64,000 bases of DNA, from assembly GCF_007747445.1 (NCBI RefSeq), contig NZ_CP036425.1, positions 1,162,175 to 1,226,174 of the forward strand, read 5' to 3'. Both the position numbers and the translations under genes were made by a program. The stretch comes from Poriferisphaera corsica. Its GTDB lineage: Bacteria; Planctomycetota; Phycisphaerae; Phycisphaerales; Phycisphaeraceae. This document shows, piece by piece, positions 1-64,000 of this stretch (within the stretch, counting starts at the first letter, position 1; each line of letters begins with the position of its first letter). The notes under the pieces are model-generated. The model did no database searches. It was not told where the DNA came from and worked only from the letters and a program-made list of their open reading frames with translations.

Positions 1-21
1 GACTGAACAAACAAAAAAACA

Positions 22-54
22 AAACCTCGCAGCCATATGCCGCGAGGTTTTTTT
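22..54 (-). terminator. Rho-independent terminator downstream of trmL
   Basis: A 9-bp stem (AAACCTCGC / GCGAGGTTT) has T-rich tracts on both sides. It can end the leftward trmL transcript, and it could also end a rightward transcript entering from outside the window. Confidence 0.75.
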
Positions 55-92
55 ATGTCAGCATCTGTCAAATACGACACCTCCCCCCTCCA

Positions 93-126
93 CTCAAGCC
101 TGCCACCGCCGGTGGCAGGGTGTTTG
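93..126 (+). repeat. REP-like intergenic palindrome, copy 1
   Basis: The core is CTCAAGCC followed by a 10-bp perfect stem (CCTGCCACCG / CGGTGGCAGG) and GGTGTTT. It has the same layout as the palindromes near 33.8, 35.2, 39.8, 41.4 and 45.0 kb. It lies downstream of trmL but is oriented opposite to that gene. Confidence 0.7.
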
Positions 127-192
127 AAATAGTCACGCACATCATCTGTACAGGTGTCTAACCACCAGTTATCCGTACCCTTAATCCAACCA

Positions 193-669
193 CTACTCAA
201 GAATATGTTTGTCCAATAATCCCGCTTTCAAGGAAGCTTGCGTTAAAACGATCGCAGCCGTGTTTGATAAATTGTAAGAACGCACTGGCCCAGGGATCGG
301 CACATAAATACACGTCTTCGCATACTTCTCTCGCCAGCTTTCTGGCAGCCCCGTGTTTTCATTCCCAAAAATCAAAACATCCCCATCCTGATACGCCGGC
401 CCATCAAACCGCATCTCGCCAAACTTCGTAACTAAATATGGTTGCCGATCACCGAGCCATTCCAAGAACGCGTCATCATCCTCATGCAATGTGATGGTTA
501 GATCATCCCAATAATCCAACCCAGCACGTTTTGCATTGGTGTCGGTGATTTCGAACTTGGTTGGGCCGATGATGTGCAGATGGGCATTCATGCCCACGCA
601 TTGGCGGGCAATGTTACCGGTGTTTGGCGGGATCGCAGGCTGATAGAGAGCAACATGAATCATGTCCAA
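193..669 (-). CDS. trmL: tRNA (cytidine(34)-2'-O)-methyltransferase TrmL
   Basis: This is a compact 158-residue SPOUT-class RNA methyltransferase, the usual length for TrmL. The family 2'-O-methylates the wobble base of certain leucine tRNAs using S-adenosylmethionine. The N-terminus has the family signature HVALYQPAIPPNTGNIAR. The C-terminal half has FGNENTGLP and a region containing IPIPGPVRSYNLSNTAAI, which form the knotted cofactor site. The N-terminal start (MDMIHVALYQP) fits family members. It reads leftward alone, followed by a REP-like palindrome and a terminator. The call rests on motif and length recognition and is firm. Confidence 0.93.
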   Translation of the reverse strand: MDMIHVALYQPAIPPNTGNIARQCVGMNAHLHIIGPTKFEITDTNAKRAGLDYWDDLTITLHEDDDAFLEWLGDRQPYLVTKFGEMRFDGPAYQDGDVLIFGNENTGLPESWREKYAKTCIYVPIPGPVRSYNLSNTAAIVLTQASLKAGLLDKHILE

Positions 670-1335
670 ATCTTAGAACCACGTAGCAGATCTGCAAGGC
701 GGGCTTTGCTTAGGTCGATGTCATCACCTTCGTGCAGTGACAGCATGACCCAGTATCCGGGTGGCGCACAAAGGCAAAAATCCTGTACAACGGTTGCGCG
801 TTGAGGAGGGGTTTAAAAGCCGAATATGCGGTTCTGGGAATCGTTGTTTGGCGCACAAAACCGTTGAATTTCCGGAGCAACAATAGAGCAAGTGATTGTT
901 TGGTCAGAGCTTACGATGTGGGAATGGATGAAAAGCAAAAGTACTCACTTTCACTCGGAATCTTCAAAGAATGCCAAACTGTGGCTGAGAATCATGAGAA
1001 AACCACAAGGAATGGCCAGGAAATGGCTTTTTTTTGTGCGCACAAACCCGACTGTTAAGCAAAACGTGCGCACAGGATCGTATCAAATTAACGTCAACAA
1101 AAAGAAAGCATAATTCGCATCTGCTCCGTTAATTTGGGCGAGATATGAATATCAATTTGATTGAGACGGTTTTAGTGTGCTTTGCATTCGGCAGCTTCAA
1201 TCTTTTTGTCCAAATCATTTGAATCGGAAATTTGCTGGCGCATACTTGCGGGTAGGAGAAAGATCGACTGATGCAATGTCAGTTGTTCCTGTGCTTAAAC
1301 CCCCAAAAGTTTGTGTAGATCAGAGGAGATAGATA
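670..1335. other. Gene-free stretch with repeated GCGCACAAA motif
   Basis: I see no convincing gene in these 666 bases. Short open frames here lack a ribosome site and family resemblance. The stretch holds GCGCACA-type sites near 764, 851, 1039 and 1068; the one at 1033-1046 is a perfect 14-bp palindrome, TTTGTGCGCACAAA. A short stem plus eight T residues at about 1012-1035 could be a weak terminator. The last 100 bases presumably hold the promoter of the downstream PEP-CTERM gene. Confidence 0.5.
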
Positions 1336-2103
1336 ATGCGAGCTATTCTTGCAAAGTTGTGTGTTGTTGGTACATTGCTTGGTTTTGGTGCTGCGAATGT
1401 CGATGCTGGGATGTTGTGGATTGCCGATAAAGCTAATCGTTTGGTTTCGATTGATACCAATACATGGCAGACGAGCTATAAGGGTAAAATGTCGAAGCAG
1501 ATGACGGACATCGCAATGGATGGTCAAGGCAATCTGTTTGGTATTGATTACGGAAAGCTTTATTCTATCAATAAGAACAATGCGAATACGTGGTCGATTA
1601 CGAATGGGACCAGTGAGGTGGGGAATGCGCTAGGTTTTGTTGACGGCAAGCTATACAGCATGAAGGCTAACTACCTGTTAGAGATCAACAAATCTTCGGG
1701 TTATCCGGTGAAATCACGGTATACAGGGCGATTGACGAGTGGCGATCTCTCGGCTCATAACGGCAAAGCATATATGGTTTCGTACTACAATAAAAATAAC
1801 TACACGAATGTGTTGGCTGAATTGGATGTGAAGACGGGCCGCGTGAGTGATGTGGGGAGTTTAGGCCGAAAGAATGTTTATGGGTTGGCTGAAGCGGACG
1901 GGAAGCTTTATGCGGCGAGCGAGAATGTGATCTATGAAGTGAATACGTCGAATGCGAAGATGACGAAGGTCAAGACGTTGAGCGGTGTGGGGCAGATTTG
2001 GGGGATGACGAGTTCGCCGTATACGCCTCCTATTCCGGAACCGGCAAGTGCAGCATTGATTGGTTTAGGTGCGATTGCAGTATTAGGTCGCCGCCGCGGC
2101 TAA
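1336..2103 (+). CDS. PEP-CTERM sorting domain secreted protein
   Basis: This is a 255-residue exported protein. Residues 1-24 form a signal peptide ending around NVDAG. The middle (about 25-235) has repeats of the type LxxIDxxT, GxLYxxxxN and DGKLYAASENVIY, suggesting short beta-propeller-like blades that I cannot name. The C-terminus has IPEPASAALIGLGAIAV followed by LGRRRG, the PEP motif, transmembrane stretch and basic tail recognised by exosortase in PEP-CTERM systems. A strong ribosome site (AGAGGAG, 7 nt) fixes the start. No exosortase gene is in this window. The sorting class is clear; the function of the mature protein is unknown. Confidence 0.9.
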   Translation: MRAILAKLCVVGTLLGFGAANVDAGMLWIADKANRLVSIDTNTWQTSYKGKMSKQMTDIAMDGQGNLFGIDYGKLYSINKNNANTWSITNGTSEVGNALGFVDGKLYSMKANYLLEINKSSGYPVKSRYTGRLTSGDLSAHNGKAYMVSYYNKNNYTNVLAELDVKTGRVSDVGSLGRKNVYGLAEADGKLYAASENVIYEVNTSNAKMTKVKTLSGVGQIWGMTSSPYTPPIPEPASAALIGLGAIAVLGRRRG

Positions 2104-2139
2104 TCGAAGAATAGATTAAGTAGGATGTAGAGAAAGATA

Positions 2140-2168
2140 AAGCCGATCACGTTCGTGATCGGCTTGTT
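2140..2168. terminator. Bidirectional terminator between convergent genes
   Basis: An 11-bp perfect stem, AAGCCGATCAC / GTGATCGGCTT, with loop GTTC sits between a rightward and a leftward gene. T-rich flanks let it serve both. Confidence 0.85.
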
Positions 2169-2196
2169 TTATGTTTGTCGTTTATGGTGTAAGGAT

Positions 2197-3666
2197 TTAA
2201 TCGTATTGGAGGAGGCGGCGATCGCCTTCGAGGGCGCGTTCGTGGGTGAGGTTTTGTGTGACTTCGAGTGTGCCTTGGTATTGGCCGTCTTCGTTGCGGA
2301 GGGCGTAGTAGCGGATATGGATGAATTCGCCTTTCATGTTGATCCAGAACTCCGCGAGCGATTGCTTGCCGGACTTAAAATCCTCGAGGATCTGATCGAC
2401 GATGTGGACGGAGCCGGGCGGGTGGCAGTGCTGGACAAGGCGGCCGATGACGGCTTTGGGGCGATGGAATACGCGTTTTGGCCCTTCGGAAAAGAAGCGG
2501 ACGCGATCGTCCGCGTCGACGTATGTGAGGTCAACGGGGAGGGTGGAGAAGATGAGTTTGAGTTGGTCGAGCGTGAGATGTCCGGTGGCGAACATGATGT
2601 GCTCATCCCCATCCCCCCTCTGTTTTTGATTGTTAGAAGAGGGGGTGTCAGTTGATTCACTGGAGGTGATATCGAGTGGCATGTTGCTGGGGATGTTTGA
2701 GGTTGCGGCGGTGGGGGTGTGTTTCGGTGGGATATAGCCTTCTTGTGGGTCGACGAGGCACCAGCCGAAGATGGGAGATTGTTCGAAGATTTCGGCCCAT
2801 TCGATGTCGGTGAGGGTTTTGTAGGCCATGGGTAGGAGGATGTGCTGCTCCTTGAAGATCATGGAGGTGACGCTGTCGAATGCGGGGGTGAGTGTGTTTT
2901 GTGCGTAGGCTTGCCAATCGGCTGGGGATGATTTTTCAGTGGGGAAACGTTCTTGTGTGAGTTTGAGCTGTTCGCGGATTTGGTCATCGATGCCCCACAT
3001 GACGGTGGAGGGGCCGGTGATGCCGTGACGCTCGAGAACGGAAAAGAGGAGGTTCTCTTTGCGGTCATAGTGCTTGTCGATGTCCATGAGTTCATTGAGT
3101 AGGAGGCGGGCTTGATAGCGAGCGACTTTGGCTTCGTCTAATAGTTGGTTAGGTGTTGCGAGTGTTTTAACATGTGTATTGATTTGGGCGATGTGTTCGG
3201 CGAGTGCGTTGTTTTCACGGGTGAATGTATCGATGGGGTGGCCGGGTTTGAGGTCGACATTGGCGAGGGGGTTTTGTGCGGCGTTTGCGTGATGATCGGC
3301 GCAGCCGAATTGTTTGGGCGAGGTGGGGGATGGTTGTTGCGGTGGTGTGTTGAGTGTGGTGAGGGAGATGGCGCCGGGGTCTTGGTTTTCTTCGTCGATG
3401 GTTGTGGCATCGAGGGGGGGCGCGTCAACGAGGATTTCGGAGACAAGCTTGGCGTGCAGATCGCACATGGACATGATTTCTTTGGGGTCCATGCCCTCGT
3501 CGATGAGTTCGGACTCCATCTGAGCGATCTCGGTGTGATCGCAGGCTTTGACGATTTCTTTGAGCTGGGTTTGAACTTCTTCGGGTGAGGAGCCGGCGTG
3601 GAGTTGGCGGATGATGGATTTGAGGGTGCGGACGCGGTGTGCGCGGTTGTCGAGGTATTCACTCAT
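2197..3666 (-). CDS. DUF438 / hemerythrin / PAS domain protein
   Basis: This 489-residue cytoplasmic protein has three recognisable parts. Residues 1-75 match a DUF438 helical region (RVRTLKSIIRQLHAGSSPEEV...EIMSMCDLHAKLV). About 150-300 form a hemerythrin-like four-helix segment with spaced His and Glu residues (HIAQI, DKHYDRKENLLFSVLERHG, FKEQHILLPMAYK), expected to hold a di-iron centre. About 365-485 form a PAS-like sensor domain (LPVDLTYVDADDRVRFFSEG...FHRPKAVIGRLVQHCHPP...). Families with this architecture are linked to oxygen, redox or nitric oxide sensing. A low-complexity Pro/Ser/Thr linker separates hemerythrin and PAS. The upstream region carries several hairpins. Specific ligand and partner are unknown. 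Confidence 0.85.
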   Translation of the reverse strand: MSEYLDNRAHRVRTLKSIIRQLHAGSSPEEVQTQLKEIVKACDHTEIAQMESELIDEGMDPKEIMSMCDLHAKLVSEILVDAPPLDATTIDEENQDPGAISLTTLNTPPQQPSPTSPKQFGCADHHANAAQNPLANVDLKPGHPIDTFTRENNALAEHIAQINTHVKTLATPNQLLDEAKVARYQARLLLNELMDIDKHYDRKENLLFSVLERHGITGPSTVMWGIDDQIREQLKLTQERFPTEKSSPADWQAYAQNTLTPAFDSVTSMIFKEQHILLPMAYKTLTDIEWAEIFEQSPIFGWCLVDPQEGYIPPKHTPTAATSNIPSNMPLDITSSESTDTPSSNNQKQRGDGDEHIMFATGHLTLDQLKLIFSTLPVDLTYVDADDRVRFFSEGPKRVFHRPKAVIGRLVQHCHPPGSVHIVDQILEDFKSGKQSLAEFWINMKGEFIHIRYYALRNEDGQYQGTLEVTQNLTHERALEGDRRLLQYD

Positions 3667-3724
3667 AATGGGGCTCCAAGCTGATTCAAGGCTGCAAAAG
3701 TATATGCAGGAGGGGGTTACAACA

Positions 3725-3830
3725 CAGGCCTAACGCGGGGTCACGGCCTGGAGCGAACGTGAAAATGGTTGGTTCGCAGATATTTTAAGGTAAAAATATC
3801 TGCAAGTATTTTATTGAGAATGGGTCTCAA
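3725..3830. promoter_or_regulatory. Array of four stem-loops upstream of the hemerythrin/PAS gene
   Basis: Four inverted repeats follow one another: CAGGCC/GGCCTG (3725-3750), GCGAAC/GTTCGC (3753-3777), an 11-bp perfect pair GCAGATATTTT/AAAATATCTGC (3776-3803), and TTGAGA/TCTCAA (3814-3830). The last resembles a Fur-type box (GAGAATGGGTCTC). They could be operators, a structured leader of the leftward gene, or a small RNA. The structures are seen; the role is inferred. Confidence 0.45.
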
Positions 3831-3875
3831 GTCAATAGCCAAGGTATTTCTTTACGCCATTGTGTTTGGGCAATA

Positions 3876-3908
3876 AACAAGCACGCGGAGGGTACCGGCG
3901 TGCTTGTT
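3876..3908 (-). terminator. Hairpin downstream of the arsenite transporter gene
   Basis: An 11-bp stem (AACAAGCACGC / GCGTGCTTGTT) lies just past the transporter stop codon in the leftward direction. The trailing T-run is short, so termination is likely but not certain. Confidence 0.6.
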
Positions 3909-3961
3909 GGGAGCGATTGTATGGCTGATGTATAGATTGATGAGGTTTGGGGGACTGGGTT

Positions 3962-5092
3962 TTAAGACGCGATCGGCGTGTTTGAAACCGTTGTGGTATT
4001 TGGGTTGTCGAAGTATTTGGTCTTTAGTTTTAGAGCGACGTTGACGAGAGCAATGAGGACGGGGACTTCGACGAGTGGGCCGATGACGGCGGCAAAGGCG
4101 GCGCCGGAGGTGATGCCGAAGACGGCGATGGTGACAGCGATTGCGAGTTCAAAGTTGTTTGAGGCGGCGGTGAAGCTGAGGGCGGCAGTTTGTGGGTATG
4201 TTGCGCCGACTTTTTTGGATGAGTAGAAGCTGACGGCGAACATGATGAGGAAGTAGATGAGTAGCGGTACGGCGATGACGATAACGTCGAGGGGGCGGGC
4301 GATGATTTGCGAGCCTTGAAGTGAGAACATGAGGATGATGGTGAAGAGCAGGGCGATGAGCGTGATGGGTGAGATTTTAGGGATGAAGGTTTGTTCGTAC
4401 CAATCTTTGGATTTGAGTTTGATGAGTGAGTAGCGGGTGATGATGCCTGCGAAGAACGGGATGCCGAGATAGATGAGAACACTTGTTGCGATGTCGATCA
4501 TAGAGATATTGACAGTAGTTGATTCGAGGCCGAGGAGTGGTGGGATGAGTGTGATGAAGATGTATGCATAGAGGGAATAGAAGAGGATTTGGAAGATTGA
4601 ATTGATGGCAACTAGTCCGGCGCAGTATTGGTTATCGCCTTTGGCGAGTTGGTTCCAGACGATGACCATGGCGATACATCGTGCGAGGCCGATCATGATG
4701 AGGCCGACCATGTAGGAAGTCCAGCGGGGGTCGGGAGTGAGGAAGAGTGGGAGGATGTAGCCGAAGGTTAGGATGGCGATGGTGGACATGATGATGGGGC
4801 CAAGGATCCAGTTTTGGATGAGGGAGAGCGTGAGTACTTTTGTGTTGCGGAAGACGTCGGAAAGTTCTTCGTAGCGTACTTTGGCGAGAGGCGGGAACAT
4901 CATGAGGATGAGGCCGAGGGCGAGGGGGATGGAGGTTGTGCTGGTGGGTGAGAGTTTGAGTGAGTCGATGGATTGGGTGAGCTGAGGGGCGAGATGGCCG
5001 AGGAGGATGCCGATGGCCATGGCGAGGAAGATCCATAGTGTGAGGTAGCGATCGAGGAAAGACAGCGATTTGGAGAGAGGCTTGGCAGGCAT
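3962..5092 (-). CDS. acr3: Arsenite efflux transporter, ACR3 family
   Basis: This integral membrane protein of about 376 residues has ten likely membrane segments and matches the ACR3 (arsenical resistance-3) family of the bile/arsenite/riboflavin transporter superfamily. ACR3 proteins export arsenite driven by the membrane potential or proton gradient. Family landmarks are [21 protein letters not shown] near the start, [15 protein letters not shown] with the conserved Cys in the middle, and [22 protein letters not shown] plus [10 protein letters not shown] near the end. I chose the start at 5092 because GGAG lies 6-7 nt upstream; a longer frame to 5158 adds 22 atypical residues. No arsR or arsC gene is nearby, so regulation is unclear. 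The tail after KTKYFDN is short and polar. Confidence 0.92.
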
Positions 5093-5339
5093 GGTTGTTC
5101 TCCGAAGTAGGGGGTGTGGTGGTATTGGGCGGCGAAGCACACTTCGACATTTCGTCAATTAACGAATTGTATAGTTTGAATATGATATGTCAAGAGGGAT
5201 TCGATGACGTTGTTGTTAGAGGTAGAAGGGCTTGGGAAGTGTGACCTATTGCTGGAGATGTAAGGTGATGGAATTGGATACTGGGGGTAAAATGACTATC
5301 TTGCGGCTTAAGAGGATATAGAAATGATGGAGATTTGCG

Positions 5340-5714
5340 ATGGGTCTTGAAGATCTTGAGATAGCTTTGGATTTAGAAAAGGAATTTGGGATTCGCTTTG
5401 ATAATCAAGATTGGCGTGGTGTTGTTACAGTGGGCGATCTATTTGACCGTACACAGTGTTTGGTCAAGCAACGAATTGTTGATGGTGTGATATGTAGTGT
5501 GGGTATCGCGTGTAAGAAGTGTCAATATGTATTGAAGGGGCTTGCGTGCAAGGGAGAATGTCCGGAATGTGGCGAGTTGTACGTGATTGAAAGAGAGATA
5601 GATGATCATGTGATACAGGAGAAAGTGATTGAAATTGTGGCTGATGTTTGTTGTGTGAAAAAAACAATGGTGCGGTTACAGAGTCGTTTGATTGAAGATT
5701 TGAATGTGGGATGA
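5340..5714 (+). CDS. Small protein joining acyl-carrier-like halves around a zinc ribbon
   Basis: In this 124-residue protein, residues 2-46 (LEDLEIALDLEKEFGIRF...VTVGDLFD) resemble the second half of an acyl carrier protein, from just after the phosphopantetheine serine onward. Residues 58-77 are a zinc ribbon, CKKCQYVLKGL...CPECG, of the planctomycete type. Residues 90-124 (VIQEKVIEIVADVCCVKK...LIEDLNVG) resemble the first half of an acyl carrier protein and stop just where DSLD would follow. The order is therefore reversed, and the attachment serine is absent (Gly in its place). A short frame starting at 5324 with a ribosome site (GAGG) ends in DGS just before this part, hinting at a frameshift. 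It could be a permuted carrier-like protein or a decayed gene. Confidence 0.55.
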   Translation: MGLEDLEIALDLEKEFGIRFDNQDWRGVVTVGDLFDRTQCLVKQRIVDGVICSVGIACKKCQYVLKGLACKGECPECGELYVIEREIDDHVIQEKVIEIVADVCCVKKTMVRLQSRLIEDLNVG

Positions 5715-5794
5715 GTAAAAAGTATTGGGGTCATGGATTTGAGTATTTGAGTGAAAAAGATGAAGGCCCAAAACTACTTACGGTTACTACGGGG

Positions 5795-8700
5795 TCAGGT
5801 AGTTGATTTTGCGTCGCGAATTGGTCGGACGATGAGCTTGCGGAGGACGGCGAGGAGGGTGGCGGCAGGGGATAGGTAGTTTTGTGGGGGGCGGTAGTAG
5901 ATGGTTGTGGGGTTGATGACGGAGACTCGGCCGGGAGCGGAGGTGAGGATGTTTTCGAGGTTTTTAACTTTGTGGGTGGTGAAGATGAGATCCTTGTCGG
6001 CTTCGAGTTTGAGTCGGTCTATCTCCAGAGTAGATGCGGCGATGCGGAGTTCGGTGAGGTCGATGAGTGTTTGGGCTTGTTGGGGAGGGGGGCCGTAGGC
6101 GTCGGTGAGGTTTTGGGTGACGGCTTCGAGTTGTTCGAGAGTAGAGGCGCGGCTAATCTGGCGATAGGCTTCCATGCGGTACTTATCAGAGGAGATGTAA
6201 CGCTTGGGGAGCGAGCCGGTGATGGGGAGTTCGAGGTGTGTTTTTGCAGGTTCGATGATGGGTTCGTTTTTGAGTCGCTTGGTTTCGTGTTCGAGCAAGA
6301 GGCAGTACATTTCATAGCCGACGGCGGCGATGTGGCCTGATTGTTCGGAGCCGAGTAAGTTGCCAGCACCACGGATTTCGAGGTCACGCATCGCGATTTT
6401 GAAGCCTGCTCCGAGCATGGAGTATTGTTCGATGGCTTTGAGTCGTTTTGCGGCAGTTTCGTTGACGGTGCGTTCTTCGGGGAGGAGGAGGTAGCAGTAG
6501 GCGCGGTGTTTGTATCGGCCGACGCGGCCACGGAGCTGGTGGAGTTGTGCGAGGCCGAAGTAGTCGGCGTGGTTGACGAACATGGTGTTGGCGGTGGGGA
6601 TGTCGATGCCAGATTCGATGATGGTTGTGGCGACGAGGATGTCGTATTCGTGACGCATGAAAGCGAGCATGATTTGTTCGAGTTGTCGGGGTGCCATTTG
6701 TCCGTGGCCGATGATGATGCGTGCATCGGGGACGAGTTCTTGTAGTTCGTCTTTCATGCGTTCGATGGATTGAACACGGTTGTGGACGAAATAGATCTGG
6801 CCGTCACGGTTGAGTTCACGGATGATGGCGCTTTTGACACGGTTGCGATCGAAGGGGATGACTTCGGTGACGATAGATCGGCGGTCGACGGGGGCGGTGG
6901 AGAGAGAGGAAATGTCGCGTAGGCCGATCATGGACATGTGGAGTGTTCGAGGGATGGGTGTTGCGGAGAGGGTGAGGACGTCGGCGGTGAGTCGGTATTG
7001 GAGGAGCTTGTTTTTGTGCTCGACGCCGAAGCGTTGTTCTTCGTCGATGATGACGAGGCCGAGATCGCCGAAGTGGATGTCTTTGGAGAGGAGACGGTGC
7101 GTGCCGATGAGGATGTCGACTTGGCCAAGTTGAAGGTCGGTGAGGATTCGCTTTGATTGTTTTGGTGTTTTGAATCGTGATAGTGATTCAATGCGGAATG
7201 GGTAGTCGGCCATGCGCTGTTTGAAAGTGATTTCGTGTTGCTCGGCAAGGACTGTTGTTGGGACGAGTACAGCGACTTGCTTGCCATATTCTGCGGCTTT
7301 GAATGCGGCGCGGATAGCGAGCTCTGTTTTGCCGAAGCCGACGTCGCCGCAGATGAGTCGATCCATTGGGCGATCTTGCGACATGTCGTGCTTGATGGCG
7401 TGCATGGCGGCGAGCTGGTCTTCGGTTTCGTCGTATGGGAATTCGGCTTCGAATTCGGACATCCATGCGGAGGCGTTTGGGTAGCGGATGCCGGGCATGG
7501 TTTCGCGTGCGGCTTGGACTTGGAGGAGTTGTTTGGCAAGGTCACGGACGGAGTCGGCAACGTTTTTCTTTTGTTTTGCCCATGATTTGCCGCCGAGTTT
7601 TGAGAGGGGAGGGCGGCCGTGGAAGCCGCCGATGTATTTTTGGATGAGGTCGATTTGTGTTGCGGGGACGTGTAGGAGTGCTTTATCGGCGAATTCGAGT
7701 GTGAGGTATTCTTGTGTGAGGTTGTTGCGGCGCATGGATTTCAAGCCGACGAATTGGGCGATGCCGTGGTCGATGTGGACGACATAGTCGCCGAGGTCGA
7801 TGTCGAGGAAAGCGTCAGAAGCTTCGGTGGTGATGGGGTCGGCTGAGACTTTGCGGACGCGGCGGCGAGTTTCGTAGCGGTGGAAGAGTTCGTGGTGCGG
7901 GATGAGGTGCAGTGATTGGTCTACAGATTGGGCGGCTAGTTTGTGTTTACGAGCTTTGGAGAGGCGTCGCGTTTTTGTGGAGGTTGTGTCGTGTGCGTCG
8001 TCACGAAGGAGGTCGTCAGAGTCGGCCCAGACGAAGCCGCGGTGGAGGGAGCCGAGTGAGATGTTGACGAGATGTGCGTGGTCGGGGATGAGCTCTTGTG
8101 TGAGTTCGGCGAGGCGGTCGGCTTCGCCTTGCTTGCGGCAGAGGACGTGGACAGTGTTATTGGGTGAGTCGGTGAGGTGGCCTAACTGGCGGATGGCGGA
8201 CTTGGCGTCATTGTCGAAGGGGACTAACTGTTGGATAGGGAGGTCGACACGGTCGGCGGTATCTGTGCGTGCGGCGTATTGTGTGACTTCGATGTGTGTT
8301 TTACGGTTGAGTCGGCCGAATGTTGCGTTGGGAGAGAAGATGCCGGAGGGGGAGGTGAGGCGTTCGTAGTAACCACGGGCTTGTTCGGAAAGCTCGACGG
8401 TTTCGTGCATGACAACGATGGTTTGTTCGGGTAGCAGATCGATGAGTGAGGTGGTGAGTTGATTGGCTTGAATTTGATCCGCGGAAGCGCCGACGATGCG
8501 TGCAATTTTGACGTGGTCTTTTGAGCCTAGCGTTTCAGGGTCGATTTGGTTTATGCGTTCGATTTCATCGCCAAAGTAATCGAGTCGTATAGGGCCTAAT
8601 GGTTGGTTAGGCCCTTTGGGGGTGTGGCCGATGGATCCGGCTGGTGGGTAGATGTCGATGATGCCACCGCGGACGGAGAAGTCACCGGGTTGGTCGATGG

Positions 8701-9217
8701 CATCTTGGCGGGTGTAGCCGGCGTTTGCGAGCCAATTGATGAGGGCGTTGAGATCGAGGATGAGGCCTTCTTCGAGGACGAGTGTGAAGTCGGCGAGTTT
8801 TTCCGGCAGTGGGACGGACTGCATGAGGGCTTGAATGGGCGCGACGATTAAATCAGGTGTGTTGTTTTCTACCAGTTGGGAGACGACGTGGAGTCGTTCG
8901 CCGAGCAGCTCAATTGAGATGTTCGATTCACCGGGGAGGACTTCGAGAGCGCCGAAGCGTTCGGTTGTGAGGTCGAAGCCAGCGGCTTTGACGACATCGA
9001 AATCGTCGAGTGCATCGTCGGCTTCATCGAGGTGGGCGACAACGAGAAGTGTAGGGCGTTTAGTTTTTTCGGCGAGGGCTGCTGCGAGGAGGTTGGTGGA
9101 TGAGCCGCGTGAGCCGTTGGCGACGATGTGGTTGGCTTTGGATGTGAGATCGATGAGCGCGCGGAATTGCCGCGACTCTAGGAGTTGATCGAGCCATGTA
9201 GAGGTGGAACTGCTCAT
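5795..9217 (-). CDS. mfd: Transcription-repair coupling factor Mfd
   Basis: This 1140-residue, full-length Mfd is a DNA translocase that removes RNA polymerase stalled at lesions and recruits UvrA for excision repair. In order: a UvrB-like N-terminal module (about 20-330), the RNA polymerase interaction domain around DIDLGDYVVHIDHGIAQFVGL (about 480-560), and a RecG-like helicase core. The core has Walker A GDVGFGKTELAIRAAF, DEEQ box (IIDEEQRFGV), SATPIPRTL, and QLHQLRGRVGR. A TRCF C-terminal domain follows (about 990-1100, LPKRYISSDKYRMEAYRQIS). It reads leftward alone; its start lacks a strong ribosome site. A perfect AT-rich palindrome lies 68 bases upstream of the start codon. The assignment is firm. 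Confidence 0.97.
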   Translation of the reverse strand: MSSSTSTWLDQLLESRQFRALIDLTSKANHIVANGSRGSSTNLLAAALAEKTKRPTLLVVAHLDEADDALDDFDVVKAAGFDLTTERFGALEVLPGESNISIELLGERLHVVSQLVENNTPDLIVAPIQALMQSVPLPEKLADFTLVLEEGLILDLNALINWLANAGYTRQDAIDQPGDFSVRGGIIDIYPPAGSIGHTPKGPNQPLGPIRLDYFGDEIERINQIDPETLGSKDHVKIARIVGASADQIQANQLTTSLIDLLPEQTIVVMHETVELSEQARGYYERLTSPSGIFSPNATFGRLNRKTHIEVTQYAARTDTADRVDLPIQQLVPFDNDAKSAIRQLGHLTDSPNNTVHVLCRKQGEADRLAELTQELIPDHAHLVNISLGSLHRGFVWADSDDLLRDDAHDTTSTKTRRLSKARKHKLAAQSVDQSLHLIPHHELFHRYETRRRVRKVSADPITTEASDAFLDIDLGDYVVHIDHGIAQFVGLKSMRRNNLTQEYLTLEFADKALLHVPATQIDLIQKYIGGFHGRPPLSKLGGKSWAKQKKNVADSVRDLAKQLLQVQAARETMPGIRYPNASAWMSEFEAEFPYDETEDQLAAMHAIKHDMSQDRPMDRLICGDVGFGKTELAIRAAFKAAEYGKQVAVLVPTTVLAEQHEITFKQRMADYPFRIESLSRFKTPKQSKRILTDLQLGQVDILIGTHRLLSKDIHFGDLGLVIIDEEQRFGVEHKNKLLQYRLTADVLTLSATPIPRTLHMSMIGLRDISSLSTAPVDRRSIVTEVIPFDRNRVKSAIIRELNRDGQIYFVHNRVQSIERMKDELQELVPDARIIIGHGQMAPRQLEQIMLAFMRHEYDILVATTIIESGIDIPTANTMFVNHADYFGLAQLHQLRGRVGRYKHRAYCYLLLPEERTVNETAAKRLKAIEQYSMLGAGFKIAMRDLEIRGAGNLLGSEQSGHIAAVGYEMYCLLLEHETKRLKNEPIIEPAKTHLELPITGSLPKRYISSDKYRMEAYRQISRASTLEQLEAVTQNLTDAYGPPPQQAQTLIDLTELRIAASTLEIDRLKLEADKDLIFTTHKVKNLENILTSAPGRVSVINPTTIYYRPPQNYLSPAATLLAVLRKLIVRPIRDAKSTT

Positions 9218-9284
9218 TGTGGGTATTGTATCGGCAAGTGGGCGGTAAGTGTAATAACGCAGCTTATATGCTTAGGGCGTTCTG

Positions 9285-9298
9285 CGTAAATATTTACG
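9285..9298. promoter_or_regulatory. 14-bp perfect palindrome upstream of mfd
   Basis: CGTAAATATTTACG is self-complementary over 14 bases and lies 68 bases before the mfd start codon. It could be an operator for a dimeric regulator. No known box was recognised. Confidence 0.3.
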
Positions 9299-9407
9299 GT
9301 GTTGATTGCAGATTGTTGTGGACTTATTGGCACGCCGTGTCGCAATGGGGATAGGTTGTAATGATGCGTGTTTATACGGCAGCGTTAGATGATTTGTGGG
9401 TGGCTGT

Positions 9408-10010
9408 TTATTTTTTGGTTTGGATTTGGGTGAGTGTGATGGGGACGATGTATTTGTCCTTGGGCGGCGCGGCGGGGTTGGGTGAGGGGATTTCGGCGAC
9501 ATCCTCGAGGACGTTGATCATGGCGATCTCGTCGCAGGCGTGGTTTTTGGGGCATTGGATGCAGGCGGACCAAACTTTGAGGGGGAGCGTTTGGCGGTCG
9601 ATGACGGTGAAGTTGAGGGATTCAAAGAATTTCTGTTCGTAGGTGAGGGTCATGATTTTTTTGATGGAGAGATCGCGAGCTTCGTCGAGGCAGTGCGTGA
9701 CGAGCGCTTTGCCGATGCCGTGGCCTCGATAGTCGGGATGGACGGCGAGGGAGCAGATTTCACCAAGGTTGGCCCAGATGATGCTGAGGCCTGAGACGCC
9801 GACAACGGTGGGTGTGGGGGGGGTGTTGTCTTCATTGAGGTTGGCGGTGTCGATTGCGACGTGGTATTTGCGGATGTTTTCGTAGAGCGTGGCGAGGGTT
9901 TGTGAAAGCATGAGGCCGAGTTCGGCGCAGTCGTTAATGATCTTGCTGAATGCGGGTACATCGGCAAGCTCGGCTTTTCGGTACTGAATATTGGGTGTGT
10001 TCTGTGGCAT
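9408..10010 (-). CDS. GNAT N-acetyltransferase, ArgA-like
   Basis: This 200-residue GNAT-fold enzyme has the acetyl-CoA loop EICSLAVHPDYRGHGIGKALV (about 90-110), which carries the R/Q-x-x-G-x-G/A motif. The segment KIMTLTYEQKFFESLNFTVIDRQTLPLKVW...CIQCPKNHACDEIAM resembles the short, kinase-free N-acetylglutamate synthases that start arginine biosynthesis from glutamate and acetyl-CoA. The Cys-containing CPKNHACDE motif is typical of that subgroup. The C-terminal 35 residues (PSPNPAAPPKDKY...) are an extension. It sits between mfd and a membrane protein gene with no other arginine gene nearby. Another amino-acid acetyltransferase is possible. Confidence 0.75.
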   Translation of the reverse strand: MPQNTPNIQYRKAELADVPAFSKIINDCAELGLMLSQTLATLYENIRKYHVAIDTANLNEDNTPPTPTVVGVSGLSIIWANLGEICSLAVHPDYRGHGIGKALVTHCLDEARDLSIKKIMTLTYEQKFFESLNFTVIDRQTLPLKVWSACIQCPKNHACDEIAMINVLEDVAEIPSPNPAAPPKDKYIVPITLTQIQTKK

Positions 10011-10156
10011 GGCTGGTACTGCTGGGAGGGTGGTATTTGGGTGTATGGGGAATGAGGGTATGCGAATAGGTCATTATACATGGGGAGAAGGGGCGGAGGA
10101 AGGGCGTGATCTCAGAGCGGGAAGTGGTCATGAAGCGGGGGATTGGGGGATAAAAC

Positions 10157-11137
10157 TTAAGGTTGGGCGGGGGGTGGAGAAAGAGGGGGAGATGATGATG
10201 TGAAGGTGAGCAGTTCGTAGATGAGGAGAATGACTGCGCCGAATAGGAGTGGGAGTAGGAAGTAGATTGCACGAAAGAGGATGATGGAGCCGAGAGCAAT
10301 GTCAGAGGTGTAGTATTGGGTGAGCATGAGGAAGGCGACGGCGTCGAAGACGCCGAGTCCGCCGGGGACATGGGAGATCATGCCGGAGATTTGAGCGAGG
10401 AGGAAGATGGTTAGGACGATGGGGAAGTGGATGCCAGTGTGATGGGGGAGGAGTGTGTAGAGGACGAGAGCGGCGAGAGAATAGTCGACGATGCCGATGA
10501 GGGGTTGCAGGAGTGCGATGCGGAGTTTGGGTAGTTTGAAGATGATGTTGCCGGGGAGTTTGATGAGGTAACGGTAGTTGTGACAAAGGACCATGTATGC
10601 GGCAACGAGCGTGAGTAGGAAGAAACCAAGCGGTCGTATGAGGTGTGTGGGGATCGGGATATCGGGAGGGAGATCGATGGGGTTGATGATGAAGGATAGG
10701 CCGGAGATAGTGAAGATGCCGAGCCACATGGTGACAGAGCAGAAAATGACTAATCGAAAGATAGACGCGGTGCGGAGGCCCCATAGTGGGTAAAAGCGGA
10801 GACGCATGGCAGAGGCGCCGACGATGGACATGCCGATGTTGTTGGAAAAGATGTAAGAAAGGATCGATGCGAATGCGGCTTTGTGTATGGGGATTTTTTT
10901 GTGGATGTAGCGTAGGCCGAGGAGGTCGTAGCCACAGAGGACGAGGTATGCGAAGAGGTTAAAGAGGAGTGCGAGAAGGATTTTGTGCGTGGGGACTGCT
11001 GTGATGTGGTCAATGATGCCTTGGAGTGTGAGGTGTTTAATTTGCCGTTGTAGGATGATGACGACAGTGATGAGGATGCACAGTCCGAATGCGGGGCCGA
11101 TAAAACGGCTTATTTTATGGGGTATTTTGAGAGGCAT
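10157..11137 (-). CDS. Lysylphosphatidylglycerol synthase-type transmembrane protein (UPF0104)
   Basis: This 326-residue protein has about eight membrane segments. Its pattern, with SNNIGMSIVGASAMRLRFYPLWGL in the middle and ISHVPGGLGVFDAVAFLML near residue 270, matches the membrane (flippase-like) domain of MprF and stand-alone UPF0104/YbhN proteins. The catalytic aminoacyl-transferase domain of MprF is absent, so lipid transport or membrane-envelope modification is more likely than lysyl transfer. The tail (SSPPLSPPPAQP) is proline-rich. It is transcribed leftward just after ligA with a 57-base gap, so co-transcription is possible. Substrate is unknown. Confidence 0.8.
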   Translation of the reverse strand: MPLKIPHKISRFIGPAFGLCILITVVIILQRQIKHLTLQGIIDHITAVPTHKILLALLFNLFAYLVLCGYDLLGLRYIHKKIPIHKAAFASILSYIFSNNIGMSIVGASAMRLRFYPLWGLRTASIFRLVIFCSVTMWLGIFTISGLSFIINPIDLPPDIPIPTHLIRPLGFFLLTLVAAYMVLCHNYRYLIKLPGNIIFKLPKLRIALLQPLIGIVDYSLAALVLYTLLPHHTGIHFPIVLTIFLLAQISGMISHVPGGLGVFDAVAFLMLTQYYTSDIALGSIILFRAIYFLLPLLFGAVILLIYELLTFTSSSPPLSPPPAQP

Positions 11138-11194
11138 GCCAATGTTATGTCGGCAAGGCCTGGGGCGATGGGTGAGGATTTAGAGGTAAGCGGG

Positions 11195-14148
<2,954 letters not shown>

Positions 14149-14509
14149 GAGTTCCATCTCATGTTGAACGAGCAATGTACTGGCCAACTGGCGCAGAGCA
14201 AGCCAAAGATTGGCTGCGAATCAGGTCAGATTGATGTTGTCATCAAGCGAATGCTGAACGCATGGCTTGAGACACGCAAATCGAATGGAGAAACCATCCA
14301 AAACCCAAGTTTGCATGAGCAGCTTGTAGGCTGGCTTGTTAAGAAAGCAGCAAACAAACTGCCGCGTGCATGGCACTACTGGCAAGTCGTTGCTCAGATT
14401 TTCACTTTAATACCAACCACGTAAGTAACGTGATTGTACCGCAACATGCTAATTAAATACGGCTTGAGTATATCTCTACGGTGCTTCCGATTGCAAGTAA
14501 ATCAGTGGT

Positions 14510-14757
14510 TTTTCCACAGAATTATTGTGGGGTATTATCTGTAAATCCAATGCAATTTAAGAAAATTTGTTGTCATCTAAGGGGAGAAATTGGTTGTTGG
14601 TTAGCAGCAGCAACATCAATATTCGTCATTTGTATACCTGAGGAGTCTGCGTTGTATTTGAGTCTTGAACATGTGTTTAGTTTATCCACAATTAAAAAAG
14701 TGTGGGTAACTGACTTCAGATAATACTTAGAATGATGGGTAATTATGGTGTGTAAAA
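14510..14757. other. Cluster of DnaA-box-like 9-mers
   Basis: The sites are TTTTCCACA (14510), TTATCCACA (14682), TGTGGGTAA (14701, one mismatch on the reverse strand) and TGTGTAAAA (14749, reverse strand). Three good matches in 250 bases is denser than chance would predict in a window this size. It could be a DnaA-binding locus or a secondary origin-like element. The GC-skew change here is not of origin type. Confidence 0.35.
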
Positions 14758-14883
14758 AGAGTTAGTGCTGGTCATAGATGATTGGGAAATATGGTAGTTG
14801 CGGTGAGAACCTAATCAGATTATCTTAATGCTATCTTGTTTGAGTGGTGGGTATTTGAGCTCATCAAGATAAGAACTAGTTTG

Positions 14884-14934
14884 CCCCCGGAAGCCCGTAT
14901 CGTAGCGTTCTGCTGCGGTGCGGGTTTTTTTGTG
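14884..14934 (+). terminator. Orphan rightward terminator
   Basis: The stem CCCGTATCG / CGGTGCGGG (with G-T pairs) is followed by TTTTTTT. No gene on the plus strand ends before it, so it may end a small RNA starting in the AT-rich region. Confidence 0.6.
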
Positions 14935-14977
14935 TTAAGAAAATAAAATAAAATGAAGCGATGAGCGGCGATGTGTG

Positions 14978-15760
14978 TTACAGCGGATCATTATTGTTTG
15001 TGGCATCGGAGCCATCATTTGTTTGATCGTTGAATTCTACGTCTTCGGTCTCGCTTTCTTCCGCAGCTAAGATGTCCTCGCGGGAGTAATCAGTGACTGA
15101 GGTGGTTTCAAGAAGTCGATCGATTTTGCGTCTCAGCAGGAAAAGCATTGGCACATGAGGTATACGACGCAGCTCTGAGCGTCCGGTGGCTGAATAGACG
15201 ATGAGTGTGCCTGCACCAAGTGTTAATAGCTCAAGAATATCTGGGTAGGTGGATCGTACTCGTTTGGCGCCACGCGCTAATGAATCGTCGGCGCGACCCC
15301 AAGCAATGTGTTCGAATTCATTATGAGTGATACGCCAGCGGTGTTGAAGGCGGCTCCAGATGAACATAACAAGGTAAGGGGGAGTGAGGAGAATGCTCAA
15401 AGCAATTGCGAATCCTGAGCTATAAGTGACCCCCAGTGATGCGAAAAACTTAAAGAGATTACCGAAGAGCGTGAAGCTCTCGTATCGCTGCAACCACATG
15501 CCTAGAAAGAAAAATGCAATAAAAATGACAGCCCAGAAAGCGGTATGGTTTCTTTCGACGTCAACACTGATCGTGAGGGTAACCAGAAGGCATATCAGGA
15601 GATAGGCCCAGCCTAGTGTGGGGAGCAATGATTCAATACTGGCAAATGGGAAAAAGATATAGCCCGCAGCGATGAGTGGCCAAACAAAGATTAGCTTGGG
15701 GTATGTATGAAAGACAACGGCTGACTGGTTCTTGCGGTGTTTTGTTTTGAGGTTTGCCAT
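14978..15760 (-). CDS. Membrane protein with C-terminal PH-like domain
   Basis: This 260-residue protein has four or five hydrophobic segments (about 22-45, 48-66, 74-92, 98-118, 120-135). A soluble part follows, WRITHNEFEHIAWGRADDSLARGAKRVRSTYPDILELLTLGAGTLIVYS...IPHVPMLFLLRRKIDRLLE, which resembles the bacterial PH domain seen in YdbS-like proteins. The acidic, Asp/Asn-rich tail (SETEDVEFNDQTNDGSDATNNN) is probably disordered. It is transcribed alone, divergently from the outer-membrane protein gene. The function is unknown; the PH-like reading is by eye and tentative. Confidence 0.65.
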   Translation of the reverse strand: MANLKTKHRKNQSAVVFHTYPKLIFVWPLIAAGYIFFPFASIESLLPTLGWAYLLICLLVTLTISVDVERNHTAFWAVIFIAFFFLGMWLQRYESFTLFGNLFKFFASLGVTYSSGFAIALSILLTPPYLVMFIWSRLQHRWRITHNEFEHIAWGRADDSLARGAKRVRSTYPDILELLTLGAGTLIVYSATGRSELRRIPHVPMLFLLRRKIDRLLETTSVTDYSREDILAAEESETEDVEFNDQTNDGSDATNNNDPL

Positions 15761-15939
15761 AAGTATTATGATACCGCGATATTTGCAGTGATGATATTGA
15801 TTTGATACGTGTATATGCAGAAACGAGAATTGTTACTTGTATGTATGCAATGTTGACTCAATGTTTTCTTAAGGATTCTTTTGTTAGAATGCGAGGCAAT
15901 TTACCGGGCAGTCAAGGACGTTTAGAAGGGATTATTCTG

Positions 15940-16929
15940 ATGAATCAAATGAGTAAACATAAAAGAACGATTATGGCAAGCGCGGTATTGGCATCGCTTG
16001 CGGCGAGTGGGATGGCTCAGGCAGAGGTAGGGCCAGGATTGCTGTTGAAGCCTTGGTCGGAAGAAACTCAAGTTGAAACGGTTAATGGTGGTTTTACGAT
16101 TTTTGATAATGAGACAGGCCAAGAAGAAGATATCAGTATTGCATACATTTCATCTTCATCGCGTATGAAGTTGGATAAGTATGATCAGCCTAAAATATCG
16201 GTCGGTTACACAGCGAACTCGCTGATTGTAGATTCTGATGTTGCTGGGTTGCCGGGCGGTTTAAATAATTATGCAGTTGCGATGGCGTATGACATTGGTC
16301 AGGTGTCGGATGACTGGCGTCTTGGATACACCGTTGGGATGGGTACAGCGAATGATGGGCATTTTCAGAATACAGATTCGTATTATGCGATGGGTAGCTT
16401 TGCGGGAACCTATATGATTGACGAGCAGCGTAGTTTGGTTGTTGGTCTGACATATGATGGGAATAGGGATATCTTGCCGGATGTTCCGTTGCCGTTTGTT
16501 CAGTTTAATCACTATGTCTCGCCGCAGTTACAGTACATGCTCGGTTTTTATAACAGAGTGAACTGGCAGCCCAACGAATCGTTCAAACTTACAGCGGGCT
16601 CAGGACTGTTTCCCGGTGGGCAGATTATTGGTGCTGATGTAAAAGCGAGCTGGTTGATATCTGAACGGATTGAAACGTTTGTAAGCTTTGAGCAAATGAC
16701 CGAAGGTTTCTATAAGGATGATCGTGATGATCGTCGTTTGTTCTATCGTTTCAATGCGGCCAAAGTCGGTGTGAATTACACATTAGAGAATGGCGTGAAT
16801 ATTGAAGGCGGTGTTGGTTATGCGTTCAATCAAAGTTTCAGTGAAGGATTTGATGTGAGGACGCTAGACAAAATTGCAAAGCCGGATGATCACGCGCTGT
16901 TGTTCCTGAATGTGAGTGCAGCATTCTGA
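15940..16929 (+). CDS. Outer-membrane beta-barrel protein
   Basis: This 329-residue protein has a signal peptide (SKHKRTIMASAVLASLAASGMAQA, cleaved after AQA). Alternating hydrophobic strands such as WRLGYTVGMGTA, YYAMGSFAGTYMI, QRSLVVGLTYDGN and VGVNYTLENGVNIEGGVGYAF follow. It ends in Phe (NVSAAF), the classical C-terminal signal for insertion by the Bam complex. The start at 15940 has AAGGG about 10 nt upstream; a longer frame to 15802 would put extra charged residues before the signal. It is followed by a good terminator. It may be a porin or a structural barrel; I recognise no named family. Confidence 0.75.
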   Translation: MNQMSKHKRTIMASAVLASLAASGMAQAEVGPGLLLKPWSEETQVETVNGGFTIFDNETGQEEDISIAYISSSSRMKLDKYDQPKISVGYTANSLIVDSDVAGLPGGLNNYAVAMAYDIGQVSDDWRLGYTVGMGTANDGHFQNTDSYYAMGSFAGTYMIDEQRSLVVGLTYDGNRDILPDVPLPFVQFNHYVSPQLQYMLGFYNRVNWQPNESFKLTAGSGLFPGGQIIGADVKASWLISERIETFVSFEQMTEGFYKDDRDDRRLFYRFNAAKVGVNYTLENGVNIEGGVGYAFNQSFSEGFDVRTLDKIAKPDDHALLFLNVSAAF

Positions 16930-16956
16930 TTTTTTCGGTGGAACCATGTAATTGAT

Positions 16957-16983
16957 AAGCCATTCTTCGGAATGGCTTTTTTC
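16957..16983 (+). terminator. Terminator of the barrel gene
   Basis: The perfect stem AAGCCATTC / GAATGGCTT with loop TTCG is followed by six T residues, 27 bases after the stop codon. Confidence 0.9.
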
Positions 16984-17350
16984 GTGCCTGAGATGGAGTG
17001 TTTGTAATAACTACTTGTGAGAACAGAGGTCATAAACTGAAAGCGATCTATTTTGCCCTGTTTAACACGTTTGCCCGAATTTCGTAATTAATACGTTTGT
17101 TATTTACTCGGTCATTATGCAAGAAATATGAGATATTTCGCTTCCCAATAGAGGTATTGAATTCGAGTATTGTTTTGATTGTTCAGTGCATTTGAGAGAA
17201 TCGAGAGTTGATTCTGATTTGCACGGAAAGTAAGAAGAATAAGTAAGGAGTAGAACGGGCTTCTTGCGAGCTCGTAGGTAGTGCGTGATGTCGAAAAGAT
17301 GTTACGTGGATTGATCGCTTGGCCAGTGTTGATCCAATATTAATTCGTTG

Positions 17351-17380
17351 ACGCAAGGATCCAGAAAACCTTGTGTTTTT
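17351..17380 (+). terminator. Terminator-like hairpin without an upstream gene
   Basis: ACGCAAGG pairs with CCTTGTGT (one G-T pair), followed by a T-run. A small RNA ending here would start somewhere after 17000. Confidence 0.45.
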
Positions 17381-17424
17381 GGCGTTTCATATTGGTGTAA
17401 AACGAATGCTGGAAATTAAGCGAC

Positions 17425-17464
17425 AAAAAAACCGGCTAATGCACCGATAGGTGGATAAGCCGGT
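17425..17464 (-). terminator. Leftward terminator in intergenic region
   Basis: Read leftward, ACCGGCT pairs with AGCCGGT, with an inner CACC/GGTG pair, and is followed by TTTTTT. The GHL10 gene has its own terminator at 17670-17698, so this one may end a separate small RNA of about 110 bases. Confidence 0.55.
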
Positions 17465-17491
17465 AATCAAGATTGATTCTATCCCCCTAGT

Positions 17492-17534
17492 GCGCCGAGC
17501 CAGACTAGACCCAGACTGGTTCGGCGCCATTTTT
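17492..17534. ncRNA. Candidate small RNA hairpin
   Basis: GCGCCGAGCCAG pairs along 12 bases with CTGGTTCGGCGC (one G-T pair) around a 12-base loop. On the plus strand it is followed by ATTTTTAT. On the minus strand it would be the 5' hairpin of an RNA ended by the 17425-17464 terminator. The strand is undecided. Confidence 0.35.
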
Positions 17535-17669
17535 ATATTCAGTCATTCGGCAAATTAATTACGTCGGATAAGAAGCATCATCGAATATAGGTAAATGTTT
17601 TCCATTCACAGGTTTACTGTAATTCGTATAGAACAAGTGTTGAATTAGTCGAACTTTCTATATTGAAAT

Positions 17670-17698
17670 GAAAAAGCCGATGTTAAACATCGGCTTTG
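17670..17698 (-). terminator. Terminator of the GHL10-like gene
   Basis: The perfect stem AGCCGATG / CATCGGCT with a five-base loop is followed, leftward, by five T residues. It lies 25 bases after the stop codon. Confidence 0.9.
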
Positions 17699-17722
17699 TG
17701 TAATCTGAAATTGCTTATGATT

Positions 17723-19492
17723 TTATGCGCGTTTGCGCCGCTGAAGCAGTATTCCCGATAGGGCAAGCAAAGTGAGTGCTGCGGGCTCTGGGATTGCAGT
17801 CAGTGAGCCGAATGGATTGTGTGCAATCGTATCGATCATGAATTCCGCGTCGCCGACACCTTTAAAATACAAGCCATCGATGGTTGCTTCCAAAAGGTCA
17901 ATGTCTCCATCACCACCGCCAGAGGCGAAGATATTCCAGTCAGCGATATCATCGAGTTTCCACTCGTATAGATGCCATAGACCGTCACCGATGACCTCCT
18001 GCCAGATGCCGTATTCTCCGGTATCTGGATCATCAATGATAATTGAAGCTGACATATCTTGGTTGGTCGTTTTTAGCCAGAAGCCGATATAGCCTTCGGT
18101 GAAAAATTCTTTATTGCCTTCAGTCGCTGCAATTTTATCAATGCCCGAGAGATACCTTAGACGCCAGCCATCGTTGGAACCATCAATCGTCAGTTTTTGA
18201 GCTTTTCCGAATTGACCTTGATCTGTCAGTTCTGAAGTTGCACCACTGATGCCCTGGTTACTGCCGGAATATGTTGGGGATGTGTTGAAGTACCCATCCC
18301 CATTCTCAAAGTCTTCGATGATGGAGAGTTGTGCGGTTTCACGGATGAGGTTGCGGTTGTAATCGCGTAATGCAAGACCGAATGCGTTGAGGGAGCCATC
18401 TGAATTGACCAGATCGCTATAGGAGAACATCTGGTAGCCGTTGGCACCGTTGTTCTTCGCATAGTTGAGTTGGCTATTCAAATCATAGAGCGAATAGGTT
18501 GCGCCGCCACTGGTTGGCTGGTCTTTGAGGTAAACACCAATGCCTGCGATCACTGCTGCTTGGCGGTCGTCGGCTCCAGGGTATTTGTCAAAGCGTGATT
18601 GGAATGATGAATCGCCATAGGCATAGATCATGGGCATAGCCGCATCAACGTTGCCGTGCTGTACCCACCATTTTGCATCTTGTTGGTATGAGCTTGAACC
18701 TGTATTCGGGTCGCCCCATGTTGCAGCTGAAAGCTCAAGATCAGGATTGATTGCTTTGATTGCATCGTCAATACTGTCGACCACTTGAGTCACATGAGCC
18801 GCAACCCATGCTTTGTAATGAGAAGAATTCGTGTTGACGTATTGGCCTGAACTCAAGCCATATGCTTGTCTGTAGTAATTGACCGTTTTTGAGTCTGCCA
18901 TGTATCCATTACTGAACGCATTACCGATCATGCGGATGTAATCGAGGTGAATACCGTCCACATCATATTTTGTTGCGATGTCAGCCGCGACGTTGGCTAG
19001 ATGCTGTTTTACTTCTGGTAAAACAGGATTAAACGTCACGTAGCCTGATCCAAGTGGTTGTGTTGACCCGTCTGCTTTTTTTAAACGCCAATCTGGGTTT
19101 TGACTCCAGACATGGTTGGAGCTCGGCGTGCTTGAGCCGTTCATCATGGGCATGGTGTTCATATATGCATGAAGCTTCATGTTGTAGCCATGAGCATAAT
19201 TTACTGCGGGATCAAGTGCATCCCAACTGATCGCTTTGGTTTCGTACGCACTATCGTAGTAAGCATCACCCGAGCCGCGTATTTGGAATGAGATATTGTT
19301 CAGGCCCATTAATTTGGAATTGCGCATGATGTTCTTCACGCCCGCTTCCGTGCCATACTTATATTCGTAACGCGTCACCCACAGACCACGATAATCGTTG
19401 AATTTTGTATCAGCATTGACGGCTGCCTGAGCGGCTGTTGCGGTGCAAAGTGCTAGGGCAGCGATAGTCATGCGTGAATATGTGGCGTGCAT
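17723..19492 (-). CDS. PEP-CTERM glycoside hydrolase, GHL10 (DUF187) type
   Basis: This 589-residue secreted protein has a signal peptide (residues 1-23, ending AAQA). Residues 30-380 resemble the GHL10/DUF187 TIM barrel: RGLWVTRYEY, the segment with KLHAYMNTMPM, DVDGIHLDYIRMIG (likely active-site strand), ELSAATWGDP and AAMPMIYAYGD. About 390-555 form a beta-sandwich resembling a carbohydrate-binding module (SIIEDFENGDGYF...IDLLEATIDGLYFKGVGDAEFMID). The C-terminus IPEPAALTLLALSGI...QRRKRA is a PEP-CTERM sorting tail. The family is thought to cleave glycans; the substrate is unknown. The next gene upstream on the same strand is fucose-isomerase-like, which may point to a fucose-containing polymer (inference). 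Confidence 0.87.
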   Translation of the reverse strand: MHATYSRMTIAALALCTATAAQAAVNADTKFNDYRGLWVTRYEYKYGTEAGVKNIMRNSKLMGLNNISFQIRGSGDAYYDSAYETKAISWDALDPAVNYAHGYNMKLHAYMNTMPMMNGSSTPSSNHVWSQNPDWRLKKADGSTQPLGSGYVTFNPVLPEVKQHLANVAADIATKYDVDGIHLDYIRMIGNAFSNGYMADSKTVNYYRQAYGLSSGQYVNTNSSHYKAWVAAHVTQVVDSIDDAIKAINPDLELSAATWGDPNTGSSSYQQDAKWWVQHGNVDAAMPMIYAYGDSSFQSRFDKYPGADDRQAAVIAGIGVYLKDQPTSGGATYSLYDLNSQLNYAKNNGANGYQMFSYSDLVNSDGSLNAFGLALRDYNRNLIRETAQLSIIEDFENGDGYFNTSPTYSGSNQGISGATSELTDQGQFGKAQKLTIDGSNDGWRLRYLSGIDKIAATEGNKEFFTEGYIGFWLKTTNQDMSASIIIDDPDTGEYGIWQEVIGDGLWHLYEWKLDDIADWNIFASGGGDGDIDLLEATIDGLYFKGVGDAEFMIDTIAHNPFGSLTAIPEPAALTLLALSGILLQRRKRA

Positions 19493-19677
19493 TCAAACCT
19501 CCAAATGTATCTATTGGTACTTAACGTTCATGTATAGTTATATAACATGCGTGTGAAATACGGAAGATAAATTTGCAATGATTGAACGTATTGCGATGAC
19601 TTCAGGCAGTATGTATAGATTATTTGCTGTAGTGAAATTGGGTGAGGCCTATCTATTTTGCCTATTTTGCCATATTT

Positions 19678-19711
19678 AAAAAGCACCGGCCATGATGGAT
19701 GACGCCGGTGC
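19678..19711 (-). terminator. Terminator of the fucose-isomerase-like gene
   Basis: The 8-bp stem GCACCGGC / GCCGGTGC reads leftward into five T residues, 27 bases after the stop codon. Confidence 0.85.
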
Positions 19712-19738
19712 GATTATGCGAGCCAATTATATGAACTC

Positions 19739-21397
19739 TTAAGCCCAAGCTTTATTGTGCTTACGCGTGCCGCACACATTTACCTCCATCCCTAACGCTT
19801 TCGCCATCGTTGCCTTCGTAAGCATGCATTGGTCTGCGGATTTTTCATCTTTCGCATAAGCAAAATGTGCGTGATTCGCTTGGTGCTTAGCCATGAGTTC
19901 ATTACGACTAACGCCGTATAGAATTGCATTCATGATCGGCCATTCCGCTGTCGTTTCTGTCCATCGTCTCTCTGTCTCCGCAATGGGTAGCTCAACTGCC
20001 TCACCGCGCCCAATATCCATTTTTAACTTCCCGCCTTCCATATAAATACGTGACCAGATAATCTCACCCGCCTTTGATATGCCACGTAATGTCGAACCGC
20101 CTAGCGGAAAGTACATAGCAGGTTGCCGCATACCATCCGACCCCTTCCAGCCTCCTTTATTATGCGTGGCTGGAACCGCTCCCGAAATCAACATCACCCA
20201 AACATATCCATCAACTGTCCCTGACTGATCCCAATCACCCCAACGGATATCATGCAACGTATTTTCAACCGGCTGCTTCAGCGTTTTGTGCACACGATAG
20301 GTCAACAAACTATCTAACCCCGCGCATTCATCAACTTCGTTAAAGCACTTAATCGGCTGTCCTTTAAACAGTACCCGTTTGCCATCTCTCGATTTAACAG
20401 GCGGCCGATCTGTTGTATTCATCGTGCCCTCAATCAGATCGGAAGCAGGCAGTAAATCCTTCAAACCTTGTTGATATTGGATGCCAATACAATCGCATCC
20501 AAAATCATCTGCTATGCGAGCTGCTGCAATGTACATTTTGCACTGAGCTAAAATCTGATTCTCCGTTAGCTCAGTTTTCTCATCACGACCTGTATGAAAA
20601 TGCATTCCCTTTTTGCGATACCACTCTCGAACTTCTTTAGCTTCCTTTTTGGTAACTTGCATTGTTTCGTAATACAACGCTGATTGGCTCATTCGTTCTT
20701 TAAAAACCCCAACCTCATTCAATAGTTTGTCGGGAATCATCGCATTAATCATCCCCATACACCCTTCATCGAAAATCCCCATAATCGCTTTTTGTTCCTT
20801 CAATTCACTTGCTAAGGCTGCACCAAGTTTTATCGTTTTTGAGGGCACCTTTAAACGTTCTAATTTATGAACATGCTTTAAACTATGTGTGCATTTTCCT
20901 GTTTCCAACCATTTCCTCAGTCGGCCTGTAAAATACTTATCCGAAAATTCTTCAGACCAAAGTGTCGAATATTCCACACCCATCTTAGTTAAGCTGCCAT
21001 TCAGATTCAGCATCCCTACTAATCCCGGCCATTGCCCCGACCAATTCGCAACCGTCAAGATCGGCCCCTGATGTGTAAGCAAGCCATGTGCAATATGATG
21101 CGAATATTGCCACACAGATTCCGCAACAATCAATGGCTGCTTCGGGTCGATTTTCCGAAAGATAGCCATCCCCATTTTCTGTGAACTGATAAAACCATGT
21201 TTCTCAACCGAATCATACTGATGTGCCCGTTTAATCTTAAACTTGCCATCCGAAACTTTGAGAACAGCTTTTTCAAGCTCTTGTTCCATTTTCTTTTGAG
21301 CAGCCCAGCAGTTCTGATTGGCAGATAGCCGTAAATCGCCATTCGCGATTAGTAAAACTTCTTTTTGTTTGATTCTTTGTGACTTTGCCTTCGCCAT
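19739..21397 (-). CDS. L-fucose/L-arabinose isomerase-like protein
   Basis: This 552-residue cytoplasmic protein resembles the fucose/arabinose isomerase fold. Its N-terminal region has PLIVAESVWQYSHHIAHGLLTHQGPILTVANWSGQWPGLVGMLN. The middle has IMGIFDEGCMGMINAMIPD and DDFGCDCIGIQYQQGLKDLLPASDLIEG, where metal and substrate residues would lie. The C-terminal beta domain has YFPLGGSTLRGISKAGEIIWSRIYMEGGKLKMDIGRGEAVELP. True isomerases interconvert an aldose and a ketose; this member is divergent, so the sugar is uncertain and activity is unproven. It has its own terminator and sits upstream of the glycosidase on the same strand. Confidence 0.7.
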   Translation of the reverse strand: MAKAKSQRIKQKEVLLIANGDLRLSANQNCWAAQKKMEQELEKAVLKVSDGKFKIKRAHQYDSVEKHGFISSQKMGMAIFRKIDPKQPLIVAESVWQYSHHIAHGLLTHQGPILTVANWSGQWPGLVGMLNLNGSLTKMGVEYSTLWSEEFSDKYFTGRLRKWLETGKCTHSLKHVHKLERLKVPSKTIKLGAALASELKEQKAIMGIFDEGCMGMINAMIPDKLLNEVGVFKERMSQSALYYETMQVTKKEAKEVREWYRKKGMHFHTGRDEKTELTENQILAQCKMYIAAARIADDFGCDCIGIQYQQGLKDLLPASDLIEGTMNTTDRPPVKSRDGKRVLFKGQPIKCFNEVDECAGLDSLLTYRVHKTLKQPVENTLHDIRWGDWDQSGTVDGYVWVMLISGAVPATHNKGGWKGSDGMRQPAMYFPLGGSTLRGISKAGEIIWSRIYMEGGKLKMDIGRGEAVELPIAETERRWTETTAEWPIMNAILYGVSRNELMAKHQANHAHFAYAKDEKSADQCMLTKATMAKALGMEVNVCGTRKHNKAWA

Positions 21398-21834
21398 TTC
21401 GATACCTCGATATTTGCGGAATCTCTCTGCGTCAGATGTGACCCGATTGTGTTTAATGATCCACCCAATGCGGCTCGTAACAAATAATGCTTACGTACAT
21501 GCGCGACACCAAATGAAATACTTGCAGCGCACTTCAACCAAAATATAGATCGTCAGTATGAATGGTTAGTAGGGAAATATCTGAGTATTCGAGCGTTATA
21601 GCGCCCATAGATAGGCAGGCTCGAACGATCCATACGCATCTGACCCTTACATCATTGTGCAAAACGGTTGAATGTCGTTGTTATCAGAAAATTGCTTCCC
21701 GGATAAAATCCTGGAATTTTATCAGCCCCCCACTGTTATGTCACGATATTCGCTTGAGCGAAGCCTCATTTTCGTGTTCAGCCTCAACCACGATATGATG
21801 TTGTATCCCCCGTTCAATAGCGCGGCAACAGAAT
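21398..21834. other. Gene-free spacer between divergent genes
   Basis: This holds the promoters of uvrC (right) and the isomerase-like gene (left). The only notable structure is an inverted repeat, GATAAAAT / ATTTTATC, at 21702-21723, about 110 bases before uvrC. I see no gene. Confidence 0.5.
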
Positions 21835-23169
21835 ATGAAAGAACTGCGATCCAAACTCAAAGAGCTTCATAAAAAAGCGCGGGCGCTCCCCAAAGTGCCC
21901 GGCGTCTATCTCATGAAAGACGACAAGGGTCGCGTTATCTACGTTGGTAAAGCAACACGGCTAGCCGATCGTGTTTCCAGTTACTTTCTCAAGTCCACCG
22001 ACCTCGGCCCACACAAGCAGCGAATGCTCAATATCGTCGATGATTTTGAGACCATCGAATGTGAGGGCGAATGGGAAGCGCTTCTTGCTGAAAACCGACT
22101 CATCAAAGATCTGCATCCCAAGTTCAACGTTCGCCTTACCGACGGTAAAACCTACCCCTACCTCGTCATCACTATGAGCGATGACTTCCCCGGCGTTTTT
22201 ATCACACGCGAGCCCGGCTCCCCCGAATTCAAAGGCTCCAAAGTTTTTGGCCCGTTCACCAACGCATATGCGCTCCGAGAAGCTATGCAGATCATGCAGC
22301 GCATCTTTAAATTCCGCACCTGTCATCTTGATATCAAAGATGACGATGAAACCAAAAAATATTTCCGTCCCTGCCTTCTCTATCCCATCAAGCAATGCAC
22401 CGCTCCCTGTGGCGCCAAAATCAGCAAAGACGAGTATCGCAAAGATATTCAGCACTTCATCCGCTTCCTCGAATCCAAACGTTCTGTCATGCTCCGCGAG
22501 ATGCGTGAAGAGATGGAGTATGCCTCGAAGAACCTTGATTTCGAGCAGGCTGCAATTTTGCGTGACCAGATTAAGGCCATTGAAAAACTTGAAGAACGAG
22601 GCAAAATGTCGCAAGGTTGGCAACCCGAATCCGAATCCTTTTACGGCGATCCCAAAAAAGGTATCGAATCACTTTCCAAGACCCTCGGCCTCTCAGAGCC
22701 TGTTCGTTGTATGGAGGCCATCGACATCGCTCATCTGCAAGGTAACGAAACCGTCGGCTCAAAAGTTTGCTTCGTAGATGGTCGTCCTCTTAAAAATCAG
22801 TACCGTCGCTACAAAATCAAAACTGCGAAAAATGACGACTATACATCGATTAGGGAAGTTGTCTCGCGTCGGTATCGTGAAGCAGGGCAGGGCCACGAAC
22901 TCTACCCCGATGTTATTCTCATCGACGGTGGGCTTGGCCAACTCCATGCCGCACTCGAAGCGTTCCAAGATCTTGACATCAAACCCCCAATGGTGATTTC
23001 GCTTGCCAAAAAAGAAGAACTCATTTACACCCAAGCCAAATCCGAACCCATCAAACTTAGTCGCAACAATGCCGGCCTCAAACTCTGCCAAGCAATTCGT
23101 GACGAAGCACACCGCTTCGCACAGCACTATCACCACATCCTTCGACGAAAACGCGTCATCGGCGAATAA
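21835..23169 (+). CDS. uvrC: Excinuclease ABC subunit C, shortened form
   Basis: This 444-residue UvrC makes the dual incisions of nucleotide excision repair. The GIY-YIG nuclease domain (residues 18-100, VPGVYLMKDDKGRVIYVGKA) makes the 3' cut, the UVR helix pair (225-252) binds UvrB, and the RNase H-like domain (292-440) makes the 5' cut. Its catalytic residues are visible at Asp297 (DIAH), Asp364 (IDGG) and His426 (RDEAHRF). Compared with the usual 600 or so residues, about 110 between UVR and the nuclease core and the C-terminal helix-hairpin-helix pair are absent, although the frame is intact. It may depend on other factors for DNA binding. The phosphoesterase gene follows 43 bases downstream. 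Confidence 0.93.
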   Translation: MKELRSKLKELHKKARALPKVPGVYLMKDDKGRVIYVGKATRLADRVSSYFLKSTDLGPHKQRMLNIVDDFETIECEGEWEALLAENRLIKDLHPKFNVRLTDGKTYPYLVITMSDDFPGVFITREPGSPEFKGSKVFGPFTNAYALREAMQIMQRIFKFRTCHLDIKDDDETKKYFRPCLLYPIKQCTAPCGAKISKDEYRKDIQHFIRFLESKRSVMLREMREEMEYASKNLDFEQAAILRDQIKAIEKLEERGKMSQGWQPESESFYGDPKKGIESLSKTLGLSEPVRCMEAIDIAHLQGNETVGSKVCFVDGRPLKNQYRRYKIKTAKNDDYTSIREVVSRRYREAGQGHELYPDVILIDGGLGQLHAALEAFQDLDIKPPMVISLAKKEELIYTQAKSEPIKLSRNNAGLKLCQAIRDEAHRFAQHYHHILRRKRVIGE

Positions 23170-23212
23170 TCCGGAATCGCATGTTCTATATTCGTGACAT
23201 AATTTTCGGATT

Positions 23213-24169
23213 ATGCAGATTACGCCAGCCCTGAATTCTGCAATTGCAACAACATCTAATATCACGTCGAAACCATACCACGACCCCGCCGATAAATCCT
23301 TCATGAGTGATGAACGCAGGATCCTGATTCTTTCTGACACACACATGGGACACCCAAAGGCTGCCGTGTGGGGCCCCAAAGCACTCCGCAATCTTTGGCA
23401 GCGGGCACGGGCAACCGATCTCATTATCAACGGTGATATCGCTGAACTACATCATCCCAAGTTTCGCGCGAGTGCAGCAAAGCAAGTCGTTGATTTACAA
23501 AATCTCTGCCAAGATGACGGTGTTAAGATCACACTACTTTCTGGAAATCACGACCCACACCTCACCGATCAACGCCATCTATCTCTCAACCAAGGTGAAG
23601 TTTTCATGACTCACGGCGACATCATTCATCCCGCCATCTCACCCTGGAATAACTACGCTAAACACCTTCAAGAAATCCGAGATCACGCCTATCAATCGCT
23701 TAGTGATCAGCACGAGAATGCTTTTCAAGCACAATCAAAATCCGCTCAACACGCATCACATCTCAAATGGAACGAAATTGCCTCCGATGGTGAAACTATT
23801 CAATTTTCTCGTATCGGTAAATTCGAGAAGCGTTTTTCTGAAGCGTTCAAAGTGATGTGGTACTGGCATCGAATTCCCCGTATGGCCGCCGATTTTGCCG
23901 CCAAGTATGTTCCCGAATCCCGTTTCTTTATTTTTGGCCATATCCATCGTGCCGGCATCTGGGAGTCACACGGCCGCATCATCATCAACACCGGCTCCTT
24001 CGACTTCCCCAAACAACCTCGCGCCGTTGTCATTAAGCGCAATCAACTCTCTGTTTGGAAACTCAAACGCCAGAACATGATCTACGACTTCGCCGCTGAA
24101 CCACTTCGCAAATGGGACCTGAATAATATTCAAATCTCCAAAGTGGGTGACGGCTTGCACGCAGCATAA
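23213..24169 (+). CDS. Metallophosphoesterase (LpxH-like calcineurin fold)
   Basis: This 318-residue enzyme has the full calcineurin-type metal motif set: SDTHMGH near residue 43 (D-x-H), NGDIAE (GD), SGNHDPH (GNHD), THGD, and FGHIHRAG (GHxH) near residue 245. The overall layout resembles LpxH-like UDP-diacylglucosamine hydrolases, but a helical insertion of about 80 residues (QEIRDHAYQSLSDQHENAFQAQ...) lies between THGD and GHIH. The start is uncertain: ATG at 23303 would begin right before the catalytic core. It lies 43 bases after uvrC on the same strand. The substrate could be a lipid precursor or a nucleotide; this is not settled by sequence. Confidence 0.8.
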   Translation: MQITPALNSAIATTSNITSKPYHDPADKSFMSDERRILILSDTHMGHPKAAVWGPKALRNLWQRARATDLIINGDIAELHHPKFRASAAKQVVDLQNLCQDDGVKITLLSGNHDPHLTDQRHLSLNQGEVFMTHGDIIHPAISPWNNYAKHLQEIRDHAYQSLSDQHENAFQAQSKSAQHASHLKWNEIASDGETIQFSRIGKFEKRFSEAFKVMWYWHRIPRMAADFAAKYVPESRFFIFGHIHRAGIWESHGRIIINTGSFDFPKQPRAVVIKRNQLSVWKLKRQNMIYDFAAEPLRKWDLNNIQISKVGDGLHAA

Positions 24170-24178
24170 ACAATGTTC

Positions 24179-25222
24179 TTAACCATACTCAAACGGCTTC
24201 CGTCTACGGTCATGCTTCACCGCTACTTGTTCATGCCTGCGGCAGGATGCCTTAATCGATCGCTGCGCATAATGTACGACCCCATACACCACCATCACAG
24301 CCCCTACCGCAATGATCGGTTCCGTCGTATCAAATGCAAATCGACCAGATACATTCATCAGCAACTGCATCGCATAAGCAATCCCAGCAACCACAGCCAG
24401 AGTGAGCGTCGCATGGCTATCTACGCGCTTCGATTGAATCAATATCAAAAGTAATAATCCGACGACGGCATATACCACAAAGCTACTACCGATCAAAACA
24501 GCCGAGACATCATACGGCTGCAAATAATAAGCATAAAATGGCATCTCACTAAGCCGTCCATCACCAGCATGATCCATGAGATAGTCAACTAATTTTGCAT
24601 GAAGCATCAACAAACTCAGCACCAGCACCGTTCCAGCAATCACTAAACGCAGCAGATACGTACGACGCACTTCAACATCTAATCGCAATCGTGCCCACCA
24701 TATATAAAGCTTAAAGGCAAGTACTGATCGCAATTGATTCAAACGTGCGCCACACATCGCCCCAACAATTCCGCCTAAAGAATTACTCAACCAATCGTTC
24801 AAGGATCCGACCCGCCAACCGCTCAGCGTCTGTAAACTCTCCACGCAATAACTAAGTCCGATCGTAACAAACATCGCCACACTAATCTGTAGCCACCATT
24901 GCCCAAATACTCGCCTCATCGCCAGCCGTACCAACACACCAAACGGTATATACATCAGCACATTGATACCCCAATCACTCAACCAACCCGCGACACCGAG
25001 TCGTGAGAAACTACCAGAACCGCTTCGCCAAACGGGCATGCTTCCCATCGCAATCAAAACCCGATCAATATTCAACTCCCCCAAGTCAAATGGAAGCAGC
25101 GATCCGTAGATCAGCAACACCCCATATACCAATGCTACAACCCATGGCCGCATCCATAGTGCCGTCGTATCTGCAGTATCTTTACCACCACCAAATAATT
25201 CAGTTGGCACAACTTCCTTCAC
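24179..25222 (-). CDS. VanZ-family membrane protein
   Basis: This 347-residue protein has about eight membrane segments. The N-terminal half carries the VanZ-like core: YGSLLPFD, INVLMYIPFGVLVRLAMRR, IGLSYCVESLQTLSGWRVGSLNDWLSNSLGGIVGA. VanZ itself gives low-level teicoplanin resistance, but most family members have unknown roles in the envelope. The second half adds four or more hydrophobic helices and a basic tail (RSIKASCRRHEQVAVKHDRRRKP). It converges with the phosphoesterase gene, only nine bases apart, without an evident terminator. Function beyond the family name is unknown. Confidence 0.8.
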   Translation of the reverse strand: MKEVVPTELFGGGKDTADTTALWMRPWVVALVYGVLLIYGSLLPFDLGELNIDRVLIAMGSMPVWRSGSGSFSRLGVAGWLSDWGINVLMYIPFGVLVRLAMRRVFGQWWLQISVAMFVTIGLSYCVESLQTLSGWRVGSLNDWLSNSLGGIVGAMCGARLNQLRSVLAFKLYIWWARLRLDVEVRRTYLLRLVIAGTVLVLSLLMLHAKLVDYLMDHAGDGRLSEMPFYAYYLQPYDVSAVLIGSSFVVYAVVGLLLLILIQSKRVDSHATLTLAVVAGIAYAMQLLMNVSGRFAFDTTEPIIAVGAVMVVYGVVHYAQRSIKASCRRHEQVAVKHDRRRKPFEYG

Positions 25223-25382
25223 TTCAAAGCCTCCTCCCGAAATCTACATTACGTCCTGCTACCTTACGACCAAATCTCATCACGATCCATTTCATCCCCA
25301 AACCTCTCGTCACGCAATCCGTATAATCACTACAACACCACGAAACAAAACCCGCTACACAGCTTCATCAACGATAGCGATC

Positions 25383-25700
25383 ATGACCGAATCACCACAC
25401 ATCATCACCCAGCCAGACGACACGACACTTCTTGTTCGCATCAAAGTTGTCCCCAATGCCAGCCGCACCAAAATCGTTGGCCGACTCGGTGATCGTATTA
25501 AAATCGCTGTCGCGGCCCCTCCAGAAGCCGGCAAAGCCAATAAGCAGATCATCGCACTACTCGCCAAAACGCTAAAACTTCCCAAAAAACAGATTGAAAT
25601 AGACACCGGCCACACCCAGCCTCAAAAAACCATACGCATCAATACCCTCACGCCAGCCACGGCGCATGATCTCCTGAAATCGCACCTCAAAACCAAATGA
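25383..25700 (+). CDS. DUF167 / UPF0235 (YggU-like) protein
   Basis: This 105-residue protein matches the small DUF167 family: LLVRIKVVPNASRTKIVGRLGDRIKIAVAAPPEAGKANKQIIALLAKTLKLPKKQIEI. The PPExGKAN motif is diagnostic. The family fold is known but its biochemical role is not. Its end overlaps by four bases an upstream in-frame extension of the deacetylase-like gene; the true start of that gene lies 77 bases downstream. Co-transcription of the pair is likely. Confidence 0.88.
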   Translation: MTESPHIITQPDDTTLLVRIKVVPNASRTKIVGRLGDRIKIAVAAPPEAGKANKQIIALLAKTLKLPKKQIEIDTGHTQPQKTIRINTLTPATAHDLLKSHLKTK

Positions 25701-25777
25701 TTAAGTGTGTAATAGCCAATGTCAGCAGCATAGAAATTGATCATTCTCAAAATCTTGCGATCCCGTATAATGCCCCC

Positions 25778-26764
25778 ATGAGGACGGGACTAGTCTACAA
25801 CGATCAATTCTTGGAACACGACACCGGCCCCGGCCATCCGGAACGCCCCGATCGTCTGTGCGCCATCATCGATAAACTCAAACAGCAGCACATCTACGAG
25901 CAACTCATCCCCATCCCCTTTGACCCAATCAACATTGATCAAGTCCATCGCCTGCATGATCCCGCCTATACGCAGCGTCTTCATGAAGCATGCCAATCTG
26001 GCTTGCGCTTTATTGACTCAGACGATTCCTCCATCTCATCACGCAGTTACGATATCGCACTCCTCGCAGCAGGTGGCGTGCTCGCCGCCGTCGACGCTAT
26101 CATGGCCGGTAACATTGCCCAAGCATTCTGCGCCATCCGTCCGCCCGGGCACCACGCCGAGTATGCACAATCAATGGGCTTTTGTTTTTTCAACAACATT
26201 GCCTTGGCCGCAGACTATCTAACCGATAGATATGGCCTTGATCGTGTTGCTATTGTCGATTTTGACGTTCACCATGGCAATGGCACTCAGCATCTTCTCG
26301 AAAATCGATCCGATATCCTCGTGATCAATATTCATCAACATCCCTCAACTCTATATCCCGGCACAGGCTTTGCATACGAAGAAGGAAAAGAGCAAGGAAC
26401 TGGTTTTACACTTAATCTCCCCCTTCAACCCGGTGCCGAATTTACCGATTATCGCCAAATCTTTATTCATAAAATCGTGCCTAAGCTCAATGAATTCAAA
26501 CCTCAGTTTCTCCTTCTTTCTGCCGGCTTCGATGCCTCCAAGGATGACCCACTGGCCAGCATGAATCTCGCCCCATCCGATTTTTCATGGATCACCAACA
26601 CCCTAAAACAGATCGCCGCAAGGCACGCCGATCATCGTCTCCTTTCAGTTCTTGAAGGTGGCTACGATCTGCGATCACTTGCCGAGTGTGCTGCCGCTCA
26701 CGTTCAGTCGCTTCTCGATGATCCTGAAGATAACACCATTATGAAAATGAAGGCTGGCTTTTAA
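25778..26764 (+). CDS. Histone deacetylase / acetoin utilisation family hydrolase
   Basis: This zinc-dependent amidohydrolase of 328 residues belongs to the arginase/deacetylase fold. Motifs in order: GPGHPERPDRL at the start, RPPGHHAE (active-site His pair), FCFFNNIALAADYL, VDFDVHHGNGTQ (metal Asp and His), HQHPSTLYPGTG, and LSAGFDASKDDPLA (second metal Asp). Bacterial members deacetylate acetylpolyamines, acetyl-lysine or acetoin-related substrates. I chose ATG at 25778 because the residues after it match the family N-terminus; the longer frame adds 27 atypical residues. It follows DUF167 closely. The assignment is secure at family level; the substrate is unknown. Confidence 0.92.
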   Translation: MRTGLVYNDQFLEHDTGPGHPERPDRLCAIIDKLKQQHIYEQLIPIPFDPINIDQVHRLHDPAYTQRLHEACQSGLRFIDSDDSSISSRSYDIALLAAGGVLAAVDAIMAGNIAQAFCAIRPPGHHAEYAQSMGFCFFNNIALAADYLTDRYGLDRVAIVDFDVHHGNGTQHLLENRSDILVINIHQHPSTLYPGTGFAYEEGKEQGTGFTLNLPLQPGAEFTDYRQIFIHKIVPKLNEFKPQFLLLSAGFDASKDDPLASMNLAPSDFSWITNTLKQIAARHADHRLLSVLEGGYDLRSLAECAAAHVQSLLDDPEDNTIMKMKAGF

Positions 26765-26886
26765 TTCGTGTTACCCAATACCGCTCACACACCCAACCCC
26801 TCAATCAACTTATTACTCGCAACCACTGCTCCCATCCCCTACAATATCCCGCCCGACCAATCCCATATTATTTTTATAGGTCACAC

Positions 26887-27345
26887 ATGACACAACCGCC
26901 AAACAACAGTGATGAATGGTACAAAGATGGCCTCTCCTTCGAGTGCTCGCTCTGCGGTAATTGTTGCACCGGTGCTCCTGGCTTCGTCTGGTTCAATGAG
27001 CAGGAAGCTGACGAGATGGCCACCATACTCAATATCGACGCACCAACGTTCCTCGAAAAATACGCACACAAAAAATTTGGCCGTTGGACACTCAACGAAG
27101 TTAAAAACGAAAAAAGACAATACGACTGTGTATTCCTAATCGATCTTCCCGGCGGACAACGCGGTTGCAAACTGTATAAATCTCGGCCTACCCAATGCCG
27201 AACCTGGCCCTTCTGGCCGGAAAACCTCAAATCATCTAGGACATGGAAAAACGCAGCCAAAACATGCCCCGGCATGCGCCGTGTCGACGCCAATTTTTAC
27301 CCCGTTGAAGACATCCGTATCATCCTCAATCAAAATGAGTTCTAA
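26887..27345 (+). CDS. YkgJ family cysteine-cluster protein (first copy)
   Basis: This 152-residue protein has the YkgJ/CxxCxxCC pattern: FECSLCGNCCTGAPGFVW near residue 19, then CVFL and a C-terminal GCKLYKSRPTQCRTWPFWP. The eight or so Cys residues are expected to bind a metal, zinc or an iron-sulfur cluster. The family function is unknown. AGG lies six bases before the ATG. A second, longer YkgJ protein follows 21 bases downstream, so the two are probably co-transcribed and may work together. Confidence 0.88.
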   Translation: MTQPPNNSDEWYKDGLSFECSLCGNCCTGAPGFVWFNEQEADEMATILNIDAPTFLEKYAHKKFGRWTLNEVKNEKRQYDCVFLIDLPGGQRGCKLYKSRPTQCRTWPFWPENLKSSRTWKNAAKTCPGMRRVDANFYPVEDIRIILNQNEF

Positions 27346-27366
27346 TCATCGGATAGTGACAACAAC

Positions 27367-27963
27367 ATGATGCAACCACACAATAACTTCCTTTCGACTC
27401 GTGACCTTTGGCAGCGTTGGTATCACGCAGCCTCAACCCCCGAAGTTACCGCATCGCTCCTTGATTTGTACAACCAGCTCGCCGACCGTATCAAACAGCA
27501 AAATGCTGCCTGCCTCGCTTCCGGTAAATGCTGTAAATTCGAAACCTATGGCCACCGCCTCTACGTCACAGGATTCGAAATCGCTTTCGTCCTTCATCAA
27601 CTCATCCATCACCCCATGTCACCCGAAAGTGCAGATGACAATTGCGAGCAACCCGCTAAATCTAACAATCACTCCCTCAATGTACTCAACGGCGCAGCTC
27701 AATCACTAGCATCTGACAACACCCCCATTGATGGCTGTGTTTATCAAATCGACGGCCTCTGTTCCATCCATCCGATCCGTCCGCTTGGCTGCCGCATTTA
27801 TTTCTGCGACCAGCAACTTCAAGATTGGCAGAACGATCTTTACGAAGAGTTCCTTAAGAAACTGCAAGAAGTCCATATGCAATACGAGATCCCGTATCGC
27901 TACGTCGAATGGCGCACCAGCCTCGCCGAAGCCTCAGAATATATCCAATCTGAATCCGCTTAA
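27367..27963 (+). CDS. YkgJ family cysteine-cluster protein (second copy)
   Basis: This 198-residue paralogue of the gene just upstream has CLASGKCCKFETYGHRLYVTGFE (about residues 52-74) and GCVYQIDGLCSIHPIRPLGCRIYFCD (about 126-150), which place the conserved Cys residues. A Ser/Asn-rich insertion (SPESADDNCEQPAKSNNHSLN) separates the halves. The start codon has no clear ribosome site, in keeping with translational coupling to the upstream gene. The metal-binding role is inferred from Cys spacing; the function is unknown. Confidence 0.86.
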   Translation: MMQPHNNFLSTRDLWQRWYHAASTPEVTASLLDLYNQLADRIKQQNAACLASGKCCKFETYGHRLYVTGFEIAFVLHQLIHHPMSPESADDNCEQPAKSNNHSLNVLNGAAQSLASDNTPIDGCVYQIDGLCSIHPIRPLGCRIYFCDQQLQDWQNDLYEEFLKKLQEVHMQYEIPYRYVEWRTSLAEASEYIQSESA

Positions 27964-27997
27964 ATCGCAGCAGCAATCTAAAGCTAACAAAACATAA

Positions 27998-28019
27998 AAC
28001 CCCTGCTTTTACAGGGGTA
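27998..28019. terminator. Terminator between convergent YkgJ and ABC genes
   Basis: The stem ACCCCTG / CAGGGGT lies between a rightward and a leftward operon. The leftward reading ends in TTTTA. Confidence 0.7.
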
Positions 28020-28064
28020 CACACACATTCACATCACTTCATCTCTTGGCAGCCAGTTTAATCT

Positions 28065-28925
28065 TTAACCCTTCACTGCTCCCAATTGAATCCCTGCAAC
28101 CAACTGTTTTTGCATCGCAACAAACAGAATAATCAGTGGTACAACTGACATCGTAACCGCCGCCATCAACAAATTCGTTTCCGAACTCGATGCCGATTCA
28201 AACGATAAAATCCCGATCGGCAATGTATATTTATGTTCACTCTTCAGCATGACCAGCGGCCAGAAAAAGCTGTGATACGTCCCCATAAAAGTGAAGATCG
28301 TCAACGTTACTAGCCCCGGACGCGATAGAGGCAATATCACATCCCAATACACTCGCCACTTACTTGCGCCGTCAATCTCTGCCGCCTCATCTAAACTGGT
28401 CGGAATAGAGAGCATAAACTGCCGCAACATAAACGTTCCAAACGCCGAGAATGCTGCTGGCAAAATCAGCCCCGCTAATGAATTGACCAGCCCCAATGAA
28501 ATCATGATCTGAAAGTTTGGGATCATCAACACCAGTCCCGGCAACATCATCGTTGCCAGATAAACAAAAAAGACCTTGTCACGTCCCGGCCACTGCAATC
28601 GCGAAAAACTATACGCTGCCAGCGAACTGGTAAAGACCTGCAAAAACGTCACCCAGCACGCAATAAAAATACTATTCCAATAGAACGTCCCGAACGGGAT
28701 CACCTCGAAAACCCTGGCGTAATTTCCCAAATGCCAACCTGCCTCGCCCGGCAACCAGCTCGCACTACTCACCTCGCTTAGGCTCTTTAAGCTCGTCAGC
28801 ACCATCCAGACAAATGGCAAAATCAGCGTAAAACTGATCCCCGCCAGCAACAGATGCAGCAACGACGCCCCCATAAACTTCTGGCGGTCTCGCACTAAAC
28901 CATGTTTCGCATTAATCGTTGACAT
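28065..28925 (-). CDS. Carbohydrate ABC transporter permease, MalG type
   Basis: This 286-residue inner-membrane permease has six predicted helices. The EAA loop that contacts the ATPase is clear: LDEAAEIDGASKWRVYWDVILPLSRPG. Other family marks are PFVWMVLTSLKS near the start and FTFMGTYHSFFWPLV near residue 225. It is the second permease of a sugar importer with the two genes upstream. The ATG at 28925 overlaps the upstream gene's end by 14 bases, showing tight coupling. The solute is likely an oligosaccharide, judged from the family only. Confidence 0.93.
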   Translation of the reverse strand: MSTINAKHGLVRDRQKFMGASLLHLLLAGISFTLILPFVWMVLTSLKSLSEVSSASWLPGEAGWHLGNYARVFEVIPFGTFYWNSIFIACWVTFLQVFTSSLAAYSFSRLQWPGRDKVFFVYLATMMLPGLVLMIPNFQIMISLGLVNSLAGLILPAAFSAFGTFMLRQFMLSIPTSLDEAAEIDGASKWRVYWDVILPLSRPGLVTLTIFTFMGTYHSFFWPLVMLKSEHKYTLPIGILSFESASSSETNLLMAAVTMSVVPLIILFVAMQKQLVAGIQLGAVKG

Positions 28926-30429
28926 AGCGATTACCAAACTTCCAGTTAAACAATGTGATCGAGAATATCATCAAGAACAGCACCCAAGCGATCGCTGCCG
29001 AATAGCCCAATCGCCCCGTCTCAAAACCCTCGTTGTAAATAAAGAAACTCAACGGCGTCGTCGCACCCGCAGGCCCGCCATTCGTCAGCGTTCTCGCCAT
29101 CTCAAACCCGCCCTGCAATCCGCCAATGATCGACATCACCGCAATGAAAAAAGTTGTCGGTGCCAACTGCGGCCACGTCACATTCCAAAAACGCGCCCAT
29201 CGTGATGCGCCATCGATGTCCGCCGCCTCATACAACTGCTGTGGCACATTCGTCAACGCCGCCAAGTACAGCAGCATATTATTCGAACCCATCGCCGCCC
29301 AGAATCCAATAATCATCATCGACGGCTTCGCCCACGCATAATCCCCCAACCAATTCGGTGCATTCAACCCCGGATCAATCGGATCACTCACCATCCCCGG
29401 TAAGTGATACAGCATCGTCGATAGACCCAGAACAATAAATGACAACACCATCAACCCAAGTGTCAACAAAATCCCATTCCCGAACCCGTCAAAATCCTTA
29501 CACGTAAACGCACGCCCATTGATCACCATCCGCCCAATCTGATAAACAAATACCGTTCCACACGAAACCGCTAACACCCAACTACTCTCCGACGTATACC
29601 TCCATATAGAAGCAACGACAATCGGCAACACTAACGCGCCAATCACTGGAATAAGCGCCGTCTTTCCAATCTCCCCATCATCCCATAGCCCACGCAATCT
29701 TCTCAGCCCAAACGCAAACAAACAAACAATAATCCCATACCCAATCCATCGGCACGACCCAAACAGCCCTGTCGGCAACGCCGCCGTTAACTCGCTTACT
29801 TCATCAAGCACCGGCTGCAGCGTCGTATTGATCGGTCCTGATCGTGGGTTATATAGCTTTTTCCAAAGCACATACGTCGGCACACCAGCTGTAAAGCTCG
29901 GCAAGTAGAACAGCGTGCGATAAACGGTATTCCCACCCATCACTCCAAAAAAGATAATCCCACCCAGTAAACAGATCAGCAGCGTCATCATCCCCATACC
30001 CGACCCGCCTGCGATAAACATTAACGCAACGGAGATACCAAGTACTGCTGAAATAATGACAAACGCGCTCTGTTTCAGCCACTTCGCAACCTTATGACTA
30101 TCCGTCCTAGTATTTTGACTCAACAACACTGCCGAAATTAATGCCGCACCTATCCCAAACGGTATCCCCATCATCAAGAACAGTGTGTTCTTGAAATATT
30201 GAAAAAACTCCGGCTCTGTAAATAGCCGCACAAAGTTCTCCACCCCAATAAAGTTCAAATCCGGATTCTCTTTAAACGGATTTGTCTTCGTCAGATTCCA
30301 ATCCGAAAACGCCATATAGATCGACAGCACCACCGGAAACACCACAAACAGTGCCACCCCACATATGTTCGGCGTCAAAAATGCCAAACCCGTCAAGACA
30401 TTCTTCTTGGTCTTTGAATTCAACATCAT
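28912..30429 (-). CDS. Carbohydrate ABC transporter permease, enlarged MalF type
   Basis: At 505 residues this is well above the roughly 300 of plain MalF-type permeases. The ordinary core is present: LTPNICGVALFVVFPVVLSIYMAFSDW, NTLFLMMGIPFGIGAALISAVLL, RTLFYLPSFTAGVPTYVLWKKLYN, and the EAA loop YEAADIDGASRWARFWNVTWPQLAP. Two insertions add helices: about residues 108-165 (two helices) and about 190-350 (roughly five helices with short loops). The gene starts within the stop codon of the binding-protein gene (TAATG) and overlaps the next permease. It forms a heterodimer with the MalG-type protein. The role of the inserts is unknown. Confidence 0.9.
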   Translation of the reverse strand: MMLNSKTKKNVLTGLAFLTPNICGVALFVVFPVVLSIYMAFSDWNLTKTNPFKENPDLNFIGVENFVRLFTEPEFFQYFKNTLFLMMGIPFGIGAALISAVLLSQNTRTDSHKVAKWLKQSAFVIISAVLGISVALMFIAGGSGMGMMTLLICLLGGIIFFGVMGGNTVYRTLFYLPSFTAGVPTYVLWKKLYNPRSGPINTTLQPVLDEVSELTAALPTGLFGSCRWIGYGIIVCLFAFGLRRLRGLWDDGEIGKTALIPVIGALVLPIVVASIWRYTSESSWVLAVSCGTVFVYQIGRMVINGRAFTCKDFDGFGNGILLTLGLMVLSFIVLGLSTMLYHLPGMVSDPIDPGLNAPNWLGDYAWAKPSMMIIGFWAAMGSNNMLLYLAALTNVPQQLYEAADIDGASRWARFWNVTWPQLAPTTFFIAVMSIIGGLQGGFEMARTLTNGGPAGATTPLSFFIYNEGFETGRLGYSAAIAWVLFLMIFSITLFNWKFGNRYVND

Positions 30430-31910
30430 TACTCACCCATGCTCATATCTTTGTAGTAACGCTTCAAAAACGGATTACGAACCAACCGCAACGGTATCTT
30501 TTTGCCTTCAGTCTTGCACTGATCAATCACTTTCTGATCTTCAGTCAGTTTGTCATACATCTCCTGTAACGCAGGCTTTTCACGCAGCGTTAACGCGATC
30601 TTCTTGTCTATCGCCAGCTTAGTTGCAGATGCCGCTTCTTCTGGAGACGAAATCTTGTTCACCACACGGTCGTAATAGTATTGCGTTGATCTGAACACCT
30701 CAGCATCCGCGACAAACGGACTGTACACCCCGCCAATCGCGATCGTCTTCGCCTGATTCACAAACTTTTCATGAATGCCCCATTCGTTCGGAAATTTTTC
30801 AGGCCGCAAAAACGCTTCCCCCTTCGCATATTCAGGGTTCGGAGGCAGCGCATCCGCATCATTCACAATCAACATGTTGTAATCTTCACTAGCTAAATAC
30901 TGATAAAATAGCTTGGCCGCCTCTTTGTGATTCCCACCCTTATACATCGCCGAAGTGCGCGTCGAAATTCGGGCATTCGGATAATGATCGAAGGGCACAC
31001 TCACCGCACCAAGTTTCATCGGCTCCTCAAATCGCCGTAACTGAATCAACATGTACCGCCCCGTATATATCATCGCAAAATTGCCACGATAAAACAGTTG
31101 CGCCGTTAACCCCCCATAACCCGACCCTACATTAAACGAACGTATTTCAGCTTCCGTGGGGATAATATGATCCTCATGAATCCACTTGCTAATCCGATCA
31201 AGTGTCTTCACATATCTTTCATCATCCAGCGTACTTGCCGTCAACGTTTCGTTAAAAATGCTCAGCCCCATACTCCGATGCATCAGCGTATAATCCACGC
31301 CGATTGCATAGAAGTTCGTCTGCTGCTTGCCTGGCTCGTTCGCAGCCTTAACATACGCTTTACCCAATCGTTCAAACTCATCAATCGTCCACTTCTCAGG
31401 CGGTAGCGGTTGACCATACTTCTCAAACACATCTTTATTCACCAGCAGCAGCGAGCAAACCACATTACACGGGAACGCCATCTGCCTCCCATTCACCACA
31501 AGCTCAGTTTCTAGCGCTTTATAAGTCTTCGAAAGATCGAAACCCATCTCTTTCGCACTATCCGTAAGCTCTTCCAGCACACCAATATCATCCATGTACC
31601 GAACATACCGGCCATTAAACAAATCCATCACATCGCCGCCCACACCTGACACCGTCTGGATGATCTTTTTCGCCATCCGTCCATTCGCCGCGTCAATGCG
31701 CAAATCAACCGCAGGCTTCCCATCCGCCGTCACATGACCATGCTTGATGAGCCACTTCTTAAATGTCTCAACCTGCAACGTCCTCGCAGGGTTCGGATCT
31801 GTCACCCAAAACAATACCGGCACCTCAGACTTCGCATCTGGGAACCGCATGTATGTCGCAAAGCTAAACAGACTTAATAAAACAGCAACGATCAGAAATA
31901 TGTACTTCAT
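30429..31910 (-). CDS. Sugar ABC transporter substrate-binding protein
   Basis: This 493-residue extracellular solute-binding protein of the MalE-like family captures the sugar for the two permeases encoded after it. The N-terminus MKYIFLIVAVLLSLFSFATYMRF is a membrane anchor or signal without a lipobox Cys. The mature part begins VPVLFWVTDPNPARTLQVETFKKW. Typical segments follow: GGDVMDLFNGRYVRYMDDIGVLEEL, FPCNVVCSLLLVNKDVFEKYG, and FAMIYTGRYMLIQLRRFEEPMKLGAVSVP. The last 100 residues form a helical extension. It is the first gene of the operon; no ATPase gene follows, so a shared MsmK-like ATPase elsewhere is expected. Confidence 0.9.
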   Translation of the reverse strand: MKYIFLIVAVLLSLFSFATYMRFPDAKSEVPVLFWVTDPNPARTLQVETFKKWLIKHGHVTADGKPAVDLRIDAANGRMAKKIIQTVSGVGGDVMDLFNGRYVRYMDDIGVLEELTDSAKEMGFDLSKTYKALETELVVNGRQMAFPCNVVCSLLLVNKDVFEKYGQPLPPEKWTIDEFERLGKAYVKAANEPGKQQTNFYAIGVDYTLMHRSMGLSIFNETLTASTLDDERYVKTLDRISKWIHEDHIIPTEAEIRSFNVGSGYGGLTAQLFYRGNFAMIYTGRYMLIQLRRFEEPMKLGAVSVPFDHYPNARISTRTSAMYKGGNHKEAAKLFYQYLASEDYNMLIVNDADALPPNPEYAKGEAFLRPEKFPNEWGIHEKFVNQAKTIAIGGVYSPFVADAEVFRSTQYYYDRVVNKISSPEEAASATKLAIDKKIALTLREKPALQEMYDKLTEDQKVIDQCKTEGKKIPLRLVRNPFLKRYYKDMSMGE

Positions 31911-32149
31911 AGCCTCTTTTCGCGCAGCAGATGGTTCAACAAGTCATTCACACAAACACAACATCCAAAGCACGCCAACTCTCTCAACCCAAACAGGCAC
32001 CACGCCACTCGACTCACTCATGCAAGGCATGCTTATTCAATCAAATTTCAACATTCAATAAAAATGAGCAAAAGTTGCGTTGAGTATACCCGTAATTGCT
32101 CCCTCGAGATAGGACCATCTCAAAAAACTATCATTTGCTAAGAATCTGT

Positions 32150-32803
32150 CTATTTGCCCAGTATAATCCGCGATAGTTCGCACGCATCATGCACAACCAC
32201 ATCAGCACCATTCTGCTCTAGCTCTTCAACCTCTCGGAATCCCCATGACACACCCACCGTCATCACGCCCCCAGCTTTCCCTGTCAGCATATCCACTTTA
32301 CTATCCCCCACATAGACACACTCACTCGGCTTGACCCCCACTACGTCCATCGCTTCTCTAAGCCCCGCCGGGTCTGGCTTTATCGCCACGCCCTCACGCG
32401 CCCCAAACACCACATCAAACCCATACCCATCAAGTAACTTTGTGACCACTTCACGCGTTGCACCGTCTGGCTTGTTGCTCACCACGCCCAGCTTCACACC
32501 CCCATTTTTCAACTCGCGCAACATCTCACCTACGCCCGGGTACAGCCCCGTATGGTCATACATATGAACATCATAGTATTCATGAAACAGCCGCAATCCT
32601 TCCTCAAACAACCCCTCATGCCCAGCACCCAAAGCATCCCTAATCAGGTTCTTCACACCCTGTCCCACCAGATACCGATACGCCTCCAGCTCATGCATCG
32701 GCCTGCCCAATTCTCGCAAAGCGTAATTCACCGCATCCGCTAAATCTCGCAAGCTGTTCACCAGTGTCCCGTCCAAATCAAATATCGCAGCTTCATAATT
32801 CAT
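32150..32803 (-). CDS. gph: HAD hydrolase, phosphoglycolate phosphatase type
   Basis: This 217-residue haloacid dehalogenase-fold phosphatase begins with motif I FDLDGTLVNS (nucleophile Asp near residue 9). It continues with the helical cap LRDLADAVNYALRELGRPMH, motif II VVSNKP, the Lys motif KPDP (IKPDPAGLREAM), and motif IV CVYVGDSKVDM. Order, cap type and length match phosphoglycolate phosphatase, which removes 2-phosphoglycolate from DNA repair or oxygenation, but related HADs such as PpaX are close alternatives. It is transcribed alone, leftward, with a 239-base gap after it before the ABC operon start. Confidence 0.85.
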   Translation of the reverse strand: MNYEAAIFDLDGTLVNSLRDLADAVNYALRELGRPMHELEAYRYLVGQGVKNLIRDALGAGHEGLFEEGLRLFHEYYDVHMYDHTGLYPGVGEMLRELKNGGVKLGVVSNKPDGATREVVTKLLDGYGFDVVFGAREGVAIKPDPAGLREAMDVVGVKPSECVYVGDSKVDMLTGKAGGVMTVGVSWGFREVEELEQNGADVVVHDACELSRIILGK

Positions 32804-33153
32804 CCACTCACCCTAAGCCCCACCCACATCACCGTCAAACCACTTGCATCACTACAGGACATCCCTTCCCATAAATGCTATTGCCTATCTTCTCATCAAA
32901 ACGTATCTTGCATCCATACATTAAGTTAAGCACGCCACATCAATCCGCTTGCCTCGCACAGCTCAACTCAAAAATCTCAAGAATAATTATCTCATCAAGA
33001 TCGTTGTATCACTGATCCTCCCTCTCCGCCTCACCCATCGCCATCCCCTCACTCCACAGCAACCCACTGGTCAACGAGATCAATCGTAGAAAAGCGCACT
33101 AAAAAACCTCGCCAGTTTGGGAGCCGAACAATCGACATCCAAACGGAGGCCAT
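32804..33153. other. Gene-free spacer between divergent genes
   Basis: These 350 bases hold the start regions of gph (left) and the flavin reductase gene (right). I see no ORF, repeat or strong hairpin. Confidence 0.5.
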
Positions 33154-33675
33154 ATGCCATCATCCAAATCGGTTCGTAACGCAGATAATCCCGAATCACA
33201 AACTTCTGATCTAGCTCAAATTCTTGGCCAAATCCCTAGTGGAATCTACGTCCTCACAGCACACCACGAAGACCGTCGGCTCGGCATGCTCGCTTCATGG
33301 ATTCAGCAAGTCTCATTCAATCCACCCATGATCTCCATCGCTATCGCCAAAGGCCGCCCCATCATGCCCCTCATCTCCGAGTCTCGGCACTTCGCCCTCT
33401 GCCAACTCGCCGACCACCACACCACCATCAAACGCAAATTCGCCGCACCCTCCGACTTCGCCGACGACCCCTTCCTCGGCTACCAGATCATCCACGGCAA
33501 ATCCCCCTCACTACCCATCCTTGCCGATTCACTCAACTACCTCGAATGTGAAGTCTCTTGCCATATGGACGTCGACGGCGACCACGACATCTTCATCGCC
33601 AAAATCCTCAACGCCAAAACCCTCAACCCCGGCCCGCCCGCCATCCACCTCCGCGACTCCGGCTTTCACTACTAA
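33154..33675 (+). CDS. Flavin reductase family protein
   Basis: This 173-residue FMN-binding split-barrel protein has the family signature IPSGIYVLTAHHEDRRLGMLASWIQQVSFNPPMISIAIAKGRP near the N-terminus. FALCQLADHHTTIKRKFA and YLECEVSCHMDVDGDHDIFIAKI follow, the latter the usual flavin reductase GDHxxFIG-like region. Such proteins reduce flavin for partner monooxygenases or bind flavin themselves. GGAG lies five to six bases before the ATG. It uses C-ending codons very strongly, as do neighbours in the 20-37 kb block. The stop codon is followed at once by nine C residues, the start of a repeat element. Confidence 0.88.
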   Translation: MPSSKSVRNADNPESQTSDLAQILGQIPSGIYVLTAHHEDRRLGMLASWIQQVSFNPPMISIAIAKGRPIMPLISESRHFALCQLADHHTTIKRKFAAPSDFADDPFLGYQIIHGKSPSLPILADSLNYLECEVSCHMDVDGDHDIFIAKILNAKTLNPGPPAIHLRDSGFHY

Positions 33676-33810
33676 CCCCCCCCCTATACGTATGATCAAT
33701 TTTTCAATCCCGCCCTTGACCCGACGCGCAAATTTTGAATTCAACGCCAAAAGTCCTCATTTAATAATTCCCTCAAGCCCGTCACCGCTGGTGGCGGGGT
33801 GTCTTGCCCC
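33676..33810 (+). repeat. Poly-C-initiated intergenic element with REP-like palindrome, copy 2
   Basis: It begins with nine C residues touching the stop codon. Then come ATACGTATGATCAATTTTTC, CGCCCTTGACCCGACGCGCA, and at 33772-33805 the palindrome CTCAAGCCC-GTCACCG-C-TGGTGGC-GGGGTGTCTT. The same parts in the same order follow two leftward genes (see 39763-39925 and 41400-41512). Confidence 0.65.
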
Positions 33811-33994
33811 TAAACCATCTCATTAAAATTTTTCCGAAGCGCGACCCGCCCCTTCTACCCCTAAGAAAACCCCGCCCACCCTTCATTTAATCCCAAATTC
33901 CGCACTCAAAACCGTCCATTATCTTTTTGTAGACAACTCTTTACATCAATCTTGCAATTCGTTCTCGTCTTCTCCACCTGTTACAATTGAGCCT

Positions 33995-35176
33995 ATGAAA
34001 CGCGAATCCACCCCCCATAATTCCCCCCAATCCCCACAAGACGCGACCTCATTCGACCCCACACCCATCGAAGTCGAGGACCCCATCAATACCCAAATCC
34101 TCACCGTTTCCGAGGACAAAGTCCAAGGTTTCGAGCGATGTCCCATCTCCAAAATCGCTGAGATGACCGACCTCCCCACCGACCTCATCCTCACGCGCAT
34201 CAAAGCCATGCTCGACGCAGGCGTCATCCGCCGTGTCCGTCAAACACTCATGGCCACCAACCTCGCACCCGGCGCGCTCATCGCTTGGAAAGTTCCCGCA
34301 GACAAAATCAACGACGCCTTCGAATACATGTTCGCCAACGACCCCTTCACCGGCCACGTCGTTCTCCGTTCCACCGACGGCGACACCCCCGGCTCAACCT
34401 ACAAACTCTGGACCACACTCAAAGTTCCCAAGCCCTACTCAATGACCAAGCACTGCGATTACCTCGCATCAAAAACCGGCGCCCAAGACTACGTCCTCCT
34501 CCCCGCCAAAAACGTCTTCTCACTCGGCGTTGGCCACATGCGCCGTCGCCAACTCAAACCCGGCGATCGCTCCGAAACCCCCGGCCGCGTTCACAACGTC
34601 ACCGTCACCGACCTTTCCGACCTTGAATGGAAAGTGCTCATGGCCCTCAAACGCGAGTTCACCTCCGCCGAACTTACACTCAACCTTTGGCAACCCCGCG
34701 CCCAAGAAATCGGTCTCTCACTCGATGAATTCTGCCACATCGCAGACGAGCTCAACAACCGCCGCGTCATCGGCCGATTCTCAACCTTCCTCGAGCACGT
34801 CAAAAAAACAAAGACCGGCAAAACCGTCTCACGTTACAACGCACTCTACCACTGGGCCGTTTCCCCCGGTCAAGAACTACAAGCAGGCATCGAAGTCGGC
34901 CGTCACCACTGCATGACCCACGCCTATTGGCGCGACGGCGGGCCAACCTTCGGCAACGTCAACATCATGGGTGTCTCTCACGGCAACGACAAAGACAACG
35001 TCCTCCAACACAAAGCCGCCATCGACGCACACCTCAAAGAAGCCGGCATCCCTGTCCTCTACACCAACATCTTCTGGGGCGGCCGATCCGAAATTAAACC
35101 CTCAGAAATCTCACCCATCGTCTACAAACAGTGGTGTGAAAAGTTCAACCTCACTCCCGCCGACATGCACGCCTAA
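33995..35176 (+). CDS. Double siroheme-decarboxylase-like (Lrp/AsnC-fold) protein
   Basis: This 393-residue protein has two AhbA/AhbB-like units in tandem. Unit 1 (about 40-195) has a winged helix (CPISKIAEMTDLPTDLILTRIKAMLDAGVIRRVRQTL) and a ferredoxin-like half with STYKLWTTLKVP. Unit 2 (about 205-385) has LSDLEWKVLMALKREF...NNRRVIGRFSTFLEH, and YNALYHWAVSP. Siroheme decarboxylases, which act in the alternative haem pathway and in haem d1 synthesis, are heterodimers of such units; a fusion fits. It could instead be an Lrp/AsnC-type regulator. No haem gene is adjacent. The codons are strongly C-rich. Confidence 0.7.
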   Translation: MKRESTPHNSPQSPQDATSFDPTPIEVEDPINTQILTVSEDKVQGFERCPISKIAEMTDLPTDLILTRIKAMLDAGVIRRVRQTLMATNLAPGALIAWKVPADKINDAFEYMFANDPFTGHVVLRSTDGDTPGSTYKLWTTLKVPKPYSMTKHCDYLASKTGAQDYVLLPAKNVFSLGVGHMRRRQLKPGDRSETPGRVHNVTVTDLSDLEWKVLMALKREFTSAELTLNLWQPRAQEIGLSLDEFCHIADELNNRRVIGRFSTFLEHVKKTKTGKTVSRYNALYHWAVSPGQELQAGIEVGRHHCMTHAYWRDGGPTFGNVNIMGVSHGNDKDNVLQHKAAIDAHLKEAGIPVLYTNIFWGGRSEIKPSEISPIVYKQWCEKFNLTPADMHA

Positions 35177-35213
35177 CCTATCCCGCCGCTGCACATCAAC
35201 CACATCATTGCTC

Positions 35214-35244
35214 TACAAGCCCCGCACCGCCGGTGCGGGGTGTC
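35214..35244 (+). repeat. REP-like intergenic palindrome, copy 3
   Basis: ACAAGC followed by the perfect 10-bp stem CCCCGCACCG / CGGTGCGGGG and TGTC. It lies 37 bases after the stop of the preceding rightward gene. Confidence 0.7.
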
Positions 35245-35273
35245 ACCCCAACCAAACATTATTTCAACAAACC

Positions 35274-35306
35274 CTCAAGCCCACGGGTTCCACCCGTGAG
35301 GTCTTT
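35274..35306 (+). repeat. REP-like intergenic palindrome, variant copy 4
   Basis: CTCAAGCC followed by CACGGGT / ACCCGTG with a short loop and AGGTCTTT. The flanks match the other copies but the core ACCGCCGGT is replaced. A partial relative on the opposite strand lies at about 39692-39725. Confidence 0.6.
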
Positions 35307-35373
35307 ATGCAAAGCATCACGAACCTATCACCTGCGTCTTCATTCTAAAATCCCCATCCTCATCCCCCCAATA

Positions 35374-35406
35374 TAAAAGCTGCACCAATCAAAGTCGGCG
35401 CAGCTC
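35374..35406 (-). terminator. Terminator of the PEP-CTERM gene
   Basis: The stem AGCTGC / GCAGCT, extended by CC/GG, reads leftward into TTTTATAT. It lies 25 bases after the stop codon. Confidence 0.75.
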
Positions 35407-35429
35407 TCTAAATGATTAAACTAAAAATC

Positions 35430-36122
35430 TCACGCACGCTTACGTCTAATTAGCGCTAAGCCACCTAAGCCGATCAGCACCATCGAGCTCGGCTCCGGCA
35501 CGATCTGTAAACTTTTCAAAAGCATCTCAATATCACCATTCGGTAACATCAAGCCAGTACCATAAAACTGGAAATACGGCGTGTGATAGATGCTGTCACG
35601 CTCAGCCTCATCCGCAAACGTCAACAGTTTTCCATCGATTAGTGAGTTAGGATTCGGTGTCCCAAGATTAAAAATGTTCCCATGATTAGCGTGTGTACTA
35701 TTCGTCCTGAGTTCCAGCGTAAATCCTTCACTGTTAATATCAGATTCAAAAGTAATATAGTTCCATCCACCGTTTTCTCCCGGCAATCGATCCCACAACT
35801 CAAGCTCCACATCACTGTTCAATGCAATCACCGAATCGCCGTCCGCCTTCGTGAATGTGACATGATTGAACGTTATACCCGAATAGAATGTATCGGAGCC
35901 ATCCTGCAAAATCCCATTTGATTCCAATTGTAGATTATCAGAAATAGTGAAAATCACTTCGCCGCCAGTGATCGCTCCATAATCAAAACCATCCGATGCG
36001 TCGTAATCATCCACATCATCGATCTCGCCAAACGTCGCGCGATAAACCGTCGCATCCGCCGATGTTCCTATGCCAAACCCACACGCCAATAACGCACACA
36101 TAGCAAGCTGTTTGTGTAACAT
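35430..36122 (-). CDS. PEP-CTERM sorting domain secreted protein
   Basis: This 230-residue exported protein has a signal peptide at residues 1-24 (cleavage near SADA). The mature part is Asp-rich and beta-strand-like (YRATFGEIDDVDDYDASDGFDYG, GITFNHVTFTKADGDSVIAL, GWNYITFESDINSEGFTLEL). The C-terminus IVPEPSSMVLIGLGGLALI then RRKRA is a PEP-CTERM exosortase signal. The fold of the middle is unrecognised. It is the third such substrate in the window, none next to an exosortase gene. It is transcribed alone with its own terminator. Confidence 0.88.
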   Translation of the reverse strand: MLHKQLAMCALLACGFGIGTSADATVYRATFGEIDDVDDYDASDGFDYGAITGGEVIFTISDNLQLESNGILQDGSDTFYSGITFNHVTFTKADGDSVIALNSDVELELWDRLPGENGGWNYITFESDINSEGFTLELRTNSTHANHGNIFNLGTPNPNSLIDGKLLTFADEAERDSIYHTPYFQFYGTGLMLPNGDIEMLLKSLQIVPEPSSMVLIGLGGLALIRRKRA

Positions 36123-36679
36123 GCTGTCTCCTCGTAAATCAACAATAGATATGTCTTTTCCCTCTACATCTCCTACGTACAGGGTCGATCATTCCCGAGT
36201 AACTCACTCTTTCAATAGCTTGAAATGATCGCTGATCTGGCTAAGTATGGCATAAATTAGAACTAAATCAATGGCTATATGCGTCTGCATTCACTTCAAG
36301 CCAGAACCATATTTTTATTCCATAGCAAATCCCGTACCAAAACATACAACTTTCAAACTGTGCGCCAATTCACGAAATCACCCTTTAAAACAGGTACATT
36401 TCTCACACATTTCAATCAATATACAATGTGTTTCGCACCATTCTTTGCCCATTTCTCGCAATTTTAGATCTATTTGTGCTAAGGGAAACTCACCGAAAAT
36501 CGAAATCGGCGCGCACAAGCTCGTCCGTCAATTTCACATTCTCCATCATATCTTTCGCTTTTCGCAACTCCCCATCTCAAAACAAACACAATTCATCTAA
36601 TTCTTAAAAAACCAAATCAAAAAAAACCTCAAAATCTGCGCGCACAAATCCAACACCTAAACATTTTATGCGCACAAAC
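36123..36679. other. AT-rich gene-free region with GCGCACAA motifs
   Basis: No credible gene was found in 557 bases. Sites of the type GCGCACAA(A/G) occur near 36511, 36640 and 36670, the same core as in the 670-1335 gap. The final 80 bases are A-rich. Short open frames here lack ribosome sites. Confidence 0.5.
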
Positions 36680-37366
36680 CTAAATCCCAACCAATGAACC
36701 CAAACCATTCAACCCAAGCGGCTCTTTCGTAAAGAACGGCTCGGCATACGGCACACCAATCCGTGATCCCATATACGCATTCATACTCCGCAGCCAATCA
36801 ACAATCGGCCGATTCTTCTCCGGAACCACAAACTGTGTGTGATACGCCTTAATCGCATCAATCTTCTTTTCCATCTGCTCCGTGATATCAACACAGAACG
36901 TCGGATTCGCAACCCACCGCAGATGTGTGCAGTAATAATAAATCATCCACCGCGGATAAATTGGTTCGCCCGGCAAATCAATCTTTGTCAGTTTCGCATC
37001 AAATCGCGCATCCTCCACAATCCGTGTCACCGCACGGTGATCCGGGTGCGCATCCTCCTCAAACGGCAAAAAGATAATCTCAGCTTGATGTTCGCGAATA
37101 ATCCCAGCGACTGCATGCCGCGCGTCGAGGGTGTGCAATACCTCGCGGTTTTTTAAGCCCAATAGTTGCCGCGGCGCGCCCATAATTTTCGCAGCCAGCG
37201 TCCATTCTTTTTCACGTTCCTCAAGTGAACCATGCGGTGTTGGCTCGCCGTTGGTGATGTCGAGGATGAGAATATTGTGGCCTTGTTCGGCGAGCTTAAT
37301 GATTGTGCCGCCCATACCGAGTTCCTGATCATCCGGGTGCGGGCCGACAACTAAGATATTTGCCAT
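36680..37366 (-). CDS. PIG-L family deacetylase, BshB1-like
   Basis: This 228-residue zinc-dependent N-acetylglucosaminyl deacetylase has the metal motif GPHPDDQELGMGG (HPDD) near residue 10. DITNGEPTPHGSLEEREKEW is typical of BshB1. The third metal ligand is in EEDAHPDHRAV, and the C-terminal FKAYHTQF-like part reads AIKAYHTQFVVPE. BshB1 deacetylates GlcNAc-malate in bacillithiol synthesis. The gene upstream is a GT4 glycosyltransferase but is not clearly BshA, so the substrate is uncertain. I chose ATG at 37366 (MANILVVG). Base composition changes from C-rich to G-rich across this gene. Confidence 0.82.
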   Translation of the reverse strand: MANILVVGPHPDDQELGMGGTIIKLAEQGHNILILDITNGEPTPHGSLEEREKEWTLAAKIMGAPRQLLGLKNREVLHTLDARHAVAGIIREHQAEIIFLPFEEDAHPDHRAVTRIVEDARFDAKLTKIDLPGEPIYPRWMIYYYCTHLRWVANPTFCVDITEQMEKKIDAIKAYHTQFVVPEKNRPIVDWLRSMNAYMGSRIGVPYAEPFFTKEPLGLNGLGSLVGI

Positions 37367-37422
37367 AAGTTTCACTCTCTAACGTGCTGTTTTGCATTTC
37401 ATGCTGCAAAACAAATGTTTTA

Positions 37423-38616
37423 TCAGTTGGGGATCGATCGCAGCGAATCATAAAGATGCTGAAGCGCATCGGTCATCGCCTGTGAGGAATACTGTTTGCG
37501 GACGAATTCTCTTCCCGCTTCAGTGAGTTTTTGTGTTTTTTCTTTATTTTCAATGGTATCCACGATCGCAGCGGCGAGCGCGTCATGATCGTGTGCGGTG
37601 ACGAGGCGGCCGGTGTGCGCGTTGCAGATGGAGGGGATGCCGCCGACGTTATAAGCAACGATTGGGAGGCCGAGCAGGAGCGCTTCGACGAGGGTGCGCG
37701 ATTGTCCTTCCTGATAAGAAGGGAGAACTTTCATGTCTGCGGCGGCGAGGGTTGCGGCGACTTGTTCATGCGGGATGTAGCCGGTGATGATGATTTTATC
37801 GGTGAGGTTTTGGGCTTTGATTTTTTGTTCGAGTTCTTTACGGTAAAAACCGTCGCCAATGAAGAGCAGGTACGTGTTGTCGCCGAGTTTTTGTTTGAGT
37901 GTGGGGTAGATGTCGAGCAGGTCGTTGTGCCCCTTGAGTGGGTCGAGTCTTGCGAGGTTGGCGATGACGACGGCGTCCTGGGGTATGTTCAATTTTTTGC
38001 GTGCGTCTAACTTTGCGTTAGGTGCGAGTTTAAATCGCGAGAGATCCACGCCAGAAGGGACAACAGAGAACTTGGATGCGGGCGCGATGTTTTTGTCAAC
38101 GAAGGCTTGTACCATTTCGGGTGTGATGGCGATGATGTGGTGACAGCGTTTGGCTGCAAACTGTTCGAGGCCGACGTAGAGGTTGTGAACCCATTTGGGT
38201 TGATGATCGTGGAAGGGCAGGCCGTGCACGGTGTGGATGATGATGGGGCCAGGGTTGGGATTTGAGGAAGTTTTCTGTGAGTATTGAACTTTTGATGCGG
38301 CAGCGCGGCCGATGATGCCGGCTTTGGATGAGTGGGTGTGAACGATGTCGGGTTTTTCTTGTTTGATCAGTTTTTTAAGTGCGAGATAGCACTGCGCGTC
38401 TTTGAGCGGGTGAATGGATCGCACCATTGATGGGAGTTCGATGAGTTTTGCGCCGGATTGTTGGGCTTCTTTGAGGAGTGATCCTTCGGGCCCGTAGATT
38501 GGGCCGTAGACGAGGGTGACCTGATGGCCGGCGGCGACCTGCGCGCGACAACTCATGACGGTGTTTTGCTGAGCACCACCCTGAATGAGCCGCGTGATAA
38601 TGTGCATGATCTTCAT
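37423..38616 (-). CDS. Glycosyltransferase family 4
   Basis: This 397-residue GT-B enzyme transfers a sugar from an activated donor. The N-terminal acceptor domain starts MKIMHIITRLIQGGAQQNTVMSC and contains PDIVHTHSSKAGIIGR. The C-terminal donor domain has VVIANLARLDPLKGHNDLL, IGDGFYRKELE, and the E-x7-E motif in LPSYQEGQSRTLVEALLLGLPIVAYNVGG. These features suit polysaccharide or lipid glycosylation. BshA is a possible role because a BshB1-like gene follows, but the N-terminus does not look like BshA. The start overlaps the truA stop by four bases (ATGA), so it is co-translated with truA. Confidence 0.85.
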   Translation of the reverse strand: MKIMHIITRLIQGGAQQNTVMSCRAQVAAGHQVTLVYGPIYGPEGSLLKEAQQSGAKLIELPSMVRSIHPLKDAQCYLALKKLIKQEKPDIVHTHSSKAGIIGRAAASKVQYSQKTSSNPNPGPIIIHTVHGLPFHDHQPKWVHNLYVGLEQFAAKRCHHIIAITPEMVQAFVDKNIAPASKFSVVPSGVDLSRFKLAPNAKLDARKKLNIPQDAVVIANLARLDPLKGHNDLLDIYPTLKQKLGDNTYLLFIGDGFYRKELEQKIKAQNLTDKIIITGYIPHEQVAATLAAADMKVLPSYQEGQSRTLVEALLLGLPIVAYNVGGIPSICNAHTGRLVTAHDHDALAAAIVDTIENKEKTQKLTEAGREFVRKQYSSQAMTDALQHLYDSLRSIPN

Positions 38617-39578
38617 TGATCCCCCCCCTGTTCGTCAGATGTATCTGTCATATCCGGTAATGACGTATCATGATCCTCCCCCTGTGCGCCAGATATATTT
38701 TTCACATCCGTCACTTTCGCATCGCGCGATGTGGGTGGTGTAGAGGGCATTTTGTTTGCATCTAATGATGAGTTAGGTGATGGGTCGTCGTATGAGATCC
38801 ATTCGAGGGTTAGGCCGGAGGGGGGGAGGGTTGGGCCAGCGAGTTGGCGGTCGGTGGTTTGGATGATCTCGTCGATGCGTGAGGGGGTGAAGTGGCTGCG
38901 GCCGACTTCGAGGAGGGTGCCGGCGATGATGCGGATCTGGTTCCAGAGGAAGCCGTTGCCGGTGACGACGATGTCGGTGAAGTCGGCGTTTTGTTCGATG
39001 TTGCAGGTGTAGATGGTGCGGACGGTTGATTCGCGGCCGTGACCTGCGGTGGCGAAGCCTTCGAAGTCGTGTGTGCCGACGAGACGATTGGCGGCGTCTT
39101 GCATGAGGGTGGTGTCGAGTTGATAACGTGTGTGGTAGACGAGGTTGCGGAAGCCGAGGGGTCGGTGATTGGAGATGAAGAAGCGGTAGCGGTATTGCTT
39201 GTTTTTGGCACCGAGGATGGATTGGAAATCAGGTGAGGTGACTTCGGCGTGGCGGATGTCGATGTCAGGGGGGAGGCAGCCGTTGACGGCGTGGGCGAGG
39301 TTTTCGACGGGGATGCGTGTGGCGGCGTCGAAGTGAGCGACTTGTCCGAGTGCGTGCACGCCGGAGTCTGTGCGGGATGCGCCGGTGAGGGTGATGGGTT
39401 GTTTGAGTTTACGGATGAGTGCTTGTTCGAGGACGCCTTGAACGGTGCGTAGGGGTTCTTGGTCGGGTGGTTCTTGTTTTTGCCAACCGAAGAAGTCGGA
39501 GCCGTCGTAGGCGACGGTGAGTTTGTATCGCAGGCGTTCGGGTTCAGGTTTTGGGTTGTCGGGGGAGGATTCGGGCAT
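38613..39578 (-). CDS. truA: tRNA pseudouridine(38-40) synthase TruA with repeated tail
   Basis: TruA converts uridines 38-40 of the anticodon arm to pseudouridine. Key segments: LTVAYDGSDFFGWQKQ at the start, the catalytic Asp in GASRTDSGVHALGQVAHFD (about residues 60-80), and FLWNQIRIIAGTLLEVGR (about 208-225). At 321 residues it is about 50 longer than usual because of an acidic C-terminal tail. That tail contains two imperfect copies of an 18-codon unit (VTDVKNISGAQGEDH and PDMTDTSDEQGGDQ). It is encoded ahead of the GT4 gene, which it overlaps. The core assignment is firm; the tail is odd. Confidence 0.94.
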   Translation of the reverse strand: MPESSPDNPKPEPERLRYKLTVAYDGSDFFGWQKQEPPDQEPLRTVQGVLEQALIRKLKQPITLTGASRTDSGVHALGQVAHFDAATRIPVENLAHAVNGCLPPDIDIRHAEVTSPDFQSILGAKNKQYRYRFFISNHRPLGFRNLVYHTRYQLDTTLMQDAANRLVGTHDFEGFATAGHGRESTVRTIYTCNIEQNADFTDIVVTGNGFLWNQIRIIAGTLLEVGRSHFTPSRIDEIIQTTDRQLAGPTLPPSGLTLEWISYDDPSPNSSLDANKMPSTPPTSRDAKVTDVKNISGAQGEDHDTSLPDMTDTSDEQGGDQ

Positions 39579-39762
39579 TGGGGTATTTTAGTGGTATTTG
39601 CGGAAGAGTGCAGGGGGAAAGAGGAAGGGATATAGGATTGCGGGTTTTTGAATGAAGACACAGGTGATGGGTCTGAGATGATGGAGCCGGGGCAGTCAAA
39701 GACCCCACGGGTGGTGAGGGGTGTTGGTTGGGGGAGACGTAGGTGAGAGGGGGAGATTTTAT
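39579..39762. other. Intergenic spacer with a partial palindrome copy
   Basis: Between truA and the next repeat there is no gene. At about 39692-39725 (reverse strand) a sequence like the variant palindrome at 35274 occurs: CACCACCCGTGGGGTCTTTG. Confidence 0.4.
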
Positions 39763-39925
39763 AGGCGATTGATTGGTGGGTTGTAAGACACCCCACGACC
39801 GGCGGTCGTGGGCTTGAGAATACTGCGGCATTTTCGTGTGGTTGGGAGGAAAAGATTTGCGCGCAGGGTCAAGGGTGGGTTTGGAAGAAGGATATGACGT
39901 ATCAGGGGGGAAGGGGGAGGGGGGG
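39763..39925 (-). repeat. Poly-C-initiated intergenic element with REP-like palindrome, copy 5
   Basis: Read leftward from the stop codon of the metallopeptidase gene: three C-runs, CTGATACGTCATATCC, CACCCTTGACCCTGCGCGCA, then the palindrome CTCAAGCCCACGACCG-C-CGGTCGTGGGGTGTCTTA at 39785-39818, then CAACCCACCAATCAATCGCC. It has the same order of parts as copies 2 and 6. Confidence 0.7.
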
Positions 39926-41242
39926 TTAGCGATAGATGATGTCGGGGGTGATTTGGCCGGTGGGGGTCTGATGCCAAATGAGCATGGGTTCGGGTGTGAG
40001 CCCTTTGGCGAGGATGCGCGGGGGCATGTTGTCGCGCGGCGAGGCGAGGAGGATGAAGTCGGCGGGGAGGCCGTTGCGTTTGAAGGTGTAGAGTCGGGGG
40101 TCGTTGGCGGTGATGGTTTGTGTGGTGTTGTTGGAAGTCCATGAGACTTCGATGCCGAAGCGTCGCATGAGGTGTTGGAGTTTGTCGATGTTGCGGGGGA
40201 TGGTGATGTTTTGAGATTGGAAGTGGCGGAGTGCGACGGAGAGGTATTGCATGCGTTCGGCGGCTTCGGAGACGGGGTCGTTGCGCATGGTGAGCGCGAA
40301 GCGTTGCCATTGGCGTTGGAGGTGGCCGCGATCGGAGCTGAAGATTTCTTCGAATGAATCTTTTGGGTTGTCGCCTGAGTTGAGTGCGGCGAGGTATTTG
40401 TTGACGTTAGAGGCGTTGCGGCCGTCATCGTGATGGATGAGGAAATAGACCATTGACCAGGCTTGAGCGTAGAGTCGTGAGGCTTGATCGGGGTCGGAGC
40501 TGAGGATTTTTGACCAGTCGTCGTGTGACATGTCCATGATGGCGGGGAAGGGGAGGAAATGGTTTGATCTAACCATGAGTTTGACGAGTTTGGTGCGGTT
40601 GATATCGGCGAGTCCGGTGCGGAGTGTTCCGTCGGTGATGACGGCGTCTTCGAAGTATTGTGCGAGTCCTTCGTTCATCCAGACGGGGAGGTTATTGCCG
40701 ATGTAGTTCCATGTGAATTGATGGAAGCCTTCGTGCTGGAGGACGGCTTTGACGTCGCGCATGGGTTTGTCGCCGATCCAGAGTGCGAGGCATTTGAGGT
40801 TTTGTTTGTAGACGAACATGCCGCCGGAGTTGTGGGCGTGGATGTTGTATTTTGCGAGGAATCGGATGTAATCGGATTCGCTATCGAATAGATAGATAGG
40901 CATGGGGCGGTGCTGAGAGGCGATGAGGCCTTTAAAGCGTTTTTCGTATTGTTCGAACATTTGGTCGACATGTCGGCCGATGGGGATGACGCGATCTTGT
41001 GGGAGTTCGGTGTGGATGATGTAGTGGTCGGTGCGATAGCGTTTTGCGTTTTCGCTGAGGATGGGCGTTGTGGTGTTGAGTTTGAGTGAGGCGCTGCGAG
41101 AGAAGTTGTTATTGGGAAGGGCGGAGGCTCGGCCGACGGCGAAGTAGATGATTGTGGCGAGTAGGAAAGCAATGCAAAAAGTGAGCAGCAAGAGCTGCTT
41201 GAAAAGATGAAATACTACCCCTCGCAGTGTGAATTTGAACAT
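39926..41242 (-). CDS. Membrane-anchored gluzincin-like metallopeptidase (DUF1570 type)
   Basis: This 438-residue protein has an N-terminal membrane anchor (about residues 12-36), so the catalytic part faces the periplasm. The zinc site is HEGFH (His170, Glu171, His174) in VLQHEGFHQF. The third ligand is probably Glu191 in LPVWMNEGLAQYFE, the layout of gluzincins and of planctomycete DUF1570 proteins. About residues 70-160 form an alpha/beta lead-in (DHYIIHTELPQDRVIPIGRHVDQMFEQYEKRFKGL). Substrates are unknown. It is transcribed leftward alone. Its stop codon is followed immediately by the poly-C repeat element. Confidence 0.83.
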   Translation of the reverse strand: MFKFTLRGVVFHLFKQLLLLTFCIAFLLATIIYFAVGRASALPNNNFSRSASLKLNTTTPILSENAKRYRTDHYIIHTELPQDRVIPIGRHVDQMFEQYEKRFKGLIASQHRPMPIYLFDSESDYIRFLAKYNIHAHNSGGMFVYKQNLKCLALWIGDKPMRDVKAVLQHEGFHQFTWNYIGNNLPVWMNEGLAQYFEDAVITDGTLRTGLADINRTKLVKLMVRSNHFLPFPAIMDMSHDDWSKILSSDPDQASRLYAQAWSMVYFLIHHDDGRNASNVNKYLAALNSGDNPKDSFEEIFSSDRGHLQRQWQRFALTMRNDPVSEAAERMQYLSVALRHFQSQNITIPRNIDKLQHLMRRFGIEVSWTSNNTTQTITANDPRLYTFKRNGLPADFILLASPRDNMPPRILAKGLTPEPMLIWHQTPTGQITPDIIYR

Positions 41243-41399
41243 CTATGATAATGTTCGGATGGATGGCGGAGGCGGATGATGGAGAGGTTGATTTGGGGGT
41301 GAAGAAGGTGGTGGGATTGTGCGGGATGTGTGGGTGTTAGTGATTAGTGCTGGTGCGAGAATTGATGCGGATGAAGGGTAGAGGGGGCAGAGTTAATGC

Positions 41400-41512
41400 A
41401 GGCGATTGATTGATGGGTTGTAAAACAACCCACGACCGGCGGTCGTGGGCTTGATATTTACGTGCAGGGCCAAGGGCAGATTGAAAAAATAAGTGTGACG
41501 AAACAGGGGGGG
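41400..41512 (-). repeat. Poly-C-initiated intergenic element with REP-like palindrome, copy 6
   Basis: Read leftward from the accD stop codon: seven C residues, TGTTTCGTCACACTTATTTT, CTGCCCTTGGCCCTGCACG, the palindrome ATCAAGCCCACGACCG-C-CGGTCGTGGG at 41422-41455, and CAACCCATCAATCAATCGCC. It is a shorter sister of copy 5, missing about 35 bases before the palindrome. Confidence 0.7.
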
Positions 41513-42400
41513 TTATTTGCCGGCGTAGTCGATGAGGCGGGCGACTTCGCTGCGGAGTTCTTTGCGATGGACGACGCGGTCGAGGAAGCCTTTTTGTAGG
41601 AGGAATTCAGCGCGTTGGAAGCCATCAGGGAGTTCTTGTCGGACGGTGTTGGCGATGACGCGGGGGCCAGCGAAACCGATAAGGGCTTTGGGTTCGGCGA
41701 TGATGACGTCGCCGAGCATGGCGTAGGAGGCGGTGACGCCGCCGGTGGTGGGGTCGGTGAGGATGGAGATGAAGAGGCCGCCGAGGTCATCGAAGCGTGC
41801 GAGCGCTGCGGAGGTTTTGGCCATTTGTGAGAGTGAGAGTGAGGACTCTTGCATGCGTGCGCCGCCTGAAGCGGAGACGAGAATGAAGGGGCGATCGGTT
41901 TCGGTGGCGAGCTCGATGCAGCGTGTGATTTTTTCGCCGACGACGGAGCCCATGGAGGCCATCATGAAGCGTGTGTCCATGACGGCGATGACGACGCCGC
42001 GGCCTTTGACGAAGCCCTTGCCACAGATGAGGGCGTCTTTGTGGCCGGTTTTGGTTTGTTCTTTTTCGATGCGTTCGGCGTAAGGGATACGGTCAACGAA
42101 GTCGAGTGCGTCGACGGGGCCGATGTCTTCCCAGAGGGGTTCGAAGGATGAGGGATCAAGGATTTGCTCGATGCGCTGGTCGGCGCCGACGCGGTAATGG
42201 TGGTCGCACTCGGGGCAGACTTCGAGGTTTTCGGTGACCTGTTTTTGGTAGCACATGGCTTCGCACTTTGGGCATCGCATCCAGAGTCCTTCGGGGACAT
42301 CGCTTTGCTTGAGGTCTTGCCAGGTGCGCGCACCGTTTGAGGTGGGCGGATTGTTGTTGGTATCCGAATCGGTTTTTGTTTGCTGCTCAGCCAAAGTCAA
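41513..42400 (-). CDS. accD: Acetyl-CoA carboxylase carboxyltransferase subunit beta
   Basis: AccD, with AccA, moves the carboxyl group from biotin to acetyl-CoA to make malonyl-CoA for fatty acid synthesis. The N-terminal zinc finger is CPKCEAMCYQKQ...CPECDHHY. The crotonase-like core has FVKGRGVVIAVMDTRFMMASMGSVVGEKI, FILVSASGGARMQESSLSL, LTDPTTGGVTASYAMLGD and GFAGPRVI. I favour a TTG start at 42400 because GAGGAG lies just upstream; an ATG-started frame to 42493 adds 31 residues unlike the family. accA is not in this window. The gene is followed by the poly-C repeat element. Confidence 0.95.
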   Translation of the reverse strand: MTLAEQQTKTDSDTNNNPPTSNGARTWQDLKQSDVPEGLWMRCPKCEAMCYQKQVTENLEVCPECDHHYRVGADQRIEQILDPSSFEPLWEDIGPVDALDFVDRIPYAERIEKEQTKTGHKDALICGKGFVKGRGVVIAVMDTRFMMASMGSVVGEKITRCIELATETDRPFILVSASGGARMQESSLSLSQMAKTSAALARFDDLGGLFISILTDPTTGGVTASYAMLGDVIIAEPKALIGFAGPRVIANTVRQELPDGFQRAEFLLQKGFLDRVVHRKELRSEVARLIDYAGK

Positions 42401-42566
42401 TGATCTCCTCTTTGCTGCGGCAGAGATGTTATTGAGCAGTGCTTTTGATCGTGGGAAAGTGTTATATAAAACACAGATTATTCTTTTGATCAAGAAAGCA
42501 GTTGCTTGAATGGTTCATCGCGTTAACAATGATTATAACCAGATAAACCATGCTGCGAGAAATGCG

Positions 42567-43379
42567 ATGCGAATTGTGAGATTTATTGATGCTGAGGGTG
42601 TTGTGAGATTGGGTGCGGAACAAGGGAATGGGACGGCGATGATTTTGGGGGGAGATTTGATGAAGGGGGTTGGTGGTATGGGTGAGACAGGTGAGTCGGC
42701 TGTGATTACGAGGCGGTTGGCTCCGATTATGCCGTGCAATATTTATTGTATAGGTCGGAATTATGCGGAGCATGCGAAGGAAGGTGGGGCAGAGATACCG
42801 GAGACGCCGGTGATCTTTATGAAGCCGACGACGGCGGTGACGAATCCGGAGAGTCCGGTGGTCATACCGGCTTGTTCGTCGGAAAAGGGGGAGGTGGATT
42901 TTGAGGCGGAGCTGGCGGTGGTGATTGGGAAATTGGGGAGAAATATATCTGAGGCTGATGCGATGGATTATGTGTTGGGGTACACGATTGGGAATGATAT
43001 TTCGGCGAGGAAGTTTCAGAAGCAAGGGGGCGGCGGGCAATGGATCAGGGGGAAATCGTTTGATACGTTCTGCCCGCTTGGGCCGGCGATTGTGACGAAG
43101 GATGAGATTGTTGATCCGCAGGAGTTGGGGATTAAGTTAACGTTGAATGGTGAGGTGATGCAGGAGGATGTGACGGGGAACATGATTTTTCCTGTGGCAG
43201 AATTGATTGCCTATATTTCGAGGGACACGACGTTGTTGCCGGGGACGGTGATTATGACGGGGACGCCGAGCGGGGTTGGGTTTGCGCGGAAGCCTGCGGT
43301 GTGGTTGAAGTCGGGTGATGAGATGGTTGTGGAGATTGAGGGGATAGGTGAGTTGCGTAACACGGTCGAGTCGGCGTGA
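42567..43379 (+). CDS. Fumarylacetoacetate hydrolase family protein
   Basis: This 270-residue enzyme has the FAH fold. The N-terminal part is MRIVRFIDAEGVVRLG. The core begins NIYCIGRNYAEHAKEGGAEIPETPVIFMKPTTAV, with the metal-binding EVDFEAELAVVIGK and LGYTIGNDISARKFQ. GKSFDTFCPLGPAIV, and PGTVIMTGTPSGVGFARKP near the end, complete it. Members hydrolyse or decarboxylate acyl-pyruvates and related diketo acids; oxaloacetate decarboxylase or acylpyruvase activity are both possible. I chose ATG at 42567 because the residues match the family start; ATG at 42510 is upstream in frame. It diverges from accD. The exact substrate is not readable from sequence. Confidence 0.88.
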   Translation: MRIVRFIDAEGVVRLGAEQGNGTAMILGGDLMKGVGGMGETGESAVITRRLAPIMPCNIYCIGRNYAEHAKEGGAEIPETPVIFMKPTTAVTNPESPVVIPACSSEKGEVDFEAELAVVIGKLGRNISEADAMDYVLGYTIGNDISARKFQKQGGGGQWIRGKSFDTFCPLGPAIVTKDEIVDPQELGIKLTLNGEVMQEDVTGNMIFPVAELIAYISRDTTLLPGTVIMTGTPSGVGFARKPAVWLKSGDEMVVEIEGIGELRNTVESA

Positions 43380-43394
43380 GGTTAGAATAGTGTG

Positions 43395-43706
43395 ATGGAA
43401 TTATTTATATCAGAGCCGATTGAACCGCGGGAGGGATCGTTTGATGCGCGTATGATTGCGCGGGGTGAGCCGGGGATGCCGACGCATTTTACGTGGCGGG
43501 GCGATGAGTACCGGGTGGATGAGATATTGGAGACGTGGAAACAATCGGGGGCGGAAGGTTTTTCGGGTGAGATGTATTTGAGACGGCATTACTTCAAGGT
43601 GCTGACAACGTCGAAGGATGTGATGACGGTTTATTGTGAGCGTCAGCAGAAGAGGAAGAATGCGAAGCAGCGTTGGTTTTTGTATACGATGGAAAAGCCG
43701 GTCTAG
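43395..43706 (+). CDS. DUF6504-like small protein
   Basis: This 103-residue protein has the pattern FISEPIEPREGSFDARMIARGEPGMPTHFTWRGDEYRVDEILETWKQ...YLRRHYFKVLTTSKDVMTVYCERQ...RWFLYTMEKPV. This is the beta-rich layout of DUF6504, whose members have a WRG..YRV.E.L..W core. In other bacteria related domains occur near DNA-repair polymerases, but here the neighbours are metabolic. It begins 15 bases after the FAH gene, so it is probably in the same transcript. Function is unknown. Confidence 0.72.
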   Translation: MELFISEPIEPREGSFDARMIARGEPGMPTHFTWRGDEYRVDEILETWKQSGAEGFSGEMYLRRHYFKVLTTSKDVMTVYCERQQKRKNAKQRWFLYTMEKPV

Positions 43707-43923
43707 AGCATTTTGCGTAAATGCCCGCTTGTTGACTAGAAGGTCGTTTAAGATTAACTGAGGTATTGTGAGTAATTTTGCTGTTTACACACTTTGACAA
43801 GACCTGTGAATAGTTACGCAAATTGATCTAATATGGTGATAGATTGGTTTTTAATCTGCTTTGTTGATGAGGTATGAAGTGTGGGGTTGTGGTTTATATG
43901 ATTGCGTTAACGTGGGGGGAAAA

Positions 43924-44913
43924 ATGGGGTATGATTCTGATATGGCAGAACAAGTTGAGAAAGAAATTGATGTGATTGTGGCGGGGTCGTGTGTGGCGGA
44001 TTTGGTGTGCAGGCCCGTGCCGCATGACATACCGATTGGTGAGAAGGTGCTGCATGAGATTGAGCCGATTCAGATGATACCGGGTGGGATTACGGCGAAT
44101 GCGGGGATTACGCTGGCGCGGTTGGGATGTAAGACGTCGGTGTTTACATATGTTGGGGCGGATCATTTTGGGCGGATGATGCGGGTGATATTTGAGGAAC
44201 GTGGTGTGGATGTGTCGGCGATGTATACGCATCCAGAGGCGCCGACATCGACGACAGCGGTGTTGATTTCGGATGACGGAGAGCGATCGTTCCTTCATGC
44301 GAAGGGTGCGCCGAAATTGATGGACTTGCGTGCGTACTACAAGAATATGGAGCAATTAGAGTCTGCGAAGTACTTTTTGTGGGCTTATTATGGGCTTAAT
44401 CCGCAGATTGAGGGATGCTTGCCGAAGCTGTTGGAGGAGTTGCGGATGCGGGGGACGAAGACGGCGATTGATGCGGCGGGCGATGGTGGGGGGATGAAGC
44501 CGTTGGAGGAGATGTTGCCGCATTTGGATGTGTATGTGCCGTCGTATCATGAGGCGAAGAATCAGACGGGGAAGAAGGATGTCGAGAAGATTTTGAAGGT
44601 GTATCGTGATTGTGGTGCGCCGGGGATTTTAGGGGTGAAGCTTGGTAAGGAAGGTGCGGTGTTGTCAGGAGCTGATGGTGAGTTGATTGAGATTGATGCG
44701 GTTGATGCGCCGGGCGAAGTGGTGGATACGACAGGCGCGGGGGATTGCTTTTATGCGGGTTTGCTGACGGGGCTAGTGGATGGGTATACGCTTGAAGGTG
44801 CGGGGCGCTTGGCGGCGGCGGCGGGCGCGTGTGCGGTGACGGCGCTTGGAGGTTGGTGCGGGACGAGGGCGCGGGCGTACACGAATCAGTTGGCGGGGTT
44901 TGTTGATGTGTGA
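43924..44913 (+). CDS. PfkB-family carbohydrate kinase
   Basis: This 329-residue ribokinase-fold enzyme phosphorylates a sugar, nucleoside or similar substrate with ATP. The N-terminal part has VIVAGSCVADLVCRPVP and the first family signature region GGITANAGITLARLGCKTSVFTYVGAD. The C-terminal signature is VVDTTGAGDCFYAGLLTGL, containing the catalytic Asp (GAGD). I chose ATG at 43924 because GGGGGA lies just upstream; ATG at 43942 is the alternative. The stop is followed by a REP-like palindrome. The substrate is not determinable; fructose, ribose and tagatose-type sugars are candidates. Confidence 0.87.
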   Translation: MGYDSDMAEQVEKEIDVIVAGSCVADLVCRPVPHDIPIGEKVLHEIEPIQMIPGGITANAGITLARLGCKTSVFTYVGADHFGRMMRVIFEERGVDVSAMYTHPEAPTSTTAVLISDDGERSFLHAKGAPKLMDLRAYYKNMEQLESAKYFLWAYYGLNPQIEGCLPKLLEELRMRGTKTAIDAAGDGGGMKPLEEMLPHLDVYVPSYHEAKNQTGKKDVEKILKVYRDCGAPGILGVKLGKEGAVLSGADGELIEIDAVDAPGEVVDTTGAGDCFYAGLLTGLVDGYTLEGAGRLAAAAGACAVTALGGWCGTRARAYTNQLAGFVDV

Positions 44914-45002
44914 ATGAGGGGAGATGGTCGGGTGGTGATGAAGAAAGAACATGATGGGTGCAAGGTGATTTTAATATGAATATTTTGGAGCTTATGTTCC
45001 AT

Positions 45003-45033
45003 ACACCCCATGACCGGCGGTCATGGGCTTGAG
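45003..45033 (-). repeat. REP-like intergenic palindrome, copy 7
   Basis: On the minus strand: CTCAAGCCCATGACCG-C-CGGTCATGGGGTGT, a perfect 10-bp stem. It lies between the convergent PfkB and ndk genes, past the ndk terminator. Confidence 0.7.
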
Positions 45034-45056
45034 GTTGATTGGGTAGATGTCCAAGT

Positions 45057-45088
45057 AAAAAACCACGATGAAAGCATCGTGGTTTTTA
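45057..45088. terminator. Bidirectional terminator between pfkB-like gene and ndk
   Basis: The 10-bp perfect stem AACCACGATG / CATCGTGGTT with loop AAAG has A and T runs on its two sides. It is the main terminator of ndk. Confidence 0.9.
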
Positions 45089-45117
45089 AGTGGTGTCGTT
45101 GCGAGACTAATGGTTGA

Positions 45118-45579
45118 TTAGTCGAGGTCTGAGGGGTCGTAAGTCCAGAGGTTGGAGGACTTGTCGTATTCGAGTGTGCCTTCGGGGAACCAGAGTGCGA
45201 GTTCGCGGTTTGCGGATTCGATGCTGTCGGAGCCGTGGATCATGTTGAAGCCACCGGAGAGGCCGAAGTCGCCGCGGATGGTTCCGGGATCTGCTTTGCG
45301 GCCGTTGGTTGCGCCGATGAGTGTACGGGAGACGGTGACGGCGTCGACGCCGCGGATGGCGAATGCCATAATGGGGCTGGATGTAATGAACTTGATGAGG
45401 CCGGGGTAGAAGGGTTTGCCTTCGTGTTCGGCGTAGTGTTTGCCTGCGAGGTCTTCGTCTACACGGAGCATTTTAGCGCCGACGACTTGAAGGCCTTTGC
45501 GTTCGAAGCGGTTAAGGATTTCGCCGACGAGGCCGCGTTGTACGCCGTCTGGTTTAACGAAGATGAAGGTTGTTTCCAT
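45118..45579 (-). CDS. ndk: Nucleoside-diphosphate kinase
   Basis: This 153-residue enzyme equalises nucleoside triphosphate pools through a phospho-histidine. The start METTFIFVKPDGVQRGLVGEI is the family N-terminus. The active-site His is in FNMIHGSDSIESANREL (N-x-x-HGSDS), and GATNGRKADPGTIRGDF is the nucleotide-binding loop. I chose ATG at 45579 with GGAG nine bases upstream, rather than a longer frame to 45660. The C-terminal residues after YDKSSNLWTYDPSDLD are a short extension. The assignment is firm. Confidence 0.97.
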   Translation of the reverse strand: METTFIFVKPDGVQRGLVGEILNRFERKGLQVVGAKMLRVDEDLAGKHYAEHEGKPFYPGLIKFITSSPIMAFAIRGVDAVTVSRTLIGATNGRKADPGTIRGDFGLSGGFNMIHGSDSIESANRELALWFPEGTLEYDKSSNLWTYDPSDLD

Positions 45580-45771
45580 GTTCCAGATTCTCCGAGTTTG
45601 AATCGTCGATTTCAGCATTCGCGGACATTGGCGAAGCAGAAATGTAATGCTCACTGACAAAATGGGGATGGCTGGATTTTGGGATCAATGCTCCGGCCAA
45701 GTCCCTGAAGATGTGTGTTATCACTGATGTGGCGAAAATAATCAAATCGGCATGGGTACGGGATAGCCCGA

Positions 45772-46272
45772 TCATGGATAACGTGGGAGCAAGTAGCAGG
45801 GGTTAAGGGGATAAGCACCTCTTGTTAGGGGTGTAAGAATGAAAAATAAGGGGAACCGCGAGCAGAAATCCGATTTATCACGAATATGATTTAGTGAAAC
45901 CCTTGGGCGAAATACATCTGGAATGTCCCAGAGGTATTTGTCGAGGTTTTTTGAGATACGGGAAAGACGTGAGAGCGTTTGAGTCGTGTCTTGATTGGCA
46001 ACTGAATGTTCGAGATAAGTGATACGGTTGCGGATCAGGGTGTGGTTGATGCGATCATGGGTTGGGCATGGGATGATGTGTTGCGGTGCAATGAGTTTCA
46101 TTTCAATTTGATACTTGAAGCCTGACACAACTTGTATGGATGAATGGGGAGGTTGGTTGAGCGTAGGTGGTGAAGGTTGTTGCGTACGCGATGAAAGCGT
46201 TACGGTGCGGCTTGCTGTTTGAGTTTGCGTGAGTGCGCGACTCGGAATGTATGCGGCATCCGGTAAAAACAT
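45772..46272 (-). CDS. Hypothetical protein of unknown family
   Basis: This is a frame of about 166 residues in an otherwise empty stretch. Its codons look like those of real genes nearby (runs such as CGC ATC AAC CAC ACC CTG ATC CGC AAC). The central part, HDRINHTLIRNRITYLEHSVANQDTTQTLSRLSRISKNLDKYLW, would form helices. There is no ribosome site before the ATG at 46272, and the frame also continues upstream to 46458, where it would overlap the next gene. It could be a decayed gene or a real orphan. Confidence 0.4.
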   Translation of the reverse strand: MFLPDAAYIPSRALTQTQTASRTVTLSSRTQQPSPPTLNQPPHSSIQVVSGFKYQIEMKLIAPQHIIPCPTHDRINHTLIRNRITYLEHSVANQDTTQTLSRLSRISKNLDKYLWDIPDVFRPRVSLNHIRDKSDFCSRFPLFFILTPLTRGAYPLNPCYLLPRYP

Positions 46273-46293
46273 AACCAAGAATGGAGAAATAAC

Positions 46294-46584
46294 ATGCGAA
46301 AAGTACTGCATGCGATGGATGTGACGGGGCATGATGTTGATAAGGGAGATACGGTGACGACGCTGAACGGTCAGATGACGGCTCGTGTTTGTGATATCGC
46401 GATTGATGATGAGGTATTGGATGAGGAAGTTCAGTTTGTTTGTTTGCGACCTATTCATCAGCCTTATGCGAGAGGTATTTGGTATTCATCGGATCAGGTG
46501 ATGTGGGTTTCCAAGGGCAGGCGCAGAAAACCTGCGAATAAGGAAGAAGAAAAGGTGGCGGTTCCTGTCGGTGTTGAATCATGA
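46294..46584 (+). CDS. Small hypothetical protein
   Basis: This 96-residue protein has a good ribosome site (GGAG, 7 nt) before the ATG and its own terminator. The sequence MRKVLHAMDVTGHDVDKGDTVTTLNGQMTARVCDIAIDDEVLDEEVQFVCLRPIHQPYARGIWYSSDQVMWV suggests a small beta-barrel that binds a polymer or nucleic acid, followed by a basic RRRKPANKEEEK tail. I do not recognise the family. It is divergent from the uncertain orphan to its left. Confidence 0.65.
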   Translation: MRKVLHAMDVTGHDVDKGDTVTTLNGQMTARVCDIAIDDEVLDEEVQFVCLRPIHQPYARGIWYSSDQVMWVSKGRRRKPANKEEEKVAVPVGVES

Positions 46585-47046
46585 TGGATGATTAGGCATT
46601 TGGTGTTTGAATATGCTAAATGCTGATTATGAACGGATGCGAAGAAGGTGGACTCGTTGTGCGGAAGTGCAGCGAGTTTTTTTTGTTGGGGTGTTGTGGT
46701 GTGAATATGGGTTAGCTGTGTGTTGCGTGTGGAATGAGCGTGATTTGTGGTTAAAAAAAGGTGGGTGAGGGAAATCGATGAGTCGTGTTAATTTGGGTAA
46801 GGCAAAACTGAGGAACATTGATTTTGGGGCGATGAGTGAGGGTGAAGAGGTGTGTTGAGTGGCTGTTGGCCTGTTTATCGGGTGGTCACGTAGAGGTGAA
46901 TATGCACGAGATTTTTTTGTGTCGATGGTGGCTGTGGGGTAGGATGAATGCTCATAGAGAGCGCGGTCATGGAGGGCCCGATTCCAGGTAATACGAATGT
47001 AGCTCACGGTTGGGCTGTGTATTACGGACGAATTGGAGAGACGCAA
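46585..47046. other. Spacer with terminator and promoter region
   Basis: After the terminator at 46651-46685 I see no gene. A leftward open frame exists here, but it has no ribosome site and Ser/Thr/His-rich composition typical of antisense noise. The right end holds the start region of the 3D-domain gene. Confidence 0.45.
46651..46685 (+). terminator. Terminator of the small hypothetical gene
   Basis: CTCGTTGTGC pairs with GTGCAGCGAG (three G-T pairs) around GGAA, followed by eight T residues. Confidence 0.85.
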
Positions 47047-47718
47047 TTGAATCGCGAAAAAGAGCGACGTGAAAATGTACGTGCGCACGAAGGTGTCGTG
47101 TCGCCGTTGTTGGTGATTGGCTTGGTGTTTGCGAGCTTGTCATTGCTGGCTGTTTGTGTGTACAAGGTGCGTGGTGCGGTGCAGGGAGAGGGAAGTGGCG
47201 TGGGAACGGTGAGTTTGATGGCAGTCGTCCCGGAGCAGGAAGAAACGCATGTCCTCGAGTACTACATGCCGGAAGCGTTTGGCGAGGTAGTCTCTAATGA
47301 GGCGATAGACGAAGTTGAGGTTGATGCAGAGCCAGAGCTGCAACTGATCGAATCGTGGGATGAGGAATATCTCATGTTTGATGGCAAGATGATGCGGAAG
47401 AAAGGCACCCTTCGCATGAAGGTGACCGCTTATAGCCCGGACTATCGGTCTTGTGGTAAGTGGGCGGATGGTATTACAGCTTCAGGCAAGAGCGTTGAGA
47501 CCAATGGTGGTAATCTGGTGGCTGCGGATACACGGCTGCTTCCATTTGGAACTGTGTTGACGATTCCCGGCTATAACCAAGGACATCCGGTACAGGTGCT
47601 TGATCGTGGTGGCAAGATCAAAGAGAACCGGTTGGATGTACTTTACCCAACACATGAAATTGCATTGAAGTGGGGTGTGCAGAATCTTGAGGTTGAGGTT
47701 TGGGAATCTGCAGAATAA
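47047..47718 (+). CDS. Membrane-anchored 3D-domain protein (lytic transglycosylase-like)
   Basis: This protein of about 223 residues has one membrane segment (GVVSPLLVIGLVFASLSLLAVCVYKV), an acidic linker, and a C-terminal 3D domain. The 3D domain reads KVTAYSPDYRSCGKWADGITASGK...VAADTRLLPFGTVLTIPGYNQGHPVQVLDRGGKIKENRLDVLYPTHEIALKWG. It is named after its three Asp residues and shares the double-psi barrel of MltA-type enzymes that cut peptidoglycan. A TTG start at 47047 has GGAGAG six bases upstream and places the anchor near the N-terminus; ATG at 46948 is an in-frame alternative. It is followed by a terminator. A role in cell wall remodelling is inferred. Confidence 0.8.
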   Translation: MNREKERRENVRAHEGVVSPLLVIGLVFASLSLLAVCVYKVRGAVQGEGSGVGTVSLMAVVPEQEETHVLEYYMPEAFGEVVSNEAIDEVEVDAEPELQLIESWDEEYLMFDGKMMRKKGTLRMKVTAYSPDYRSCGKWADGITASGKSVETNGGNLVAADTRLLPFGTVLTIPGYNQGHPVQVLDRGGKIKENRLDVLYPTHEIALKWGVQNLEVEVWESAE

Positions 47719-47757
47719 ACATATTCGGCTTATCGATAATCGGGTAAAATGATTGAA

Positions 47758-47784
47758 GCGGAGTCTCGAAGCTCCGCTTTTTAT
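47758..47784 (+). terminator. Terminator of the 3D-domain gene
   Basis: GCGGAG pairs with CTCCGC, followed by five T residues. It lies before the protease gene and argues that the protease starts downstream, at 47813. Confidence 0.85.
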
Positions 47785-47812
47785 TTTGTTCGTATTCGAT
47801 GAGGTATTGAGG

Positions 47813-48697
47813 ATGAGCTTGTTGATACTAGGGCAAGAGGTTGTGGAGGTGGAATGGTTTGGTGTGGGCGTGATGGCGGTGTTTTTATGCGTGTCGATAA
47901 CGCTGGCGGTTGTGGCGATTGTATTGAGATTTATGGATGCGGTAAGGCGATGGAAGATGGGGTTGTGGGTTAGTGGTGTGATCTTGTTTTTGAACTGGCC
48001 ACAGATGTGGTTGATGATATCGGGCATGGCGGAAGTGGTTGAGTATCCGGTTTTGATTGTAGGCATTGGCTTAATGATCTGTTTCGTGGTGTCGGCTTGG
48101 TTGTTGGCATGGCGGCTGTTTGTGTATGGGGCAGGAGCGGCAAGCTGGTTGCGTGTCCATGAGGGTGGGTATGTGTTGTTGGATCAAAGAATGCTAGGTG
48201 GACGTGGAAGAGATAAAGCGTGGCGGCGTGTGTTTGCGGGGTTTGGGATTGGTGTGTTGATGTGCGCGGTGACGATCGTTGCTTTTGCCATGATGGGTGT
48301 TGAGATGGGGGATGTATTGCGGCAGATGGTTGAACAGGATACAGATCGCAGTACACAGGTCACAGGTGGTTTGGAGGTCGTTATCGGTGTGCTGTCGTTT
48401 ATCACGGTGGCGGCTATTGGTGAGGAGTTGATGTTTCGAGGATTGTTGTTGCCTTGGTTGGCGGAGTTGTTTGGGTGGAAGCCTGGGAAGGAAACGGGTT
48501 TTTGGGTATCGGTATTGCTGGTTTCATTTTTGTGGGCTGTGATTCATTGGCCGAATACGAATATGCCTGCGGTTAAATTAACGCAGATTTTTCTGGTGAG
48601 TTTGGTGTTTTGCTGGATGGCGAGGAAATGGGGAGTTGAGAGCGCGATTGCGGGGCATTTGGGGCTAAACTGGCCGACCATTTTGTTTGTTAGCTAG
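47813..48697 (+). CDS. CPBP family intramembrane glutamic endopeptidase
   Basis: This 294-residue protein has about eight membrane helices. The protease motifs are in order: EE-x3-R (AIGEELMFRGLLLPWLAELF), F-x3-H (FLWAVIHWPN), and a final H-x3-N (GHLGLNWPTILF). These match the CAAX/CPBP (Abi) family of intramembrane glutamic proteases related to Rce1. Roles in bacteria include bacteriocin immunity and membrane protein processing; this one's role is unknown. I chose ATG at 47813 because GAGG lies eight bases upstream and a terminator precedes it. Confidence 0.87.
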   Translation: MSLLILGQEVVEVEWFGVGVMAVFLCVSITLAVVAIVLRFMDAVRRWKMGLWVSGVILFLNWPQMWLMISGMAEVVEYPVLIVGIGLMICFVVSAWLLAWRLFVYGAGAASWLRVHEGGYVLLDQRMLGGRGRDKAWRRVFAGFGIGVLMCAVTIVAFAMMGVEMGDVLRQMVEQDTDRSTQVTGGLEVVIGVLSFITVAAIGEELMFRGLLLPWLAELFGWKPGKETGFWVSVLLVSFLWAVIHWPNTNMPAVKLTQIFLVSLVFCWMARKWGVESAIAGHLGLNWPTILFVS

Positions 48698-48701
48698 TGG
48701 A

Positions 48702-49574
48702 TTAATGAGGAGTTGTTGTGTCTTTGGCTGCGAGTTTTTGGAAGTATGATTTTAAGGTGTGTGTTCCGGTGGCGGGAGCGATCATGTTCTGGGTGAGAAC
48801 GGTGAGAAAGAACTCGATTGGGCCGTGTGTTTTGGTGGAAGTGAATGTTTGCATGAGAAACCGTAGCGATTTTGCGACAAATATTGGGATGTGACGCGTG
48901 TGGGCGGGTTTGTTGAGAGCGGCAAAGGCTGCGTTTGTAATCTCGTTTTGGGTCAGAATTTCTGGCCCGCCGATAGGCAGCTCTTTCGAGATGGAATTGA
49001 TATTGTCGACGATGTAATTGGCGAGGTCTAATCCATGGATAGGGTTGTACTGAAGTGTACCATCGCCGAACGCATAGGCGGTGCCGGATTTGGCCATATT
49101 AAAGAACTCAGTCATATCTGAAAAGAAGCCATTTGGATAGATGATTTGGTACTGGAGTCCGGATTTTTTAAGCACGTTCTCAAATTTGAGTTTTGCTTTT
49201 ACCATTTTCAAATTTTGTAATTGATGTGCGTTTAATACAGAGACGTATATGAATTTTGTTGTGGTTGGTGATGTTTGAGCTTCATTCAGGAGATGGAGAT
49301 TAGCTTTGTAATCGACATCGTTGTAAGTGAGCCCATCTTTTTGGCGCGTAATGCCTAGTGAAGAGATGGCGATGTCGATGTTATCACAGATGCCTTTGAT
49401 TGAGGTCGCATTAGTTGCTTGGCCGACATGTGAGCTGTCGATGTAGTTTTGCAGCGACTGGAGTTTTTCTGTTGATCTAGCGAGTGCGCGGACGTTGTGG
49501 CCACGTTGATGAAGTGTTTGGACGAGATAACGCCCGAGGTATCCAGTTGCACCGGCAACAAGTATGTTTGGCAT
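48702..49574 (-). CDS. NAD(P)-binding atypical SDR (NmrA-like)
   Basis: This 290-residue Rossmann-fold protein has the dinucleotide loop ILVAGATGYLGRYLVQTLHQRGHNVRALAR (GxxGxxG) at the N-terminus, then VDYKANLHLLNEAQ and TKFIYVSVLNAH. The usual SDR tyrosine-x3-lysine is replaced by atypical residues, placing it with NmrA/complex-I-NDUFA9-like SDRs. It may be a redox sensor or a sugar/quinone-related reductase. It lies 25 bases after the TetR gene on the same strand, so the regulator and this protein are likely one transcript. It converges with the CPBP protease, four bases apart. Confidence 0.82.
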   Translation of the reverse strand: MPNILVAGATGYLGRYLVQTLHQRGHNVRALARSTEKLQSLQNYIDSSHVGQATNATSIKGICDNIDIAISSLGITRQKDGLTYNDVDYKANLHLLNEAQTSPTTTKFIYVSVLNAHQLQNLKMVKAKLKFENVLKKSGLQYQIIYPNGFFSDMTEFFNMAKSGTAYAFGDGTLQYNPIHGLDLANYIVDNINSISKELPIGGPEILTQNEITNAAFAALNKPAHTRHIPIFVAKSLRFLMQTFTSTKTHGPIEFFLTVLTQNMIAPATGTHTLKSYFQKLAAKDTTTPH

Positions 49575-49599
49575 GGATACCCCTTCGTGTGATGGCTGA

Positions 49600-50250
49600 T
49601 TATTCGTTGATTTGCCCAGGCTCGATGTAGAGGCGTTCGATGAGCGTTTCGATTTGTTGTCTGATTTCTTGCTCGTTAAGTTGGAGTCGTTGTGAGATGA
49701 TGAGTGAGGCTAGGCCGTGCATCGCAACCCAGCAGTCGCGTGTGGTGCGTTCAACATACGGTTGCATGTCTTCTTCTTTGATACCGAGTTCGCTGTAATA
49801 CTCGTGGACGTCGTGACGCCAACGTTCAAAGTGAGATTGAATGTTGGCGAGTTCATGTTGATCGAGGGGGTGGGTAAACATGAGGGTGTAAAGGTTGGGG
49901 TAGTGGACGGCGAACTCGACATAGTTGGTACAGCCTTCGACCCAGCTTTCATGATTGTTCATTTTGGGATGCTCATCGCAATCGCAATGAGAATCCATGA
50001 TTTCAAAGCCTCGATCGAGAATGGCAGTGCGTAAGCCCTGCTGCCCGTCGACGTAGGTGTACAACGTCATCGCGCCGACACCGATCTGAGACGCGACACG
50101 TCGAATGGTGACGTGGCTGATGTCTTTTTCGTTGAGAATGCTGATCGCAACGTCCACGATGATCTCGCGGCGCTGTTCAGGTGTGGCGCTATCCCAATCG
50201 GCTTTGGGGTCGTTTATGCGTGTTTGGGTATTTTGTGACTCTGATGACAT
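49600..50250 (-). CDS. TetR/AcrR-family transcriptional regulator
   Basis: This 216-residue repressor-type protein has an N-terminal TetR helix-turn-helix (REIIVDVAISILNEKDISHVTIRRVASQIGVGAMTLYTYVDGQQGLRTAILD). The C-terminal ligand domain has NYVEFAVHYPNLYTLMFTHPLDQHELANIQSHFERW, similar to WHG-type TetR domains. It is divergent from the RND efflux operon and lies before the NmrA-like gene. The shared spacer has a pair of direct repeats likely to be its operator. It probably represses the pump until a ligand binds; the ligand is unknown. Confidence 0.9.
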   Translation of the reverse strand: MSSESQNTQTRINDPKADWDSATPEQRREIIVDVAISILNEKDISHVTIRRVASQIGVGAMTLYTYVDGQQGLRTAILDRGFEIMDSHCDCDEHPKMNNHESWVEGCTNYVEFAVHYPNLYTLMFTHPLDQHELANIQSHFERWRHDVHEYYSELGIKEEDMQPYVERTTRDCWVAMHGLASLIISQRLQLNEQEIRQQIETLIERLYIEPGQINE

Positions 50251-50308
50251 AATTATTGTTAAAAATGATTTGATTCAGGGGGTCGCGTTTGACCGACGTA
50301 CGATGGTG

Positions 50309-50343
50309 TCGTACAGTGTACCAAAGGATATCGTACAGTGTAC
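50309..50343. promoter_or_regulatory. Probable TetR operator: two copies of TCGTACAGTGTAC
   Basis: The 13-mer TCGTACAGTGTAC occurs at 50309-50321 and again at 50331-50343, 22 bases apart. That is about two helical turns, so both face one side of the DNA. Each contains the near-palindrome GTACAGTGTAC. A further GTAC lies at 50298. They sit in the divergent spacer between the TetR gene and the efflux operon. Confidence 0.65.
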
Positions 50344-50400
50344 GGTAGTCAACGCGTCATCGCAAGAAAATTGCCCAGGCAAAGGTATGATAAGGAAAAA

Positions 50401-51699
50401 ATGAAGATGGGCCACTCAACGAACAAGGTGTTCTGGATTTCAATCCTCGCAGCAGGGGGCGGTTTGGTACTTGGTGCACTGTTTACGTCAACGGTTTTCA
50501 CGTATGTGATCCGAGCGCAAGCAATGAAGGAAATTGAAAAAGTCAAAGAGCAGATTAGAGCAGGTGCCTCGCAGGGTGCTCCACCAGCGTCTGTACGCGT
50601 GGATTATGCTGCCTATGAGTCTGTTCAGAATCGATTTGACGTCGTCGGTCGCTTGCAGGAATTGCAGATGTCTGAGATCGCATCAGAGGTCGAAGGCAAA
50701 GTGTTGCGGGTTCCTGTCGAAGAAGGTGATCGTGTCGTAGGCGGCGAGACGGTGGTCGCGGAAATTGATGGCACATGGGCAGAACTTGCACTCAAGCAAG
50801 CTCAGGCTGATGTTGCTGCACGCAAAGCAACACTGGTCAAGAGTGAGGGTGATCTGAAGTTGCTTGAGCAATTGGCTCGTGCGAATAGTGCAAAGCCGAA
50901 AGAAGTGACTGATATGCGAGCACAGGTTGAATCTGAGCGCGCCAACTTGGAGGCTGCTGTTGCTGTTGTCGAAAAAGCACGTGAACAGATTGACCGTTTG
51001 AAGATTACGGCTCCGTTTGACGGGGTGGTCGTTAACCAGATGACCGAGGAAGGCCAATGGGTCAGCCCCGGGGGTTCGATTGCGGAGATCATTAGTGATG
51101 GCCAGATTGACGCGATTGTCAATGTGCCGGAGCGTTTCATCAACATGATTTCAATCGATGACAAAGTTGCTGTTGTTATCGATGCGATTGGTCAAAAATT
51201 CGAAGGTGATGTTGTTTCAATTACACCTATGGGTAGCAACTCATCGCGTACTTTCCCGGTGAAGGTCAGGCTTAATGACGTGAATGGTCGTTTGCTTCCA
51301 GGTATGAGTGTGACAGCACGTTTGCCGATTGGCACACAGAGTGACGAAGTGATTGTGCCACGAGATGCGCTTCTGTTTACGGCCAAAGGTCCGGTTGTTT
51401 GGGTTGCTGTTCCACCTGAAGATGGGCAAGGCATGCCAATCGCTATGTCCGTTCCGGTGCGTGAACTTTTCGGTCAAAACGGCAAGGTCGTCGTTGAACC
51501 AACCAATCCCGCGACGGCTGATCTCCTTGCAGATGGCACGCAGGTTGTGGTGATGGGCGCAGAGCAGATTCTTTTCCCAGGCCAATCGTTGGCAATCGAC
51601 AATGCTCCGATCGCAGAGCAACCTAAAGATAATGGCTCTAGCTTACCTGAGCCTGCTACGAGTGAGCCGGCCAAGACTGAGGCAAAAATTGATAGCTAA
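50401..51699 (+). CDS. RND efflux periplasmic adaptor (HlyD/MFP family)
   Basis: This 432-residue membrane-fusion protein links an inner-membrane RND pump to an outer-membrane channel. An N-terminal anchor (FWISILAAGGGLVLGALFTSTVFTYVI) is followed by a lipoyl-like half (SEIASEVEGKVLRVPVEEGDRVVGGETVVAEID), an alpha-hairpin (about 120-190), the second lipoyl half (ITAPFDGVVVNQMTEEGQWVSPGGSIAEII) and beta-barrel segments. The tail is Glu/Pro-rich. The ATG at 50401 has GGAAAAA just upstream; a longer frame to 50338 is unlikely. The pump gene follows after 87 bases that contain a palindrome. Confidence 0.91.
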   Translation: MKMGHSTNKVFWISILAAGGGLVLGALFTSTVFTYVIRAQAMKEIEKVKEQIRAGASQGAPPASVRVDYAAYESVQNRFDVVGRLQELQMSEIASEVEGKVLRVPVEEGDRVVGGETVVAEIDGTWAELALKQAQADVAARKATLVKSEGDLKLLEQLARANSAKPKEVTDMRAQVESERANLEAAVAVVEKAREQIDRLKITAPFDGVVVNQMTEEGQWVSPGGSIAEIISDGQIDAIVNVPERFINMISIDDKVAVVIDAIGQKFEGDVVSITPMGSNSSRTFPVKVRLNDVNGRLLPGMSVTARLPIGTQSDEVIVPRDALLFTAKGPVVWVAVPPEDGQGMPIAMSVPVRELFGQNGKVVVEPTNPATADLLADGTQVVVMGAEQILFPGQSLAIDNAPIAEQPKDNGSSLPEPATSEPAKTEAKIDS

Positions 51700-51733
51700 T
51701 TAACGCTTAGGTTATGGGTTTTGGATGAACACA

Positions 51734-51759
51734 ACTTCACCCTGCATGCAGGGTGAGTT
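51734..51759. promoter_or_regulatory. Perfect palindrome between adaptor and pump genes
   Basis: TCACCCTGCATGCAGGGTGA is a perfect 20-bp palindrome (51737-51756) with three more near-pairs outside. As RNA it would form a strong stem that may protect or attenuate the operon message. It lacks a T-run, so it is not a standard terminator. Confidence 0.5.
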
Positions 51760-51786
51760 AAAGATAAGAATATTCGCGAGATTAAC

Positions 51787-54700
51787 ATGGATTTTATTGG
51801 TTTTGCAATCAAAAACCCCGTTAAGGTTGCAGTCGGCGTTTTGCTGATTCTACTTTTCGGCGTCCTTTCGTTGTTGTCGATTCCGATTCAGCTTACGCCA
51901 GACGTGGATACCCCGCAGATCACGGTGACAACCTCATGGGTTGGGCGTAGCCCTGAAGAGATCGAGAAAGAGATTATCGATCGTCAGGAAGATAAGCTTA
52001 AAGGCGTTTCCAATCTGCGGAAAATGAAAGCCTTGGCTCAGACCGGCACCTCTCAGGTTACACTTGAGTTTTATGTCGGCACGAACATCGACGTGGCTCG
52101 TAATGAAGTGTCTGACAAGTTGCGTGAGGTTCCTGATTACCCGGATGGTGTTGATGAGCCTGTGATCAGCTCGACAGAGCAGGGCGGCCAGGACGCGATT
52201 GCCTGGATCGTGTTGACGAGTGAGGATCCTAACTTTGATGTTGAGGGTTTTTATGACACGGTTGATGATCGTGTGAAGCCGTTGATTGAGCGTGTCGAAG
52301 GTGTTGACGAGCTACAGATCTATGGCGGCCGCGAGCGTGAAGTGCACGTTGAAATCAACCCCATCCTGATGGCTCAACGCGGCGTTACTTTTAATAGTCT
52401 AATTAACGCATTGCGTGGCGAGAACGTCAATGTGTCTGCGGGCGATTTCAATGAAGGTCGCCTCGATGTTCGTATCCGTACGATTGGTCAATACGAGACA
52501 CTTGAAAATATCCGTGAAACCATTGTTTCAACGGATGCTTCTGGTCCTGTTCGTGTTAAAGATATCGGTGATGCGAAGTTGTCTCTCGATAAACGTCGTG
52601 CATTCGTTCACCAGCGTGGCATGAACGCGCTCGCTATGGCAGTCAATAAACAAAGTGGCGCCAATGTTGTGCAGGTTCAGAATCGGCTGGACAACGTGAT
52701 TAAGGACATCAACGAAAATGTTCTGCCCACACTTGCTAAAGGTACCTCGCTTAAACAGGTTTATAATCAAACCATCTATATCAATGACGCTGTGCAGATG
52801 GTTCAGACAAACCTTGTAATCGGTGCGATTTTGGCTGGCGTGGTTTTACTTGTTTTCTTGCGAACAGTTCGCCCGACGATGATTGTCTTGCTTTCAATTC
52901 CGATCTCAGTGATTGGTACATTTGTTGTGATGACGATGCTTGGCCGCTCGATTAATGTTATTAGTTTGGCGGGTTTGGCGTTTGCTGTGGGTATGGTTGT
53001 TGACGCTGCGATTGTTGTTTTGGAAAACATCGACCGTCATCTCGGTATGGGTAAGAGTACGTTTGCTGCGGCCTATGACGGCACAGTCGAAGTTTGGGGT
53101 GCGATTCTTGCTTCTGTTCTGACGACCGTTGCGGTGTTCGTTCCGGTTATTTTTATGCAGGAAGAAGCAGGCCAGCTTTTCCGCGATATCTCCATTGCGA
53201 TTTGTGCATCTGTTCTACTTTCACTGCTTGTATCAATTACGGTTATTCCTGTCGCGTCGGCGCGTATGTTGAAGATGAAGAAGGAGATTCACGAATCTGC
53301 CTTTATGCATCAGCTTCACACCTTGTTTGGTATCGCGAATATCGCTGCGAAATTTACGAAATGGTACAGCGACTCGCTTTATTGGGTTGTTGCAAAAATG
53401 CCTGCCCGGTTCATTATGCGTATCGTGATCGTTTCGTTGTTCACTCTGATCTCAGTCATCGGCGCGTATATGCTTATGCCGCCTAGCTCATACCTTCCCT
53501 CTGGTAACAACAACTTTGTCTTTGGTATCCTTCTGAACCCTCCCGGCTATAGCATTCCGTTCCAAGAGGAAATGGCTAAGGAAATTGAAGATTCTGTACG
53601 TCCATATTGGGAAGCGGAAACTTACGCAGATCTGGAAGGCCTTCCACCATTCCTTGATCCATTTACCGGCCAACCTGTTGAGAACATTCCGCCTGTCGAG
53701 AACTTTTTCGACGTTGCGTATCCAGGCGGTATGATCATGGGGGCTTCCTCGAAAGATAAAAACAACGTCATGCCTTTGGCGAATCTGATTACGGCTCGTA
53801 TGTGGCAGATTCCCGGTTCCATGGGCTTTGGTTTCCAGATGCCCATCTTTGGTGACGCGACCAGCTCGTCCGATTCCATCGATGTGGAGATCATCTCTGA
53901 TGACCTTGAAGACCTGAAGAAGGTCGGTGCTGCGATGGAGCAGGCGATGCGAGCAGAGTTTGGCAACTTTACGCCAATTCAGCCAGACCCGCGTAACTAC
54001 AAACTTCCCGGTCCGGAGATGCAGCTTTCGATCAAACGTGTTCACGCTGCGGATATGGGTATTGATGTGAACAGTGTCGGCGTAGCCGTCCAGTCACTGA
54101 TTGATGGTGCAGTTATCGGTGACTATCGTCTCGAAGGCGATACTGTTGACCTTAAGCTCATCCGTGCACCAGAAGTCGAGATTACTCTCGATCAGATTGG
54201 TGGCGTTCCTTTGGCTGTGCCAAGCTTCGAAAACCCAGGGCAAATGGATGTTGTACCACTTGCTTCAGTTGTGGATGTGAAGCGAACGCAAGCACCTCAG
54301 GAAATTAAACGTATTGAACGCCGACGTGCTGTGAGTCTTTCTGTGACAATGCCGCCTGGGCTTGCACTTGAAACTGCGATTCAAAAAGTCGATCAAATGC
54401 AGCAAGGTATCCTTGCACGCATGAAAGGCAACGGTGAAATTGGCAGCAATGTCATTGTTCAAATTGCGGGTTCTGCGGACAAGCTCTCAGCTGTCCGTAC
54501 CTCGCTGCTCGGCGATTTCTCTGGCTCAATCAGCGACATCCTGATCAGTGTTATCTCATCGCGTATGTTCTTGGCTCTGCTTGTGACATACCTGCTGATG
54601 GCCGCACTATTTGAATCGTTCTTGTATCCTGCGGTCATCATGTTCTCTGTGCCGCTTGCAACCATCGGTGGTTTCATCGGCCTATTCATCGTACACAAGA

Positions 54701-55158
54701 TTGACCCGACTCAGCAGCTTGACGTGCTGACCATGCTTGGCTTCGTCATCCTTATCGGTATCGTCGTCAACAACGCGATCCTGATTGTTCACCAGTCTCT
54801 TAATTTCATGAAGGGTATTGGTGAATCGACAGCTGACAAGGTGGAGCAGCTTGATCCATACAATGCGATCCGTGAATCTGTTCGTACACGAATGCGACCT
54901 ATTTTCATGACAACCGCGACATCCGTATTTGGTATGCTCCCATTGGTTATTGCAGGGGGTGCTGGTTCGGAACTCTACAAAGGCCTCGGCTCGGTGGTTG
55001 TCGGCGGACTCGTCGTTGCGACACTCTTTACGCTCATTGTCGTCCCGATCCTCTTCAGTCTAATCGTTGATATGAAGGCATACTTCTACAAAGTATTTGG
55101 ATGGCAGATGGCTGAAACAATGGATGCGGATAAGGCTGAGCATCTACTTGAGGCTTAA
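51787..55158 (+). CDS. RND-family multidrug/metal efflux permease
   Basis: This 1123-residue inner-membrane pump has twelve expected membrane helices and two large periplasmic loops. N-terminal FIGFAIKNPVKVAVGVLLILLFGVLSLLSIPIQLTPDVDTPQITV is typical of HAE-type RND pumps. In helix 4 the proton-relay region reads VGMVVDAAIVVLENIDRHL: one Asp (406) then Ala, as in metal pumps such as CusA, whereas drug pumps have two adjacent Asp. Helix 10-11 regions have LLVTYLLMAALFESFLYP and MLGFVILIGIVVNNAILIVHQ. It forms a trimer with the adaptor encoded upstream; an outer-membrane channel is not in the window. The substrate is unknown. Confidence 0.94.
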   Translation: MDFIGFAIKNPVKVAVGVLLILLFGVLSLLSIPIQLTPDVDTPQITVTTSWVGRSPEEIEKEIIDRQEDKLKGVSNLRKMKALAQTGTSQVTLEFYVGTNIDVARNEVSDKLREVPDYPDGVDEPVISSTEQGGQDAIAWIVLTSEDPNFDVEGFYDTVDDRVKPLIERVEGVDELQIYGGREREVHVEINPILMAQRGVTFNSLINALRGENVNVSAGDFNEGRLDVRIRTIGQYETLENIRETIVSTDASGPVRVKDIGDAKLSLDKRRAFVHQRGMNALAMAVNKQSGANVVQVQNRLDNVIKDINENVLPTLAKGTSLKQVYNQTIYINDAVQMVQTNLVIGAILAGVVLLVFLRTVRPTMIVLLSIPISVIGTFVVMTMLGRSINVISLAGLAFAVGMVVDAAIVVLENIDRHLGMGKSTFAAAYDGTVEVWGAILASVLTTVAVFVPVIFMQEEAGQLFRDISIAICASVLLSLLVSITVIPVASARMLKMKKEIHESAFMHQLHTLFGIANIAAKFTKWYSDSLYWVVAKMPARFIMRIVIVSLFTLISVIGAYMLMPPSSYLPSGNNNFVFGILLNPPGYSIPFQEEMAKEIEDSVRPYWEAETYADLEGLPPFLDPFTGQPVENIPPVENFFDVAYPGGMIMGASSKDKNNVMPLANLITARMWQIPGSMGFGFQMPIFGDATSSSDSIDVEIISDDLEDLKKVGAAMEQAMRAEFGNFTPIQPDPRNYKLPGPEMQLSIKRVHAADMGIDVNSVGVAVQSLIDGAVIGDYRLEGDTVDLKLIRAPEVEITLDQIGGVPLAVPSFENPGQMDVVPLASVVDVKRTQAPQEIKRIERRRAVSLSVTMPPGLALETAIQKVDQMQQGILARMKGNGEIGSNVIVQIAGSADKLSAVRTSLLGDFSGSISDILISVISSRMFLALLVTYLLMAALFESFLYPAVIMFSVPLATIGGFIGLFIVHKIDPTQQLDVLTMLGFVILIGIVVNNAILIVHQSLNFMKGIGESTADKVEQLDPYNAIRESVRTRMRPIFMTTATSVFGMLPLVIAGGAGSELYKGLGSVVVGGLVVATLFTLIVVPILFSLIVDMKAYFYKVFGWQMAETMDADKAEHLLEA

Positions 55159-55239
55159 TCTTATATAATGCTCCGGATTTTCTTAGCTTGATTTTTTTTG
55201 AGAATTTCCATCAGACTTTACATAATGTAATCAGAATGA

Positions 55240-55275
55240 AACCTGCCACGGAATAAAACTGTGGCAGGTTTTTTT
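55240..55275 (+). terminator. Terminator of the RND operon
   Basis: The perfect 10-bp stem AACCTGCCAC / GTGGCAGGTT is followed by TTTTT, about 80 bases after the pump stop codon. Confidence 0.92.
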
Positions 55276-55601
55276 ATCACCCTCTTTTTAACGTCCGTCC
55301 GCTTTTCTTCACCACCTTTCCCCGTTTGACTAGGGAAGATGTGATGGTGCTTTTTTCGCAAATGAACGGACCGCCCAACCGATATAGGGAAAGCAGACCG
55401 GTTGGAATCTTTCACGCTCCTTGCGCGTTCTACTCACAGATTAGTAAACAGCATTCATGGCCTAACAAGAGTCGTTACGTGCAATCGGACATAAGGTATC
55501 AATTGTATTTTGACTGGCTTTTTTACCATCCAACTTAGTTGACTTGATGGATTCAGCCTCAATAATTCAATGTGTTACCTGACAACAATAGGAAGCGAGA
55601 T
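55276..55601. other. Gene-free spacer
   Basis: These 326 bases between the RND terminator and the DUF2203 gene hold no convincing gene, repeat or hairpin. Short frames on both strands lack ribosome sites. Confidence 0.45.
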
Positions 55602-56027
55602 ATGCCTTATAACCAAGCACAAGTCAAGGCAGACAGCAACGCTGATCATGGGAAGAAATTCTTCTCTATCGAAGAAGCGAACAATTCGCTCGGCTACGTC
55701 AGGCGGATCGTTGATGATATCACGATTGTCTACACGAAGATTGTTGAGATGCGTCGTAGACTCGAAGAACTTGGCGAAAGTCAGTTTTCGCTTAGCCCTG
55801 ATAGCGAATACGAAAAACTGATGGACCGCCTTGGACTTCTCGTAGATGAACTGCACAGCATGGGGGCCGAACTTAAAGATTTTGAAAAAGGCCTCGTCGA
55901 TTTTCCTTCACGCCATAAGGACCGTGAAGTTCTTCTTTGCTGGAAACAAGGAGAAGACAAGGTCGAACACTGGCATGAAGTTGATACAGGTTATGCGGGC
56001 CGCCAGTCAATCGCTGATCTCAAATAG
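55602..56027 (+). CDS. DUF2203 family protein
   Basis: This 141-residue protein starts with FFSIEEANNSLGYVRRIVDDITIVY and has a long helical middle (about 35-95, coiled-coil-like). It ends in the family signature REVLLCWKQGEDKVEHWHEVDTGYAGRQSIADL. DUF2203 members are small cytoplasmic proteins with the CW..GE....WH....G..GR.P pattern; their function is unknown, and the Cys/His residues might bind metal. ATG at 55602 has a GA-rich site upstream; a frame to 55572 adds ten residues. It has its own terminator. Confidence 0.85.
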   Translation: MPYNQAQVKADSNADHGKKFFSIEEANNSLGYVRRIVDDITIVYTKIVEMRRRLEELGESQFSLSPDSEYEKLMDRLGLLVDELHSMGAELKDFEKGLVDFPSRHKDREVLLCWKQGEDKVEHWHEVDTGYAGRQSIADLK

Positions 56028-56099
56028 TTTTTTAATATAGTGCAGCGTCTAGGGACGCAAAATCATTCAATGCCTCATTGCATTGCACCTCAACGACAC

Positions 56100-56130
56100 A
56101 ACAGCGAAGCATTTTGCTTCGCTGTTTTTT
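56100..56130 (+). terminator. Terminator of the DUF2203 gene
   Basis: The perfect 11-bp stem AACAGCGAAGC / GCTTCGCTGTT is followed by further T residues. It lies between convergent genes and may also serve the leftward glycosyltransferase gene. Confidence 0.88.
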
Positions 56131-56151
56131 GACTCAAAATGCAGTCCATGA

Positions 56152-56877
56152 TCACGTACGTTTTAGATACAACACCCCAATTGTTGTCAGTATTTTATAG
56201 CCTGCTTTGATAGACCCGATGATGGAACCTGATATCTTCGATTTGCCTGCATGACGATCACGATACGCCACATCAAACTCCGTGATATGAAGCTTTTTCG
56301 TCGCAGCTTTATACTGCATTTCAACTGTCCAACCCCATGTCCTGTCATTCATGTCCAAATCGATCAACGCGTCGTACAGCATTGCTCGCATTGGGCCAAG
56401 ATCCGTGTAGTGTTGTCCTGTTGTAAGATTAAGTAATAGGCATGCAAAGCGGTTTCCAAATTGCTGGGTCAGTGTTAATGATCCCGGCTCAGCTAATTTG
56501 GTACGTGAGGCAATCACAAAATCTGAGGTCCCCCGCAGGATCGGTGCAATCACATCGCCGAGTTTCGATGGATCATCGGATAAATCAGCATCTAAGAAAG
56601 CAACAGCATACGGTTTATCATCTAATGCATGGATAGCTTCCATACCTGCCAGGCATGCCGATCCATAACCACGACTTTTCTCGGTAATCACTTTGAATCC
56701 AGAATCGATTCCGCGCTTAGCAGTCTCATCTGTTGACGCGTTATCAATCAAAAAAACGTGACGAAATAGATGCCACGGCAATGCCGCCGCTAACGGTTCA
56801 ATATTCTCTTCTTCGTTATATGCAGGGATGATCAAGTCAACTGGATGTTTTGGGTCAGCAGAAGTCATGGCTCTCAC
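56152..56877 (-). CDS. Glycosyltransferase family 2 (polyprenyl-phosphate sugar synthase type)
   Basis: This 241-residue GT-A enzyme starts with DLIIPAYNEEENIEPLAAALP and carries the donor motif AVAFLDADLSDDPSKL (DxD-type), then GTSDFVIASRTKL. It resembles bacterial dolichol-phosphate-mannose/glucose synthase-like enzymes that load a sugar on undecaprenyl phosphate. It lacks C-terminal membrane helices, though the end, KAGYKILTTIGVLYLKR, is weakly hydrophobic. It is transcribed alone. The donor sugar and acceptor are unknown. Confidence 0.87.
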   Translation of the reverse strand: MRAMTSADPKHPVDLIIPAYNEEENIEPLAAALPWHLFRHVFLIDNASTDETAKRGIDSGFKVITEKSRGYGSACLAGMEAIHALDDKPYAVAFLDADLSDDPSKLGDVIAPILRGTSDFVIASRTKLAEPGSLTLTQQFGNRFACLLLNLTTGQHYTDLGPMRAMLYDALIDLDMNDRTWGWTVEMQYKAATKKLHITEFDVAYRDRHAGKSKISGSIIGSIKAGYKILTTIGVLYLKRT

Positions 56878-57207
56878 AGAGTTTGTATGCTAAAACACAT
56901 AGATCTACACGGACGAATATTCAAAAACATCGGCGAATCGTTACGTCTCGAGATAAACTTATGGCTGGGAATCCTTATTTCAGGCCTAGCATGGAGTTAG
57001 CATCGTTTTTTATGCTATGGATGATCCGGAGTGTTTGAAAAATCCGACACTTTAGCGTATCATCACTATATCCGGATAGGCGGATGAATGCTTGTTCACC
57101 ACGAGTCATTTGTTTTTGATATGGGTGTTGATTCAGGCGAGTGGTAAGAGAATGATCAATCATGCAGGCACGTAAATGCTTGTTAATACAAGGATTGGGA
57201 GCATCGC
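56878..57207. other. Gene-free spacer upstream of metF
   Basis: These 330 bases between divergent genes contain no gene. I looked for a SAM, SAH or cobalamin riboswitch before metF and recognised none. A 10-bp palindrome, TATCCGGATA, sits near 57068. Confidence 0.45.
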
Positions 57208-58137
57208 ATGCACGCGAAGGATATCTTTGAACAGCACAGTACAACATTTTCATTCGAGTTTTTTCCGCCGAAGACAGAAGCAAGTGCAGAAGCGTTATTT
57301 GCTGCGGTGAAAGAGCTTGAGGCATTGAAGCCATCGTTTGTGTCGGTGACATATGGGGCAGGGGGCGGCACACGTGAGCTGACTCATGATCTGGTGTTGC
57401 GGATTAAGAAAGAAACACAAATCACGACTGTGCCACACCTTACGTGTGTATGTCACAGTGAGTCTGAAATCGAAGCGATCCTTGAGCGATATGCGAAGGA
57501 GGGGGTTGAGAACATCCTCGCACTGGCCGGCGACCCACCAGTAAGTGTTGGTGGTGATGATGGTTATGATCGTAGCCAGGATGCGTTCCAGCACGCATCG
57601 GATTTAGTACGGTTTATCAAAAAGTTCAACGATAGTGGCAAGCATCCCAATGGTAAGAAGGGGTTTGGTATTGGTGTCGCGGGTTTTCCGGAAGGTCATC
57701 CGGGAACGCCAAACCGTTTACTAGAAATGGATTACCTCAAAGCAAAAATTGATGAGGGCGCGGACTATATTTGTACGCAGTTGTTTTTTGAGAATCGTGA
57801 TTTTTATGATTTCCGCGAACGATGTGAGTTAGCGGGGATTGATGTGCCGATCATTGCGGGGATCATGCCGATTACGACAGCGGGTGGGATGAAGCGGATG
57901 GCTGAGTTATCAGCGGGGTCACGGTTCCCGGCATCGCTCTTAAAGGCAGTGCAGCGTGCGAATGGCGATGCCGAGGCGGTGAAGCGTGTGGGGATTCACT
58001 GGGCGACGGAGCAGTGTCGAGATTTGTTAGATAATCACGTAAGAGGTTTGCACTTTTACACGTTGAATAGATCAGATGCGACGAAAGAGATTTATTTGAA
58101 TCTTGGGGCGCGGGATAGTGCAGCGCTGGGTGGGTGA
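57208..58137 (+). CDS. metF: 5,10-methylenetetrahydrofolate reductase
   Basis: This 309-residue FAD-dependent enzyme reduces methylene-THF to methyl-THF, the methyl donor for methionine. The start TFSFEFFPPKTEASAEALF contains the catalytic Glu (EFFPPK). Other family marks are FVSVTYGAGGGTRE, the segment HLTCVCHSESEIEAILERY, GVENILALAGDPP, and GADYICTQLFFENRDFYDF, ending with IMPITTAGGMKRMAELSG-like residues. Length is standard for bacterial MetF. The gene has a terminator shortly after. Methionine regulation is expected but no riboswitch was recognised. Confidence 0.96.
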   Translation: MHAKDIFEQHSTTFSFEFFPPKTEASAEALFAAVKELEALKPSFVSVTYGAGGGTRELTHDLVLRIKKETQITTVPHLTCVCHSESEIEAILERYAKEGVENILALAGDPPVSVGGDDGYDRSQDAFQHASDLVRFIKKFNDSGKHPNGKKGFGIGVAGFPEGHPGTPNRLLEMDYLKAKIDEGADYICTQLFFENRDFYDFRERCELAGIDVPIIAGIMPITTAGGMKRMAELSAGSRFPASLLKAVQRANGDAEAVKRVGIHWATEQCRDLLDNHVRGLHFYTLNRSDATKEIYLNLGARDSAALGG

Positions 58138-58170
58138 TGCGTTAGGTTGATGGGAAGATGAAATAATGTA

Positions 58171-58197
58171 GCCGCATGCTTGAGTGTGCGGTTTTTT
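58171..58197 (+). terminator. Terminator of metF
   Basis: A GC-rich stem (GCCGCA / TGTGCGG region) is followed by six T residues, 34 bases after the stop codon. Confidence 0.75.
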
Positions 58198-58262
58198 GTT
58201 GCGTGGAAGGAAGAGATTGTGGGATGATATTGTGGGTTTGCGGGGAATGATTCTGGGAGTAA

Positions 58263-60011
58263 ATGATGGAAAGAAAAATTGCTGAACCTTTGGGAGAGTT
58301 AGTGTTGAGGCGAGGGGAAGAAGTATTAGCTGTTCGACAGTTGGAGGGATGTCCGGATGATTTGTTGGTCTGGGTGAAAGTGTATGGGATTAATTGGTGG
58401 GAAGTGTTGGTGATGTTCTGGCCGGAGGTTTTGACGCTGGTGTTGATGTTGGGGTTATTGGTTTATGTTTGGCGATGGAAACGATTGCGGGGACGGATTA
58501 AAGAAGTGCGCAGGGGGGAGTGGTATTGCATGAGGTGTGGGTATGGGGTGAGAGATAGGATTGGAACTAGAAAGGACGATGGTTGTGGTGAGTGTGGCAA
58601 GCAACTTGATGGAAAGGTGAGGGTGAGGGGATGGTGGCGAGGTGGGTGGTTGGGGTTGTTAGGCGGCGGGGTGATCGTGTTGGTGCTTTGCATGCCGATA
58701 GCGGGTTATGTGGTGTATCGATCGTTTATTGATCCGGATACGAAAGAGTTCATTTTTGGTGATGGCGCAATGGGGTATTTTGGATGGCGGCAGTATAGTT
58801 GGGAGTTTGAGAAGTTTGGCGGGATGATGGATTGGTCATCACGTTGGGGATATAGCGAGATTGTTGAGGTCCTTCAGGACAGGGATTGTGATTGGTGGGA
58901 CATCCCTTCATGTTGGTTTGAGCTTCGTGCTGTGCGTTATGTAGATGGACAGGGGCTAGAGCATAGACGATTGGTGACCGCGGCATTACCGAGTGGTGAA
59001 GTTAGCGTGAGAATGCCTAACGGTCGGGCGAATAGAATTGAGCTTCTTAATGTCGAAAATAGCATGAGTTCGAAAGAGGTACTGTTTTCAGAGGAGGGAG
59101 AGAAGTATGTTCTCAGTATGGCTGATCAGTTATTTTTGTATGACAAATTGAGTGGTGAACTGGAGAGATTTGAAAGTGATTGGGGGTTGCCGATATTTTG
59201 GGATCGAGTGGAGATGCATCGATTGGATGACCGGTATGCAGTGATTTGTGGTTCTGGGAATGGGCGCGGTTTCCATGATCCAGATCCAAGTATAGAGGAT
59301 GGTTATGCCGTCGATGAATATGAAGAAATGACGACTGGTTATGGTTCACAGTTCAGAGACACATGGTGGGCGATGCATGTTGTGATGTTGGATATGAAGC
59401 AAAGGCAAGTCGTGATTGATAGGGCTGTTTTGATGAGAGATGCAAGACCTGAATCTGAGCGCTATCTGGAGGAAATATGTTTAATTCCAGATGATGTCGA
59501 TTTTGATATGGAGGGGCATCGTCGGTTGGGTTTTACGTATTTCTTTGAGGATGGTTTGAAATGCAATGACACATTATTGAATGAAGACTTAGGGGGAGAA
59601 AAGCAAATTTGGTTGATGTGGCGTAGTCATGATCGTTGGTTTGATCAAAGTAGACGGCAATGTATATTTTTAGATCTTGATGAGAATATCGATGAGCTAG
59701 TCTATACGCGGGGGTATGTTTGGCCAATACCGATGATGAAATGGTTTAAGTATCGATTGAAGGGCCTTTGCACCGTGGATTGGACCATCATTGCTACGTA
59801 TTTTGTTGGTGAGAATGATGTCGAACTGTATTTGGATCATGAGCAGAGTTGGGATTCGGGGATGATAACGCATGATGCTTATTTTGATAAGGAGCAAAAT
59901 AGGCTGTGGGTTGTGGATCAGTTTGGAGATGGAAATTCTGGGAAGTACGGCCACGACGAATTGGGGGTGCGGGTTTATAACATATCGGAAGTGATGGAAT
60001 ATGGGCATTGA
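58263..60011 (+). CDS. Large hypothetical membrane protein with zinc ribbon
   Basis: This 582-residue protein has two membrane helices, about 48-70 and 127-152. Between them lies a cytoplasmic zinc ribbon, WYCMRCGYGVRDRIG...GCGECGKQL (Cys89, 92, 108, 111), of the type common in planctomycetes. Residues 155-582 would be periplasmic, rich in Trp and acidic residues, with segments such as EEGEKYVLSMADQLFLYDKLSGELERF and QNRLWVVDQFGDGN that recall beta-propeller blades. GGGAG precedes the ATG. I do not recognise a named family. Codons are G-rich like its neighbours. It may be a surface sensor or scaffold, but that is speculation. Confidence 0.7.
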   Translation: MMERKIAEPLGELVLRRGEEVLAVRQLEGCPDDLLVWVKVYGINWWEVLVMFWPEVLTLVLMLGLLVYVWRWKRLRGRIKEVRRGEWYCMRCGYGVRDRIGTRKDDGCGECGKQLDGKVRVRGWWRGGWLGLLGGGVIVLVLCMPIAGYVVYRSFIDPDTKEFIFGDGAMGYFGWRQYSWEFEKFGGMMDWSSRWGYSEIVEVLQDRDCDWWDIPSCWFELRAVRYVDGQGLEHRRLVTAALPSGEVSVRMPNGRANRIELLNVENSMSSKEVLFSEEGEKYVLSMADQLFLYDKLSGELERFESDWGLPIFWDRVEMHRLDDRYAVICGSGNGRGFHDPDPSIEDGYAVDEYEEMTTGYGSQFRDTWWAMHVVMLDMKQRQVVIDRAVLMRDARPESERYLEEICLIPDDVDFDMEGHRRLGFTYFFEDGLKCNDTLLNEDLGGEKQIWLMWRSHDRWFDQSRRQCIFLDLDENIDELVYTRGYVWPIPMMKWFKYRLKGLCTVDWTIIATYFVGENDVELYLDHEQSWDSGMITHDAYFDKEQNRLWVVDQFGDGNSGKYGHDELGVRVYNISEVMEYGH

Positions 60012-60146
60012 TACTGACAAGAGGGAATAGATGGGTGAGATGTGTGGTTAGGTGGAGGCGAGTTGAGGTTTTAAGTGGTGGGGAAGCGATTGTTGATGGA
60101 ATTGGACAAGTGGGGATGTTGATTTAATAAAGAAAAGGAGATGCGT

Positions 60147-60629
60147 ATGTGTTGTGTGATGAAAGGGGGCTTATCGGTTCTGGGGAGGCTTTTTTTGGTG
60201 TTGATCTTTGTGATGAGCGCTTTGGGGAATAAGGTGCCGAACTTTGAGAGTATGGCGGGGTATATGGCGAGTGAGGGGATGCCGATGCCGAAGGTGATGC
60301 TGGTGGGGGCGATCGTGTTTATGGTGGTGGGCGGTGCGCTGGTGTTTGTAGGATTCAAGGCGCGGATTGGCGCGGGGCTGCTGGCGGTGTTTTTGGTGCT
60401 TGCAACATATTATTTTCATGACTTTTGGACATTTGTGGATGCTGGAGAGCGGCAGATGCAAACGATCGCATTCATGAAGAACTTGGCGCTGTTGGGTGCG
60501 ATGTTGTTTATCGTGGCGAATGGTGCTGGGGCGTGGAGTGTAGATCGGTTGATTGGTAGGGGAAAATCGTGTGCAAGTGAAGGTTGTAAAACAAAAGATC
60601 AGAAAGAAAAATCAGTGGTTGATCAGTAA
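60147..60629 (+). CDS. DoxX-family membrane protein
   Basis: This 160-residue protein has four membrane helices: GLSVLGRLFLVLIFVMSALGN, MLVGAIVFMVVGGALVFVGF, GAGLLAVFLVLATYYFHDFW and IAFMKNLALLGAMLFIVANGAGAWSVD. The helix pattern and the F/Y-H-D-F-W and K-N-L-A/S-L-x-G motifs match DoxX/SURF4-type proteins. Members have been tied to quinone oxidation and redox homeostasis, but the role here is unknown. The start at ATG 60147 is favoured because AGGAG lies six bases upstream; ATG at 60141 touches the ribosome site. The tail is Cys/Lys-rich (SCASEGCKTKDQK). Confidence 0.87.
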   Translation: MCCVMKGGLSVLGRLFLVLIFVMSALGNKVPNFESMAGYMASEGMPMPKVMLVGAIVFMVVGGALVFVGFKARIGAGLLAVFLVLATYYFHDFWTFVDAGERQMQTIAFMKNLALLGAMLFIVANGAGAWSVDRLIGRGKSCASEGCKTKDQKEKSVVDQ

Positions 60630-60679
60630 TGAATGATGCAGCGGCAGATTAGATATTGAAAATATCAAGATGATGTATG

Positions 60680-60707
60680 ACCCGAGTACGCGAGTGTTCG
60701 GGTTTTT
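60680..60707 (+). terminator. Terminator of the DoxX gene
   Basis: ACCCGA pairs with TTCGGGT, followed by TTTTTA, about 50 bases after the stop codon. Confidence 0.78.
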
Positions 60708-60860
60708 ATATTGGCGGGCTAAAGGGCAATTCGATGATGTGTTCTTGAGTCATTGATGAGGTGATGGATGATCGTGTGTGCTGAGGTAGGGGTGAAGGTA
60801 GGTGGATATATGAGAAAACACTCAGTTGAAGCTGAGGATTATGAAGCGTGTTCGGAATCG

Positions 60861-61343
60861 TTATTCGTCGTTTTGCTTTTGGCGACGTTCCTTGATCATC
60901 GCAATGAATTGCTCACGCATTTGCTCCTGCTTTTTATACTGTTCTTTGGTAAGAACTTCCTTGAGTTCACTTTGTCTGGCACGTGAGATTTCACGAAATT
61001 TGCGCAATTTCTTGAAGCGTGGTTCATCGGAACTTTTGAGATCGCGCATTTGAGGAATGTATTTTTTGTTGATTTCGAGGACTTTGGCTTTTTGATTGTC
61101 ATCGAGGTCAAGTTTTTCGGCCATGCTGTCGGTGATGAGTTGGACGATCTCGTCGTCGGTCATGCTTTCGTCGGTCTTTTTTGTGTCGTCAGAAACGTCT
61201 TTGTTTTCGTTTTCGTTGTCGCTGGTGTTGGTGTTATTTTGGAGTGGGGTGAGTTGGGCTGTAGTTACGGCAGCAATAATGAAGAAGCTGGCGAAAAATG
61301 AGGTACAAATCATCATGCATTTAGATTGAATAAAATGAGTCAT
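60861..61343 (-). CDS. Spy/CpxP-like periplasmic protein
   Basis: This 160-residue exported protein has a signal sequence at residues 8-29 (CMMICTSFFASFFIIAAVTTA). A Asn/Asp/Thr-rich linker follows, then a helical region EKLDLDDNQKAKVLEINKKYIPQMRDLK...RKFREISRARQSELKEVLTKEQYKKQEQMREQ. The LTxxQ-like repeats (LDDNQ, LTKEQ) resemble Spy/CpxP periplasmic chaperone or metal-sensing proteins. GGAG lies six bases before the ATG. It stands alone on the minus strand between rightward genes. The Spy-like call is by motif and moderate. Confidence 0.65.
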   Translation of the reverse strand: MTHFIQSKCMMICTSFFASFFIIAAVTTAQLTPLQNNTNTSDNENENKDVSDDTKKTDESMTDDEIVQLITDSMAEKLDLDDNQKAKVLEINKKYIPQMRDLKSSDEPRFKKLRKFREISRARQSELKEVLTKEQYKKQEQMREQFIAMIKERRQKQNDE

Positions 61344-61566
61344 GGCATTCTCCAGCTAGAAAAAGTGTGTAGGTGTTTGGTTTAAATTTCAGGCTAAGCA
61401 ATGGTAGGAGTGACGTGGGACATGAGGACAGGAAGGTGGGGAATAGCCTAAAAGCGGAGTGATGGTTTTGTGATGAGATGAAGTGATAGGGCAATATGGG
61501 ATACAATGAGTATGGAGTGTGTGTCTGATCGAGGTGAGGACGCTTGGTTGTCAGAAGGAATCATGA

Positions 61567-62661
61567 ATGAGTCATATTGAATTGTTGACGCGATTGGGGT
61601 GGGACGATCATTTTGCAGGGGAGGCAGAACGGTTGGGTTTTGATATGGCTGAGATTGCGCGGGTGAGTGGTGTGAGGCGGAAGGGATTTGTGGTGAGGCG
61701 GGGAGATGAGAGTTGGATGGTGAAGGCTGCGGGGCGATTGAAGCGTGCGAAGTTTTACCCAGTGGCAGGTGATTGGGTGGTTGTGAATCAGAAGAATGTG
61801 ATTACGGATGTGCTGCCGCGGCGGAATGCGCTATCGCGTGGTGCGGCAGGGGTGAGTCGGAAGGAAGGGGGGCCTGCGGTTGAAGAACAGGTGATGGCGT
61901 CGAATTTGGATGCGGTGCTGATTGTGTGTGGTTTGGATGGCGATTTTAATCTGCGAAGGATCGAGCGGTACCAGACGCTGATTTATAACTGTGAACTGAA
62001 GGCTGTGATTGTACTGACGAAGGCGGATTTGCAGGCGAAGCGTGATGAGATGGTGAAAGAAGTGATGGATGTGGTGGGAGGGACGGGTGGGGTTGAGGTG
62101 CATGTTGTTGGGATGGACGATGAGGTTGGGATGGATGGCGTGCGGAGGCATTTGAATGCTGGGGAGACGATTACGATGATCGGTTCGTCGGGGGCAGGGA
62201 AGTCGACGCTGATTAATCGGCTGCTGGGTGAGGAATTGCAGGTGACGGGAGCGGTGAGTGATGCGGTGGGCAAGGGAAAGCATACGACGACAAAAAGGGA
62301 TCTGATCATGATGCCAAACGGGGGGATGGTGATTGATAATCCGGGGATCCGGGAAGTGGCGTTTTGGGGGGATGAAGGGGGAGTGGACGCGACCTTTCCG
62401 GAGATTGATGATGTGGCAGGGATGTGTAAATTTGGGGATTGCAGTCATACGCATGAACCGGGGTGTGCTGTGCGAGCGGGGGTTGAATCTGGGGAGATTA
62501 AGCAGGAGCGACTGGAGAGTTATTTGAAGATGCGGGGGGAAATGTCACGATTGGCGGAGCGGCAGGAGAAAGGTGTGAATCGGGCTGAAAAGGAGCGATT
62601 GAAGGGACTTTCGATCAAGATTCGGGATGTGCAGATGCGAAAAGGTGGGAAACGGCGGTAG
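61567..62661 (+). CDS. rsgA: Ribosome small-subunit-dependent GTPase RsgA
   Basis: This 364-residue circularly permuted GTPase helps mature the 30S subunit. The N-terminal OB-like domain (about 30-90) is followed by G4 (VLTKADL, residues 153-159), then the P-loop GSSGAGKSTLINRLLG (about 208-223), switch KGKHTTTKRDLI, and G3 DNPGIRE. The C-terminal zinc site has CKFGDCSHTHEPGCAVRAGVESG. Order G4-G1-G3 confirms the RsgA permutation. The C-terminal tail is basic (RKGGKRR). AAGGA lies upstream of the ATG. The RicT-like gene follows 307 bases on. Confidence 0.96.
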   Translation: MSHIELLTRLGWDDHFAGEAERLGFDMAEIARVSGVRRKGFVVRRGDESWMVKAAGRLKRAKFYPVAGDWVVVNQKNVITDVLPRRNALSRGAAGVSRKEGGPAVEEQVMASNLDAVLIVCGLDGDFNLRRIERYQTLIYNCELKAVIVLTKADLQAKRDEMVKEVMDVVGGTGGVEVHVVGMDDEVGMDGVRRHLNAGETITMIGSSGAGKSTLINRLLGEELQVTGAVSDAVGKGKHTTTKRDLIMMPNGGMVIDNPGIREVAFWGDEGGVDATFPEIDDVAGMCKFGDCSHTHEPGCAVRAGVESGEIKQERLESYLKMRGEMSRLAERQEKGVNRAEKERLKGLSIKIRDVQMRKGGKRR

Positions 62662-62968
62662 ATCGTAGAGGGGTGGTTTGGGAATTTGGTCGAAAAGTGT
62701 GGGAGAAATGTTGCTGGTATGGGGTGTGAGAAGTAGGATGTTGGGACACAATATCCGTGTATGAACTCTGCGGCTTTGTCTAGCGAGCGGTGGAAGTCTA
62801 AAAAGTAGCTGGGCGACAATTGAAATTGAAGCAAACCTGTTCCAATGTATACGTTTGGGGGTAGGGGGATTGCGCCCATTTTGTGTTGAGTTTTTGGGGA
62901 TGAGTTGGTGGAGAGGGGAGAATGGGGGGCGGGCAGGTTTGATGAAGATATACACGGAGTAAATAGAG
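62662..62968. other. Gene-free spacer
   Basis: These 307 bases between rsgA and the RicT-like gene show no gene, repeat or strong hairpin. Leftward frames here lack ribosome sites and family resemblance. Confidence 0.45.
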
Positions 62969-64000
62969 ATGGCTGGAAGCATAGTGCCTTTGCCGGTGAT
63001 GTTGGAAGACGAAGAGCGGAAACGCCATGAGAAGACGGAGCTGCCAAAGTCGGTGGTGGTTAGATATGGATTTCAAAAGAAAATCGCAGAGCTGACGTAT
63101 GACGGTGTAGCGCGTCCGGGCTGTGGTTCTAAGCTCGTGATCAGGACAGATCGGGGTACGGAATTGGCAACGCTGCTGACGACGACATGCCCGAACAGCG
63201 GGTGTGGATCTTCGGTGAGTCGACAGCAGATGCTGGACTATATCGAGATGTCGGGTGGAAAAGAGTACCCATTTACGAATAAGGGAAAGGTGCTGCGGAT
63301 TGCGACGGTGGAGGATCTGAATACGCAGAATGAGATGGATTCGGGGAAGATCGCAGCGATGAAGGAAGCTAGGGGGTATATCAAAGAGCTGGACATGGAG
63401 ATGCAGCTAGTTGATGTGGAGTATCTTTTGGGCGGTGAGCGAGTGATTTTCTACTACGTGGCTGAGGATTGGGTGGACTTTCGGGAGCTTGTGAAGAAGC
63501 TGGCGGGGACGATGCAGACACGGATTGAGATGTGTCAGGTAAATTCTCGTGAGGAGGCGCGGCTGGTTGCGGATTATGAGAAGTGTGGGCAGCATTGTTG
63601 TTGTAAGCAGTTCTTGAAGGTGCTGAAGCCGGTGTCGATGCGTGCGGCGAAGGTGCAGAAAGCGACATTGGATCCTCAGAAGATTTCGGGACGTTGTGGC
63701 CGGTTAATGTGTTGTTTGCGGTATGAGGACAAGACGTATAGTGAATTAAAGAAGAATCTGCCGGCACGTAAAAGTTTGGTGGAGACTGAGGATGGGATTG
63801 GTGTGGTTTGGAATACGCAGATTTTGACGCAATTAGCGTTGGTTAAAATTGGGATCAATCCGCCATCGGCTTATCCTGTAGAGCAGTGTAGGGTGCTGGA
63901 TAAGGAAGAAGCAAAGGAATGGCGCGAGGCTGAGAAAGAGCGGGAGGAGATGCGTTGGAAGGAACATTCAAAAGCTGCGGAGCGAAAGAAGAGTCGGCGA
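62969..64000 (+). CDS. PSP1-domain (RicT/YaaT-like) protein, cut by the window end
   Basis: This frame runs from ATG at 62969 to the window edge, 344 codons with no stop. The first residues are MAGSIVPLPVMLEDEERKRH. The core is the PSP1 region: RVIFYYVAEDWVDFRELVKKLAGTMQTRIEMCQVNSREEARLV, then GQHCCCKQFLKVLKPVSMRAAKVQKA...DPQKISGRCGRLMCCLRYEDKTYSEL. The CGxxxCC...CGRLMCC cysteines are those of RicT (YaaT), which binds an iron-sulfur cluster and in Bacillus helps control RNase Y-dependent RNA cleavage. An N-terminal extension of about 150 residues has its own Cys pattern (CPNSGCG). The C-terminus is charged. The family call is good; the partner is inferred. Confidence 0.85.
   Translation, partial: MAGSIVPLPVMLEDEERKRHEKTELPKSVVVRYGFQKKIAELTYDGVARPGCGSKLVIRTDRGTELATLLTTTCPNSGCGSSVSRQQMLDYIEMSGGKEYPFTNKGKVLRIATVEDLNTQNEMDSGKIAAMKEARGYIKELDMEMQLVDVEYLLGGERVIFYYVAEDWVDFRELVKKLAGTMQTRIEMCQVNSREEARLVADYEKCGQHCCCKQFLKVLKPVSMRAAKVQKATLDPQKISGRCGRLMCCLRYEDKTYSELKKNLPARKSLVETEDGIGVVWNTQILTQLALVKIGINPPSAYPVEQCRVLDKEEAKEWREAEKEREEMRWKEHSKAAERKKSRR

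Follow-up and report, generated by a model that had tools for sequence, protein, structure and literature searches.

The window, a 64,000-nucleotide stretch of the Poriferisphaera corsica chromosome (NZ_CP036425.1, positions 1,162,175 to 1,226,174), contains three genes whose stop codons are followed directly by a run of C residues, as an earlier note on this DNA had described: a flavin reductase gene (TAA at 33673-33675; nine C at 33676-33684, plus strand), a metallopeptidase (DUF1570) gene (TAA, then CCCCCCCTCCCCCTTCCCCCC from 39925 downward, minus strand) and accD (TAA, then seven C at 41506-41512, minus strand). C-runs alone are unremarkable in the window (11 occurrences of CCCCCCC versus 7.0 expected). 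The C-run had been joined with the sequence after it into one element of 110-160 bp, which separates into two repeats that are also found apart: a poly-C repeat of approximately 55 bp (unit A) and a REP hairpin of 30 bp. After the flavin reductase gene, unit A occupies 33676..33734 (plus strand, starting 0 nt past the stop codon; model E 1.9e-14) and the REP 33774..33803 (plus; genome 1195948-1195977; strict pattern and model match). After the metallopeptidase gene, unit A lies at 39854..39925 (minus; sequence and model match) and the REP at 39787..39816 (minus; strict pattern and the best model match, E 1.9e-16), with the tail CTTACAACCCACCAATCAATCGCC after it. Unit A at 41454..41512 (minus; sequence and model match) begins at the accD stop codon, and the REP at 41424..41453 (minus; model match, genome 1203553-1203633) has a variant 3' foot, GTTGTT. 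Further REPs follow an AsnC-like gene (PF17805) at 35216..35244 (plus; genome 1197390-1197418; pattern and model match) and lie at 45003..45031 (minus; model match, genome 1207131-1207211) and within a model match at 89..168 (plus; genome 1162263-1162342, E 9.4e-7). Two partial poly-C units in the 3' part of truA (38620..38712, plus) are antisense to truA and off the C-rich strand; these matches are weak (E 0.03 and 0.24) and stand outside the unit A copies counted below.

The ordered blocks described as common to the three sites are present and persist on proper alignment, with only a loose match in the ACGTCAT block. GGGGTGTCTT, described as shared, is exact in two of the three copies and reads GGGTTGTTTT in the accD copy; CCCTTGACCCTGCGCGCA is exact only in the metallopeptidase copy, with two mismatches after the flavin reductase gene and three after accD, and at up to three mismatches it has 20 copies versus 0 in the control. 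The supposed 10-bp palindrome is a 9-bp stem with a 3-nt loop.

The REP hairpin has the form CAAG-CCC-9-bp stem-GGG-GTGTC followed by a tail, and at least 146 copies exist in the genome, counted from the best 150 of 2065 candidates scored after four of the 150 model matches were dropped at E 2.7e-4 or worse. The pattern CAAGCCCN{8,24}GGGTGTC is matched exactly at 49 places in the genome, compared to none for the reversed pattern, and AAGCCCN{8,24}GGGTGTC occurs three times in the window versus a shuffle mean of 0.05. Covariation in the stem is strong: among 422 stem cells, taken from 47 of the 49 strict copies, 98.1% are paired, with 65 double changes versus 21.0 in shuffles and a score of 0.362 versus 0.091. 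All 47 aligned copies have C-G at the two outermost stem pairs, and the feet in the alignment are CAAG on the 5' side and GTGTC on the 3' side, the copies having been found by a pattern that contains both feet. The tail is 35.7% C and 10.4% G. A search of Rfam with window positions 30000-48000 gave no match up to E 5, and the hairpin lacks the T-run of an intrinsic terminator, with GTGTC and a tail rich in C and A coming after it instead. Gene context was assessed with gene calls from a codon-usage script, not a published caller, in stretches chosen for holding a copy, with twelve random stretches of 20 kb plus the window as the control. The REPs are mostly intergenic, with one of the at least 146 lying inside a called gene; relative to the upstream gene, 115 are sense, 21 antisense and 9 undetermined. 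The earlier claim that the element always reads in the sense of the preceding gene thus stands for the three sites and not genome-wide.

Unit A has at least 64 copies, grouped into 43 clusters and counted from the best 150 of 1778 candidates scored after 20 of 84 model matches were dropped at E above 1e-3. Its head with up to two mismatches has 45 copies versus 4 in the control. The search of the genome bore out clustering at gene ends for both repeats: the C-run of unit A begins 0-15 nt past a stop codon in 15 of the 43 clusters, and two more clusters adjoin a stop codon without a C-run. A same-strand REP lies within 150 bp downstream of 20 of the 64 units. Poly-C past stop codons as a genome-wide habit was rejected, as it was found after only 8 of 196 genes in the random stretches and the window, three of the eight being the window's own A units. 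Unit A gave one stray match in each of 10 of 60 relatives and no family, one stray match in the GTDB species collection, which possibly lacks the source genome or a near one, and no match in viral contigs; among the collections searched it is private to the P. corsica genome. It is a separate repeat with a preference for the bases right past stop codons, and tandem multiplication occurs as well.

The orientation of REPs follows base composition. Whatever the direction of the neighboring genes, the REP is on the strand locally richer in C in 145 of 146 cases, including 97 of 97 in which it is sense and 11 of 11 in which it is antisense to the preceding gene, so the sense orientation of REPs is mostly a by-product of the local C-rich strand. 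With the strand set by skew, the excess of REPs located 3' of sense genes is modest (84.6% versus 68.9%), and therefore much of the sense bias at gene ends is compositional. In the sampled stretches, all 112 CCC/GGG hairpins with a recognizable foot, including 53 with one foot, have the same polarity, and four further footless hairpins were not judged for polarity. The polarity of unit A is weaker, the C-rich strand carrying 34 of its 43 clusters.

The earlier note had also proposed a 3'-end element. Acting in RNA, poly-C together with a spacer rich in C and poor in G would load Rho while the hairpin blocks 3' exonucleases and sets the mRNA end, with the sense orientation maintained by selection. 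Rho is encoded in the genome; the 80 spacers between stop codon and REP, excluding unit A, are 34.6% C and 11.8% G compared to 21.1% C and 21.4% G over the 60 nt past 163 random genes; folding predictions for the RNA suggest that unit A is unstructured and the REP folds; and an intrinsic terminator lies within 150 nt of 2 of 20 genes with unit A after them versus 67 of 236 (Fisher p 0.11). However, the C-richness is regional, the third codon positions of REP-bearing genes being equally skewed (median 0.75) and those of genes with antisense REPs oppositely so (-0.71), and a rut-type reading is for that reason set back as the main cause of orientation. Nor are terminators replaced by REPs (25 of 93 versus 67 of 236), and REP strand tracks skew, not gene sense, so an RNA function is not needed to account for orientation and is an unlikely explanation of the whole. 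Alternatively, REPs may insert both ways and strand-specific mutation may erode the copies on the G-rich strand. Third-position skew is indeed extreme (approximately -0.9 to +0.85) and the REP tail is C-rich, but the hairpin contains G and C in similar numbers and should last either way, yet all 112 judged copies share one polarity; such survivorship is highly improbable.

The reading considered probable is that the site is a composite of REP and poly-C repeats in which the REP is mobilized by a transposase, inserted with polarity and retained at gene ends. The hairpin would be a non-autonomous REP-type element mobilized by a RAYT-like Y1 transposase of 180 amino acids, inserting at a fixed polarity relative to the local replication-like strand asymmetry, such that its C-rich strand is the C-rich strand of the neighborhood and points at a nearby GCGCGCACAA focus; REPs would persist mainly 3' of genes, where insertion may do little harm. 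This explanation does not account for an excess of poly-C at REP-bearing, C-rich-coded genes: poly-C follows the stop codon in 22 of 74 C-rich-coded genes with a REP versus 11 of 84 in the same stretches and 2 of 32 in random stretches.

The gene for the 180-aa protein (genome 3329508-3330050) is the larger of two Y1 genes. An inverted pair of REPs starts 9 bp past its stop codon, and a degenerate REP-like sequence lies upstream. Among 30 homologous Y1 loci, the flanks share at least 16 nt in 18, compared to 2 of 571 random genes, and in genome G015, which belongs to another genus, 22 pattern copies share these feet and differ in the stem, one of them approximately 30 bp past the stop codon of its transposase gene. 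The family, found in Planctomycetota, has the motif HxH...W...YIxxH, with His and not Asn or Gln four residues past the catalytic Tyr. H99, H101, W144 and the catalytic Y165 are invariant in a 27-row alignment; of the 29 distinct rows that score above 195 bits, 28 have His at Tyr+4 and one has Arg, three truncated rows being uncountable, and His recurs in rows scoring 98.8 and 73.4 bits. The best profile match in the PDB is TnpArep (4er8, E 0.0027), with IS200-type TnpAs close behind; the protein falls far below the cut-off of the NCBI REP_Tyr_transpos model (NF047646; 17.5 versus 80 bits) and scores almost equally on the IS200 model (15.7 bits, cut-off 55). From its position beside REPs, the 180-aa transposase is probably the mobilizer, and together with copy number and covariation this suggests that the earlier description as REP-like and mobile applies, for the hairpin only. 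The second Y1 gene (L044:10602, 85 aa) was set aside as IS200-like; the surrounding 15 kb contains no REP except one approximately 6.8 kb off.

The arrangement resembles the REP/RAYT systems (TnpA-REP, REPtrons) in its short hairpin with a conserved unpaired foot, its copy number above 100, the location of most copies between genes and 3' of them, its inverted pair next to a single gene for an HUH-Y1 transposase and, in some relatives, hairpin codons inside the transposase ORF. It differs in having the feet CAAG and GTGTC rather than GTAG/GTGG, YIxxH rather than the YIxxNP of RAYTs, a conserved tail and near-absolute strand polarity to local skew. His at Tyr+4 appears in none of the subclasses in Table 1 of Quentin 2018 (PMC6006769). 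Class 3 TnpA-Y1, as outlined there, is likewise from Planctomycetes/Acidobacteria, REPtron-like and with atypical flanking hairpins, but its Y motif YV[VI][AENY]EQ and foot CnGA differ from the YIxxH family and the REP of P. corsica. Among 21 phylum proteins that score 51-73 bits to the Y1 profile, far below the YIxxH family at above 195 bits, 11 have Q at Tyr+5, one has Q at Tyr+4 and nine are truncated there. CGTC-tagged REPs, in the account of Di Nocera 2013 (PMC3733652), include a variant tag TGTC, which is present here, but begin the stem with two A-T pairs and lack a transposase, whereas in P. corsica the stem begins with CCC and REPs are present next to a transposase gene. The system adds a REP/transposase family whose foot and catalytic-motif signatures are new, and unit A adds a poly-C repeat at stop codons with no such family elsewhere in the collections searched.

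The skew that REPs follow forms a saw-tooth with abrupt upward steps along the chromosome of P. corsica and of its genus sister, and is absent in five relatives; no description of such skew in planctomycetes was found in the literature searched. In the window, two GCGCGCACAA boxes 129 bp apart (36509..36518 and 36638..36647, both plus) mark a candidate origin-like focus, the plus strand being C-rich leftward and G-rich rightward, where plus-strand GC skew rises from -0.36 at 36-37 kb to +0.50 at 39-40 kb. Over sampled stretches totaling 464 kb, 15 upward steps versus one downward step exceed 0.35; at positions above 0.4 the counts are 19 versus 0 in P. corsica (G000) and 9 versus 0 in genome G001. 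The mean profile across foci passes from approximately -0.35 to +0.38. GCGCGCACAA lies within 2.5 kb of 10 of the 15 steps (random 2.45) and the shorter GCGCACAA within 2.5 kb of 14 (random 4.65), four steps having only GCGCACAA; a step at 57.6 kb of the window has no box within 20 kb. The box was chosen from 7- to 9-mers at the same 15 steps, from a list not significant after correction for word number, and one piece contains the window, so that its two boxes are counted twice in one test. The tests of boxes at steps partly re-use those steps, whereas REP polarity and copy counts use other data. The shuffled-word control is thin because only one of 60 words had at least four matches (six, median step -0.10). 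GCGCGCACAAA has 79 copies in the 4.29 Mb of P. corsica and 145 in the 5.23 Mb of the genus sister; in genome G018 the reversed-word control for the box count is also high (10 versus 26). All 51 REPs within 15 kb of a GCGCGCACAA box, including those at the three sites described above, point toward the box.

If the flips of skew were relics of inversions in a single-origin chromosome, strand and skew would remain together as REPs were carried along, but upward and downward steps should be equal in number, and the box common to most steps would be unexplained; this is the least probable of the explanations considered. Transcription-coupled skew around strong divergent promoters is very unlikely: the sign of the steps agrees with deamination of two coding strands that lead away from a focus, but over many kilobases the sign of the skew does not depend on gene direction, and more genes near a focus are directed at it than away from it (27 versus 19 in P. 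corsica, 14 versus 8 in G001).

By analogy, REP polarity may be compared to that of IS200/IS605 elements (IS608), whose orientation reportedly recapitulates the direction of host replication (PMC5371812, citing Ton-Hoang 2010); unlike these, the REP carries no gene. Dispersed origin-like initiation is therefore the boldest reading: intergenic GCGCGCACAA loci, dozens in this genus, would launch bidirectional forks, the saw-tooth would be the mutational trace of those forks, and transposase-driven REPs would be a strand-specific record of fork direction that points at the nearest site. It is offered tentatively, as a possibility with the odds somewhat against it. Genes are not mainly on the G-rich (leading) strand (82 of 175 in P. 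corsica, 28 of 74 in G001), and TTATNCACA, the DnaA box, does not occur within 700 bp of the 15 steps (21 kb), where approximately 0.5 would be expected by chance because 12 occur in 464 kb. Base composition and insertion polarity are two independent tracks, and both reverse at shared boxed loci in many places on the chromosome. In the replication N-domains of eukaryotes ("factory-roof" skew), abrupt upward steps of skew are likewise separated by slow declines; here the host is a bacterium, the 15 upward steps fall within 464 kb sampled and a shared 10-bp box lies near most of them.

The gene ends behind the flavin reductase (plus strand), the metallopeptidase and accD (both minus strand), for which an earlier note claimed a single element, are read in the sequence as a composite of two repeats, the poly-C repeat (unit A) and a short hairpin repeat (REP). 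Unit A, about 55 bp long, runs CCCCCCTGTTCGTATCATC..ACTTCCAA.CCCGCCCTTGAC, with endings that include CCTGCGCGCAAAT and TTGCAGCGCAT; the REP consists of CAAG, a 9-bp stem CCC......GG with a 3-nt loop, GGG, GTGTC and then a tail, YTACAACCCA..TCAATCGCCTGCAA, which is retained in only part of the copies. Judged as a whole, the finding combines a genuine REP system, itself a new variant, with a private poly-C repeat. The window is 64 kb out of a 4.29-Mb single-contig genome (G000), and its gene content, which includes PEP-CTERM and DUF1570, suggests a planctomycete. The REP-like palindrome of the earlier note is borne out by 49 exact pattern copies in G000 versus 0 with the reversed control, and model matches at E < 1e-4 number at least 146, a lower bound. 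In an alignment of 47 copies, from which two with enlarged loops were excluded, three stem positions covary (422 cells, 65 double-sided changes, 98.1% paired), and the covariation is lost once the stem partners are slid against each other as a control. Among 60 relatives searched, a member of another genus (G015) has 22 pattern matches with the same feet and mostly one different stem, and an enlarged TTCCGGGGG loop like that of G000 is among them; G025 has 8, of which 7 are one related form; and the remaining relatives have 0-5 each, with some controls about as high.

Unit A has at least 64 matches at E < 1e-3, grouped in 43 clusters, the longest tandem arrays reaching 6 x 56 bp; as a family it was not found in the 60 relatives, the GTDB species collection or viral contigs. 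The C-run begins 0-15 nt past a stop codon in 15 of the 43 clusters, exactly at the stop in five of them (TAA each time), and two further clusters lie 0-15 nt past a stop with a head that lacks the C-run. Among genes followed by unit A, 15/20 have a C5 run no more than 20 nt from the stop, compared with 25/84 of those followed by a REP without unit A, 27/248 of those followed by neither in the same stretches, and 8/196 genes in random stretches plus the window. That the element always reads in the sense of the preceding gene is true of 25 clusters and fails for 9, another 7 being inside genes and 2 undetermined. Placement on the C-rich strand applies to 34 of the 43 clusters, and four of the nine exceptions adjoin a stop; the placement of unit A tracks stops more than skew. 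A REP on the same strand lies within 150 bp downstream of 20 of the 64 unit A matches listed, compared with 4 upstream and 4 on the opposite strand, where about 0.8 REPs of any kind are expected by chance.

For REPs, the same orientation rule holds in part: among the 146 listed, the preceding gene is in sense for 115 and antisense for 21, with 9 undetermined and 1 inside a gene. The median third-position skew, (C-G)/(C+G), is 0.75 for genes with a sense REP and -0.71 for genes with an antisense REP, and when skew is measured directly with the elements masked, the locally C-rich strand carries 145 of the 146 listed REPs; by preceding gene, this rule holds for 97/97 sense and 11/11 antisense cases. 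The reported sense orientation led to the strand-polarity pattern, which is the more surprising result. Erosion of wrong-way REPs is an unlikely origin of the polarity, because all 112 footed hairpins of the REP stem type in the stretches examined follow the C-rich strand. With strand fixed by skew, the sense share is 84.6% for observed REPs versus 68.9% for random intergenic positions, so a preference for gene ends remains.

GC skew in the window declines slowly from about +0.5 at 5 kb to -0.4 at 33-36 kb, jumps at 37 kb, and declines again until 57 kb, where a second jump occurs (57200-57750; neither GCGCGCACAA nor GCGCACAA lies within 20 kb of it). Stretches totalling 464 kb, 304 kb from G000 and 160 kb from G001, its genus sister, contain 15 upward steps greater than 0.35 and 1 downward step of that size. 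This saw-tooth with abrupt up-steps is seen in both genomes and is absent from five other relatives: the skewness of the difference distribution is 1.24 in G000 and 1.20 in G001 versus -0.15 to 0.36, and the 5-95% range of third-position skew is -0.83 to 0.78 and -0.58 to 0.79, respectively, versus values within -0.20 to 0.46. At 33 places with the 10-bp box GCGCGCACAA, the window's two boxes being counted twice, the median skew change is +0.435, with 25 above 0.3 and none below -0.3; 14.2% of random positions exceed 0.3. GCGCGCACAA lies within 2.5 kb of 10 of the 15 steps (2.45 at random) and GCGCACAA of 14 (4.65 at random), two tests that are not fully independent because the word was picked from those steps. 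In random stretches none of 16 GCGCGCACAA copies is inside a called gene, and two boxes stand 129-309 bp apart at 8 of 28 loci in the G000 stretches examined. Across these loci, 51/51 REPs and 12/13 unit A clusters lying within 15 kb of a locus point toward it. The three gene ends exemplify this: the window has a pair of boxes (36509 and 36638), with the plus-strand copy to its left and the two minus-strand copies to its right. Counts of GCGCGCACAAA are 79 for G000 and 145 for G001, against 3 and 1 for the reversed control, and they also exceed the control in G006 (50 versus 1), G018 (26 versus 10), G015 (22 versus 0), G005 (17 versus 2) and G021 (11 versus 0). The 3-kb stretches examined of G015 have the box within a near-identical repeated module and no strong skew; the module (L249, L258, L262) is about 150 bp long and has a TATATAGAGGGACGATTTATTC-like end; one copy carries TTGTGCGCACAA, and the others carry close variants of it. 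Many box copies in G006 and G015 are no more than a few hundred bases from contig starts.

G000 has two Y1_Tnp genes. The one of 180 aa, the RAYT-like candidate transposase for the REPs, is followed 9 bp past its stop by an inverted REP pair and preceded by a degenerate REP-like sequence. A search of 61 genomes finds homologues in 32 (its own counted), and their flanks (200 bp upstream versus downstream) share at least 16 nt at 18/30 loci versus 2/571 random genes; up to 200 bp from the transposase ORF, the density of AAGCCC/GGGCTT is 6.5 times that farther out. By the stricter criterion of a perfect hairpin on both sides, the counts are only 5/30 loci and 1/571 controls. Peptides resembling the translated flanking hairpin are in frame within the ORF in relatives' stretches L105 (KPTFIERGL), L109, L120, L129 and L131. 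H99, H101, W144 and Y165 are invariant in the alignment, consistent with an active HUH-Y1 enzyme. Among solved structures, the profile comes closest to TnpArep 4er8 (E 0.0027), with IS200-type TnpAs next at similar E. The profile matches 36 of 294 genomes of the phylum, only 8 of them (the own genome counted) above 195 bits, and 28 of 29 distinct rows above that score have His at Tyr+4. The 21 phylum proteins of 51-73 bits, 9 of which are cut short in the Tyr+4/Tyr+5 region, have Q at Tyr+5 in 11 and at Tyr+4 in 1; those with Q resemble class 3 of Quentin 2018 (PMC6006769). Explanation of the finding by REPs and their transposase is quite probable. The second Y1 gene (L044:10602-10859, 85 aa) is IS200-like and without flanking REPs.

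Transposases of IS200/IS605, according to PMC5371812, act on single-stranded DNA and prefer the lagging-strand template, and their insertions recapitulate replication direction. A RAYT-like enzyme with this habit would give one REP polarity per fork direction, and fork direction would switch at the boxed foci, where REP polarity and skew agree. GC skew and AT skew correlate at -0.63, the G-rich strand being also T-rich (-0.69 in a relative without the saw-tooth). Since a G-rich and T-rich strand is the usual leading-strand signature, the up-steps would be origins. Against the origin reading, no DnaA boxes were found at the skew steps, genes are not enriched on the G-rich strand, and one step is without any box; dispersed origin-like initiation is possible but somewhat doubtful. 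Xia 2012 (PMC3269012), relying solely on skew, argues that a few bacteria have multiple origins and cautions about other causes, and Gao 2015 (PMC4403523) calls for further evidence.

Enlarged-loop REP copies with TCCGGGGGC occur in stretch L013 and at G000 4047778, and the form is seen in G015 too, with the other stem. A further repeat, GCCGCCGCGACA(C)TTCGC..., lies near REPs, for example after G000 4049911 and 3954378. Its GCCGCCGCGACA part is present 14 times in 577 kb of stretches with REPs or unit A and is absent from the 304 kb made up of random stretches and the window. The palindrome TCTAAC N4-9 TTAGA occurs 21 times in the 577 kb and 3 times in the 304 kb of random G000 stretches (control word, 2 and 2).
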